From Owenia fusiformis (taxonomy: Eukaryota > Annelida > Polychaeta > Sabellida > Oweniidae): a DNA stretch of 64,000 nt. Below, one piece after another: positions 1 to 64,000 of the stretch. Under the pieces are notes generated by a model. The model was not told where the DNA came from. It saw only the letters and a program-made list of their open reading frames with translations, and ran no database searches. The stretch lies in NCBI GenBank assembly GCA_903813345.2, contig CAIIXF020000011.1, positions 13,373,754 through 13,437,753 of the forward strand, read 5' to 3'. The translations under genes were made by a program, and so were the position numbers. Numbering within the stretch: position 1 is the first letter of the stretch; each line of letters opens with the position of its first letter.

Positions 1-462
1 TTCATATGTAGAAATGTAAAGAAATTGAAATTAAATTTTGTAAACAGGCAAAGGAAATAATGTTCAGTTTTTTTAAATAAATCTACTTGTATTGCAATAA
101 CATACTGTATGGAATTTCTTATTTACCCTTTTTCTAATCTAATTTTTAGTGGAAATGAAATGATAATTGAAATTGAAATTTAATCAGGAATTGAGATAAA
201 TATACCAAACCAAAATGCAAAAGTGTCTACAGCACCCAGGTGCTCTCACTGAAAGGAAGTAGGGTGTTCTCCATTATGATCTCCCCATCTTATCCAAATA
301 TGTTATTAATTCATGAAACATAACAGTATAAACTTTGGATTCACAAAGTTGTATGGCGTTTCATAAGTGTAATAACTGAATAAGTTGCTTTTGAAGCATT
401 TTTCTATAGCCATTTTGTAGGAAAAAAATGATGAAAAATGTTTAATCTTTTAATTTGAAGTG
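1..462. other. AT-rich DNA, nothing recognised
   Basis: No open frame of note, no repeat and no RNA gene seen. Unique-looking AT-rich animal intergenic or intronic sequence. Confidence 0.5.
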
Positions 463-569
463 TGACCTGAATTGATTGCAAACTTCATATTTGCACATCT
501 GACAGTCTGATGTGATATACCATTTTTGTGATATTGTGAAATTATTTAATTTGCAATCGATTCAGGTCA
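463..569. repeat. Short inverted-repeat element (MITE-like)
   Basis: A 107-bp segment begins TGACCTGAATTGATTGCAAA and ends with its near-perfect reverse complement (one mismatch in 20). The interior holds a smaller hairpin, CACATC...GATGTG. The size and terminal inverted repeats fit a miniature DNA transposon. No clear target-site duplication was found, so it could also be a chance or local palindrome. Confidence 0.5.
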
Positions 570-2570
570 TAGTGTATTTTAGGTATTTTTCGAAAATCAA
601 TAGAAACCAATGGCTTCAATTGGAATCTAATGTTATCCATATGTTAAGTCGATGGAGCACATCCAATGTCAAGTATATACACCCTTGCTGAACTTAGTGA
701 CCTCATCCTCAGCCCATGTGGCTCCAAATGCTTAAATATTTTCCAAAGTATTATGTGACATTGCATTCTTTATGTTACACCTAAAAATCATTCATTTTGT
801 TCATGGGGAAATCATAAAGGAGAGTGCACTAGACCCTTTATGTTGGTACACCTTCAGAATGGGCTTTTATTTGTAACAACATTAAAATTCATATTTGTAT
901 TAAGTGGCCTTGAATGAAAAATATGATTTTGAGTGACCCCTCATATATAATATTGCACCCCACGACTTTAATGGAAAGGTACATTGAGTGCCTTTGTCAA
1001 CCAAGGTCACAATCACCTAGGCAGTGATAAACTATAACACAGCATGTTATGTGCAGTATATAGAAGTCCATGACTCCATGTACATGTATTAACCTCCTAT
1101 AGACATGATAGAGACTAAAAGGGCTCTATAGCCAACCCTTTCTGGCCGGCCAGTTATCTTCTCCCGGCCGGATATCCTGCTGGTATAGTAACAGTTCTTT
1201 GAAAAGGGATTGTAAATGCAGGAGAGAGTGGATTTTGTCTAAAAACTTGATAGAATGCAGTCAGAATTCGATTTCATCTATAGATGTCACGCCGTCCGGT
1301 CAAAACATACAAAGGTCAAACTGAGTTCAGAGTTTTAATGGCGGTAGGTTTGGAATCGTTTTTAACCACTCGATCATGTCTGTTTTCTCAACTTATATTT
1401 AATCGAATAAGTTATTTTATACAAGGGACATATGTATAGATATATATGCTCCGTCGAGGGTAGTAATCAATACTATATTTTACGTTTTTGCTTAGTAATT
1501 GCGACTTGAAACGGTGTTTTCAACAAAAAAGTTGAAAATCTGACAAACTTCTGTTCGCCACGACAGACGTGCGTGATTGTTTCAATATTAGCAGCGTAGA
1601 TCAGGCATCTTAAGCTCAACGATTCTGTGTAATTTCAGGAATTATGATCATATATTTTGCGTGTTACAAGCAATTCAATTTTCGAAATGAGAGATCTCAG
1701 AAATTTCTGACGAAGAAAATTTTTGTTGAACGTCAGCGGATTAATATATCGTGACGTCACGGATTTTAATGCTAACAATGGACTTGAGGGGCTTGCTGCC
1801 CGGCTGTATAGTTCGATATTGCTTGGCAGGACAGCCTTTCTATCAGCCATTTTGTTTCAAGGGGGTATGACATCATCATGCAACTATCATCTTCTCCTTT
1901 GATAATCAATGTACTATACATATTGTGATGTCATAGTTCGTTGTTATATAATAAATATAATTTAAATTGACAACATCAAGATTTGACCATATGAGCAGTT
2001 TCTATTAATTAAAGTGTTTATTTGATGTATAACAATAATTTATCATGTAAACCCTTAAAGTTGCCCTGCGTACCTGTGACAATGGTTACTATAGTAATCA
2101 TAACTTTGTCAATACTAAGTTGGTTGTCCGGAAATTTGGATAGGATAAGGTCAGATATGTGTTCCTTAGGTTGTGCAAGTTTCATGAAGAAAAAAGCAAG
2201 ATAACAAAAGTTATTACAAAATTAGCAATACTTATTGAACACCCTGTATAAGTGTTTGGCAAAGTAAATAATTATAGGGCTCACACAAGGAGCAACTTTA
2301 TGTACAACTTTTTCATATTTAGGGATGTTTTAAAAAAATACTAGTTTGAACACAACTTTATTTGTTAAATGTTACACAAAATAATTATAATATGTTTGTC
2401 CCATTGTTTTGACTGAAAAATCGCCATTCATTGCTCTTGCTCTTAGAGCAACAGGGTATTCACCTTTCCACAAAGTCAGCTCATGAATATTATAATGAGC
2501 TGCAGAAGAAGTGAGTAGCTCCCGTAATACTGTCATATTCTTTCGTATTCGAGGATTCCCTTAGCCATCC
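570..2570. other. AT-rich DNA without recognised genes
   Basis: The only open frame is 71 codons (minus, 1635-1850), of no recognisable family and probably chance. A GC-rich patch near 1141-1175 has two GGCCGG-type palindromes. Nothing else can be supported here. Confidence 0.45.
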
Positions 2571-2690
2571 TGTATGGTCATACAAGCCTTAGAATTATAT
2601 GGATCTATCACATGATATTCAAAATGGCGGACAACGGTCAGTTGGATTCCTATATGGTCATGTAAGCCTTATATGGATCTAGCACATGGG
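2571..2690 (+). repeat. Two-copy tandem duplication, 80-bp offset
   Basis: The phrase tatggtcat.caagcctta occurs at about 2573 and again at about 2653, each followed by a shared atatggatct...cacatg stretch. The second copy lacks a few bases. It lies just upstream of a C10-type homopolymer near 2730. Confidence 0.6.
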
Positions 2691-2894
2691 TACCACGTGA
2701 TAGAATACGAAGGCTGAACTTTGGGAGATCCCCCCCCCCCCATCTTGAATGAGCAGCTTAAAAATCTGTGACGTCAATGAGAGAAACTTTTTCCCGCGAA
2801 AAACAAATGCATGTGAGTTTACATGTAAATCCTTGGTTGATGGTGTAAATTTTACCTCTTCAAATGTGCAAGTAAACAGTAAATTATTGACGGA

Positions 2895-3270
2895 TTTTTA
2901 CTGAACGTCAAATTGACATTAATATACGCCTTCTAAACGATTAAAATATTAAAGTTTTGTTACATAATGAGTAAATAATTTGAAGAGAATTCACCCAAAT
3001 TCAAAAAATGTCCCAATTGATGTCGCCGTATGTTATCTCGGAAAATATTAGTGGTGTATCTTTAATTTCTGCATATATTTACTTTTTACTGAACGTCAAA
3101 TTGACATTAATATACGCCTTCTAAACGATTAAAATATTAAAGTTTTGTTACATAATGAGTAAATAATTTGAAGAGAATTCACCCAAATTCAAAAAATGTC
3201 CCAATTGATGTCGCCATATGTTATCTCGGAAAATATTAGTGGTGTATCTTTAATTTCTGCATATATTTCA
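2895..3270 (+). repeat. Recent 188-bp tandem duplication
   Basis: The segment from 'tttttactgaacgtc' at about 2897 recurs 188 bp later (anchor ctgaacgtca at 2901 and 3089). Only about one difference was seen (cgccgtatg against cgccatatg), so the duplication is young. The 88-codon frame at 3196-3462 starts inside the second copy and resembles no family I know. Confidence 0.85.
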
Positions 3271-5570
3271 TCAATAGCCTCAAGCACACTACCCTACCTC
3301 GATAGCGCATGCGCGAATCTTTTGGCTTTCAAACAGGTCGCTTTTGAGTATACCGACTGCCTAGTCAAAAGGTTAATACGTTTGGTGCTCGGAGTGAGTC
3401 AATATTGCTATTCGCTGAACTTTAGTGGTGCAATAGTGAAGTCCATGTTCCAAGTTATATGATAGTTGAAGAAAGAATGTAAATAATATCGTTTTAAATT
3501 TTAAAATATTTGATATGTCATAGTACACGGTACACAGTTGCAAAAGTTGATCAATACAGGGTACAAGGAATGTAAATTGTTCAATAGTACAGGGAGCGAG
3601 AAAGTAAGCTGATTATACAGACATACTATGTCCCGATCTTATGTACATTTACGTTGCAAACAGTGAAAATAATGCTAAAAAGGCCGCCTGTTGATGCTTT
3701 GAGGTGTCATCAATTGTTATTAAATCCAAATAAAGTAAACATAATTTTGTAGATATAGACACGGGCTTTCGGGTCGTATATGCATTTTAGTCATTGAAAT
3801 GAACAAGAACGCTAGATTATACGTGTTATTAGAGTATCAAATTGAAATGAAATAACGAAATGAAATATGAACACGTTAATGATAAATGACTATCCACGAT
3901 CAGGATTAATGACTATCCGCTATTCAGAATAATTAAAATTGCCTGAACTACATGTAAAGAATCTTTCTTTATAACCCCTCGAATGGTCTAATTCACTAGC
4001 GTCCTCAAAAACTGATCATTTAAAATATTTTGTTCAAAATACCAGCATGCTACGACTTGAAAGCATTTTGTTCTTCACGATTTGCTGTAGCGCTGATATG
4101 ACGTCGTATTTCTCTATTATTGTAAAAAACGAATACCAGATCGATGTAGTCTTATATGACGTGTTGAATGTCAGATGTTTTTGGATGGTATGTGCTCCAG
4201 TGATTTTGCATTTAATCATGAAACGCTCATCACAGGACACCTCGAAACAAACATTATCCTCTTTGTGACAAGAGGAAAAATGTTTCACAATATGTTATGC
4301 CTTATTTACGGCAAAGGAAAGATACATTTCTGGGACTACTTTTTGCATCTTGAGATTTTAGAAAAACAACTTATTCACAAAAATACAGTTGAATAACATA
4401 CTAGAAAACGTATCCACATATAACACGATGACACGCAGTTTGAATAACAGTTAACTGTTTTTTTTGTTACATATCAATGTAACATTTTCGAAGGGAAACT
4501 TACATGCTCCCTGTACTTTGACAGATTTACTGAAATGTATCGTGTATTGCATTGAGTTTTGCTTCACTGCGTCCACTATTATCCATCTTTGCCTATAGTG
4601 GTTTTTTGCCAACAATATTCTACAAACTGCTTGATGAATCAATTCTATGTCTGGTAGAACACTAGAAATAAATGTAAAATGTATTTTACGTTCAGAAATA
4701 TGGAATTAAACCCACGTCCTCCATTTGCAACTTAGCTGTACCCTGTTTCCCTTTTAAACGTGGTCACGTGGTAGGGTAATGTGTCAAGGCCACATGTGAA
4801 CATTCATTTTTGAATGAGAATTTCATAAATGTATTTTTACCAGGGCTCTAAAGTGTCAAAATGAATCATTCGTTACTGTCGCCGTTTTGAATTTTGATTT
4901 TCAAGTAATGTTTACAGATATTTATTATCACATTTTATTCGATTTCCAAACTATACTTCGCCACCGCATGATTCTTAGAGAAAGTGAGAAACAAAACCCA
5001 TCTTGAACGATATATTTTTCTGTACAGCCTTTCAAAGAGGTGTCGCCAGTCTCAGAAAATTCAGAGAAATCATCGTTACTTGGTTCATTCATTCCAATTG
5101 TATGAGTCTGGAATTGAGATAAGAAATGAAAGAAAATGTAATTTTGAAAGATTGTTTATGTTTTCAATAGAGGACATGCGTCAAGTCCGAGGTGTGTCTG
5201 CATTTTTTACATATGCTTGTAGAAACAAGCCAGTGCCCGGAGTTCGTTTTAAGAAAAAAAATGTTCGCTACCATCAGAAAAACGTGTTGGACCACATGAC
5301 ATAAGCTTTTACTCTTTCCATAAAATGATATCAAACAAACAATATAAATTATCTACTTGGAGTTTGTGAAGCAAAAAGTCCAATTAACCACACGTTCTAA
5401 ATCATTGTTACTGTATTATTCGTTACCATGAATACGAAGGCTATAACTTTTTGCTAAAATGCGGCATTATTATTGGTTTTAGATTTATGACGTAAGTGTG
5501 TCAGAGTCTGCCGTTGCTTAAAAATTGGATGTTGCACTTCTGTCGCAGGAAAATTCACACATATCATAGG
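3271..5570. other. AT-rich DNA; short open frames of unknown meaning
   Basis: Overlapping short frames occur on both strands at 4034-4396. A 106-codon plus frame at 4984-5304 is basic (many K and R) and resembles no family I recognise. None has neighbouring exons, a clear start context or repeat homology, so chance is the simplest reading. Confidence 0.4.
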
Positions 5571-5712
5571 AATATCCTATGGTTTTGAAAAAATATCATT
5601 TATATCCATGAGTGGATATTGATATCTTCATGAGTGAGCGCAGCGAATGAGTGAAGATATTTGTATCCATGAGTGGATATAATTGATATTTTTGAAAAAC
5701 CATAGGATTATC
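5571..5712. repeat. Imperfect foldback with ~65-bp arms
   Basis: The left arm (about 5571-5636) runs from 'aatatcctatggttttg' through 'atccatgagtggatat' to 'cttcatgagtg'. The right arm (about 5648-5712) is its approximate reverse complement and ends 'aaccataggatta'. The loop contains 'agcgcagcgaa'. This is consistent with a miniature foldback element. Confidence 0.7.
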
Positions 5713-6083
5713 CGTTTATCCCATGGGAAATCATCATCAGCGAAAAAAGTTGAAAAATACAATTTGAGAAAAAATTTGTAAATTTTTTTTTGAAATTTTG
5801 AAATATTTTTGAAAATAATTAAAAAATGTGAAAAGAATTTTTCTGAAAAAATTCGAAAGTATCGAATATCACATTTTAAACCATCGAATATCACTTTTCA
5901 AACCATCGAATATCACTTTTAAGACGTGATATTCGATAGTTTAAAAGTGATATTCGATGGTTTGTGATTTTTTTGCTAAAATATGAGATCTTGATCGATC
6001 CACATATCGAATATATCTTCATGTGATATTCGATCTATATTCGATCTATTTCCTTGCAACCATGGGATAAAAGAAAATATCCA
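5705..6083. repeat. Second foldback with nested 'atcgaatatcac' inverted repeats
   Basis: The outer ends 'tttatcccatggg' (about 5715) and 'ccatgggataaaa' (about 6060) are inverted copies. Inside, a ~22-bp phrase containing atcgaatatcac occurs three times forward (about 5861-5920) and twice inverted (about 5925-5960), giving a strong hairpin. No transposase is present. It directly abuts the preceding foldback, so the two may be halves of one composite element. Confidence 0.6.
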
Positions 6084-7139
6084 TCACAAACGAGATCATA
6101 CAGAATATCCATACACAAAACTAAGTTTAACTAATGATAAAATAGTTTAATATTGCATAAAACTAGCTTGGTTCTTGAATGGTGGGGGAAAGGAGGCGGA
6201 GTATTAGACATTGACCAATTCTTTTTTTCAAAATCATCTAGAAGTTCTCAAAAGTTCAAATCTGACTATTTAGTTTTTGACCTTCATAAGTCCCATGTAG
6301 ATATTGGGACAGAGAAGGTGCATGGGATGGACGTTATTGTGGTAAATTGTATTGACATTCTGTTGGGATAATGACATTATTATAAACATGTAGCGGATAC
6401 GTAATAGTTGAGTCCACAATCACTAGATGGAGCAGGCAACTAGCAGATCTTCGATCTATCGAAGCTACTGATCCAAGAAAACGTGCGGATTATGAATTTG
6501 GCTTTATTTGATCAGAATTTGGACATTGCTGTGTAGCTTTTAGGTGTCATTTTGAATGAGATTTGTATTTTTAATCGTCAGAAACTAGATTTTGTGTCTC
6601 CATATCATAAATAAAAAAAATAATCTGACAGACCAAAATCTCCACTGCCATTTATTTATTTATCTTCATAGCAACTCCTCTATTGGAATTATATTATTAC
6701 TACAACACTCAACAGTGTTCAATAGGTTGAAAACACAAACGACAATCAATCGCGAATTTAATGTTAATTCTCTTCCAACATTGGTTCAATTCATAAATTT
6801 TCAATAAACTGAGAAGAATTTATGTGAAATTAATATTTTATGCCATCTATTGGCAAATTGATTGCTCAATATTTTTGAACACAATATAAAGAAAAAAATG
6901 ACTATTGTGCATAGTTTTCCAAAAGTCTATTCATAAGTCATGATGGCACCTGCACACACTTGTTGAATGTTTGAATTCAGATATGTATTTTGAATACAGA
7001 TGTTCAACAGCAGCAAATAGAATAATACAGTAGTCAATATTGTATAATGTTTATTGTACACACATATATAAATATGTTCATTAGTACTTTTATGTTAGGT
7101 CACAATTTGTTCAACACACAATGTGTTCATAGTCCATAA
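6084..7139. other. Non-coding; ~6640-7139 is paralogous to ~34300-34760
   Basis: No gene seen. From about 6670 the DNA ('gcaactcctctattgg...', 'ttggttcaattcataa') resembles 34310-34420 ('gctactgctctattag...', 'tgggttcaatatcaaa'). Around 7030-7130 it resembles 34600-34760 ('acagt.gtcaatatt', 'ca.aatttgt.caacaca'). This marks one end of a diverged segmental duplication shared with the module family that follows. Confidence 0.55.
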
Positions 7140-7235
7140 TGGGGTTTCACAACCACCAGGACCATTACCAAGTCTTGGGAACAATAATGGCATCATGAGA
7201 GAAGACAACCTCCTGTACATAATATGTAATCAGTC

Positions 7236-7640
7236 AGTAACTTAGTTCAATCACCATCAAAGTGTAGATAACAGTCATTAGTGGCACAGCGAGAGATGAC
7301 AGGTGTCTAGGCAGAGATGGTCTGGGTATCAGAATGCATTAGTTTTGCAACAGAAGACAGTGATAATGTTGTTCTCTCCAAGGTAATGATTCCACACAAT
7401 ATGTAATCAGTCAGTAACTAAGTTCCATCACCATCAAAGTGTAGATAACAGTCATTAGTGGAATTGCGAGAGATGACAGGTGTCTAGGCAGAGATGGTCT
7501 GGGTATCAGAATGCATCAGTTGTGCAACATTATAGACTGTGATAATGTTGTTCTCTCCAAGGTAATGATTCCACACAATATATAATCAGTTAGTTACTTA
7601 GTTCCACCACAATCAGTGTAGTGTATAGTGTTCGTAGTGT
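7236..7640. repeat. 177-bp direct repeats, about 2.3 copies
   Basis: The stretch 'agtgtagataacagtcattagtgg' with its following sequence occurs at 7261 and 7438, a 177-bp offset with few differences. A third, more diverged partial copy begins near 7611. This is a more recent amplification inside the older repeat family. Confidence 0.75.
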
Positions 7641-8077
7641 AGGTAACAGCCATTATTGGCATCGCGAGAGATGTCAGCCTCCTTTCGATAACTTTCTAGG
7701 CAGAGATGTTCGGGGTATCAAAATACATAAGTGGTACCACACAAGAGATAATGTAGAGCACACCTGAAAGTACATGAAATTGGGGAAAATGTCACCCTGC
7801 AATTTGTGTAATAGATGCTGAATGCCAGACATTGGATGCAACTGGCATTACAAAGTATCAAAACCAAACGTATCACTTTTAAAACAATAACTGCACAAAC
7901 ATGCAAAATGTCACCACCAGCCATTTGTCGCACTTTGTTACATTAGCAGAACACTTATTATTTACAACCATCCAAGAATAACTTATTTCCGTTCATTAAT
8001 ATGAGAGTATAACAATATGTCACCACTTCTGTTGATGTACATGCATTGTACATTATCAATAAAAATACTGTACTTAC

Positions 8078-8291
8078 TTGAATCATATCCTTGAGATATC
8101 TCTTCCTTAGACAATGCAACAATAATGTTATTCTCTCCAAGGTTGGGCTCAGCCACAAAATAACTAAGTTCCATATCATTTTGAGTCTCGCTTACGAAGT
8201 CATAAGTGGTGTCACATAAGATTAGAGACAAGACAATGCTATGATAATGTGATTCTCTCCAACAAATGTCCAAGGTTGGGCTTAGCCACAA
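8078..8291 (-). pseudogene. Exon-like segment ending in a strong 5' splice-like site
   Basis: The minus strand is open over this stretch and ends ...GATTCAA followed by GTAAGTACAG, a near-ideal 5' splice site. The same junction (TTCAA/GTAAGTA) closes segments B and C in the 35-54 kb units. The frame contains FVAEPNLGENNII, in line with the YLGENN peptides of the repeat family. No acceptor was located with confidence. Most likely a relic exon of the module family. Confidence 0.35.
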
Positions 8292-8773
8292 AATAACTAA
8301 GTTCCATATCAGTTGGAGTCTCTGTTACAAAGTTATTAGTGGTGCCATAAGAGTATGATAATAACTTAACTAAGTTCCACCATCATTACAGTCAAGGTAT
8401 CAGTCGTTAGTGGTGCCACAAGATGTCGCTCTCTCAAAGGTTAGGAATGGACACAATACAACCAAATTCCATCGCAATTGTAGTCTCGGTTACAAAGACA
8501 TTTGAGGTGCCAGAGCATGATAATGTTCTTCTCTCAAAGGTAAGGTTTATACACAATATGTAATCGTAGTCCATAAATGAGCTCTACCATCATTGTAGTT
8601 GCAGGTAGCAGAGTCATTAGTGGTGCCACAGAAGAATATGACCATGTTGTTTTCGCCAAGGTAGGGATTACACACAGTCCATAACTATGTTGTTTTCGCC
8701 AAGGTAGGGATTGTACATAGTCCATATAACGAAATTCCATCATAATTACAGTCCAGGTAGCAGAGCCATTAGT

Positions 8774-9067
8774 TCAGGGGCGGATCTGGGAACCAACAAG
8801 GGGGGGGGGCCCAAACTTCTGGGCTGATAAAAAACTTCCGCGCTTGCGCGAAAAAAATTTTTTGGCCCCTAAAAACCAAAATGTGGGCCCTAATTTTGAA
8901 ATCTTGAGGCCCATTTTCTTCAAAATTTGGCCTAAAATTAAAAAATAAGGCCTTAGAAGGCCCATTTATGACCAAAAAGGCCTACTTTTTGGGGCAACAA
9001 GGCCTTTTTTGGCTCAAAAATTTTTTTGGGCCCAATTTTTTTTTTCTGGGCCCACCCGAGGGGGTTG
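8774..9067. mobile_element. 294-bp GGCC-rich insertion with TAGT duplication
   Basis: The repeat phrase 'cattagt' is interrupted at 8773 and resumes as 'tagtgagtggcac' at 9068. TAGT flanks both sides (8770-8773 and 9068-9071), as expected for a 4-bp target-site duplication. The insert starts 'tcaggggcggatctggg'. It holds many GGCC or GGCCC motifs spaced roughly 15-25 bp apart in AT-rich DNA. No coding capacity is evident; the open frames across it are composition artefacts. Confidence 0.6.
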
Positions 9068-9751
9068 TAGTGAGTGGCACAGAAAAGTATGACCATGTTG
9101 TTTTTGCCAAGGTAGGGATAACACACAGTCCATAAGTATGTTGTCTTCACCAAGGTAGGGATTGTACACAGTCCATATAACTAAATTCCAACAATATGAT
9201 AATGTTGTTCTTTCTAAAGTAAGAATTGCACAGAATATATAATAGCAGTGCATAACTAAATTTGAAATCCATAAATCAAGAGTCCATCACTACTTCCAAT
9301 GTAGTCTCAGTAACATGATGGGAGTATGATGATGATGTTGTTCTCTCCAAGGTGAGGGGCACACCTGAAAGTACATAAAATGAGGGAAAATCAACAACTA
9401 CTGTTTGATTTAAGAAATGATTTAAAGAGAACTTAAAGAGAACTTAAATAGAACAAGGAGTTAACATGCAAAATATCACTCTGCCATTTGTTATAGATGC
9501 CAAACGGCAATTTAATATTTAGCATATCACTTTTTCAAATTGTAACTAAAAATCCTTACAAAATTATACCTTTCAAATGATCAACCCCTAAAAGAAACAG
9601 TAAAACAAAGTATCAAAACAACCCCAAAAACCAAAAACTGGTAAAGTTAAAAACCCTCTAAAGTTTAAACATTACAACCACGCCCCCCCCCCAATTTCAA
9701 ATATACACATTATCTGCAACTGTGAGATGGCTTATAACTAGCTCACCTCAC

Positions 9752-9904
9752 CTTTGTGGATACAACATTCCAATTGCTACTTAATCTGCGACCACTTGTC
9801 CCTTGGAGTGGTAATTATATGCTATGTAGTTACAGACGTTACAAACAGATTGTTGATCTTTTCAGAAACTCCGAAGAGCATAGAAATTGTCAGATTGTTA
9901 CGAC
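9752..9904 (-). pseudogene. Old, broken copy of exon-like segment A
   Basis: Homologous to segment A of the 35-54 kb units (40301-40456 and copies). It keeps the acceptor-like GTACTTTCAG before the segment and a donor-like ACAAAG/GTGAGG at its end, and begins with an RNN reading like HNN of the intact copies. The homologous frame has two stops (a TAG after a VTT triplet and a later TAA), and the cysteines of the intact copies are mostly lost. Length 153 nt against 156 nt. An ancestral or relic copy. Confidence 0.55.
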
Positions 9905-10438
9905 CTGAAAGTACTTAAAAAAAGAAAAAAAGTCAGCAATAATTTGACTTTTCTTAAAAGCGATAAGTTAATATACCCAACTGTCAGAACTGGCCATTTT
10001 TCAGATATGAGTATATTTACATACGGCTTTAAAGTCAATGCATTAACATGTAAAATGTCACCACAGGCCATTTGTTACCGCCATCCACGATTTCATGTTG
10101 TAAGTAAAATATAATTCATAAAAAATGTAATTTCTCTTCATATCAGTATTTAAATCAAAAAAATTGCACTGACCAGGAATCGACCCATAGAGCATTCTAC
10201 CACTGAACCATAATTGCTTTCATGTTGTAAGTAAAATATAATTCATAAAAATAGTAATTTCTCTTCATATCAGTATTTAAATAAAAAAACATTGCACTGA
10301 CCAGGAACTGAACCATTGGCAACTGGATGACAGGTGAGCATTCTACCACTGAACCATCAATGATTTCATGTTGTAAGTAAAATATAATTCATTAAAAAAT
10401 GAATTTCTCTTTATATCAGTATTTAAATGAAAATCATT

Positions 10439-10508
10439 GCACTGACCAGGAATTGAACCATGGGCAGCTGGATGACAGGCGATCATTTTACCACTGAACC
10501 ATCAGTGC
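10439..10508 (-). pseudogene. tRNA-like monomer with perfect B box (example)
   Basis: A 70-nt body whose ends GCACTGA and TCAGTGC pair over all seven positions. The A box is TGGTTCAGTGG and the B box is GGTTCAATTCC, both matching Pol III consensus. The run after the body is TTTT. The D loop differs from the commoner monomer type (GGTAAAATGATC for GGTAGAATGCTC). Confidence 0.6.
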
Positions 10509-10728
10509 TTTCATGTTGTAAGTAAAATATAATTCATTAAAAAAGGAATTTCTCTTCATATCATTATTTAAATGAAAAACATTGCCCTGACCAGGAATCG
10601 ACCCATAGCCAGCTGGATGACAGGCGAGCATTCTACCACTGAACCATCAGTGCTTTCATGTTGAAAGTAAAATATAATTCATAAAAATAGTAATTTCTCT
10701 TCATATCAGTATTTAAATGAAAAACATT

Positions 10729-10798
10729 GCACTGACCAGGAATCGACCCATGGCCAGCTGGATGACAGGTTAGCATTCTACCACTGAACCATCAGTGC
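10729..10798 (-). pseudogene. tRNA-Gly-like monomer (example of the common type)
   Basis: The body aligns without gaps to the general metazoan tRNA-Gly(GCC) layout, which I recall from knowledge of the family. Acceptor stem: seven pairs. Positions 8-29 are as in tRNA-Gly. The anticodon would read GTC rather than GCC. The anticodon stem CTCGC/CCAGC hardly pairs, and the T stem keeps only two or three pairs. The A box lies at 10781-10791, the B box (one mismatch) at 10739-10749, and T5 at 10720-10724. Transcription is plausible; a working tRNA is unlikely. Confidence 0.65.
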
Positions 10799-13700
10799 TT
10801 TCATGTTGTAAGTAAAATATAATTCATAAAAATAGTAATTTCTATTCATATAAGTATTTAAATGAAAACATTGCGCTGACCAGGAATCGACCCATAGCCA
10901 GCTGGATGACAGGCGAGCATTCTACCACTGAACCATCAGTGCTTTCATGTTGTTAGTAAAGTATAATTCATAAAAATAGTAATTTCTCTTCATATCAGTA
11001 TTTAAATGAAATACATTGCACTGACCAGGAATTGAACCGTGGGCAGCTGGATGACAGGCGAGCATTCTACCACTGAACCATCAATGATTTCATGTTGTAA
11101 GTAAAATATAATTCATTAAAAAATGAATTTCTCTTTAGATCAGTATTTAAATGAAAATCATTGCACTGACCAGGAATTGAACCATGGGCAGCTGGATGAC
11201 AGGCGATCATTTTACCACTGAACCATCAGTGCTTTCATGTTGTAAGTAAAATATAATTCATTAAAAAAGGAATTTCTCTTCATATCATTATTTAAATGAA
11301 AAACATTGCCCTGACCAGGAATCGACCCATAGCCAGCTGGATGACAGGCGAGCATTCAACCACTGAACCATCAGTGCTTTCATGTTGAAAGTAAAATATA
11401 ATTCATAAAAATAGTAATTTCTCTTCATATCAGTATTTAAATGAAAAACATTGCACTGACCAGGAATCGACCAATGGCCAGCTGGATGACAGGTTAGCAT
11501 TCTACCACTGAACCATCAGTGCTTTCATGTTGTAAGTAAAATATAATTCATAAAAATAGTAATTTCTATTCATATAAGTATTTAAATGAAAAACATTGCG
11601 CTGACCAGGAATCGACCCATAGCCAGCTGGATGACAGGCGAGCATTCTACCACTGAACCATCAGTGCTTTCATGTTGCAACTAAAATATAATTCATTAAA
11701 AAAGGAATTTCTCTTCATATCAGTATTTAAATGAAAAACATTGCACTGACCAGGAATTGAACCGTGAGCAGCTGGATGACAAGCGAGCATTCTACCACTG
11801 AACCATCAGTGATTTCATGTTGAAAGTAAAATATAATTCATAAAAATAGTAATTTCTCTTCATATCAGTATTTAAATGAAAAACATTGCATTGACCAGGA
11901 ATCGACCCATGGCCAGCTGAATGACAGGTTAGCATTCTACCACTGAACCATCAGTGCTTTCATGTTGTAAGTAAAATATAATTCATAAAAATAGTAATTT
12001 CTATTCATATAAGTATTTAAATGAAAAACATTGCGCTGACCAGGAATCGACCCATAGCCAGCTGGATGACAGGCGAGCATTCTACCACTGAACCATCAGT
12101 GCTTTCATGTTGTAAGTAAAATATAATTCATTAAAAAAGGAATTTCTCTTCAAATCAGTATTTAAATGAAAAACATTGCACTGACCAGGAATCGACCCAT
12201 GGCCAGCTGGATGACAGGCGAGCATTCTACCACTGAACCATCAGTGCTTTCATGTTGAAAGTAAAATATAATTCATGAAATAGTAATTTCTTTTCATATA
12301 AGTATTTAAATGAAAAACATTGCACTGACCAGGAATCGACCCATAGCCAGCTGGATGACAGGCGAGCATTCTACCACTGAACCATCAGTGCTTTCATGTT
12401 GTTAGTAAAGTATAATTCATAAAAATAGTAATTTCTCTTCATATCAGTATTTAAATGAAATACATTGCACTGGCAAGGAATTGAACCGTGGGCAGCTGGA
12501 TGACAGGCGAGCATTCTACCACTGAACCATCAGTGCTTTCATGTTGAAAGTAAAATATAATTCATAAAAATAGTAATTTCTCTTCATATCAGTATTTAAA
12601 TGAAAAACATTGCACTGACCAGGAACTGAACCATGGGCAACTGGATGACAGGCGAGCATTCTACCACTGAACCATCAATGATTTCATGTTGTAAGTAAAA
12701 TATAATTCATTAAAAAAGGAATTTCTCTTTATATCAGTGTTTAAATGAAAATTATTGCCCTGACCAGGAATTGAACCATGGGCAGCTGGATGACAGGCGA
12801 TCATTTTACCACTGAACCATCAGTGCTTTCATGTTGTAAGTAAAATATAATTCATTAAAAAAGGAATTTCTCTTCATATCATTATTTAAATGAAAAACAT
12901 TGCCCTGACCAGGAATCGACCCATAGCCAGCTGGATGACAGGCGAGCATTCTACCACTGAACCATAATTGCTTTCATGTTGTAAGTAAAATATAATTCAT
13001 AAAAATAGTAATTTCTCTTCATATCAGTATTTAAATAAAAAAACATTGCACTGACCAGGAACTGAACCATTGGCAACTGGATGACAGGTGAGCATTCTAC
13101 CACTGAACCATCAATGATTTCATGTTGTAAGTAAAATATAATTCATTAAAAAATGAATTTCTCTTTATATCAGTATTTAAATGAAAATCATTGCACTGAC
13201 CAGGAATTGAACCATGGGCAGCTGGATGACAGGCGATCATTTTACCACTGAACCATCAGTGCTTTCATGTTGTAAGTAAAATATAATTCATTAAAAAAGG
13301 AATTTCTCTTCATATCATTATTTAAATGAAAAACATTGCCCTGACCAGGAATCGACCCATAGCCAGCTGGATGACAGGCGAGCATTCTACCACTGAACCA
13401 TCAGTGCTTTCATGTTGAAAGTAAAATATAATTCATAAAAATAGTAATTTCTCTTCATATCAGTATTTAAATGAAAAACATTGCACTGACCAGGAATCGA
13501 CCCATGGCCAGCTGGATGACAGGTTAGCATTCTACCACTGAACCATCAGTGCTTTCATGTTGTAAGTAAAATATAATTAATAAAAATAGTAGTTTCTATT
13601 CATATAAGTATTTAAATGAAAACATTGCGCTGACCAGGAATCGACCCATAGCCAGCTGGATGACAGGCGAGCATTCTACCACTGAACCATCAGTGCTTTC

Positions 13701-16700
13701 ATGTTGTTAGTAAAGTATAATTCATAAAAATAGTAATTTCTCTTCATATCAGTATTTAAATGAAATACATTGCACTGACCAGGAATTGAACCGTGGGCAG
13801 CTGGATGACAGGCGAGCATTCTACCACTGAACCATCAATGATTTCATGTTGTAAGTAAAATATAATTCATTAAAAAATGAATTTCTCTTTAGATCAGTAT
13901 TTAAATGAAAATCATTGCACTGACCAGGAATTGAACCATGGGCAGCTGGATGACAGGCGATCATTTTACCACTGAACCATCAGTGCTTTCATGTTGTAAG
14001 TAAAATATAATTCATTAAAAAAGGAATTTCTCTTCATATCATTATTTAAATGAAAAACATTGCCCTGACCAGGAATCGACCCATAGCCAGCTGGATGACA
14101 GGCGAGCATTCTACCACTGAACCATCAGTGCTTTCATGTTGCAAGTAAAATATAATTCATTAAAAAAGGAATTTCTCTTCATATCAGTATTTAAATGAAA
14201 AACATTGCACTGACCATGAATTGAACCGTGAGCAGCTGGATGACAAGCGAGCATTCTACCACTGAACCATCAGTGATTTCATGTTGAAAGTAAAATATAA
14301 TTCATAAAAATAGTAATTTCTCTTCATATCAGTATTTAAATGAAAAACATTGCATTGACCAGGAATCGACCCATGGCCAGCTGGATGACAGGTTAGCATT
14401 CTACCACTGAACCATCAGTGCTTTCATGTTGTAAGTAAAATATAATTCATAAAAATAGTAATTTCTATTCATATAAGTATTTAAATGAAAAACATTGCGC
14501 TGACCAGGAATCGACCCATAGCCAGCTGGATGACAGGCGAGCATTCTACCACTGAACCATCAGTGCTTTCATGTTGCAAGTAAAATATAATTCATTAAAA
14601 AAGGAATTTCTCTTCATATCAGTATTTAAATGAAAAACATTGCACTGACCAGGAATTGAACCGTGAGCAGCTGGATGACAAGCGAGCATTCTACCACTGA
14701 ACCATCAGTGATTTCATGTTGAAAGTAAAATATAATTCATAAAAATAGTAATTTCTCTTCATATCAGTATTTAAATGAAAAACATTGCATTGACCAGGAA
14801 TCGACCCATGGCCAGCTGGATGACAGGTTAGCATTCTACCACTGAACCATCAGTGCTTTCATGTTGTAAGTAAAATATAATTCATAAAAATAGTAATTTC
14901 TATTCATATAAGTATTTAAATGAAAAACATTGCGCTGACCAGGAATCGACCCATAGCCAGCTGGATGACAGGCGAGCATTCTACCACTGAACCATCAGTG
15001 CTTTCATGTTGTAAGTAAAATATAATTCATTAAAAAAGGAATTTCTCTTCAAATCAGTATTTAAATGAAAAACATTGCACTGACCAGGAATCGACCCATG
15101 GCCAGCTGGATGACAGGCGAGCATTCTACCACTGAACCATCAGTGCTTTCATGTTGAAAGTAAAATATAATTCATGAAATAGTAATTTCTTTTCATATAA
15201 GTATTTAAATGAAAAACATTGCACTGACCAGGAATCGACCCATAGCCAGCTGGATGACAGGCGAGCATTCTACCACTGAACCATCAGTGCTTTCATGTTG
15301 TTAGTAAAGTATAATTCATAAAAATAGTAATTTCTCTTCATATCAGTATTTAAATGAAATACATTGCACTGGCAAGGAATTGAACCGTGGGCAGCTGGAT
15401 GACAGGCGAGCATTCTACCACTGAACCATCAGTGCTTTCATGTTGAAAGTAAAATATAATTCATAAAAATAGTAATTTCTCTTCATATCAGTATTTAAAT
15501 GAAAAACATTGCACTGACCAGGAACTGAACCATGGGCAACTGGATGACAGGCGAGCATTCTACCACTGAACCATCAATGATTTCATGTTGTAAGTAAAAT
15601 ATAATTCATTAAAAAAGGAATTTCTCTTTATATCAGTGTTTAAATGAAAATTATTGCCCTGACCAGGAATTGAACCATGGGCAGCTGGATGACAGGCGAT
15701 CATTTTACCACTGAACCATCAGTGCTTTCATGTTGTAAGTAAAATATAATTCATTAAAAAAGGAATTTCTCTTCATATCATTATTTAAATGAAAAACATT
15801 GCCCTGACCAGGAATCGACCCATAGCCAGCTGGATGACAGGCGAGCATTCTACCACTGAACCATCAGTGCTTTCATGTTGTAAGTAAAATATAATTCATT
15901 AAAAAAGGAATTTCTCTTCATATCCGTATTTAAATGAAAAACATTGCACTGACCAGGAATCAACCAATGGCCAGCTGGATGACAGGTTAGCATTCTACCA
16001 CTGAACCATCAGTGCTTTCATGTTGAAAGTAAAATATAATTCATAAAAATAGTAATTTCTATTTATATAAGTATTTAAATGAAAAACATTGCACTGACCA
16101 GGAATTGAACCGTGGGCAGCTGGATGACAAGCGAGCATTCTACCACTGAACCATCAGTGCTTTCTTGTTGAAAGAAAAATATAATTCATAAAAATAGTTA
16201 TTTCTCTTCATATCAGTATTTAAATGAAAAACATTGCACTGACCAGGAATCGACCCATGGCCAGCTGGATGACAGGTTAGCATTCTACCACTGAACCATC
16301 AGTGCTTTCATGTTGAAAGTAAAATATAATTCATAAAAATAGTAATTTATCTTCATATAAGTATTTAAATGCAAAAACATTGCACTGACCAGGAATCGAC
16401 CCATAGCCAGCTGGATGACAGGCGAGCATTCTACCACTGAACCATCAGTGCTTTCATGTTGTTAGTAAAGTATAATTCATAAAAATAGTAATTTCTCTTC
16501 ATATCAGTATTTAAATGAAATACATTGCACTGACCAGGAATTGAACCGTGGGCAGCTGGATGACAGGCGAGCATTCTACCACTGAACCATCAGTGCTTTC
16601 ATGTTGAAAGTAAAATATAATTCATAAAAATAGTAATTTCTCTTCATATCAGTATTTAAATGAAAAACATTGCACTGACCAGGAACTGAACCATGGGCAA

Positions 16701-19700
16701 CTGGATGACAGGCGAGCATTCTACCACTGAACCATCAATGATTTCATGTTGTAAGTAAAATATAATTCATTAAAAAAGGAATATCTCTTTATATCAGTAT
16801 TTAAATGAAAATCATTGCACTGACCAGGAATTGAACCATGGGCAGCTGGATGACAGGCGATCATTTTACCACTGAACCATCAGTGCTTTCATGTTGTAAG
16901 TAAAATATAATTCATTAAAAAAGGAATTTCTCTTCATATCATTATTTAAATGAAAAACATTGCCCTGACCAGGAATCGACCCATAGCCAGCTGGATGACA
17001 GGCGAGCATTCTACCACTGAACCATCAGTGCTTTCATGTTGTAAGTAAAATATAATTCATTAAAAAAGGAATTTCTCTTCATATCAGTATTTAAATGAAA
17101 AACATTGCACTGACCAGGAATCGACCAATGGCCAGCTGGATGACAGGTTAGCATTCTACCACTGAACCATCAGTGCTTTCATGTTGTAAGTAAAATATAA
17201 TTCATAAAAATAGTAATTTCTATTCATATAAGTATTTAAATGAAAAACATTGCACTGACCAGGAATTGAACCGTGAGCAGCTGGATGACAAGCGAGCATT
17301 CTACCACTGAACCATCAGTTCTTTCATGTTGAAAGTAAAATATAATTCATAAAAATAGTAATTTCTCTTCATATCAGTATTTAAATGAAAAACATTGCAC
17401 TGACCAGGAATCGACCCATGGCCAGCTGGATGACAGGTTAGCATTCTACCACTGAACCATCAGTGCTTTCATGTTGTAAGTAAAATATAATTCATAAAAA
17501 TAGTAATTTCTATTCATATAAGTATTTAAATGAAAAACATTGCGCTGACCAGGAATCGACCCATAGCCAGCTGGATGACAGGCGAGCATTCTATCACTGA
17601 ACCATCAGTGCTTTCATGTTGTTAGTAAAGTATAATTCATAAGAATAGTAATTTCTCTTCATATCAGTATTTGAATGAAAAACATTGCACTGACCGGGAT
17701 TTGAACCATGGGCAGCTGGATGACAGGCGAGCATTCTACCACTGAACCATCATTGATTTCATGTTGTAAGTAAAATATAATTCATAAAAATAGTAATTTC
17801 TCTTCATATCAGTATTTAAATGAAAAACATTGCACTGACCAGGAATCGACCCATGGCCAGCTGGATGACAGGTTAGCATTCTACCACTGAACCATCAGTG
17901 CTTTCATGTTGTAAGTAAAATATAATTCATAAAAATAGTAATTTCTATTCATATAAGTATTTAAATGAAAAACATTGCGCTGACCAGGAATCGACCCATA
18001 GCCAGCTGGATGACAGGCGAGCATTCTACCACTGAACCATCAGTGCTTTCATGTTGTAAGTAAAATATAATTCATTAAAAAAGGAATTTCTCTTCAAATC
18101 AGTATTTAAATGAAAAACATTGCACTGACCAGGAATCGACCCATGGCCAGCTGGATGACAGGCGAGCATTCTACCACTGAACCATCAGTGCTTTCGTGTT
18201 GAAAGAAAAATATAATTCATGAAATAGTAATTTCTTTTCATATAAGTATTTAAATGAAAAACATTGCACTGACCAGGAATCGACCCATAGCCAGCTGGAT
18301 GACAGGCGAGCATTCTACCACTGAACCATCAGTGCTTTCATGTTGTTAGTAAAGTATAATTCATAAAAATAGTAATTTCTCTTCATATCAGTATTTAAAT
18401 GAAATACATTGCACTGGCCAGGAATTGAACCGTGGGCAGCTGGATGACAGGCGAGCATTCTACCACTGAACCATCAGTGCTTTCATGTTGAAAGTAAAAT
18501 ATAATTCATAAAAATAGTAATTTCTCTTCATATCAGTATTTAAATGAAAAACATTGCACTGACCAGGAACTGAACCATGGGCAACTGGATGACAGGCGAG
18601 CATTCTACCACTGAACCATCAATGATTTCATGTTGTAAGTAAAATATAATTCATTAAAAAAGGAATTTCTCTTTATATCAGTGTTTAAATGAAAATTATT
18701 GCCCTGACCAGGAATTGAACCATGGGCAGCTGGATGACAGGCGATCATTTTACCACTGAACCATCAGTGCTTTCATGTTGTAAGTAAAATATAATTCATT
18801 AAAAAGGAATTTCTCTTCATATCATTATTTAAATGAAAAACATTGCCCTGACCAGGAATCGACCCATAGCCAGCTGGATGACAGGCGAGCATTCTACCAC
18901 TGAACCATCAGTGCTTTCATGTTGTAAGTAAAATATAATTCATTAAAAAAAGAATTTCTCTTCATATCAGTATTTAAATGAAAAACATTGCACTGACCAG
19001 GAATCAACCAATGGCCAGCTGGATGACAGGTTAGCATTCTACCACTGAACCATCAGTGCTTTCATGTTGAAAGTAAAATATAATTCATAAAAATAGTAAT
19101 TTCTATTCATATAAGTATTTAAATGAAAAACATTGCACTGACCAGGAATTGAACCGTGGGCAGCTGGATGACAAGCGAGCATTCTACCACTGAACCATCA
19201 GTGCTTTCATGTTGAAAGAAAAATATAATTCATAAAAATAGTAATTTCTCTTCATATCAGTATTTAAATGAAAAACATTGCACTGACCAGGAATCGACCC
19301 ATGGCCAGCTGGATGACAGGTTAGCATTCTACCACTGAACCATCAGTGCTTTCATGTTGAAAGTAAAATATAATTCATAAAAATAGTAATTTCTCTTCAT
19401 ATAAGTATTTAAATGCAAAAACATTGCACTGACCAGGAATCGACCCATAGCCAGCTGGATGACAGGCGAGCATTCTACCACTGAACCATCAGTGCTTTCA
19501 TGTTGTTAGTAAAGTATAATTCATAAAAATAGTAATTTCTCTTCATATCAGTATTTAAATGAAATACATTGCACTGACCAGGAATTGAACCGTGGGCAGC
19601 TGGATGACAGGCGAGCATTCTACCACTGAACCATCAGTGCTTTCATGTTGAAAGTAAAATATAATTCATAAAAATAGTAATTTCTCTTCATATCAGTATT

Positions 19701-22700
19701 TAAATGAAAAACATTGCACTGACCAGGAACTGAACCATGGGCAACTGGATGACAGGCGAGCATTCTACCACTGAACCATCAATGATTTCATGTTGTAAGT
19801 AAAATATAATTCATTAAAAAAGGAATATCTCTTTATATCAGTATTTAAATGAAAATCATTGCACTGACCAGGAATTGAACCATGGGCAGCTGGATGACAA
19901 GCGATCATTTTACCACTGAACCATCAGTGCTTTCATGTTGTAAGTAAAATATAATTCATTAAAAAAGGAATTTCTCTTCATATCATTATTTAAATGAAAA
20001 ACATTGCCCTGACCAGGAATCGACCCATAGCCAGCTGGATGACAGGCGAGCATTCTACCACTGAACCATCAGTGCTTTCATGTTGTAAGTAAAATATAAT
20101 TCATTAAAAAAGGAATTTCTCTTCATATCAGTATTTAAATGAAAAACATTGCACTGACCAGGAATCGACCAATGGCCAGCTGGATGACAGGTTAGCATTC
20201 TACCACTGAACCATCAGTGCTTTCATGTTGTAAGTAAAATATAATTCATAAAAATAGTAATTTCTATTCATATAAGTATTTAAATGAAAAACATTGCACT
20301 GACCAGGAATTGAACCGTGAGCAGCTGGATGACAAGCGAGCATTCTACCACTGAACCATCAGTTCTTTCATGTTGAAAGTAAAATATAATTCATAAAAAT
20401 AGTAATTTCTCTTCATATCAGTATTTAAATGAAAAACATTGCACTGACCAGGAATCGACCCATGGCCAGCTGGATGACAGGTTAGCATTCTACCACTGAA
20501 CCATCAGTGCTTTCATGTTGTAAGTAAAATATAATTCATAAAAATAGTAATTTCTATTCATATAAGTATTTAAATGAAAAACATTGCGCTGACCAGGAAT
20601 CGACCCATAGCCAGCTGGATGACAGGCGAGCATTCTACCACTGAACCATCAGTGCTTTCATGTTGTTAGTAAAGTATAATTCATAAAAATAGTAATTTCT
20701 CTTCATATCAGTATTTAAATGAAATACATTGCAATGACAAGGAATTGAACCGTGGGCAGCTGGATGACAGGCGAGCATTCTACCACTGAACCATCAGTGC
20801 TTTCATGTTGAAAGTAAAATATAATTCATAAAAATAGTAATTTCTCTTCATATCAGTATTTAAATGAAAAACATTGCACTGACCAGGAATCGACCCATGG
20901 CCAGCTGGATGACAGGTTAGCATTCTACCACTGAACCATCAGTGCTTTCATGTTGTAAGTAAAATATAATTCATAAAAATAGTAATTTCTATTCATATAA
21001 GTATTTAAATGAAAAACATTGCGCTGACCAGGAATCGACCCATAGCCAGCTGGATGACAGGCGAGCATTCTACCACTGAACCATCAGTGCTTTCATGTTA
21101 TAAGTAAAATATAATTCATAAAAATAGTAATTTCTCTTCATATCAGTATTTAAATGAAAAACATTGCGCTGACCAGGAATCGACCCATAGCCAGCTGGAT
21201 GACAGGCGAGCATTCTATCACTGAACCATCAGTGCTTTCATGTTGTTAGTAAAGTATAATTCATAAGAATAGTAATTTCTCTTCATATCAGTATTTGAAT
21301 GAAAAACATTGCACTGACCGGGATTTGAACCATGGGCAGCTGGATGACAGGCGAGCATTCTACCACTGAACCATCATTGATTTCATGTTGTAAGTAAAGT
21401 ATAATTCATAAAAATAGTAATTTCTCTTCATATAAGTATTTAAATGAAAAACATTGCACTGACCAGGAATCGACCCATAGCCAGCTGGATGACAGGCGAG
21501 CATTCTACCACAGAACCATCAGTGATTTCATGTTGTAAGTAAAATATAATTCATAAAAAATGTAATTTATCTTCATATCAGTATTTAAATCAAAAAAAAT
21601 TGCACTGACCAGGAACTGAACCATGGGCAACTGGATGACAGGCGAGCATTCTACCACGGAACCATCAATGATTTCATGTTGTAAGTAAAATATAATTCAT
21701 TAAAAAGGAATTTCTCTTTATATCAGTATTTAAATGAAAATCATTGCACTGACCAGGAATTGAACCATGGGCAGCTGGATGACAGGCGATCATTTTACCA
21801 CTGAACCATCAGTGCTTTCAGGTTGTAAGTAAAATATAATTCATTAAAAAGGAATTTCTCTTCATATCATTATTTAAATGAAAAACATTGCCCTGACCAG
21901 GAATCGACCCATAGCCAGCTGGATGACAGGCGAGCATTCTACCACTGAACCATCAGTGCTTTCATGTTGTAAGTAAAATATAATTCATTAAAAAGGAATT
22001 TCTCTTCATATCAGTATTTAAATGAAAAACATTGCACTGACCAGGAATTGAACCGTGGGCAGCTGGATGACAAGCGAGCATTCTACCACTGAACCATCAG
22101 TGCTTTCATGTTGAAAGTAAAATATAATTCATAAAAATAGTAATTTCTCTTCATATCAGTATTTAAATGAAAAACATTGCACTGACCAGGAATCGAACCG
22201 TGGGCAGCTGGATGACAAGCGAGCATTCTACCACTGAACCATCAATGATTTCATGTTGTAAGTAAAATATAATTCATTAAAAAGGAATTTCTCTTTATAT
22301 CAGTATTTAAATGAAAATCATTGCACTGACCAGGAATTGAACCATGGGCAGCTGGATGACAGGCGATCATTTTACCACTGAACCATCAGTGCTTTCATGT
22401 TGTAAGTAAAATATAATTCATTAAAAAAGGAATTTCTCTTCATATCATTATTTAAATGAAAAACATTGCCCTGACCAGGAATCGACCCATAGCCAGCTGG
22501 ATGACAGGCGAGCATTCTACCACTGAGCCATCAGTGCTTTCATGTTGTAAGTAAAATATAATTCATTAAAAAGGAATTTCTCTTCATATCAGTATTTAAA
22601 TGAAAAACATTGCACTGACCAGAATTGAACCGTGGCAGCTGGATGACAAGCGAGCATTCTACCACTGAACCATCAGTGTTTCATGTTGAAAGTAAAGTAT

Positions 22701-25700
22701 AATTCATAAAAATAGTAATTTCTATTCATATAAGTATTTAAATGAAAACCATTGCGCTGACCAGGAATCGACCCATAGCCAGCTGGATGACAGGTGAGCA
22801 TTCTACCACTGAACCATCAGTGCTTTCATGTTGAAAGTAAAATAAAATTCATAAAAATAGTACTTTCTATTCATATAAGTATTTAAATGAAAAACATTGC
22901 GCTGACCAGGAATCGACCAATAGCCAGCTGGATGACAGGCGAGCATTCTACCACTGACCCATCAGTGCTTTCATGTTGTTAGTAAAGTATAATTCATAAA
23001 AATAGTAATTTCTCTTCATATCAGTATTTAAATGAAAAACATTGCACTGACCAGGAACTGAACCATGGGCAACTGGATGACAGGCGAGCATTCTACCACT
23101 GAACCATCAATGATTTCATGTTGTAAGTAAAATATAATTCATTAAAAAAGGAATTTCTCTTTATATCAGTATTTAAATGAAAATCATTGCACTGACCAGG
23201 AATTGAACCATGGGCAGCTGGATGACAGGCGATCATTTTACCACTGAACCATCAGTGCTTTCATGTTGTAAGTAAAATATAATTCATTAAAAAAGGAATT
23301 TCTCTTCATATCATTATTTAAATGAAAAACATTGCCCTGACCAGGAATCGACCCATAGCCAGCTGGATGACAGGCGAGTATTCTACCACTGAACCATCAG
23401 TGCTTTCATGTTGTAAGTAAAATATAATTCATTAAAAAAGGAATTTCTCTTCATATCAGTATTTAAATGAAAAACATTGCACTGACCAGGAATTGAACCG
23501 TGGGCAGCTGGATGACAAGCGAGCATTCTACCACTGAACCATCAGTGCTTTCATGTTGAAAGTAAAATATAATTCATAAAAATAGTAATTTCTCTTCATA
23601 TAAGTATTTAAATGAAAAACATTACGCTGACCAGGAATCGACCCATAGCCAGCTGGATGACAGGCGAGCATTCTACCACTGAACCATCAGTGCTTTCATG
23701 TTGTTAGTAAAGTATAATTCATAAAAATAGTAATTTCTCTTCATATCAGTATTTAAATGAAATACATTGCACTGACCAGGAATTGAACCGTGGGCAGCTG
23801 GATGACAGGCGAGCATTCTACCACTGAACCATCAGTGCTTTCATGTTGAAAGTAAAATATAATTCATTAAAAAAGGAATTTCTCTTCATATCATTATTTA
23901 AATGAAAAACATTACCCTGACCAGGAATCGACCCATAGCCAGCTGGATGACTGGCGAGAATTCTACCACTGAACCATCAGTGCTTTCATGTTGTAAGTAA
24001 AATATAATTCATAAAAATAGTAATTTCTATTCATATAAGTATTTAAATGAAAAACATTGCGCTGACCAGGAATCGACCCATAGCCAGCTGGATGACAGGC
24101 GAGCATTCTACCACTGAACCATCAGTGCTTTCATGTTGTTACTAAAGTATAATTCATAAAAATAGTAATTTCTCTTCATATCAGTATTTAAATGAAAAAC
24201 ATTGCACTGACCGGGATTTGAACCATGGGCAGCTGGATGACAGGCGAGCATTCTACCACTGAACCATCAGTGCTTTCATGTTGTTAGTAAATTATAATTC
24301 ATAAAAATAGTAATTTCTCTTCATATCAGTATTTGAATGAAAAACATTGCACTGACCGGGATTTGAACCATGGGCAGCTGGATGACAGGCGAGCATTCTA
24401 CCACTGAACCATCAGTGATTTCATGTTGTAAGTAAAGTATAATTCATAAAAATAGTAATTTCTCTTCATATAAGTATTTAAATGAAAAACATTGCACTGA
24501 CCAGGAATCGACCCATAGCCAGCTGGATGACAGGCGAGCATTCTACCACAGAACCATCAGTGATTTCATGTTGTAAGTAATATATAATTCATAAAAAATG
24601 TAATTTCTCTTCATATCAGTATTTAAATCAAAAAAAATTGCACTGACCAGGAATCGACCCATAGCCAACTGGATGACAGGCGAGCATTCTACCACTTAAC
24701 CATCATTGCTTTCATGTTGTAAGTAAAATATAATTCATAAAAATAGTAATTTCTCTTCATATCAGTATTTAAATAAAAAACATTGCACTGACCAGGAACT
24801 GAACATGGGCAACTGGATGACAGGCGAGCATTCTACCACTGAACCATCAATGATTTCATGTTGTAAGTAAAATATAATTCATTAAAAAAGGAATTTCTCT
24901 TCATATCAGTATTCAAATGAAAAACATTGCACTGACCAGGAATTGAACCATGGGCAGATGGATGACAGGCGATCATTTTACCACTGAACCATCAGTGCTT
25001 TCATGTTGTAAGTAAAATATAATTCATTAAAAAAGGAATTTCTCTTCATATCATTATTTAAATGAAAAACATTGCGCTGACCAGGAATCGACCCATAGCC
25101 AGCTGGATGACAGGCGAGCATTCTACCACTGAACCATCAGTGCTTTCATGTTGTAAGTAAAATATAATTCATTAAAAAAGGAATTTCTCTTCATATCATT
25201 ATTTAAATGAAAAACATTGCGCTGACCAGGAATCGACCCATAGCCAGCTGGATGACAGGCGAGCATTCTACCACTGAACCATCAGTGCTTTCATTTTGTA
25301 AGTAAAATATAATTCATTAAAAAAGGAATTTCTCTTCATATCATTATTTAAATGAAAAACATTGCACTGACCAGGAATCGACCCATAGCCAGCTGGATGA
25401 CAGGGGAGCATTCTACCACTGAACCATCAGTGCCTTCATGTTGTAAGTAAAATACAATTCATAAAAATAGTAATTTCTCTTCATATAAGTATTTAAATGA
25501 AAAACATTGCACTGACTAGGAATCGACCCATAGCCAGCTGGATGACAGGCGAGCATTCTACCACTGAACAATCAGTGCTTTCATGTTGTAAGTAAAATAT
25601 AATTCATAAAAAATGTAATTTCTCTTCATATCAGTATTTAAATGAAAAGAATTGCACCGACCAGGAATCGACCCATGGCCAGCTGGTTGACAGGCGAGCA

Positions 25701-27005
25701 TTCTACCACTGAACCATCAGTGCTTTCATGTCGTCCCTAAAATATTATTCATAAAAATTTTAATTTCTCTTCATATCAGTATTTAAATGAAAAACATTGC
25801 ACTGACCAGGAATTGAACCATGGGCAACTGGATGACAGGCGAGCATTCTACCACTGAACCATCAATGATTTCATGTTGTAAGTAAAATATAATTCATAAA
25901 AAATGTAATTCCTCTTCATATCAGTTTTTAAATGAATAAATTGTAACTGACCAGGAATCGACCCATCGCCAGCTGGATGACAGGCGAGCATTCTACCACT
26001 GAACCATCATTGCTTTCATGTTGTAAGTAAAATATAATTCATAAAAATTGTAATTTCTCTTCATATCAGTATTTAAATGAAAAACATAGAACTGACCAGG
26101 AATTGAACCATGGGCAACTGGATGACAGGCTATCATTCTACCACTGAACCATCAGTGATTTCATGCTGTAAGAGAAGAATAATTCATAAAAGATGTAGTT
26201 TCTCTTCATATGAGTATTTAAATGAAAAACATTGCACTGACCAGGAATCGACCCATGGCCAGCTGGATTACAGCCGAGCATTCTACCAATGAACCATCAG
26301 TGCTTTCATGTTGTAAGTGAAGTATAATTCATAAAAGATGTAGTTTCTCTTCATATCAGTATTTAAATGAAAAACATTGCACTGACCAGGAATCGAACCA
26401 CTGCCAGCTGGATGACAGGTTAGCATTCTACCACTGAACCATCAGTGCTTTCATGTTGTAAGTAAAGTACAATTCATAAAAACAGTAATTTCTCTTCATA
26501 TAAGTATTTAAATGAAAAACATTGCACTGACCAGGAATCGACCCATCGCCAGCTGGATGACACGCGAGCATTCTACCACTGAACCATCAGTGCTTTCATG
26601 TCGTCACTAAAATATTATTCAAAAAAATTGTAATTTCTCTTCATATCAGTATTTAAATGAAAAAGATTGCACTGACCAGGAATTGAACCATGGGCAACTG
26701 GATGACAGGCGAGCATTCTACCATTGAACCATCAGTGATTTCATGTTGTAAGTAAAATATAATTCATAAATTATTTAATTTCTCTTCATATCAATATTTA
26801 AATGAAAAACATTGCACTGACCAGGAATGGAACCATGGCCAGCTGGATGACATGCGATTGTTGTCTATCTTCATATCCGTTTTTAACTGACCAGGAGACG
26901 ACCCATGGCCAGCATTGTGATGGCGAGCATTCTACCACTGAACCACAAATGCTTTCATTTTAACACTAAAGTAAAATTCATAAAAATTGTAATTTATCTT
27001 CAGTT

Positions 27006-29019
27006 GATTAATTTTAGACATTTTTAAACAAAAGAGGCAGGCCAACCAATATATGTCCCTTCATGAGTATTGCTAAATTTGAAAGCAATTTCAAGCAAAT
27101 TGATAGAATACTTGTGGGAGCCTAACCCCATAAATGTGGGGTAGGATTTTCGAATCAACCCCACAACTACTAGACTACTTGTGCATTGAAATCTTGCGGT
27201 TGAACAACGTTGTCAGTAGTTGACACCACACTGACGGAGCCAGGGGGTTGGGGCATGGGGACGCCAAAGACTTTAAGCTGGACACATTTTAAGAGTGAAT
27301 TCATCAATTGTTGAGTATTTCGAACTAATTACAAGAAACAATATGTTTATAGACAGACAGAGGGATGAACAAACACGTGGGCGAGAACAATACACTAGGC
27401 CAAAAGATGAAACATATTGTGTCAAATCTTCTATATCAAAACGCCTATTTTATGTTCGTAAAACGTATTTTTATGGCAATACCTTTCTAATGTGCTTAAA
27501 ATGTTCGAATGTTTTCATTATATAAAATCACCATGGAAAGTCGATCTTTTAAATCTTGACACAACTCATTCTCACTTTTCTAATGTAAATGTTATTTTTC
27601 TCGAACGATATAGACGACTTTCCAGATAACATCATACGCGTAGCCAGGGGGTTGCGATGGGTGCATCCCCCATAACCAATAAAACCATGAGAATGAAGAA
27701 GAAAGGAGCTTTAAAATGCTTTTTATTTGAAGCTTCTAGCTCTGGGACGCATCAATTTTTGTAAAATTCAAATAAATCTTATTTTGGGCTTGTAATGCTA
27801 CAATCACAACCCCCCTGACTGAAGACCGAAATTGTTTTGGCGATCGCACCCCCTCCCCCCCGATCTAAAGCTTGCTATGCCGGCCTCTGAACATTGAGGG
27901 GTTTTAACCATTTCTGAATAGTTGAATTGAGATACATATTATTGTCTGATTCCATCGTGTACACATGCAATACGACAATACAGATTAAGAAACTAATATG
28001 ATCAATCGATTGAAAGAAACATATTCGTAATCAATGATACAATTAACGCAAATGTCTGCAACCTTTTTATAACACTATATCACAAGACCAAATAACCCTC
28101 ACCCCCACCCCCCAAAAAATGTCAAATTGAGGTCAACGTGACTTAGGGGGTGCCAAAAATGCTATATTTCCTTAAATAATAATCGTTTATGTTTCAAATG
28201 AAATAAAATCCAGATAATAGCTTTTCAGAACTGAAGTTGTACTTTAAGGATAGGATGTACCATGTATCGCCAAAACTCAATGAAATCAATGGAACGCGAA
28301 ATAGAATAATCAACAATTTCAAGTTGTTTATGTCTTTAACATTCATATTTCAAGAAGTAATATCAATAACAATAAGTGTTTCGGTAAGATGTTGTCCAAG
28401 CATTACGGAACATGCACAAAAATTGCAAAGGCATTCATCCATATCATCAGGAAGAAGAAAAAAACCTTTTCTTTCAAATTCGTATTAGAGAACGCGATTT
28501 ACGAATATTTGGCGGAATTGTAGTTTACTTTTTAAAATTCATAAGATAGTCAATAGTGTCTTGATTTTTATGAAATAAAGCATGTTGGAAAGGGAATTCA
28601 ATCTGTTCAAAAATTATTTAACATAGCAATAATGATTACTTTGCATTTTCTACAGTATTCGAAACAAGGCAACTTTCAATATTTTAAAAATAATTCAATA
28701 TTATTTGAATTTCATTTCTCAAAAAGTGCCATTTATCTGTGCCCAGATTAGAAAAATGACAGAGGCACAGAAACATTGCAAAAGAGTACTATTGAAACAT
28801 CGAGCATAATATATGGCATCCAAAAAATATTTTTAGGCTATAGTGTGCTCAGAATTACTTTTGCACAATGAGAAAATATCACTGAAGAACATAGGAAAAT
28901 TAATAAGCCAGTAATTAATTAATAAGACAGCGTTCAGGACGGAAAATCCAAAAATAGCCACCTTAGGTAGAATTTCATATTCAATGATTGAGTTAACGTT
29001 GATATATTATACCATGATC
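27006..29019. other. AT-rich DNA with G/C-run fragments, no gene recognised
   Basis: 'gccagggggttg' occurs at about 27239 and 27642, and C-rich runs lie near 27810, 27848 and 28101. This suggests fragments of a dispersed GC-run repeat, possibly inverted ends around 27640-27890. The short frames (27295-27525, 28237-28488) resemble no family I know. Confidence 0.4.
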
Positions 29020-30603
29020 ATTGTTAGCTGAGAACGATGGATCTCATAGACACATACAGGAGCTGATCGTGATAAGGATCTCGTAGATATATTCAGTGAT
29101 CATTGGAAGCTGAGAACTATGGATCCCAAAGACACATACATGAGCTGACATGGATATCATAGATGAATAAACGCAAGGAGCACACGCGTCTCGAACTCAT
29201 AGATATATTTAGTGACCATTGGAAGCTGAGAACTATGGATCCCATAGACACAAACAGGAGCTGATCGTGATAAGGATCTCATAGATATACAGTATTTAGT
29301 GATCATTGGAAGGTGAGAACTATGGATCCCATAGACACATACAGGAGCTGATCGTGATAAGGATCTAGTAGATATACTCAGTGATCATTGGAAGCTGAGA
29401 ACTATGGATCTTATAGACACATACAGGAGCAGATATGGATCTCATAGATATATTTAGTGACCATTGGAAGCTGAGAACTATGGATCCCATAGACACGTAC
29501 AGGAGCTGATCGTGATAAGGATCTCATAGATATATTCAGTGATCATTGGAAGCTGAGAACTATGAATCCCATAGACACGTACAGGAGCTGATCGTGATAA
29601 GGATCTCATAGATATATTCAGTGATCATTGGAAGCTGAGAATTATGGATCCCATAGACACATACAGGAGCAGACATGGATCTCATAGATATACAGCATTT
29701 AGTGACCATTGGAAGCTGAGAACTATGGATCTCATAGACACATACAGGAGCAGCCATGGATCTCATAGATATACAGTATTTAGTGACCATTGGAAGCTGA
29801 GAACTATGGATCTCATAGACAAATACAGGAGCTGACATGGATCTCATAGATATACTCAGTGACCATTGGAAGCTGACAACTATGGATCCCATAGACACAA
29901 ACAGGAGCTGATCGTGATAAGGATCTCATAGATATACAGTATTTAGTGATCATTGGAAGGTGAGAACTATGGATCCCATAGACACATACAGGAGCTGATC
30001 GTGATAAGGATCTAGTAGATATACTCAGTGATCATTGGAAGCTGAGAACTATGGATCTTATAGACACATACAGGAGCAGATATGGATCTCATAGATATAT
30101 TTAGTGACCATTGGAAGCTGAGAACTATGGATCTCATAGACACATACAGGAGCTGATCGTGATAAGGATCTCAAACACATTCAGTGACCATTGGAAGCTG
30201 AGAACTATGGATCCCATAGACACATACAGGAGCAGCCATGGATCTCATAGATATACAGTATTTAGTGACCATTGGAAGCTGAGAACTATGGATCTCATAG
30301 ACACATACAGGAGCTGACATGGATCTCATAGATATACTCAGTGACCATTGGAAGCTGACAACTATGGATCACATAGACATAAACAGGAGCTTACATGGGT
30401 CTCATTAAAATCCACTGATCATTGGACGCTGTGAAATACGGATGATGGATCGACATATACAGTGATAATTTTGAGCTGACAACTATGGATCGCAAACAGG
30501 ATAAGGATCTCAAAGATATATTTTGATCATTGGAAGATGACAGCTATGGATCTCATAGACACATACAGGAGCTAACGTGGATCTCATTAAAATTAACTGA
30601 TCA
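29020..30603 (+). repeat. ~82-bp minisatellite, first block
   Basis: A unit containing 'agctgagaactatggatc', 'catagacacatacaggagc', 'tgatcgtgataaggatc' and 'agtgatcattgga' repeats with spacing near 82 bp (gatcattgg at 29541 and 29623), with shorter variants. About 20 units. Open frames on both strands, up to 112 codons, are passive products of the repetition. Confidence 0.9.
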
Positions 30604-31235
30604 TTGTTACGCGGTATATGGCATACATTCATGGTTGCGCGGTATTTGTGATACGGGTGAATATTCCATACTCACCTGCGGTATATGGCATATTCCGCAG
30701 GTGAGTATGCGATATTCCGCAGTGAATATGCGATACATCGATTTCAGTGAATACCCGATACTCACCTGCGGAATATGTCATACTCACTTGCGGAATATGC
30801 CATATACCGCAGGTGAATATGACATATACCGCAGGTGAAAACGTGATACAGAAACCCTTGATTTGATTGGTTGCGAGAATCGACTCTAAATGTAAAACTA
30901 CGCTGGATTACCAATATAATTAGTGCGTCGAGTACTAATATATGAATCCTGGATTGATTGATTAAGTTTATTACGCGAGATTGGTGACTGATACTTCTGC
31001 TAAGTTAATATATTCGATACACAGTACTGTTGATTCAGTAATCATATAATAATTTATAACAATTTACTTGTTCGTTCAATCGATGCAATTGACAATTGCG
31101 TACTTCCGTATCACGTTCTCATTGGTTAGTGTGTATGCCATATACCGCAGGTGAATCTGTCATACACCGCAAGTGAATATGCCATATTCGTTGCGGAATA
31201 TGACATATTTTTGTATCGTGTTTACCGCGTAACAA
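30604..31235. mobile_element. 632-bp foldback element inserted in the minisatellite
   Basis: Both ends carry TTGTTACGCGGTA in inverted orientation (30604-30616 and 31223-31235). TCA flanks both sides, and the minisatellite phrase 'gatcattggaagc' is split between them, so the insertion is later than the array. Inside, near both ends, the motif CACCTGCGGTATATGGCATA and variants recur in both orientations. No coding frame; a non-autonomous DNA element of unassigned family. Confidence 0.7.
30667..30709. repeat. 43-bp near-perfect palindrome
   Basis: The arms CATACTCACCTGCGG and CCGCAGGTGAGTATG are exact inverted copies. The middle (about 13 bp) is palindromic apart from a few mismatches. More copies of the arm lie at 30750-30840 and 31137-31200. 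Confidence 0.85.
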
Positions 31236-31238
31236 TCA

Positions 31239-31369
31239 TTTGAAGCTGAGAAGTATGGATGATGGATACCATAGACATTAGGCTATACAATGATAATTTT
31301 GAGCTGACAACTATGGATCTCAAACATATTCAGTGATCATTTGAAGCTGACAACTATGGATCTCATAGA
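31239..31369 (+). repeat. Minisatellite remnant between two insertions
   Basis: Contains 'gaagctgagaagtatgg', 'gagctgacaactatggatc' and 'cagtgatcatttgaagctg', all matching the 29.0-30.6 kb unit. The array is continuous across both flanking elements. Confidence 0.8.
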
Positions 31370-31376
31370 CGGGGTC

Positions 31377-31462
31377 CGCGCAATACCGAAACCCATTATA
31401 CCGACGCGCATTGTACCGAAAGGCCTTATACCGAATGCCATAATACCGATGCGCGTTGTACC
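31377..31462. repeat. Short-period 'ataccga' tandem repeat
   Basis: Alternating 'ataccgaaNgcc' and 'ccgaYgcgcRttgtaccga' motifs recur roughly every 16-17 bp for about five copies. A single inverted relative lies at about 32524-32545 at the other end of the same insertion. Confidence 0.65.
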
Positions 31463-32190
31463 GAAGTTGTCTTGCGTGAGTTGTAACGTATATATCTTCT
31501 TGTAACCTTTAAGAGCAAGCACAAAGTTATTGAGAGGCAAAACAGCGAACACACATTTAAAGTTTATTAGGAGTAAAATATGATTAGACAATTTTCAAGA
31601 TTTGATATATGATATTCATTATGCATCCTTACGAACGGGAGAACATCTAATTTGAGACTAAAACAATCCGTCGTCGTTTCCACTTGATTCCCAGAGATAA
31701 AAAACAGTCGATCAGTTTGTTTGTTTGTTTGTCCGCCTTTTCGGAAAACAACTGATGACAACAGGACGTCTGATTTAGAAGTGTCTTTGAAAATGGAAGC
31801 CATTTGATAAAAAGTTGCCATATTTCAACATTTATTCCATGTCGTCCAGCATAGGTTCAATGATCCATTTTTGAGGGCAGAGAATTGGGATAGAAATGAT
31901 GAAAGAGACAGTAAATTGAACTGAATTTAGATGTAACGCATTGAATTATGTAATAGATGATCTGATGAAAATATCTTCGCGGACTTACAGCTTTTGTTAT
32001 GATATGACATAGCTACGCACCCACACATTTCGCACACCATTGGAAAGCTTATCTCGTCTTCTTAAATCTATTTTGTTCTAGAATTGAATAAATCATTCAA
32101 GGCCTGGGGATTTGAATGGAACACACTGAACTTTAATCATAAATAAGTGACATTTTAGCAGACAAACAACAGTACCTGAATGTACGCTAT

Positions 32191-32220
32191 GATATGATAT
32201 GATATGATATGATATGATAC
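32191..32220 (+). repeat. (ATGAT)n microsatellite
   Basis: Five to six uninterrupted copies of a five-base unit, 'gatatgatatgatatgatat'. Confidence 0.95.
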
Positions 32221-32679
32221 AGTGATAATATATTACTTCTTAGTCCCTGAAATTTTGAGATCTAACTGAAGCTACATGCCAATCTGTTTCATTAACCTAG
32301 ATGCTCAACCTGGGCTTTGATTTTACGCTGTTTTGAATAACCATTCCTTGATGACGCCTATGCTATCTACTCTTGTATTCTGTTGCTATTTCTTGCCTGA
32401 TCTTCCTGGTTAAATAAAGATGATTTTCAACAATACTTATATTATAACACTCTTCTACTCTTATCACACATCTTCCATTACAAGCCTTTTTACATCAAAA
32501 ATATTGTGTAGGTATACAGGTTTTCGGTACAATGCGCATCGATATAATAAGACGATGCCTCATAGATACATACATTTGTAATGTACATAAGCTTACATGG
32601 ATCTCGTAGATATATTCAGTGATCATTGGCAGCTGACAACTATGGATCTCATAGACACATAATGTACATAAGCTTATAT

Positions 32680-32705
32680 CTGAGACTAACATATGTTAGT
32701 CTCAG
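32680..32705. repeat. 26-bp perfect palindrome with flanking duplication
   Basis: Two head-to-head copies of CTGAGACTAACAT with no spacer. CTTATAT lies directly on both sides (AGCTTATAT if the palindrome is trimmed by two bases). The neighbouring minisatellite copy reads 'aagcttacatggatctcg' without it, so it looks like an insertion. Confidence 0.85.
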
Positions 32706-32945
32706 CTTATATGGATCTCGTAGATATATTCAGTGATCATTGGCAGCTGAGAATTATGGATCTTATAGACACATACAGGAGCTTACGTGGATTTCATAGA
32801 TATATTCAGTGATCATTGGCAGCTGACAAATATGGATCTCATAGACACATGCAGGAGCTTACATGGATCTCAATGATATATTCAGTGATCATTTGAAGCT
32901 GAGAACTATGGATAACCATAGACATATTCAGTGATCATTGATACA

Positions 32946-33019
32946 AGTAAGTCACCCCACTCTCAAATATTCCCTATCGAATATAGGCTACAGAATAAAC
33001 GAGGGAGGGGTGATTTACT
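32946..33019. repeat. 74-bp mini-foldback
   Basis: The ends AGTAAGTCACCCC and GGGGTGATTTACT are inverted copies with one difference. The centre holds the palindrome 'cctatcgaatatagg'. It interrupts the minisatellite between 'gtgatcattgatac' and 'atcattgacaac'. Confidence 0.6.
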
Positions 33020-33598
33020 CCCAATATCATTGACAACTAAATGATAAATGAATGAACGCAAGGAGCTCACACGTTAAAATTCATAATCAGCGTTCTAAAA
33101 GATTGGAATTGATATCTTGATCACTTTTTGTGCTTTGAATTTTTTGTTAGGAAATAATAGAGATAGAACCCTATGAGCCAATTCTTCTTACACAGTCCTT
33201 AAATATACTCCACGATCATTGGTAGCGGACAACTGGATCTCAGACATTTTAACCGTTTATTTGAGTATGACATCCATGAGTGCCATGGATTGGATACTGT
33301 ATGTACACATAGTGATATTTCGGAGCTAACAACTATGGATCTCATGGACATATTCAGTGATGATTTGGAGCTGACAACTATGGATATCAGACATATTCGG
33401 TGATCATTGAAAGCTGAGAGCTATGGATCTCATGGACCTATACAGTGATAGTTTGGAGGGGACAACTATGGATCTCCTGGACATATGCAGTGATGATTTG
33501 GAGCCGACAACAATGGATCTCATGGACATATACAGTGATGATTTGGAGCGGACAATTATGGATCTCATAGACATATAGTGGTAATTTGGTACAAACAA

Positions 33599-34699
33599 CT
33601 AAGGAACTCATTGAAACAGATATTTTTTATCTTTGTTTCATTTGATCACTATGGACGCTTTGAAATCTTGTTGAAGTCTAGTTCTTAATGAGATTTGAAT
33701 TGTTAACTATTAAAAACTTTTTTGTCTATTTGATGCCAAATTCAAGTTCTGTTACACTAACATTTATTTGCATTTATTTTTTCCATATTCAACTTTGTCA
33801 GGGTAAATCCTAATTGACACAACACATCTTTAAACTTCAAAACATTTATTCTCTAAGGTATCGGACTTTAAATGTGAAATCATAATAAGCACTCCAACAT
33901 TACCATCTAGTTGCATGCCAATTGGATATATTGATGAATCAAGAAATACAGGAACCCTTTTCTGCTTTTCCATATCATAAACAGTAATCTTGCTTCACCA
34001 AAACTCTATGCCATCTTTTTACAGTAAAACATGTATATAATTAACATCAGTCACAAAAAATTTCATTGATGTAAATTACTAAATAGTAATCTGATAGTAA
34101 TGTAATCTGATAGTAATCTAATTCAAAGTAATCTGGTATTAAAGAGTTCATTGTATTTAAGTATTCATTACAGAGGGAATTTCATATAGGAGTCAATGTT
34201 AAATGCATCTTGAGGTGGTATTCACTAAACATGTGTTTACTTGAGAGACATGTTTCCAGATTCCAGAAACAGGTTTTAACTGTATCAATATTCAATATAG
34301 CTACTGCTCTATTAGAAATATTGCATCAATATTGTTCAATTAATAAAAACAGAAACTTCGTCAATCAGTTAAATCTTATTTCTGTTCCAATTTGGGTTCA
34401 ATATCAAAGAATGGAAAAATATTTATATGGCTACAGATTTTATCCCATCAGACAGATTGAGTCTTCAATACTATTGGACATTGGTTTGCCAGTCATTTCA
34501 TTATTTGATGGACTTATCATAAAATTGCACTAGAGGAAAATGAAGCCAGTCAGAATATTTTTGTATTACATATGTTAAAAATAGTAAACAAAAAGTACAG
34601 TGGTCAATATTAAATCATGATTTTTGTACACATGTTATATCTAAAGAAGAACTAATAAAATTCGTTTGAAAATCTAATATATATATATATATATATACA
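33599..34699. other. Non-coding; 34300-34699 paralogous to 6640-7100
   Basis: No gene supported. The 107-codon frame at 34210-34533 covers DNA shared with 6660-6800, where the frame is not kept, so it is unlikely to be coding. Ends in an (AT)n tract at 34677-34697. Confidence 0.5.
34677..34697. repeat. (AT)n microsatellite
   Basis: About ten uninterrupted AT dinucleotides. Confidence 0.95.
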
Positions 34700-35223
34700 T
34701 GGAGTTCATGGCAATTATATGTTGGTTCATAATTTGTCCAACACAGAATAGGAAATTGCAGTCCATAACTAAGTTCCACCATCATTACAGTCTTGTAAGT
34801 CATTAGTGGTGCCACAGAAGAGTATGATAATGTTGGTTTCTCCAAGGTAAGTATTGCATAGAATATGTAATGGCAGTCGATAACTACGGTAAGTTCCGTC
34901 ATCCATACAGTCTGTGTAACAGTCAACAGGATATGATGAAGCTGTTCTCTCCAAGGTAAGGTATGCACACAATACCTAATAGCAGTCCATAACTAAGTCC
35001 ATCATTACAGTCTGGTAACAAGTCATTATTGTTGCCACAACAGAGTATGATAATGTTGTTCTCTCGAAGGTAAGGATAACACACAATTTTAATAAGTTCC
35101 ACCACCATTGTAGTCTAGGTTATAAAGGCATTCGTGGTGGCACAAGAGTGTATGATAATGTTGTTCTCTCCAAGGTAATGGTTCCGCACAATATGTAAAA
35201 GCAGTTGATAAGTTTCATCATCA
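34700..35223 (-). repeat. ~104-114-bp tandem repeats, related to 7.1-9.4 kb
   Basis: The anchor 'ctctccaaggtaa' recurs at about 34947, 35061 and 35165. On the minus strand one frame (34923-35108) reads YLGENSFIISC and CCGNNNDLLPDCNDG. By eye this recalls the Y-[FL]-G...C-x-C-G...C core of WSC domains. Frame breaks between copies argue against a working gene. Confidence 0.65.
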
Positions 35224-35370
35224 TTACAGTCTGGTAACAGTGTTATTAGTGGTGCCACAAGAGACTTTGATAATGTTGTACTCTTCAGACACACGTTGCT
35301 TATTGTAGTTACAATTTGAGACATCTCGGAAAGGGTAGAAGTTTTTACCTCCAAAGTAAGAGGAGTGCAT
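35224..35370 (-). pseudogene. Exon-like segment B, first unit (open, 48 codons)
   Basis: Preceded on the minus strand by ATGTACTTACAG, a 3' splice-like site, then an open frame starting ATG that ends at a TAA. The peptide includes SSYFGGKNFYPFRDVSNCN and later KVSCGTTNN. If joined to the first-unit segment A (35656-35792, which ends in phase 0 because of a deletion), the frame would stay open into this segment. The combined order YPxC...CxxxC...SYFG...NCNYN...SCGTTN recalls a WSC-type domain with some Cys replaced by Tyr. This is by-eye inference; it may equally be a decayed terminal exon. Confidence 0.35.
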
Positions 35371-35655
35371 CTGTAAGTACATATAAAATAGAAAGTCAGC
35401 GATGATTTAAATTTTGATTTGTTGTTACAATGCCAAAATGATTGAGCCACTTAACAGGCGGAGGAGCAAATGCAAGACATTCCTTTTATTGATTCTAGTA
35501 AATCTCTCATGGCCTTTCACCCCTGCCGGCTCAAGATTTACATCATCAAATCAACTAACTGCCTGAACAGAAGTATCTCTGTAGAAGTGAATTGTGGTCT
35601 ATATATTTTAGAACATGAATTAAAATTATGTTTTTGAATATTGAATTACCCCCAC

Positions 35656-35792
35656 CTGTTTTTTCTTTAGTTGCACACACCTATTAGTACAGGCAGTAGC
35701 AATATGCTTTGTAGATACATACACTGCAAACAACTGATCCAAATCATTGATCCACTTCGAAAGACCACAAACAGGGTAGAAATTGTTATGAC
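35656..35792 (-). pseudogene. Exon-like segment A, unit 1 (shortened by deletion)
   Basis: The acceptor-like pyrimidine tract ending GTACTTTCAG precedes it. The first 43 codons match the intact copies, with FYPVC in place of FYPGC. A deletion of about 130 bp relative to the other units removed the usual end and fused it to AACAG/GTGGGG, which could act as a donor and changes the exit phase from 1 to 0. The older copy at 9.7 kb has the long form, so the deletion is derived. Confidence 0.4.
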
Positions 35793-36872
35793 CTGAAAGT
35801 ACTTAAAAAAGAAAAAAAAGTCAGCAATGATTTGACTTTTTTCCTTAAAAGAAACAAGTAAATATGCCCATCTCACTGAAATGGCCATTTTTCAGATGTG
35901 AGTACATTTACATATAACTTTTAAGAGAATGCATGAACATGCAAAATGTCACCACTGGCCATTTGTTAAAGATGCACTTGGTTACAGTAAGCTGAACACT
36001 AATTGATTACTGCCATCAAGAAGTTTCGTCCACCCATCAGTTTGAGAATATAACATTATGTCAACACTTCTGTAGTGACATAAAATTCAATCATTGCCCA
36101 GTAAGTACAGTTTACTAAAAAACTATGAACAAAAATCATATCATTACTGAATAAATTTTCAAATTGTTACTTTAAAAGCTAGCATTATAGTATTCAAATG
36201 ATCAAGACCAAATTGATAGAGCTAGAACTATTTTGTTGGTAAGTTTCCAAAGTCTCAGAATGAAAATTACCAAACACATGCAAACAGAACCACTGTTCCT
36301 TGTGTTGCAGCCAAGAACCTGCTTTGCTGGAAATACAAAAAAGATGCTGTAGTACTTGTTAATATTACAATTTAAATATATTGCAAAAATTCAAATCAAT
36401 TAGGAGGGATGGAGTAAGGTACATGTATACATAGTAATACATCTTAACTAGGTAAAAAATACTGCTTCCAGCACTGTATAGCTGATTCTTCTGGTGGGTG
36501 TATGATCCTGTGAAAAGAGAATTCATTTATTAGTAACTTCCGCATGCAACAGTAGTAGTTGTAGTTCAGGCAAGGAGCAGTCTTTAACCCTCTTCAAAAC
36601 ACCTGCAATGAGAAAATTATTTTACTGTCTACCTTAACTCCAAAGCATGCAAGGGATTATCATTTGCAAAAAAGTTGCCAAGTTGCCTTTATCAATCAGA
36701 TTCTAGGTCGTAAATACCTAGATGGTTGATTGCTTATTGGACCAAAACATGGTCGCATTAACACTGACCTCAAAACAAGAAAAAAACAGTCAAATTGAAA
36801 AATTGATGATGATTTAATGAAACTTAAGATCATCTACCAACTCGCACCAAAAAAGAGAATGGTATCCGAAAA

Positions 36873-36907
36873 CTGAGACTAACATACGAAGGTATGTTAA
36901 ATCTCAG
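36873..36907. repeat. 35-bp palindromic hairpin, one per unit
   Basis: CTGAGA...AACATAC, a four-base loop, GTATGTT...TCTCAG. Copies lie at 41539-41573, 46024-46058 and 50615-50649. The first 14 bases match the arm of the palindrome at 32680-32705. GAAAA lies just before it and two bases after it. Confidence 0.75.
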
Positions 36908-38186
36908 GTGAAAATGAGTTCATAAAAAAAATATGAAGACAATATTTTCCAAATATAGCACACATTACTTCCATTTTGATAAAACCAGGTGGATTCCATT
37001 ATTCTTTCATGTCAGAACATAGAATCCGTTAGGAAGCTTTCAAGCCAACACACCTTAACAAAAGATCAAACATTGGGTGACCATCCCCCCGGTCATGCTG
37101 TATGCTGTCCAGAGAGATTAAGAAGAATAACAAGAATGACATCCTCGGCCATGCATAATTAGGATACATCACATTAAAAAGATGAAATACAAGACCATAC
37201 CACTGTCAATTCCCAATAGTATCTTTACTGTAACACTGATAAGCAATGTCTACCTACCTAAAGAGTACAAGGTAACATGTATCAACCCCAAGGCCATTCC
37301 GTACAGATCCAAGTGAACTCTTGCTGCGTCCTCACGAGATCTCTGGATCACACTATATCCGTCATAGCTAACTACTAACATTACAATACGAGCAAGTAAA
37401 AATGAGTGGACCTTCACCAGAGCTCAACGATACCCCTCCAGAACGACCCAATGCATGCCGGCACCACAGCATGCATTGAAGAAAGAAAATTCAGAATACC
37501 TCCTCCTGGTGGGTGCAAGACCCACCATTTTGACTCGCAAGTAAAGAATGCTTTCACCAGCCATCAGAATATAGGCAAAACAAAGAACCAAGCTCAACAA
37601 TAAGAATCCAACTTGGAAACTGTTGGTCGGGACTTACAAGGAATTGATACCTGAAACCCATGCATCTAGAGATTGATAGACACTGATCATCAGAATCACG
37701 GTGGAGGTACTACGAGGAACATCAAACAGTATGACCAAGTAAACCAGAGCTCTCAATGCAATGGATCAGAATGACCCATGCTCAACGATGCCATTCTTAG
37801 ATATTCCTCAAAATCAATCGGGACAACATAAAACATGAACAGGGGAAGGCCTCCCAACACTTGATCAAGTGTTAAGACATGTTTAGCCATCCAGCCTCCT
37901 AGCAGATTCCAGGTTCCTTCACTCCAGAATAATGGGTCGGCCAACAAAATCCACCGGTTCAATCAAAATGGAAGGTGTCCCACTAACGAGAAAACCTGCC
38001 GCTCCTAAACCATAGATGGAAAACATGTCTAGCTGGTAGATGACCCCATATGGAATACCTAAGATAACCTAACCAAATAACTAAGATAACTCAACAAGAT
38101 TACTTAACTTAGGTGACAGGAACTCCATGATAAGGCTCATCTTAAAGGGAGTGGAGTCTAGGGGGCGACTCATTTTCCAATGCATG

Positions 38187-38765
38187 GTTGCTCTTCTTCC
38201 AGTTGGTGGCTCTTCTTCCAGTTGGTTGCTCTTCTTCCACTTGGTTGCTCTTCTTCCACTTGGTTGCTCTTCTTCCACTTGGTTCCTCTTCTTCCACTTG
38301 GTTGCTCTTCTTCCACTTGGTTGCTCTTCTTCCAGTTGGTTGCTCTTCTTCCAGTTGGTTGCTCTTCTTCCAGTTGGTTGCTCTTCTTCCAGTTGGTTGC
38401 TCTTCTTCCAGTTGGTTGCTCTCCTTTCAGTTGGTTGCTCTTCTTCCAGTTGGTTGCTCTTCTTCCAGTTGGTTGCTCTTCTTCCAGTTGGTTGCTCTTC
38501 TTCCAGTTTGTTGTTCTTATTCCAGTGGGTTGTTCATCTTCCAGTGGGTTGTTCATCTTCCAGTGGGTTGTTCATCTTCCAGTGGGTTGTTCATCTTCCA
38601 GTCGTTTGTTCATCTTCCAGTGGGTTGTTCATCTTCCAGTTGTTTGTTCATCTTCCAGTGGGTTGTTCATCTTCCAGTGAGTTGCTCATCTTCCAGTGAG
38701 TTGCTCATCTTCCAGTGGGTTGCTCATCTTCCAGCGGGTGAATTATCTTCCAGCGGTTGAATAAT
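38187..38765 (+). repeat. 19-bp minisatellite, unit 1 (~30 copies)
   Basis: Unit TTGGTTGCTCTTCTTCCAG, followed by a block of the sister type TGGGTTGTTCATCTTCCAG. Because 19 is one more than a multiple of three and the unit has no stop in any phase, all three plus frames stay open and spell the same cyclic 19-residue peptide. That explains three overlapping frames of 166-190 codons and one on the minus strand. Confidence 0.95.
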
Positions 38766-38988
38766 CTTTCAGTGGGTGGATCATCTAGCAGTTGGATCAT
38801 CTTCAAGGTTGCCATCTTCCACCAGATAGATCATCTTCAACTGGGAACTTGGCTTTCCAATGGGGGACTTGTCTTGCAGTGTGTGGCTTCCAGTATGTGG
38901 CTCAGGTACTAGTGGGCTGATCACCTCCAAGCTAAAGGTAAATCTGGAAGAAATATTGTACATTAGGAATTAAAAATACTGTACTTAC

Positions 38989-39175
38989 TTGAACCCCACA
39001 TCCTAGAGATAATCTTCCATCCCGGGCAATGCTTCTTCAGTAACACACAGATATCACCAGAATAACAATATCCTATGTAGAAACAGGCGTTGCAGGCAGA
39101 TGGTGCATATTGAAGTTACTCTCATAAACCCCTAGGAAAGGACAGAAACTGATCTTCAGGGGAAGAGGAGTGCAT
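38989..39175 (-). pseudogene. Exon-like segment C, unit 1
   Basis: 187 nt, from TACTTTCAG/ATGCACTCC to GGTTCAA/GTAAGTACAG, so both ends look like splice sites. It has the same length and start as segment B and clear homology to it. The frame homologous to B's open frame (CTPLPL, then VST) is interrupted by TAG and TGA; no frame is open throughout. Probably a decayed duplicate of B or a non-coding exon. Confidence 0.45.
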
Positions 39176-39289
39176 CTGAAAGTACATACAAAATAGGAAA
39201 AGTTCAGCAATGGTTTCAATTTTCAATTTTTCAACAAGGCTTCCGTGATCAAGACATTTCCATAACAGGGAGAGGAGGGAATGCAAATC

Positions 39290-39665
39290 TCCAGTGAGAT
39301 CATCTTTCAGCAGTTTGATCATCTTCCACCAGGAGGATCATCTTCCTCCCTGAGGATCATATTCCAGCGGATGGATCATCTTCCAGCGAATGGATCATCT
39401 TTCAGAGAGCAGCTTGTCTTCAGATGAGTGGCTTGACTTTTTGCTGATGGCTCGTAATCTGGTAGATGGCTCATATTCCAGGAGCTGGCTAATATTCTAG
39501 TGGGTGCCTCATCTCCAGTGGATGGCTCGTCTTCAAATGATTCTGCATCTTTATGAGGGTGACTCCTCTTCCAGGGGATGGATGATCTTCCAGACAGCAT
39601 TTTCTGTTCCAGTTGGTTACATGGCTTCCAGTTTGTGGCTCAGATTCTATTCGGCTGATCAACCC
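39290..39665 (+). repeat. Degenerate 19-bp repeat between segments B and C
   Basis: Phrases such as 'gatcatcttccaccaggag' and 'gatcatcttccagcgaatg' follow each other at 19-bp steps but with much more variation than the main block. Same ancestry as the 38.2-kb minisatellite. Copies at about 43785-44155, 48370-48745 and, shortened, 54125-54330. Confidence 0.8.
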
Positions 39666-39722
39666 CATGCTAAAGGCAAATCTGAAATACTGTAAATTTG
39701 GAAATAAAACTTCAGTACTTAC

Positions 39723-39909
39723 TTGAACAGGATCCTTGAGACTTCTCTCATCTTGAACAAAGCTACTGCAGTCGCACAAGGACATCACCAGAATAACAAC
39801 ATCATATGTAGATACAGGTGCTACAGACACCAGGTGCTTATTGTAGTTACGATTTGAAACATCCCGGAAAGGGTAGTCTGTTTTAACCTCCAGGGTAAGA
39901 GGAGTTCAT
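39723..39909 (-). pseudogene. Exon-like segment B, unit 1/2 boundary
   Basis: 187 nt between GTACTTACAG/ATGAACTCC and CTGTTCAA/GTAAGTACTG. In one frame it is open for 61 codons after an initial TGA and contains TDYPFRDVSNRNYNKH, matching FYPFRDVSNCNYNKQ of the 35.2-35.4 kb copy despite an upstream one-base frame difference. The initial TGA corresponds to TGC in the first unit's copy. Phase does not fit segment A (A leaves phase 1, and the entry would then hit a TAG). Relic or non-coding exon. Confidence 0.45.
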
Positions 39910-40300
39910 CTGTAAGTACATATAAAATAGGAAGTCAGCAATGATTTAAATTTTGATTTGTTGTTACAATGCCAAAATGATTGAGCCACTCACTGAACAA
40001 GCGGAGGAGGGAATGCAAGACATTCCTTTTATTGATTCTAGTAAATTTCTCATGGCCTTTCACCCCTCCCGGCTCAAAATTTACATCATCAAATCAATTA
40101 ACTGCCCGAACAGAAGTATCTCTGTAGAAGTGAATTGTGGTCTATATATTTTTAGAACATGAATTAAAATTATGTTTTTGAATATTGAATTACCCCCCTA
40201 CCCCAAGCCAAATATAATGAATAGTTTTATTCATTTTTTGATATGTAAAGCCAACATACATATTATCTCCAAATTGGCTCTACACTATAGCTACCCTTAC

Positions 40301-40456
40301 CTGTGTGGGTGTAACATTCCTGTTGTTTCTTTAGTTGCACACACCTATTAGTACAGGCAGTAGCAATATGCTTTGTAGATACATACACTGCAAACAACTG
40401 ATCCAAATCATTGATCCACTTCGAAAGACCACAACCAGGGTAGAAATTGTTATGAC
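40301..40456 (-). CDS. Open exon-like segment A, unit 2 (52 codons)
   Basis: On the minus strand a T-rich tract ending GTACTTTCAG precedes it and CACACAG/GTAAGG closes it. The 156-nt segment is open only in the phase-1 frame: 51 complete codons, phase 1 in and out, typical of shuffled extracellular-domain exons. Key residues: HNNFYPGC (Cys 8), INDLDQ (15-19), YVSTKH (24-29), ACTNRC (Cys 34 and 38), QQECYTHT (Cys 47). Cys-x3-Cys about 26 residues after Y-x-G-C recalls the first half of a WSC domain. No start codon, partner exon or promoter is identifiable, so coding status is uncertain. Confidence 0.4.
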
Positions 40457-42843
40457 CTGAAAGTACTTAAAAAAGAAAAAAAAGTCAGCAATGATTTGAC
40501 TTTTTTCCTTAAAAGAAACAAGTAAATATGCCCATCTCACTGAAATGGCCATTTTTCAGATGTGAGTACATTTACATATAACTTTTAAGAGAATGCATGA
40601 ACATGCAAAATGTCACCACTGGCCATTTGTTAAAGATGCACTTGGTTACAGTAAGCCGAACACTAATTGATTACTGCCATCAAGAAGTTTCGTCCACCCA
40701 TCAGTTTGAGAATATAACATTATGTCAACACTTCTGTAGTGACATAAAAATCAAATCATTGCCCAGTAAGTACAGTTTACTAAAAAACTATGAACAAAAA
40801 TCATATCATTACTGAATAAATTTTCAAATTGTTACTTTAAAAGCTAGCATTATAGTATTCAAATGATCAAGACCAAATTGATAGAGCTAGAACTATTTTG
40901 TTGGTAAGTTTCCAAAGTCTCAGAATGAAAATTACCAAACACATGCAAACAGAACCACTGTTCCTTGTGTTGCAGCCAAGAACCTGCTTTGCTGGAAATA
41001 CAAAAAAGATGCTGTAGTACTTGTTTATATTACAATTTAAATATATTGCAAAAATTCAAATCAATTAGGAGGGATGGAATAAGGTACATGTATACATAGT
41101 AATACATCTTAACTAGGTAAAAAAATACTGCTTCCAGCACTGTATAGCTGATTCTTCTGGTGGGTGTATGATCCTGTGAAAAGAGAATTCATTTATTAGT
41201 AACTTCCGCATGCAACAGTAGTAGTTGTAGTTCAGGCAAGGAGCAGTCTTTAACCCTCTTCAAAACACCTGCAATGAGAAAATTATTTTACTGTCTACCT
41301 TAACTCCAAAGCATGCAAGGGATTATCATTTGCAAAAAAGTTGCCAAGTTGCCTTTATCAATCAGATTCTAGGTCGTAAATACCTAGATGGTTGATTGCT
41401 TATTGGACCAAAACATGGTCGCATTAACACTGACCTCAAAATAAGAAAAAAACAGTCAAATTGAAAAATTGATGATGATTTAATGAAACTTAAGATCATC
41501 TACCAACTCGCACCAAAAAAGAGAATGGTATCCGAAAACTGAGACTAACATACGAAGGTATGTTAAATCTCAGGTGAAAATGAGTTTATAAAAAAAATAT
41601 GAAGACAATATTTTCCAAATATAGCACACATTACTTCCATTTTGATAAAACCAGGTGGATTCCATTATTCTTTCATGTCAGAACATAGAATCCGTTAGGA
41701 AGCTTTCAAGCCAACACACCTTAACAAAAGATCAAACATTGGGTGACCATCCCCCCGCTCATGCTGTATGCTGTCCAGAGAGATTAAGAAGAATGACATC
41801 CTCGGCCATGCATAATTAGGATACATCACATTAAAAAGATGAAATACAAGACCATACCACTGTCAATTCCCAATAGTATCTTTACTGTAACACTGATAAG
41901 CAATGTCTACCTACCTAAAGAGTACAAGGTAACATGTATCAACCCCAAGGCCATTCCGTACAGATCCAAGTGAACTCTTGCTGCGTCCTCACGAGATCTC
42001 TGGATCACACTATATCCATCATAGCTAACTACTAACATTACAATACGAGCAAGTAAAAATGAGTGGACCTTCACCAGAGCTCAACGATACCCCTCCAGAA
42101 CGACCCAATGCATGCCGGCACCACAGCATGCATTGAAGAAAGAAAATTCAGAATACCTCCTCCTGGTGGGTGCAAGACCCACCATTTTGACTCGCAAGTA
42201 AAGAATGCTTTCACCAGCCATCAGAATATAGGCAAAACAAAGAACCAAGCTCAACAATAAGAATCCAACTTGGAAACTGTTGGTCGGGACTTACAAGGAA
42301 TTGATACCTGAAACCCATGCATCTAGAGATTGATAGACACTGATCATCAGAATCACGGTGGAGGTACTACGAGGAACATCAAACAGTATGACCAAGTAAA
42401 CCAGAGCTCTCAATGCAATGGATCAGAATGACCCATGCTCAACGATGCCATTCTTAGATATTCCTCAAAATCAATCGGGACAACATAAAACATGAACAGG
42501 GGAAGGCCTCCCAACACTTGATCAAGTGTTAAGACATGTTTAGCCATCCAGCCTCCTAGCAGATTCCAGGTTCCTTCACTCCAGAATAATGGGTCGGCCA
42601 ACAAAATCCACCGGTTCAATCAAAATGGAAGGTGTCCCACTAACGAGAAAACCTGCCGCTCCTAAACCATAGATGGAAAACATGTCTAGCTGGTAGATGA
42701 CCCCATATGGAATACCTAAGATAACCTAACCAAATAACTAAGATAACTCAACAAGATTACTTAACTTAGGTGACAGGAACTCCCTGATAAGGCTCATCTT
42801 AAAGGGAGTGGAGTCTAGGGGGCGACTCATTTTCCAATGCATG

Positions 42844-43262
42844 GTTGCTCTTCTTCCAGTTGGTGGCTCTTCTTCCAGTTGGTTGCTCTTCTTCCACTTG
42901 GTTGCTCTTCTTCCACTTGGTTGCTCTTCTTCCACTTGGTTGCTCTTCTTCCACTTGGTTGCTCTTCTTCCAGTTGGTTGCTCTCCTTTCAGTTGGTTTC
43001 TCTTCTTCCAGTTGGTTGCTCTTCTTCCAGTTGGTTGCTCTTCTTCCAGTTGGTTGCTCTTCTTCCAGTTTGTTGTTCTTATTCCAGTGGGTTGTTCATC
43101 TTCCAGTGGGTTGTTCATCTTCCAGTTGTTTGTTCATCTTCCAGTGGGTTGTTCATCTTCCAGTGAGTTGCTCATCTTCCAGTGAGTTGCTCATCTTCCA
43201 GTGGGTTGCTCATCTTCCAGCGGGTGAATTATCTTCCAGCGGTTGAATAATCTTTCAGTGGG
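42844..43262 (+). repeat. 19-bp minisatellite, unit 2 (~21 copies)
   Basis: Same unit and same two-block order as at 38.2 kb, but the shortest of the four arrays. Open in all plus frames for the same reason. Confidence 0.95.
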
Positions 43263-43477
43263 TGGATCATCATCTAGCAGTTGGATCATCTTCAAGGTTG
43301 CCATCTTCCACCAGATAGATCATCTTCAACTGGGAACTTGGCTTTCCAATGGGGGACTTGTCTTGCAGTGTGTGGCTTCCAGTATGTGGCTCAGGTACTA
43401 GTGGGCTGATCACCTCCAAGCTAAAGGTAAATCTGGAAGAAATATTGTACATTAGGAAATAAAAATACTGTACTTAC

Positions 43478-43664
43478 TTGAACCCCACATCCTAGAGATA
43501 ATCTTCCATCCCGGGCAATGCTTCTTCAGTAACACACAGATATCACCAGAATAACAATATCCTATGTAGTAACAGGCGTTGCAGGCAGATGGTGCATATT
43601 GAAGTTACTCTCATAAACCCCTAGGAAAGGACAGAAACTGATCTTCAGGGGAAGAGGAGTGCAT
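43478..43664 (-). pseudogene. Exon-like segment C, unit 2
   Basis: Near-identical to 38989-39175, with the same splice-like ends and the same interrupting stops. One visible change is 'gtagtaacagg' for 'gtagaaacagg'. Confidence 0.45.
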
Positions 43665-44211
43665 CTGAAAGTACATACAAAATAGGAAAAGTTCAGCAAT
43701 GGTTTCAATTTTCAATTTTTCAACAAGGCTTCCGTGATCAAGACATTTCCATAACAGGGAGAGGAGGGAATGCAAATCTCCAGTGAGATCATCTTTCAGC
43801 AGTTTGATCATCTTCCACCAGGAGGATCATCTTCCACCAGGAGGATCATATTCCAGCGGATGGATCATCTTCCAGCGAATGGATCATCTTTCAGAGAGCA
43901 GCTTGTCTTCAGATGAGTGGCTTGACTTTTTGCAGATGGCTCGTAATCTGGTAGATGGCTCATATTCCAGGAGCTGGCTAATATTCTAGTGGGTGCCTCA
44001 TCTCCAGTGGATGGCTCGTCTTCAAATGATTCTGCATCTTTATGAGGGTGACTCCTCTTCCAGGGGATGGATGATCTTCCAGACAGCATTTTCTGTTCCA
44101 GTTGGTTACATGGCTTCCAGTTTGTGGCTCAGATTCTATTCGGCTGATCAACCCCATGCTAAAGGCAAATCTGAATTACTGTAAATTTGGAAATAAAACT
44201 TCAGTACTTAC

Positions 44212-44398
44212 TTGAACAGGATCCTTGAGACTTCTCTCATCTTGAACAAAGCTACTGCAGTCGCACAAGGACATCACCAGAATAACAACATCATATGTAG
44301 ATACAGGTGCTACAGACACCAGGTGCTTATTGTAGTGACGATTTGAAACATCCCGGAAAGGGTAGTCTGTTTTAACCTCCAGGGTAAGAGGAGTTCAT
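44212..44398 (-). pseudogene. Exon-like segment B, unit 2/3 boundary
   Basis: Copy of 39723-39909 with the same 187-nt length, splice-like ends and initial TGA. One substitution changes Asn to His within the RNYNK motif. Confidence 0.45.
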
Positions 44399-44787
44399 CT
44401 GTAAGTACATATAAAATAGGAAGTCAGCAATGATTTAAATTTTGATTTGTTGTTACAATGCCAAAATGATTGAGCCACTCACTGAACAAGCGGAGGAGGA
44501 TGCAAGACATTCCTTTTATTGATTCTAGTAAATTTCTCATGGCCTTTCACCCCTCCCGGCTCAAAATTTACATCATCAAATCAATTAACTGCCCGAACAG
44601 AAGTATCTCTGTAGAAGTGAATTGTGGTCTATATATTTTTAGAACATGAATTAAAATTATGTTTTTGAATATTGAATTACCCCCCTACCCCAAGCCCAAT
44701 ATAATGAATAGTTTTATTCATTTTTTGATATGTAAAGCCAACATACATATTATCTCCAAATTGGCTCTACACTATAGCTACCCTTAC

Positions 44788-44943
44788 CTGTGTGGGTGTA
44801 ACATTCCTGTTGTTTCTTTAGTTGCACACAACAATTAGTACAGGCAGTAGCAATATGCTTTGTAGATACATACACTGCAAACAACTGATCCAAATCATTG
44901 ATCCACTTCGAAAGACCACAACCAGGGTAGAAATTGTTATGAC
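44788..44943 (-). CDS. Open exon-like segment A, unit 3
   Basis: 156-nt copy of 40301-40456 with intact splice-like ends and open frame. Two adjacent base changes turn NRC into NCC, adding a cysteine. Confidence 0.4.
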
Positions 44944-47336
44944 CTGAAAGTACTTAAAAAAGAAAAAAAAGTCAGCAATGATTTGACTTTTTTCCTTAAA
45001 AGAAACAAGTAAATATGCCCATCTCACTGAAATGGCCATTTTTCAGATGTGAGTACATTTACATATAACTTTTAAGAGAATGCATGAACATGCAAAATGT
45101 CACCACTGGCCATTTGTTAAAGATGCAATTGGTTACAGTAAGCCGAACACTAATTGATTACTGCCATCAAGAAGTTTCGTCCACCCATCAGTTTGAGAAT
45201 ATAACATTATGTCAACACTTCTGTAGTGACATAAAAATCAAATCATTGCCCAGTAAGTACAGTTTACTAAAAAACTATGAACAAAAATCATATCATTATT
45301 GAATAAATTTTCAAATTGTTACTTTAAAAGCTAGCATTATAGTATTCAAATGATCAAGACCAAATTGATAGAGCTAGAACTATTTTGTTGGTAAGTTTCC
45401 AAAGTCTCAGAATGAAAATTACCAAACACATGCAAACAGAACCACTGTTCCTTGTGTTGCAGCCAAGAACCTGCTTTGCTGGAAATACAAAAAAGATGCT
45501 GTAGTACTTGTTAATATTACAATTTAAATATATTGCAAAAATTCAAATCAATTAGGAGGGATGGAGTAAGGTACATGTATACATAGTAATACATCTTAAC
45601 TAGGTAAAAAATACTGCTTCCAGCACTGTATAGCTGATTCTTCTGGTGGGTGTATGATCCTGTGAAAAGAGAATTCATTTATTAGTAACTTCCGCATGCA
45701 ACAGTAGTAGTTGTAGTTCAGGCAAGGAGCAGTCTTTAACCCTCTTCAAAACACCTGCAATGAGAAAATTATTTTACTGTCTACCTTAACTCCAAAGCAT
45801 GCAAGGGATTATCATTTGCAAAAAAGTTGCCAAGTTGCCTTTATCAATCAGATTCTAGGTCGTAAATACCTAGATGGTTGATTGCTTATTGGACCAAAAC
45901 ATGGTCGCATTAACACTGACCTCAAAACAAGAAAAAACAGTCAAATTGAAAAATTGATGATGATTTAATGAAACTTAAGATCATCTACCAACTCGCACCA
46001 AAAAAGAGAATGGTATCCGAAAACTGAGACTAACATACGAAGGTATGTTAAATCTCAGGTGAAAATGAGTTTATAAAAAAAATATGAAGACAATATTTTC
46101 CAAATATAGCACACATTACTTCCATTTTGATAAAACCAGGTGGATTCCATTATTCTTTCATGTCAGAACATAGAATCCGTTAGGAAGCTTTCAAGCCAAC
46201 ACACCTTAACAAAAGATCAAACATTGGGTGACCATCCCCCCGCTCATGCTGTATGCTGTCCAGAGAGATTAAGAAGAATAACAAGAATGACATCCTCGGC
46301 CATGCATAATTAGGATACATCACATTAAAAAGATGAAATACAAGACCATACCACTGTCAATTCCCAATAGTATCTTTACTGTAACACTGATAAGCAATGT
46401 CTACCTACCTAAAGAGTACAAGGTAACATGTATCAACCCCAAGGCCATTCCGTACAGATCCAAGTGAACTCTTGCTGCGTCCTCACGAGATCTCTGGATC
46501 ACACTATATCCGTCATAGCTAACTACTAACATTACAATACGAGCAAGTAAAAATGAGTGGACCTTCACCAGAGCTCAACGATACCCCTCCAGAACGACCC
46601 AATGCATGCCGGCACCACAGCATGCATTGAAGAAAGAAAATTCAGAATACCTCCTCCTGGTGGGTGCAAGACCCACCATTTTGACTCGCAAGTAAAGAAT
46701 GCTTTCACCAGCCATCAGAATATAGGCAAAACAAAGAACCAAGCTCAACAATAAGAATCCAACTTGGAAACTGTTGGTCGGGACTTACAAGGAATTGATA
46801 CCTGAAACCCATGCATCTAGAGATTGATAGACACTGATCATCAGAATCACGGTGGAGGTACTACGAGGAACATCAAACAGTATGACCAAGTAAACCAGAG
46901 CTCTCAATGCAATGGATCAGAATGACCCATGCTCAACGATGCCATTCTTAGATATTCCTCAAAATCAATCGGGACAACATAAACAAGAACAGGGGAAGGC
47001 CTCCCAACACTTGATCAAGTGTTAAGACATGTTTAGCCATCCAGCCTCCTAGCAGATTCCAGGTTCCTTCACTCCAGAATAATGGGTCGGCCAACAAAAT
47101 CCACCGGTTCAATCAAAATGGAAGGTGTCCCACTAACGAGAAAACCTGCCGCTCCTAAACCATAGATGGAAAACATGTCTAGCTGGTAGATGACCCCATA
47201 TGGAATACCTAAGATAACCTAACCAAATAACTAAGATAACTCAACAAGATTACTTAACTTAGGTGACAGGAACTTCGTGATAAGGCTCATCTTAAAGGGA
47301 GTGGAGTCTAGGGGGCGACTCATTTTCCAATGCATG

Positions 47337-47850
47337 GTTGCTCTTCTTCCAGTTGGTTGCTCTTCTTCCAGTTGGTTGCTCTTCTTCCAGTTGGTTGCTC
47401 TTCTTCCACTTGGTTGCTCTTCTTCCACTTGGTTGCTCTTCTTCCAGTTGGTTGCTCTTCTTCCAGTTGGTTGCTCTTCTTCCAGTTGGTTGCTCTTCTT
47501 CCAGTTGGTTGCTCTTCTTCCAGTTGGTTGCTCTTCTTCCAGGTGGTTGCTCTCCTTTCAGTTGGTTGCTCTCCTTTCAGTTGGTTGCTCTTCTTCCAGT
47601 TGGTTGCTCTTCTTCCAGTTGGTTGCTCTTCTTCCAGTTTGTTGTTCTTATTCGAGTGGGTTGTTCATCTTCCAGTGGGTTGTTCATCTTCCAGTGGGTT
47701 GTTCATCTTCCAGTCGTTTGTTCATCTTCCAGTGGGTTGTTCATCTTCCAGTGAGTTGCTCATCTTCCAGTGAGTTGCTCATCTTCCAGTGGGTTGCTCA
47801 TCTTCCAGCGGGTGAATTATCTTCCAGCGGTTGAATAATCTTTCAGTGGG
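47337..47850 (+). repeat. 19-bp minisatellite, unit 3 (~26 copies)
   Basis: Same unit. Two adjacent copies carry the 'ctcctttcag' variant that occurs once in units 1, 2 and 4, a local duplication. Confidence 0.95.
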
Positions 47851-48065
47851 TGGATCATCATCTAGCAGTTGGATCATCTTCAAGGTTGCCATCTTCCACC
47901 AGATAGATCATCTTCAACTGGGAACTTGGCTTTCCAATGGGGGACTTGTCTTGCAGTGTGTGGCTTCCAGTATGTGGCTCAGGTACTAGTGGGCTGATCA
48001 CCTCCAAGCTAAAGGTAAATCTGGAAGAAATATTGTACATTAGGAAATAAAAATACTGTACTTAC

Positions 48066-48252
48066 TTGAACCCCACATCCTAGAGATAATCTTCCATCCC
48101 GGGCAATGCTTCTTCAGTAACACACAGATATCACCAGAATAACAATATCCTATGTAGAAACAGGCGTTGCAGGCAGATGGTGCATATTGAAGTTACTCTT
48201 ATAAACCCCTAGGAAAGGACAGAAACTGATCTTCAGGGGAAGAGGAGTGCAT
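48066..48252 (-). pseudogene. Exon-like segment C, unit 3
   Basis: 187-nt copy of 38989-39175 with the same splice-like ends and stops. Confidence 0.45.
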
Positions 48253-48799
48253 CTGAAAGTACATACAAAATAGGAAAAGTTCAGCAATGGTTTCAATTTT
48301 CAATTTTTCAACAAGGCTTCCGTGATCAAGACATTTCCATAACAGGGAGAGGAGGGAATGCAAATCTCCAGTGAGATCATCTTTCAGCAGTTTGATCATC
48401 TTCCACCAGGAGGATCATCTTCCACCAGGAGGATCATATTCCAGCGGATGGATCATCTTCCAGCGAATGGATCATCTTTGAGAGAGCAGCTTGTCTTCAG
48501 ATGAGTGGCTTGACTTTTTGCTGATGGCTCGTAATCTGGTAGATGGCTCATATTCCAGGAGCTGGCTAATATTCTAGTGGGTGCCTCATCTCCAGTGGAT
48601 GGCTCGTCTTCAAATGATTCTGCATCTTTATGAGGGTGACTCCTCTTCCAGGGGATGGATGATCTTCCAGACAGCATTTTCTGTTCCAGTTGGTTACATG
48701 GCTTCCAGTTTGTGGCTCAGATTCTATTCGGCTGATCAACCCCATGCTAAAGGCAAATCTGAAATACTGTAAATTTGGAAATAAAACTTCAGTACTTAC

Positions 48800-48986
48800 T
48801 TGAACAGGATCCTTGAGACTTCTCTCATCTTGAACAAAGCTACTGCAGTCGCACAAGGACATCACCAGAATAACAACATCATATGTAGATACAGGTGCTA
48901 CAGACACCAGGTGCTTATTGTAGTGACGATTTGAAACATCCCGGAAAGGGTAGTCTGTTTTAACCTCCAGGGTAAGAGGAGTTCAT
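48800..48986 (-). pseudogene. Exon-like segment B, unit 3/4 boundary
   Basis: 187-nt copy of 39723-39909, with splice-like ends and initial TGA retained. Confidence 0.45.
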
Positions 48987-49377
48987 CTGTAAGTACATAT
49001 AAAATAGGAAGTCAGCAATGATTTAAATTTTGATTTGTTGTTACAATGCCAAAATGATTGAGCCACTCACTGAACAAGCGGAGGAGGGAATGCAAGACAT
49101 TCCTTTTATTGATTCTAGTAAATTTCTCATGGCCTTTCACCCCTCCCGGCTCAAAATTTACATCATCAAATCAATTAACTGCCCAAACAGAAGTATCTCT
49201 GTAGAAGTGAATTGTGGTCTATATATTTTTAGAACATGAATTAAAATTATGTTTTTGAATATTGAATTACCCCCCTACCCCAAGCCAAATATAATGAATA
49301 GTTTTATTCATTTTTTGATATGTAAAGCCAACATACATATTATCTCCAAATTGGCTCTACACTATAGCTACCCTTAC

Positions 49378-49533
49378 CTGTGTGGGTGTAACATTCCTGT
49401 TGTTTCTTTAGTTGCACACACCTATTAGTACAGGCAATAGCAATATGCTTTGTAGATACATACACTGCAAACAACTGATCCAAATCATTGATCCACTTCG
49501 AAAGACCACAACCAGGGTAGAAATTGTTATGAC
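49378..49533 (-). CDS. Open exon-like segment A, unit 4
   Basis: 156-nt copy of 40301-40456, frame open, splice-like ends kept. One substitution changes Thr 32 to Ile. All differences seen among the A copies change an amino acid, giving no sign of purifying selection. Confidence 0.4.
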
Positions 49534-51928
49534 CTGAAAGTACTTAAAAAAGAAAAAAAAGTCAGCAATGATTTGACTTTTTTCCTTAAAAGAAACAAGT
49601 AAATATGCCCATCTCACTGAAATGGCCATTTTTCAGATGTGAGTACATTTACATATAACTTTTAAGAGAATGCATGAACATGCAAAATGTCACCACTGGC
49701 CATTTGTTAAAGATGCACTTGGTTACAGTAAGCCGAACACTAATTGATTACTGCCATCAAGAAGTTTCGTCCACCCATCAGTTTGAGAATATAACATTAT
49801 GTCAACACTTCTGTAGTGACATAAAAATCAAATCATTGCCCAGTAAGTACAGTTTACTAAAAAACTATGAACAAAAATCATATCATTATTGAATAAATTT
49901 TCAAATTGTTACTTTAAAAGCTAGCATTATAGTATTCAAATGATCAAGACCAAATTGATAGAGCTAGAACTATTTTGTTGGTAAGTTTCCAAAGTCTCAG
50001 AATGAAAATTACCAAACACATGCAAACAGAACCACTGTTCCTTGTGTTGCAGCCAAGAACCTGCTTTGCTGGAAATACAAAAAAGATGCTGTAGTACTTG
50101 TTAATATTACAATTTAAATATATTGCAAAAATTCAAATCAATTAGGAGGGATGGAGTAAGGTACATGTATACATAGTAATACATCTTAACTAGGTAAAAA
50201 ATACTGCTTCCAGCACTGTATAGCTGATTCTTCTGGTGGGTGTATGATCCTGTGAAAAGAGAATTCATTTATTAGTAACTTCCGCATGCAACAGTAGTAG
50301 TTGTAGTTCAGGCAAGGAGCAGTCTTTAACCCTCTTCAAAACACCTGCAATGAGAAAATTATTTTACTGTCTACCTTAACTCCAAAGCATGCAAGGGATT
50401 ATCATTTGCAAAAAAGTTGCCAAGTTGCCTTTATCAATCAGATTCTAGGTCGTAAATACCTAGATGGTTGATTGCTTATTGGACCAAAACATGGTCGCAT
50501 TAACACTGACCTCAAAACAAGAAAAAAACAGTCAAATTGAAAAATTGATGATGATTTAATGAAACTTAAGATCATCTACCAACTCGCACCAAAAAAGAGA
50601 ATGGTATCCGAAAACTGAGACTAACATACGAAGGTATGTTAAATCTCAGGTGAAAATGAGTTTATAAAAAAAATATGAAGACAATATTTTCCAAATATAG
50701 CACACATTACTTCCATTTTGATAAAACCAGGTGGATTCCATTATTCTTTCATGTCAGAACATAGAATCCGTTAGGAAGCTTTCAAGCCAACACACCTTAA
50801 CAAAAGATCAAACATTGGGTGACCATCCCCCCGGTCATGCTGTATGCTGTCCAGAGAGATTAAGAAGAATAACAAGAATGACATCCTCGGCCATGCATAA
50901 TTAGGATACATCACATTAAAAAGATGAAATACAAGACCATACCACTGTCAATTCCCAATAGTATCTTTACTGTAACACTGATAAGCAATGTCTACCTACC
51001 TAAAGAGTACAAGGTAACATGTATCAACCCCAAGGCCATTCCGTACAGATCCAAGTGAACTCTTGCTGCGTCCTCACGAGATCTCTGGATCACACTATAT
51101 CCGTCATAGCTAACTACTAACATTACAATACGAGCAAGTAAAAATGAGTGGACCTTCACCAGAGCTCAACGATACCCCTCCAGAACGACCCAATGCATGC
51201 CGGCACCACAGCATGCATTGAAGAAAGAAAATTCAGAATACCTCCTCCTGGTGGGTGCAAGACCCACCATTTTGACTCGCAAGTAAAGAATGCTTTCACC
51301 AGCCATCAGAATATAGGCAAAACAAAGAACCAAGCTCAACAATAAGAATCCAACTTGGAAACTGTTGGTCGGGACTTACAAGGAATTGATACCTGAAACC
51401 CATGCATCTAGAGATTGATAGACACTGATCATCAGAATCACGGTGGAGGTACTACGAGGAACATCAAACAGTATGACCAAGTAAACCAGAGCTCTCAATG
51501 CAATGGATCAGAATGACCCATGCTCAACGATGCCATTCTTAGATATTCCTCAAAATCAATCGGGACAACATAAAACATGAACAGGGGAAGGCCTCCCAAC
51601 ACTTGATCAAGTGTTAAGACATGTTTAGCCATCCAGCCTCCTAGCAGATTCCAGGTTCCTTCACTCCAGAATAATGGGTCGGCCAACAAAATCCACCGGT
51701 TCAATCAAAATGGAAGGTGTCCCACTAACGAGAAAACCTGCCGCTCCTAAACCATAGATGGAAAACATGTCTAGCTGGTAGATGACCCCATATGGAATAC
51801 CTAAGATAACCTAACCAAATAACTAAGATAACTCAACAAGATTACTTAACTTAGGTGACAGGAACTTCATGATAAGGCTCATCTTAAAGGGAGTGGAGTC
51901 TAGGGGGCGACTCATTTTCCAATGCATG

Positions 51929-53640
51929 GTTGCTCTTCTTCCAGTTGGTTGCTCTTCTTCCAGTTGGTTGCTCTTCTTCCAGTTGGTTGCTCTTCTTCCA
52001 GTTGGTTGCTCTTCTTCCAGTTGGTTGCTCTTCTTCCACTTGGTTGCTCTTCTTCCACTTGGTTGCTCTTCTTCCACTTGGTTGCTCTTCTTCCAGTTGG
52101 TTGCTCTTCTTCCAGTTGGTTGCTCTTCTTCCAGTTGGTTGCTCTTCTTCCAGTTGGTTGCTCTTCTTCCAGTTGGTTGCTCTTCTTCCAGTTGGTTGCT
52201 CTCCTTTCAGTTGGTTGCTCTTCTTCCAGTTGGTTGCTCTTCTTCCAGTTGGTTGCTCTTCTTCCAGTTGGTTGCTCTTCTTCCAGTTGGTTGCTCTTCT
52301 TCCAGTTTGTTGTTCTTATTCCAATGGGTTGTTCATCTTCCAGTGGGTTGTTCATCTTCCAGTCGTTTGTTCATCTTCCAGTGGGTTGTTCATCTTCCAG
52401 TGGGTTGTTCATCTTCCAGTGGGTTGTTCATCTTCCAGTGAGTTGCTCATCTTCCAGCGAGTTGCTCATGTTCCAGCGGGTTGCTCATCTTCCAGTGGGT
52501 TGCTCTTCTTTCAGTTGGTTGCTCTTCTTTCAGTTGGTTGCTCTTCTTCCAGTTGGTTGTTCTTCTTCCAGTGGGTTGTTCATCTTCCAGTTGGTTGTAC
52601 ATCTTCCAGTGGGTTGTTCATCTTCCAGTGAGTTGCTCATCTTCCAGTGGGTTGTTCATCTTCCAGTGGGTTGTTCATCTTCCAGTGGGTTGTTCATCTT
52701 CCAGTTGTTTGTTCATCTTCCAGTGGGTTGTTCATCTTCCAGTGAGTTGCTCATGTTCCAGCGGGTTGCTCATCTTCCAGTGGGTTGTTCATCTTCCAGT
52801 GAGTTGCTCATCTTCCAGTGGGTTGTTCATCTTCCAGTGGGTTGTTCATCTTCCAGTGAGTTGCTCATGTTCCAGCGGGTTGCTCATCTTCCAGCGGGTT
52901 GCTCTTCTTCCATTTGGTTGCTCTTCTTTCAGTTGGTTGCTCTTCTTCCAGTTGGTTGTTCTTCTTCCAGTGAGTTGCTCATCTTCCAGTGAGTTGCTCA
53001 TCTTCCAGTGAGTTGGACATTTTCCATCGGGTTGCTCTTTTTCCATTTGGTTGCCCATCTTCCAGTGGGTTGTTCATTTTCCTGTAGTTTGCTCATCTTC
53101 CAGTGGGTATTTCATCTTCCAGTCGGTTGTTCATCTTCCAGTCGGTTGTTCATCTACCAGTTTGTTGTTCATCTTCCAGTGATTTGCTCATCTTCCAGTG
53201 AGTTGCTCATCTTCCAGTTGGTTGCTCATCTTCCATTGAGTTGCTCTTTTTCCAGTGGGTTGTTCATCTTCCAGCGGGTTGCTCATTTTCCAGTGGGGTG
53301 CTCTTCTTCCAATGGATTACTCTTCTTCCAGTGGATTGCTCTTCTTCCAGCTGGTTGCCCATCTTCCAGTGGGTTGCTCATCTTCCAGTTGGTTGCCCAT
53401 CTTCTAGTTGTTTGCTCATCTTCCAGTGGGTTGCTCTTCTTCCAGTGAGGTGCTTATCTTTCAGCAGGTTGCTCATGTTCCAGCAGGTGGATCATCTTCC
53501 AGTGGGTTGTTCATCTTCCAATGGGTTGCTCATCTTCCAGTGGGTGGCTCATCTTCCAGTGAGTTGCTAATCTTCCAGTGTGTTGCTCATCTTTCAGTGG
53601 GTGAATTATCTTTCAATGGGTGGATCATCTTCTGGCAGTT
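51929..53640 (+). repeat. Expanded 19-bp minisatellite, unit 4 (~90 copies)
   Basis: About three times longer than in the other units. The shared two-block start (to about 52440) is followed by extra, more mixed blocks with 'ttgctcatgttccagcgg' and 'gcccatcttccag' variants to 53640. It contains the window's longest frame (plus, 51922-52992, 356 codons), which is repeat-generated. Confidence 0.93.
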
Positions 53641-53818
53641 GGATCATCTTCAAGGTTGCCATCTTCCACCAGATAGATCATCTTCAACTGGGAACCTGGG
53701 TTTCCAATGGTCGACTTGTCTTGTGTGTGGCTCAGGTGCTAGTGGGCTGATCACCTCCAAGCTAAAGGTAAATCTGGAAGAAATATTGTACATTAGGAAA
53801 TAATAATACTGTACTTAC

Positions 53819-54006
53819 TTGAAACCCACATCCTAGAGATATTTCTTCCATAACGAGCAATGCTTCTTGAGGAACACACAGATATCACCAGAATAAAAAT
53901 ATCCTATGTAGAATCAGGCGTTGCAGGCAGATGGTGCATATTGAAGTTACTCTCATAAACTCCTAGGAAAGGAGAGAAACGTATCTTCAGGGGAAGAGGA
54001 GTGCAT
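53819..54006 (-). pseudogene. Exon-like segment C, unit 4 (more diverged)
   Basis: 188 nt, with TACTTTCAG/ATGCACTCC and TTTCAA/GTAAGTACAG ends. It differs from the other three C copies at many more positions than they differ among themselves, so this end of the array is older or has escaped homogenisation. Confidence 0.45.
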
Positions 54007-54877
54007 CTGAAAGTACATACAAAATAGGAAAAGTTTAGCAATGGTTTCAATTTTCATATTTTCAACAAGGCTTCCATGATCAAGACACTTCCATAACAGG
54101 GGGAGGAGGGAATGAAAATATTCAGTGAGATCATCTTTCAGCAGGGTGATCATCTTCCACCAGGTGGATAATCTTCCAGTGGATGGGTCATCTTTCAGAG
54201 AGCAGGTTATCTTCAGATGAGTGGCTTGACTTTCATCAGATGGCTTGTAATCTGGAAACTGGCTCATATTCCAGGAGCTGGCTTATATTCTAGTTGGTGC
54301 CTCGTCTTCCAGTGAATGGCTCATCTTCAAATGAATCTTTATCTTCAGGGTGCAATGTGCATGTTGGGAAATTTTCTGCATTCCTCAATTGAGTCTGACA
54401 CATACAACCAGAACAACGGCAATGCCAAAGTGTAGCGAATCCCATCGAACAGCCATGGATGGCATTTTTACAAACAAAATATATAGCAAAAATGGCAGGC
54501 ATTTTTCAAAATGGCCGCCTTCTACCAAAAGTGTCATTAGACAGTGTGCCATCCTTATAGTATTCACATACCAAATATGAACAAAATCGCTTCACTACTT
54601 TTCGAGTTATAGTAAAATAGGTTAAAATCTAGGCCATTTTTCAAAATGGCGGCCATTTTTTAAAAATGGCCACGTTCTACCAAAAGTGTTAGACAGTGTG
54701 CAATGTTTATAGTATTAACATACCAAATATGAACAAAATCGCTCCACTACTTTTCAAGTTGCAGCAAAAATCGTAAAATAACGAGTAAAGGCAGCCATTT
54801 TTCAAGATGGCTGCCATGTGCTTCTTTAATATCTACATTTCTAGCTTTATTAATGTCCTATATAATTTTTTTGCATC

Positions 54878-54879
54878 TA
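54878..54879. other. Empty-site counterpart of the 60.5-kb insertion
   Basis: Here 'gcatcTAaaacatattgc' is continuous. At 60486-60716 the homologous 'acattTA ... TAaaacatattgc' is split by a 227-bp element. Confidence 0.7.
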
Positions 54880-55065
54880 AAACATATTGCTATTACAGTT
54901 TTACATATTGCACCTAAATTACTGTAAATTCGGCACATAAATGGCCGCCATTTTGAAATGAGCAGCCATTTTGAAAATCGGCTTTCGAGCAGAAATTCTA
55001 CTCTCATAGGGTATATGTGTACAAAATATGAACAAAATCGGGCCAACGGTATTTGAGTTATTGCT

Positions 55066-55097
55066 CGGACGGACGGACGGACGGACGGACGGACGGA
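55066..55097 (+). repeat. (ACGG)n microsatellite
   Basis: About eight uninterrupted copies of the tetramer, part of the dispersed repeat's tail. The 60.9-kb copy has only a degenerate version. Confidence 0.95.
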
Positions 55098-55347
55098 GGC
55101 GTTCCCTATATCCCTCCGAACTTCGTTCGATGGGATAATTACACACACAAACATATGAACATGTAAATGGTGGCCATTTTTCAAAATGGCACACTACTCC
55201 CCAACGTGTTATTAGACAATGTGCCATGCTTAAAGTATTTACATATTAAATATGAACAAAATCGCTCCACTACTTTTTGAGTTATAGTACAAAATGTAAA
55301 AATGACGGCCATTTTTTAAAATGACCGCCTTCTACCCGAAGTGTCAT

Positions 55348-56621
55348 GGTATGAGGTTCCATATCCGTCCGCCAAAAGGTATGAACCCTATATAGTCCAT
55401 TTAAAAACCTGTGGTATTGTTCTAAATAACGCCATAGTTGGCTTTTAGGGTACCTAGTATGCCACTATTTGGTATCAAAATAAAGAGGAGGAGTTCAACT
55501 TTCATTTGAATTACGAAAATAGCGATGTAGGTCAAAAATAGTTCCGACGTGAGCATGTTTACTACGCGCTTGCCCGTCATACCAGAATTGAGGAAGTGGT
55601 AGCAAACGCGAGTTACAATAAATGGACGCTGATATCTCAAAAAGTAACCTGACTCCCTATAATTTGATGTAGATCAATCGAACCCCTATATGAACAGGTA
55701 CATTTTGATATATAACACTATGGGGGGTAAGCGTTTTATAGTTGGTCACGAACGCCATATGTGCAAAGTATTGTTATGAATTTTCGAATTTGGTGTTGGA
55801 TTACGGTACTCATACCTTAATATGAGGCCTAAAATTGTCTGCTAGTTGGCCAGAGACCAATATTCTAACAGAATTTGAGAACAGAATTGATTTTTTCGTT
55901 CTGCGTAGGGCAAACAATGATTTGAAATCACTTTCAACCCTTCTGTGAGTATAAGAATGGTCATGAGAGGCCCATGGAGGGTCATGAATGAAAGAAAGCC
56001 CTCTGAAATTGCAGGTTATTTCTTCATTTTTTGCTAAAATTACATGATTTTCAGGGCCCATATCTCAGTGAAATTGCTACAATATAGCGATTTTTCATTT
56101 TTACAGGCTAGATACACGTGTCAGGTCGACAGAAACAGTAAGCATGTGTGATTTTTAAATTGCTACATTGTAGCAATATTTATTTCAAAATACAGATGTG
56201 AGGGAAACTGCAATTTAGTTAGATTTGGGCGAAAATGGCCAAATTTCAGTCAAAATCCTCGGGACACAGGGCCTTTGTCTTAGATTTAGTCAATGATGCA
56301 ACTCTTAGTAGAAGGTGTGCCATATAGGGAATGAAAGCTGTTTGTCAGACGTATCATTTTCTTCAATAAACTCAGAGATAGTCAGGTTAGATTTGTGACG
56401 TCACAGTGGCAAAGTTAGACTAGCATATTTAGACGTATTTGGGGTAGGGCAAATTAACCCTTTCTAGCCTAAATGGATAAATTTTTCACATATTCAGCCA
56501 GTTCCGACGTTATTATGCATTTTTGAACTAAAAATGATATTTTCTGCCAAAAAAAGTTGCAGAGACAAAAATCAGTGTGATGTCATAAAACATTAAGGTG
56601 TTGGATTACGGTACTCATACC
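55348..56621. mobile_element. 1.27-kb insertion with TCAT duplication
   Basis: The dispersed-repeat phrase 'aagtgtcattagacagtgtgcc' is split here: 'aagtgTCAT' lies on the left and 'TCATgagacagtgc' on the right. The ends are inverted: GGTATGAGGTTCC on the left, and GGTATGAGTACC as reverse complement on the right. The right-end phrase 'gttggattacggtactcat' also occurs internally at about 55795. The minus frames inside (72 and 83 codons) resemble no transposase, so it looks non-autonomous. Confidence 0.7.
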
Positions 56622-56816
56622 TCATGAGACAGTGCAAGGCTCATGAGTATTCACATATCAAATATGAACAAAATTGCTCCACTAGTTTTCAAAATGGCTG
56701 CCTACTACCCAAAGTGTCATTAGACAGTGTGCCATACTTACAGTATTCACATATCAAATATGAACAAAAGCACTCCATTACTTTTTGAGTTACAGTAAAA
56801 AATGTTAAGGTCAGGG
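56622..56816. repeat. Right part of the dispersed repeat split by the insertion
   Basis: Resumes with 'cacatatcaaatatgaacaaaa' and contains another 'acccaaagtgtcattagacag' sub-repeat. Continues the 55170-55347 segment. Confidence 0.75.
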
Positions 56817-57197
56817 TGCATGATGGGAAATTTTCTGCATTCCTCAATTGAGTCGCATTTTATTTTTCACTCCTTCCCACATTGTTTATATCTTCCAGTT
56901 TTGCACAAAGAGTGCACTTATGTGCCTAGAAAAGACTTTTCTAGGCACTTTCAAAATTTTTTTTCATTGAATTTTCTCGTTTTCTATACATTTTACAAAA
57001 CAAATCTTCTCACAAGGCTTTTCAAGGCACATAAATGCACTTTTTGTGCCAACCTGGAAGATGAAGACAATGTGGGGAAGGAGTTATTTTTGTTTGAAAA
57101 ATATCATGTGACTTAATTCTCGAAATCGTTGTTCCCTCTTCAAAAGAGGAGACGCGAAAATCTTTCCTTATAAGGTCAAAATATTTCCCATGATGCA
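56817..57197. mobile_element. 381-bp foldback MITE-like element
   Basis: The ends TGCATGATGGGAAAT and ATTTCCCATGATGCA are inverted copies. An inner stem pairs about 56871-56945 with 57018-57087, including 'ccttcccacattgt', 'atcttccag', 'gcac.aa.agtgca' and 'tgtgcct.gaaaag'. A relative with both ends lies at about 60085-60237. The two short frames over the stem, one per strand, come from the inverted repeat. Confidence 0.7.
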
Positions 57198-57831
57198 GTT
57201 CGCAGAGGAACAAATTTATACTTCCTTGTTTTCCCTCATAGGTTTAAAATGGGGATTTTCACACCTATTTTTCAAACGATATATTCGTTCATATTCCCGT
57301 ACGGGAGTACAGAAAAAATTATTAGAAACGATTGGTCTCTTATTAGTCTTAATATAACAGCTATTTTTTTCATTGTATTGATTCATAGCGTGGTGAAAAC
57401 GATGATTGAAAAGTGAGAAAATATTCCGGAAGAGAAGGTCACGTGATCAGTTGACTAGTCGCCATTTTGGAAAAAACAATTCCATTCGACTTTCAATATT
57501 TTCCTGACAATCTTACCGCACTACAAACTGCAACATAGATGTAACAACTGAACAAAAGTATTCATCTTCAAATTACATTATAGAGTTACGTTGAAAACCC
57601 ACAAACAACTGAGCAGGTCGCTATTATCACCTTTCCCCAAAGTCCAAAGTGTACTCATTTGACCGCTGCGCTGATTGGTCAGTGAAAATCGATGATGTCA
57701 AAGCAGGGCACTTTTCGCGCGAAAACTTCATTTACTATTAGATCGCCCAATGAGTAAAATAAATCTCATCTAAAATGATATCAAAACTAATTGAAATTTA
57801 TTTTTCTGACTATTTTGTCTTCAACTGTGTC
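57198..57831. other. Unique AT-rich DNA, no gene recognised
   Basis: Nothing supportable beyond short motifs such as 'gtcacgtgatcagttgac' near 57438. Confidence 0.45.
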
Positions 57832-58440
57832 TTAAAGGGATATTCCTTGCCAGACCATCTCTCTCCTAATATGGTAGCTATAACCATATACATACTTTGA
57901 AGGTTTAGCAAAAAACAGAAAAATGTTTTGAAATGGTCAATATTGATTTCTTAAAAATGTAGTGCTCAATTCCAGTAGGCTGCCATCTTTTAAAATTTCA
58001 CTCAAGAAGTGATGTCATCGACTCTCAACTTTGCATATAACATTAGGTAAGGAGCTATTAGAATTACTAAACCAGCTGATTATTTTTTTCGATTTGGTCT
58101 ATGATTCAAATCCTTTTGATGATCTCTTCTTTAGTTCTAAGTTGACAACTCCTGAAAATATTTTTACACAGAAGATAAGGGCTTCTTGTTCAGAAGTGAT
58201 TTTGTACTTCTTTCCTATACTGTAATAGACAAGATTATAATAGGTGAGAGTCGATGACATCACTTCCTGAAAGAAATCTTAAAAGATGGCAGCTTACTGG
58301 TAATGTGTACTACATTTTTAAATGATCAATATTGACCATTTGAAAACATTTTCCCGTGTTTTGCTAAATATGTAAAGTATTTATATGATTGTAGCTACCA
58401 TATCAGGAGAGAAATAGTCTGGCAAGGAATGTTCCTTTAA
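57832..58440. mobile_element. ~609-bp element with ~197-bp terminal inverted repeats
   Basis: The left arm (57832-58028) and right arm (58242-58440) are long diverged inverted copies, from 'ttaaaggRaYattccttgccag' through 'atggtagcta', 'atggtcaatattga' and 'gctgccatctttta' to 'gtgatgtcatcgactctca'. TTAA lies at both outer edges. It could be a target duplication, as for piggyBac-type insertion, or part of the inverted repeat. The ~213-bp middle has a 64-codon frame with no known match. Confidence 0.8.
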
Positions 58441-60084
58441 ATACACTTCCCGATAAATGAAACCATAGGAATAATTGTGATATGAGTGCTGGTCTTCTAA
58501 TAAATCGAACCCAATTACTGTACAAAAGACAAACAATTATTCAGACATCAAGACTGTACATATTATAGGAATACTCATTTAATATAAATATTCAAATACA
58601 TAATTATGTTTTTAATAAAAATAGAACATATGAAGAACAGTTTGTAATGTAACAGAGGCTAATGATATATTTCTCATGCTTGCACAAACCTAATAAATAA
58701 TTTCCAAACTCATGATTAGTTGTGAACTATTAATTCATTTTAGATGCAATTTGAAGTAACATTGCAAATGGAATTACCGGATAGAACGTCTCCCTTGAAG
58801 GTATTACGTCCATAAATATCGTGAATATTCTCTCGATCAGCAGTTCTATATTTAAAAAGAACGCCCATGGGCTTTTTAAGAGGTAAACCTCATTCAAATA
58901 GACGATCGTGGGAAAAACAGCAAGAAACTTTGTCTCAATAAAACAACTTTAGCATTGTTCAATGAAATTAATCATTACTTATGTAACCATTATTAAATTC
59001 TTCGGCAGACATAAAAGTAACTAAAAGTAGCCCAGATTTAATTGATAGATCCGAAAAGATTGATCGGGATTGCTCGATCAAAGATGTGGTTATTTTTCAC
59101 TTTATTAATACCAAGTTACACATTCTTTCTGCGGCAATCTGTTGTGTTTAATGAACATCATTGGCATCCATCTGATCATTCTGGCCAAGGAATGGGGGAA
59201 TATTTAAGTTCACGCCAAGTGGATTGAGCAAATATTTTATCAATTATTATCAAGCACTGATTCACGAGTCGAAAAAGTTTTCTTTAAGCCCCCTCCCCTG
59301 GCGTTAATTAACTCCCGAATTAAGCCTCTTGTTCAAACTCCCCATTTAAATGTATATTTCCCTGGCTGGATGTACATCAATACTTGTTAATTAACTGGAG
59401 CGTATACCCGACTCTAGTAGGCCAAAAACCTTGATAACTTATCCCCCCCCCCCCCCGATACATATGACTTGTTTTTACTGTTGATTGATCAATTAATATA
59501 TATTTCACATAACACTATGAGAAAATATCGCACAAGCTTATTATTACAGTGCAGTAGTCAGTGGTATGTTGACATTCAAAAAGTACATATCAGGGTCAAT
59601 GTGCTGTAAACATTCAACTCTTCACATCAATATTACTCTATTCATTTGATTTCTCAGAACAGTATAATGAAGGGAGAATATGAACGAGAATGTTATCAAT
59701 TAAATTCCATCACATTTATGATACAGATTATTAAGTACTCACAATGATTGAACAATTAAATGAGCCCGTCTCTTTCGCGATTCACATTGACTTGTAATGT
59801 GTTCAGATTTTGCCGCGAAAATCTGCCCTACTCTGACGTCAGAGATTCTAGATTTACTAATTATAATATTCATGAGCTGACTTTGGGGAAACATGAATAA
59901 TACTAGTTTCCGAATTTTGTTGGTCATTGTACAATCTTTTATTGATTAAACTCAGTATACTGACTATTAAAGCAATGACAACGAAGAATACTTCTGATGG
60001 TGTCATTGTTTTATTTAGCGTGCGGGTGTAAAAACAAAATTGCGTAATAAGTTTGATTTAGAACTTTCGGGTCACGCAAATAGC
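58441..60084. other. AT-rich DNA, no gene recognised
   Basis: Contains a C14-15 run near 59444. The short frames (59042-59227 plus, 59739-59927 minus) look like chance. Confidence 0.45.
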
Positions 60085-60237
60085 TACGCGAAATGCATAG
60101 TGGGAAAATATTGACCAATCAAATGTTGTCCTTTTTGAGTGCTTTTTCAGTACATATTTGTGAACGTTCTGATTCAAAGAGCGAACCGCGAAAGGGAGAA
60201 TTGAGGAATGCTGAAAATTTCCCAACATGCACCCCAG
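60085..60237. mobile_element. ~150-bp relative of the 56.8-kb foldback
   Basis: The left end 'cgcgaaatgcatagtggg' matches the reversed right end of 56817-57197. The right end 'gaaaatttcccaacatgca', read in reverse, matches its left end. The middle is shorter and lacks the large stem, so this is a deletion derivative or a sister family. Confidence 0.6.
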
Positions 60238-60980
60238 CCTTAAATAACACACATAAAACCGAAGCCATTTTTCAAAATGGCCGCCATCTACCCAAAATGT
60301 CATTTGACATTGTGCCATGCTTAAAGTATTCACATACCGAATATGAAAAAATCGCTCCACTACCAGTTACAGCAAAAATCGTAAAATGACGTGCAAGGCC
60401 AGCAATTTTTCAAAATGTCTGCCATAAATTTCTTCTATATTTATATTTCTAGCTTAATTAATGTCCTAGATAACCTTTTTACATTTAAGGTGCCATGGAA
60501 GTTTAACAGGAAATGACAAAGCAAAAAAAATGACAAAACCATGCTGGATTTTGAAAATTTTTTGAACCAAGATAACAGAGTTCTGTTTGGACCTCCAGTC
60601 AGTTTAACTAGTTCCACATATCATTTACATGACCTGAAACACAATGGAAATGGTCAGAATGATTTTCCAAATGCAGCATGGTTTTGTCATTTCCTTTTAA
60701 CTTTCATGGCACCGTAAAACATATTGCTATGTCAGTTTTATATGCTGGAACTTATTAAATTACTGTAAAATTTACACTAAAATGGCCACAATTTTAAAAT
60801 TACCGGCTATTTTGAAAATTGACTTTCTAGCAGAACTTCTACCCTCATTGACTATATGTGTACAACATATGAACAAAATGTGGCCAACGGTATTGGAGTT
60901 ATTGCCTGGATGGATGGGCGTTCGTATAGACGGAGGCGTTCCCTATATCCCTCCGAACTTTGTTCAATGAGATTTGCACA
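60238..60980. repeat. 'aaaatggccgcc' dispersed repeat, copy 2
   Basis: Follows copy 1 from 'gccatttttcaaaatggcc' to 'aggcgttccctatatccctc' and 'cgaactttgttcaatgaga'. It has one instead of two 150-bp sub-repeats and a nested element at 60488-60714. Confidence 0.75.
60488..60714. mobile_element. 227-bp MITE with TA duplication
   Basis: The ends AGGTGCCATGGAAGTTTAAC and, inverted, CGGTGCCATGAAAGTTAAA continue as 'aggaaatgacaaa' and 'accatgctg' for about 55 bp of imperfect inverted repeat. TA flanks both sides (60486-60487 and 60715-60716). The uninterrupted paralogue at 54870-54890 shows a single TA. Insertion at TA fits Tc1/mariner-type mobilisation, though no transposase is present. Confidence 0.82.
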
Positions 60981-61202
60981 AGATCTTCAGAACATTACCT
61001 AACAGTAGTTGAAATCTGCATTGAATCCAATGAGCAGTTTTACTGGAATAATGATGACAAAAAATGGCAATCTAAATTATCAGTGAATAAAATTTCTAGA
61101 AATGGAAAAATGTAATCATGAAAATAATAATCTAGGTTCATTCATGTACTTTTATTGCATGACTGAAAATGTAAACCATGTATGGAATGAGATAATATAT
61201 AC

Positions 61203-61520
61203 CTGAAAATAACATTCTTTCTAATCAACTCCTTTTCCAGGTCTATGTTGTATAAAAATGTGTCATTTGCATTTGAGTTCCTAGTCAAAGCACATGTCCA
61301 GTTTGTCCCATTCAATAATATTCCTTGACTCAATATCAGCTAGCAACATAACTAAGCAAGCCAATTGACCTCTGAAAATAACATTCTTTCCAATCAACTA
61401 CTTTCTTGTATCAAAATGTGTCATTGCTTCCGAGTAACCAATCAAAGTACATGTTTTCCCATTCACTATTTATCCTTGACTTGAAATAAGCTACATGTAC
61501 CAACAAAACCAACAGAGACC
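61203..61520. repeat. Diverged 169-bp tandem duplication
   Basis: 'ctgaaaataacattctttc' at 61203 recurs at 61372. It is followed in both copies by 'caatcaact', 'aaaatgtgtcatt', 'caaag.acatgt' and 'ccttgact'. Older than the 188-bp duplication at 2.9 kb. Confidence 0.75.
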
Positions 61521-62914
61521 TCGAACAGAGTAACATATTTCCCAATAATTAGTTACTTAGCCACCAATGTTGTACTATACAGTACAGCTAATCTATACCC
61601 AGTCTTCTACACAACAAAATTCTTGCACTGTACTTATGAACTACAATGCTGATACAAATTAATTAATAAGCCGTATAGTTGGCATATTTTCTTGAATTTT
61701 AACGTTTAATGTCCCAAACTCCCACAGACTGCAGAAAAGTATACACCGTAAATCATATTTACCAAACCGAGTGTCTCCAAGGCTTTATACCAGCGTTACG
61801 CATAATGTATTTGTCACGAGTTTGAGCTGAGAGGAGGGAAATTAGTGCAACAGATTTTGGACAGTCATATGTTTGATTTTGGCCATTTTCTAGGAATTTA
61901 AACAGGTGCATATGTTAGGTCAATGCATTACCTCCAGGAAAATCACTTCTAGAGATGATAAAATAATTTCAACTTTGAGACAGGGTAGATGCAAACAACC
62001 CACCCATATGTTTTTTCTGAAATGTTTTCCTGATTTTCAACCCCTTCCATCTTTGCTTTTTTAATTTTTCTTGCATTAATATGTTGCATTTTGACACACA
62101 ATTAATCCCTTAAAAGGAATAAGTGATTCCATTTAGATAAAGTGGAAAACAGTATTTCCCATGTTATTTTCCCATAGGGAAAAATCATTGCTTTCAAAGA
62201 TATAGAAATGTCATTTACCGAACAATTACCGAACATTTGTGAAAATTGATTCTTTGTTCTTGATTTTATAATTTACATGTGTGTGTATTCGTCTACACTT
62301 TGGTCTAAATTATAAATCATCACAAACAGGTCCTAGAATTTAACAGACAAATACAGCAGACGACCCATTCATACTTTCCGTGCAGCATTTCATTCAGACC
62401 AATAGTTCAACTGTAGATAATGCAATTTTTCTATCTTAGAACAGGCCATCCTCCTCTGCCCTGTCCTAAACCCGTCTGCAGAAGAGACCACAAAACATTA
62501 TTTTCAAATATCTTAATTATTTTAATATCAGACATGGTTGGATGTTACATCACAAAATTAAAGTTCAAGGTCAATACAGTATTTCGTGATAAAGGCAAAG
62601 CCACCCTGGAAGTAAACACAAGGAAAATGGAAAAGTCCAAAAAGCATTAACACAAATTTCAATCAAAACATCAAGTACTGTGCTTATGCTTCATCATGAA
62701 CAAAACATAGCTGATATGGTTTCATTAAAATGTGTGTTCTAACCTCTACAGTCAAAACAGAAATGTTTGTGACTACTTTGAATTTAAAAAATAAGCAATC
62801 GAATGACCATATTGAAACAGTTTGTGTAAAAATAGAAACATTTATATTTATCCTAACTTTTGTATATTTCAGATAGTAATGTATAATGTGCAGACTTGCC
62901 AACCTAAATGAAAA
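61521..62914. other. AT-rich DNA, no gene recognised
   Basis: The short frames (62420-62650 plus, 62684-62902 minus) match nothing I know. No repeat structure seen. Confidence 0.45.
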
Positions 62915-63545
62915 ATTTACGTAGTTTTTTGAAAAAAAGCGTGAGTTTTCACGGGAGATTTTTGAAAAAAACGGTAGTTCTTATGGGAGATTTAAAACAC
63001 GGGAGTTTTTGAGGTAGATTTTGAAAAAAACTGGAGTTTTTATGGGAGATTCTTAAAAAATGGGAGTTTTTACGGGAGATTTAAAAAAAAAGATATTTTT
63101 CGCTGTAAATTTTAAAAAACATGACTTTTTTTAGGGGAGATTTCAGAAAAAACAGGAGTTTTTACGGTAGGGTTTTTGAGGTAGATTTTTAAAAATGACC
63201 GGGGGTTTTTACAGTAGATTTTTGAAAAAACGGGAGTTTTTACGGTAGATATATGAAAAAACTGGAGTTCTTACGGTAGGTTACTGAAAAAACGGGTGTT
63301 TTACGGTAGATTTTGAAAAAACGTGACTTTTTAAGGTAGATTATTGAAAAACGGGAGTTTTTACGGTAGATTTTGAAAGAACGAGAGTTTTTACGGTAGA
63401 TTTCGGAAAAAACAGGAGTTCTTACGGTAGGTTACTGAAAAAACGGGTGTTTTACGGTAGATTTGAAAAAACGTGACTTTTTAAGGTAGATTATTGAAAA
63501 ACGGGAGTTTTTACGGTCAATTTTGAAAAACGGGAGTTTTTACTT
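62915..63545 (+). repeat. ~30-bp minisatellite, about 20 copies
   Basis: Unit approximately 'acgggagtttttacggtag' plus 'attttgaaaaa' (ttacggtag at 63361 and 63391). The first copies (to about 63180) are diverged, with 'gggagattt' in place of 'ggtagattt'; the later ones are more uniform. Confidence 0.9.
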
Positions 63546-64000
63546 ACGGTATTAAATCCAGCGATTTAATTGGTTGAAATTATTATGATGCATGCGCAGT
63601 TAATAAATTAATTAGAACTTACAATGTAAGATAGAGGTCACTTACGTTCATTATTTCACAGCAGTCCCTACCCATAATGCGCCTTATATTCTGAAATATT
63701 TTGTTTAGCGCCATGTAAAAACAAAATGTATTCTCCCGACAGAAGTATGACAGAATATGAACTGGCCTCCGTTTGTGGACATTTGGTGTGCAAACTTATA
63801 CCGAACTGATCGCTGAAAAGCAATTTGAATCATTTATGAAAGTATCGATAGTGAACCATGGGAGCCAATCCTTCTTGGAGTAAAAGAAAGAAGAAGCGTG
63901 CCTGCAATAATCAAGGTCACAAATTTGTCAAATTCCTATTAAATACGGTAGATTTCGACAGCAAAAAACAGAGATTTTACTGGAGTTATACCAAGAATAC
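63546..64000. other. Unique DNA to the window end
   Basis: No gene seen. 'tacggtagatttcgacag' near 63945 and 'gagattttactggagtt' near 63970 are stray relatives of the preceding minisatellite unit, so the element containing it may continue past the window. Confidence 0.45.

What the first reader, a model, noticed from the sequence alone, without database searches (positions are those of the whole stretch)
10089..27005. A 17-kb satellite in which nearly every monomer is a tRNA-like Pol III cassette
About 115 head-to-tail 145-bp monomers each carry, on the minus strand, a 70-nt tRNA-Gly-like body with an A box, a B box and a following run of 4-5 T. The window shows a gap-free fit to the tRNA-Gly layout and full acceptor-stem pairing, but broken anticodon and T stems. 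Retained promoter boxes and terminator with a lost decoding structure would fit selection or sequence homogenisation acting on transcription rather than on translation. Possible roles (inference): a small-RNA source, a TFIIIC-binding boundary, or simply a selfish satellite.
Basis: partly seen in the sequence, partly recalled or inferred. Interest (0 to 1): 0.85.

Follow-up and report, generated by a model that had tools for sequence, protein, structure and literature searches.

The report
Satellite DNA from decayed tRNA-glycine genes
A 17-kb block of about 116 near-identical 145-bp repeats most likely descends from a tandem row of ordinary tRNA-glycine genes, a row of which still stands intact elsewhere in the same genome; the repeats have lost the tRNA fold but keep much of the gene's start and stop signals, so they show how a useful gene array can turn into satellite DNA.

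Summary
The array is real: 116 head-to-tail units of about 145 bp on the minus strand, collinear with tRNA-Gly, acceptor stem paired, anticodon and T stems broken. One detail fails: a canonical B box is present in only 39 of 116 units, and A box, canonical B box and T4 together in 29.

Origin: the genome also holds intact tRNA-Gly(GCC) genes, including tandem arrays of 146/147-bp units on C7 and of about 150-bp units on C2. The satellite body differs from the gene at 12 of 71 positions, and its spacer is homologous to the C7 spacer (0 of 500 shuffles as good). A sister satellite at C11:11.86 Mb shares seven body changes. So it is a decayed tandem tRNA-gene array, comparable to 5S-rDNA-derived satellites; a SINE origin is disfavoured.

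Selection on transcription stays open. The body as a whole varies like the spacer. A box, B box and T run show a modest deficit of changes (26 seen, 47.5 expected), but rare variants and sliding controls do not confirm it. Best reading: a homogenising satellite with inherited, partly retained Pol III signals. Novelty: new variant of a known kind.

The parts
10089..27005 (-). 145-bp satellite array, 116 tRNA-Gly-derived units read on the minus strand
   Evidence: TRF period 145; unit extraction; 105 Rfam tRNA matches, 57 at or over cut-off
16526..16596 (-). one of three best-scoring tRNA-like bodies (71 nt, 44.0 bits; B box GGTTCAATTCC)
26739..26952 (-). irregular 214-bp edge unit; a 214-bp first spacing also opens the arrays in L028 (C11:12.92 Mb) and L030 (C11:13.52 Mb)
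6551..10089 (.). left flank, matching C11:13.507-13.510 Mb in two main pieces (97.1% over 2233 bp, 99.1% over 1025 bp)
26700..34168 (.). right array edge and flank, matching C11:13.524-13.533 Mb in pieces (98.4% over 3862, 99.7% over 2172, 99.1% over 1122, 98.9% over 276 bp); the match runs to the end of the stretch fetched

Best explanation
The array is a satellite that grew out of a tandem tRNA-Gly(GCC) gene cluster. The repeated unit is the whole gene unit: leader ending ATGAAA, 71-nt tRNA body, T-run terminator and spacer. Shown: intact tandem tRNA-Gly arrays exist in this genome, one (C7) with a spacer homologous to the satellite's; gene arrays with broken members exist; a sister satellite that decayed differently exists; unit number differs between two arrays with nearly identical flanks. 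Inferred: the gene form is ancestral; surplus copies of a cluster decayed; a decayed unit was amplified by unequal exchange and spread to several sites on contigs C11 and C2; concerted evolution keeps units alike; A box, part of the B boxes and T run are there mainly by descent. Residual Pol III or TFIIIC binding is plausible but unshown. Most likely it does no cellular job.
For: Intact genes: 22 exact and 35 in all within 2 mismatches of a 34-nt gene pattern, lying as one single gene (L013), three spaced genes (L015), an array of about 150-bp units (L014) and one of 146/147-bp units (L016). Satellite body against gene: same 71-nt layout without gaps, 12 differences. Satellite spacer against C7 spacer: 52 identical of 77 columns, 0 of 500 shuffles as good; core without the T-run and leader ends 29 of 51, 0 of 500. 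The C2:29.32 spacer does not match the satellite's (38 of 500 shuffles as good, core 353 of 500). The C11:11.86 satellite (L018 consensus): spacer 62 of 76 columns identical to the satellite's and 55 of 78 to C7's, seven body changes shared with the satellite. Every listed match to the spacer alone lies on C2 near 9.98-10.01 Mb or C11 between 9.9 and 15.3 Mb (truncated list). Turnover: window array and paralogue 124 kb away have flanks 97-99.7% identical in aligned pieces but 116 and 97 units. Pace: body changed at 12 of 71 sites on one lineage; spacer differs from C7's at about 21 of 73 aligned sites over two lineages (from the alignment; the halving is inference). The C7 gene array already has deletion-bearing units among intact ones; 11 tRNA-Gly calls for 18 units.
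Against: A box, B box and T run show fewer changes than expected: parsimony A+B 231 against 308.6 (P 0.008); nearest pairs A+B 23 against 40.9 base-matched (P 0.006), A+B+T 26 against 47.5 (P 0.002); 1 of 20 changed body sites in the 22 box sites (P 0.002). A purely passive satellite would not be expected to show this. The acceptor pair 7-64 changed on both sides (G-C to A-T) and stayed paired. The body of the sister satellite is not a halfway form: it has 16 differences from the gene, more than the satellite's 12.
Confidence: 0.8

Rival explanations
1. The arrays are retained, at least in part, because Pol III elements work: transcription or TFIIIC binding gives small RNAs, a chromatin boundary, or an advantage to the satellite itself. 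Loss of the tRNA fold with sparing of A box, B box and terminator is the footprint. (Shares the origin with the best explanation.)
For: 1 of 20 changed body sites lies in the 22 box sites (P 0.002); nearest pairs A+B+T 26 against 47.5 (P 0.002) while the rest of the body has 81 against 81.8 expected; parsimony T run 21 against 47.9 (P 0.025); the terminator T run has 0.60 changes per site in nearest pairs against 4.40 and 2.00 for two other T runs of the unit, although the 112-116 run also differs between subfamilies; T4+ in 617 of 639 and exact A box in 459 of 639 satellite units.
Against: Rare variants: A box 131 seen, 114 expected; B box 83 against 116, P 0.059. Parsimony A box alone P 0.145; T run alone in nearest pairs P 0.20 base-matched. 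Rotating the A+B mask round the unit gives rank 43 raw and 25 base-normalised of 145 and 15 of 145; 10% of all pairs of 11-mers are as low. Window against paralogue: A+B 7 against 12.6, P 0.052; nearest pairs of window and paralogue units 6 against 6.1. Canonical B box in only 216 of 639 units.
Confidence: 0.2
2. It is a SINE-derived satellite: part of a tRNA-headed retroposon amplified in tandem.
For: tRNA-related body with A and B boxes; SINE-derived satellites are known in squamates (PMC10702118).
Against: The whole unit, spacer included, matches the unit of an intact tRNA-Gly gene array. A T run follows the tRNA body directly, as in the genes. The listed matches to the spacer are in the array regions (truncated list). 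The one copy seen alone in 2 kb (L017) is a broken unit. Target-site duplications were not tested.
Confidence: 0.05
3. The array is a functional tRNA gene cluster, perhaps decoding something other than Gly.
For: 57 matches reach the Rfam tRNA cut-off; acceptor stem intact.
Against: Anticodon stem 2/5, T stem 3/5; ARAGORN finds 4 in the window and no amino acid against 33 tRNA-Gly calls at the four gene loci; the predicted fold of the consensus is not a cloverleaf, z -0.26, while the gene folds as one, z -2.65.
Confidence: 0.02

Closest known systems
5S-rDNA-derived satellites, such as PcP190 of frogs (PMC11675491: abstract and two passages seen); others named in the reference list of PMC12692304 (passages seen)
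   Same: A tandem Pol III gene family turned satellite; a part resembling the transcribed gene plus a variable part; PcP190 is reported transcribed.
   Different: Here the parent is tRNA-Gly, and intact gene arrays and decayed arrays are shown in one genome, with spacer homology to one gene array.
SINE-derived satellites (sSats) of squamates (PMC10702118: abstract and Discussion section read)
   Same: Satellites from tRNA-type sequence, up to 1000 units per locus, homogenised.
   Different: Those derive from portions of dispersed SINEs; here the unit is a gene plus its spacer, and no SINE turned up in the listed matches.
Tandem tRNA gene arrays: Entamoeba (PMC2652664: passages seen), human 1q23.3 tRNA VNTR (PMC4041453: abstract seen)
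   Same: tRNA genes in tandem units; variable unit number in the human case.
   Different: The Entamoeba paper saw no clear evidence of pseudogene copies; here decoding structure is lost across whole arrays.
Satellites with tRNA-derived parts in Harttia catfish (PMC11955569: two passages seen)
   Same: tRNA-derived sequence in satDNA.
   Different: Described there as complex mixtures with SINE and/or LINE parts, not as one tRNA gene unit.

Membership tests
Satellite derived from a tandem tRNA-Gly gene array | Unit body collinear with the genome's own tRNA-Gly gene | tested here: met
   71 nt without gaps, 12 differences
Satellite derived from a tandem tRNA-Gly gene array | Spacer homologous to the spacer of an intact tRNA-Gly tandem array | tested here: met
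   C7 spacer, 0 of 500 shuffles as good, core alone too; C2:29.32 spacer not
Satellite derived from a tandem tRNA-Gly gene array | Decoding structure lost | tested here: met
   anticodon stem 2/5, T stem 3/5; fold z -0.26
SINE-derived satellite | Dispersed SINE copies of the same sequence outside arrays | tested here: inconclusive
   none in the listed matches, but the lists are truncated and few candidates were scored; one lone broken unit, L017
SINE-derived satellite | Target-site duplications and SINE tail | not tested
   no dispersed full copy at hand
Type 2 Pol III gene | A box | tested here: met
   exact TGGTTCAGTGG in 105 of 116 units
Type 2 Pol III gene | Canonical B box GGTTCRANNCC (consensus recalled) | tested here: not met
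   39 of 116 units; 57 more with G at the first T
Type 2 Pol III gene | T4+ terminator after the body | tested here: met
   104 of 116 units
Type 2 Pol III gene | Transcription by Pol III | not testable with these tools
   no expression data
TFIIIC-bound boundary (ETC-like) | TFIIIC occupancy and insulation | not testable with these tools
   no ChIP or Hi-C data

The most novel reading that the evidence does not exclude
A satellite that keeps a working Pol III promoter and terminator by selection after the tRNA fold was given up: over a thousand non-tRNA Pol III units acting in chromatin (TFIIIC binding) or as a short-RNA source, or favoured because transcription helps the array itself persist.
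Probability: 0.2. Interest if true: 0.75.

Novelty: new variant of a known kind. Interest (0 to 1): 0.45.

Why it matters
Many satellites have no traceable parent (general knowledge). Here intact gene arrays, a gene array with broken members and two differently decayed satellites sit in one genome, so the path from a multicopy gene to satellite DNA can be followed. It also offers a natural test of whether Pol III promoter elements outlive the RNA they once made.

Tried and rejected
SINE origin: no SINE-like dispersed copy in the listed matches (truncated lists); disfavoured by spacer homology to the gene array. tRNA-Asp idea from the anticodon letters GTC: ARAGORN reads a four-base anticodon, the stem is broken and the body matches tRNA-Gly. 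Rfam matches to a pestivirus 3' UTR, psRNA6, MIR841, mascRNA and tmRNA are far below their cut-offs and taken as chance or cross-matches. Higher-order repeat: no strong period; the best of 59 lags is 21 units, mean identity 0.938 against 0.916 overall. Sister satellite as a halfway form: its spacer is somewhat nearer to C7's, its body is not (16 differences), so I call it a sister. Selection on boxes: several overlapping tests, mixed; I do not claim it. Bacterial promoter scan: not informative for a genome of this kind. Species: an assembly-size text search gave nothing; the size is near that of the Owenia fusiformis assembly (505.8 Mb, 12 chromosome-scale scaffolds; PMC9977687, passages seen), which is a guess only. 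Literature: ten searches; some searches were aimed at tRNA-derived satellites or tandem tRNA genes. They brought SINE-derived and 5S-derived satellites and one mention of tRNA-derived satDNAs (PMC11955569), but in the listings and passages seen no satellite traced to an intact tandem tRNA gene array. The library lacks most subscription papers. Xenopus satellite 1 as a Pol III-transcribed satellite is recalled, not looked up.
Full report
What is there. The window lies at C11:13373754-13437753 of a 498-Mb assembly of 525 contigs. Tandem Repeats Finder gives one array of period 145 at 10190-26857, 115 copies. An anchor search on the minus strand gives 116 units; 96 are 145 bp long, 12 are 144, 6 are 146, one is 142 and one, at the right edge, 214 bp. 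Mean identity to consensus is 94.7% for 115 units; the 214-bp unit was dropped. The Rfam tRNA model gives 105 matches at E<=1, 57 at or over its cut-off, best 44 bits. ARAGORN calls four, none with an amino acid.

Anatomy of a unit, minus strand. Positions 1-71: tRNA-Gly-like body; 8-18: A box; 50-60: B box; 75-79: T run; then spacer, ending in the leader ATGAAA (box names recalled). Acceptor stem 7/7 paired, anticodon stem 2/5, T stem 3/5. Exact A box in 105 of 116, T4+ in 104, canonical B box in 39, the G variant of the B box in 57, and all three canonical elements in 29. Over 15 satellite loci, the window included, the figures are 459, 617, 216, 270 and 136 of 639 units; pieces under 86 nt were skipped. 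So 'nearly every monomer is a Pol III cassette' overstates the B box. The predicted RNA fold of the consensus body is not a cloverleaf (z -0.26), while the gene folds as one (z -2.65).

Elsewhere in the genome. A 36-nt piece of the satellite body occurs 1126 times within 3 mismatches (366 + 760; reversed control 0). The list is truncated; the places listed are on C2 and C11, and contigs that sort after C11 could not be seen. Listed matches to the unit and to the spacer alone are also on C2 near 9.98-10.01 Mb and on C11 between 9.9 and 15.3 Mb; both lists are truncated too.

The parent. A pattern that tolerates the gene sequence led to four more loci, fetched. They hold tRNA-Gly(GCC) genes: a single gene on C2 (L013), three on C6 0.8 and 1.2 kb apart (L015), an array of about 150-bp units on C2 (L014) and an array of mostly 146/147-bp units on C7 (L016). 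ARAGORN tRNA-Gly there, with up to 66.7 bits. A 34-nt gene pattern has 22 exact and 35 matches in all within two mismatches. The C7 consensus unit shares with the satellite the trailer start ATGTTTTT(G)CATTTA and the leader end AACATGAAA, and the spacer aligns as a whole: 52 identical of 77 columns, no shuffle of 500 as good; core only, 29 of 51, again none. The C2:29.32 spacer does not match the satellite's (38 of 500 shuffles as good; core 353 of 500), and matches the C7 spacer over its full length (0 of 500) but not clearly in the core (41 of 500).

A sister satellite. A 147-bp satellite at about C11:11.863-11.869 Mb (L018) has a spacer 62 of 76 columns identical to the satellite's and 55 of 78 to C7's. 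It shares seven body changes with the satellite (37, 40, 43, 48, 49, 52, 61), so both seem to come from one decayed ancestor. Its body is not a halfway form: 16 differences from the gene against 12 for the satellite; it keeps a 5/5 anticodon stem, has a T stem of 3/5 and an acceptor stem of 6/7. DNA-level homology outside the transcribed part, to an intact gene array, makes tandem gene duplication followed by decay the best-supported origin.

Turnover. The window array has a paralogue 124 kb away. Flanks are 97-99.7% identical in the main aligned pieces on both sides, but the arrays hold 116 and 97 units. A unit-by-unit alignment pairs 72 and leaves 44 and 25 unmatched. Units therefore seem to come and go fast, as unequal exchange would do (inference). 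In the C7 gene array, units with the same internal deletions recur in the same order (spacings 133, 254, 142 at two places), which looks like the same process in a cluster with intact genes. Whether the duplication is real or a retained haplotype cannot be told here.

Is there selection on the Pol III elements? Against or neutral: window variation per column is 0.059 for the body, 0.048 for the spacer, 0.009 for the A box and 0.099 for the B box. Among 507 distinct units rare variants number 131 in the A box (114 expected), 83 in the B box (116 expected, P 0.059) and 206 in the acceptor stem (147 expected, an excess, P 0.012). For: parsimony changes on a tree of 518 units, A+B 231 against 308.6, P 0.008 (A alone 0.145, B alone 0.031), T run 21 against 47.9, P 0.025; window only, A+B 19 against 30.6, P 0.035. 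Mutual nearest pairs (126 pairs, 242 changes): A+B 23 against 36.7 by length, P 0.0065, and 40.9 base-matched, P 0.006; A+B+T 26 against 47.5, P 0.002; T run alone P 0.20; rest of body 81 against 81.8. Of 20 changed body sites among gene, satellite and L018 one lies in the 22 box sites, P 0.002. Window against paralogue (68 pairs, 83 changes): A+B 7 against 12.6, P 0.052, T run 0. Controls that weaken it: rotating the A+B mask gives ranks 43 (raw) and 25 (base-normalised) of 145 for parsimony and 15 of 145 for nearest pairs, with 8 of 145 for A+B+T. Ten per cent of all pairs of 11-mers are as low. By group of loci the nearest-pair A+B counts are 6 against 6.1 (window and paralogue), 1 against 4.1 (C2), 13 against 17.1 and 3 against 9.4 (two groups of C11). 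The data sets overlap, and recombination between units breaks tree assumptions. I call this suggestive and not established.

How it most likely works. A tandem tRNA-Gly cluster had more copies than needed; broken units spread by unequal exchange; one lineage lost its T stem, its descendants decayed further, and one was amplified to over a thousand units on at least two contigs (inference from the above). The body changed at 12 of 71 sites, about the pace of the spacer (about 21 of 73 aligned sites over two lineages, pace argument is inference), so no constraint on the tRNA as a whole is needed. Promoter boxes and terminator remain by descent, perhaps with weak selection. Some units with a canonical B box may still bind TFIIIC (inference).

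Known relatives. 5S-rDNA-derived satellites such as PcP190, which is reported transcribed (PMC11675491, abstract and two passages), are the nearest kind. SINE-derived satellites (PMC10702118, abstract and Discussion) are near in content but not in origin. In my searches (named in Tried and rejected) I saw no satellite traced to an intact tandem tRNA gene array; one paper mentions tRNA-derived satDNAs in passing (PMC11955569, passages). Hence: new variant of a known kind.

Noticed in passing
window 6551-34168 and C11:13.507-13.533 Mb (L033, L034, L030): Segmental duplication or retained haplotype, main flank pieces 97-99.7% identical, with the satellite array inside at 116 against 97 units.
   Followed up: partly
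window 38185-38734, 42842-43220, 47335-47808, 51928-53632: Four 19-bp minisatellite arrays 4.5-4.7 kb apart, perhaps inside a larger tandem repeat. At the first and last, long open frames in three plus-strand frames encode similar short peptide repeats, as a 19-mer read in frame would give.
   Followed up: no
window 29196-30391, 32704-32913, 33311-33611: Tandem arrays of 82/245, 76 and 45-bp units next to the satellite, with similar words such as GGATCTCAT in their consensus units; the first two match each other.
   Followed up: no
L016 (C7:34.7035-34.7085 Mb): tRNA-Gly gene array in which units with the same internal deletions recur in the same order about 1.68 kb apart: decay spreading in a cluster with intact genes.
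   Followed up: partly
L018 (C11:11.8615-11.8645 Mb; listed units to 11.8693 Mb): 147-bp sister satellite with a fully paired anticodon stem, one pair differing from the gene on both sides (C-G to T-A), but a broken T stem; predicted fold z -2.59, not a cloverleaf.
   Followed up: partly
L014 units at 2004, 5063, 5670, 6123: Some units of the C2 tRNA-Gly array carry a repeated CGAT in the T loop (CGATCGATTCC) and score 28.1-35.4 bits against a cut-off of 29.
   Followed up: no
G000 C5:1461038-1461460 and C11:33489372-33489799: Pairs of weak tRNA matches (41.8 bits) about 350 bp apart, possibly further tRNA-like repeats.
   Followed up: no
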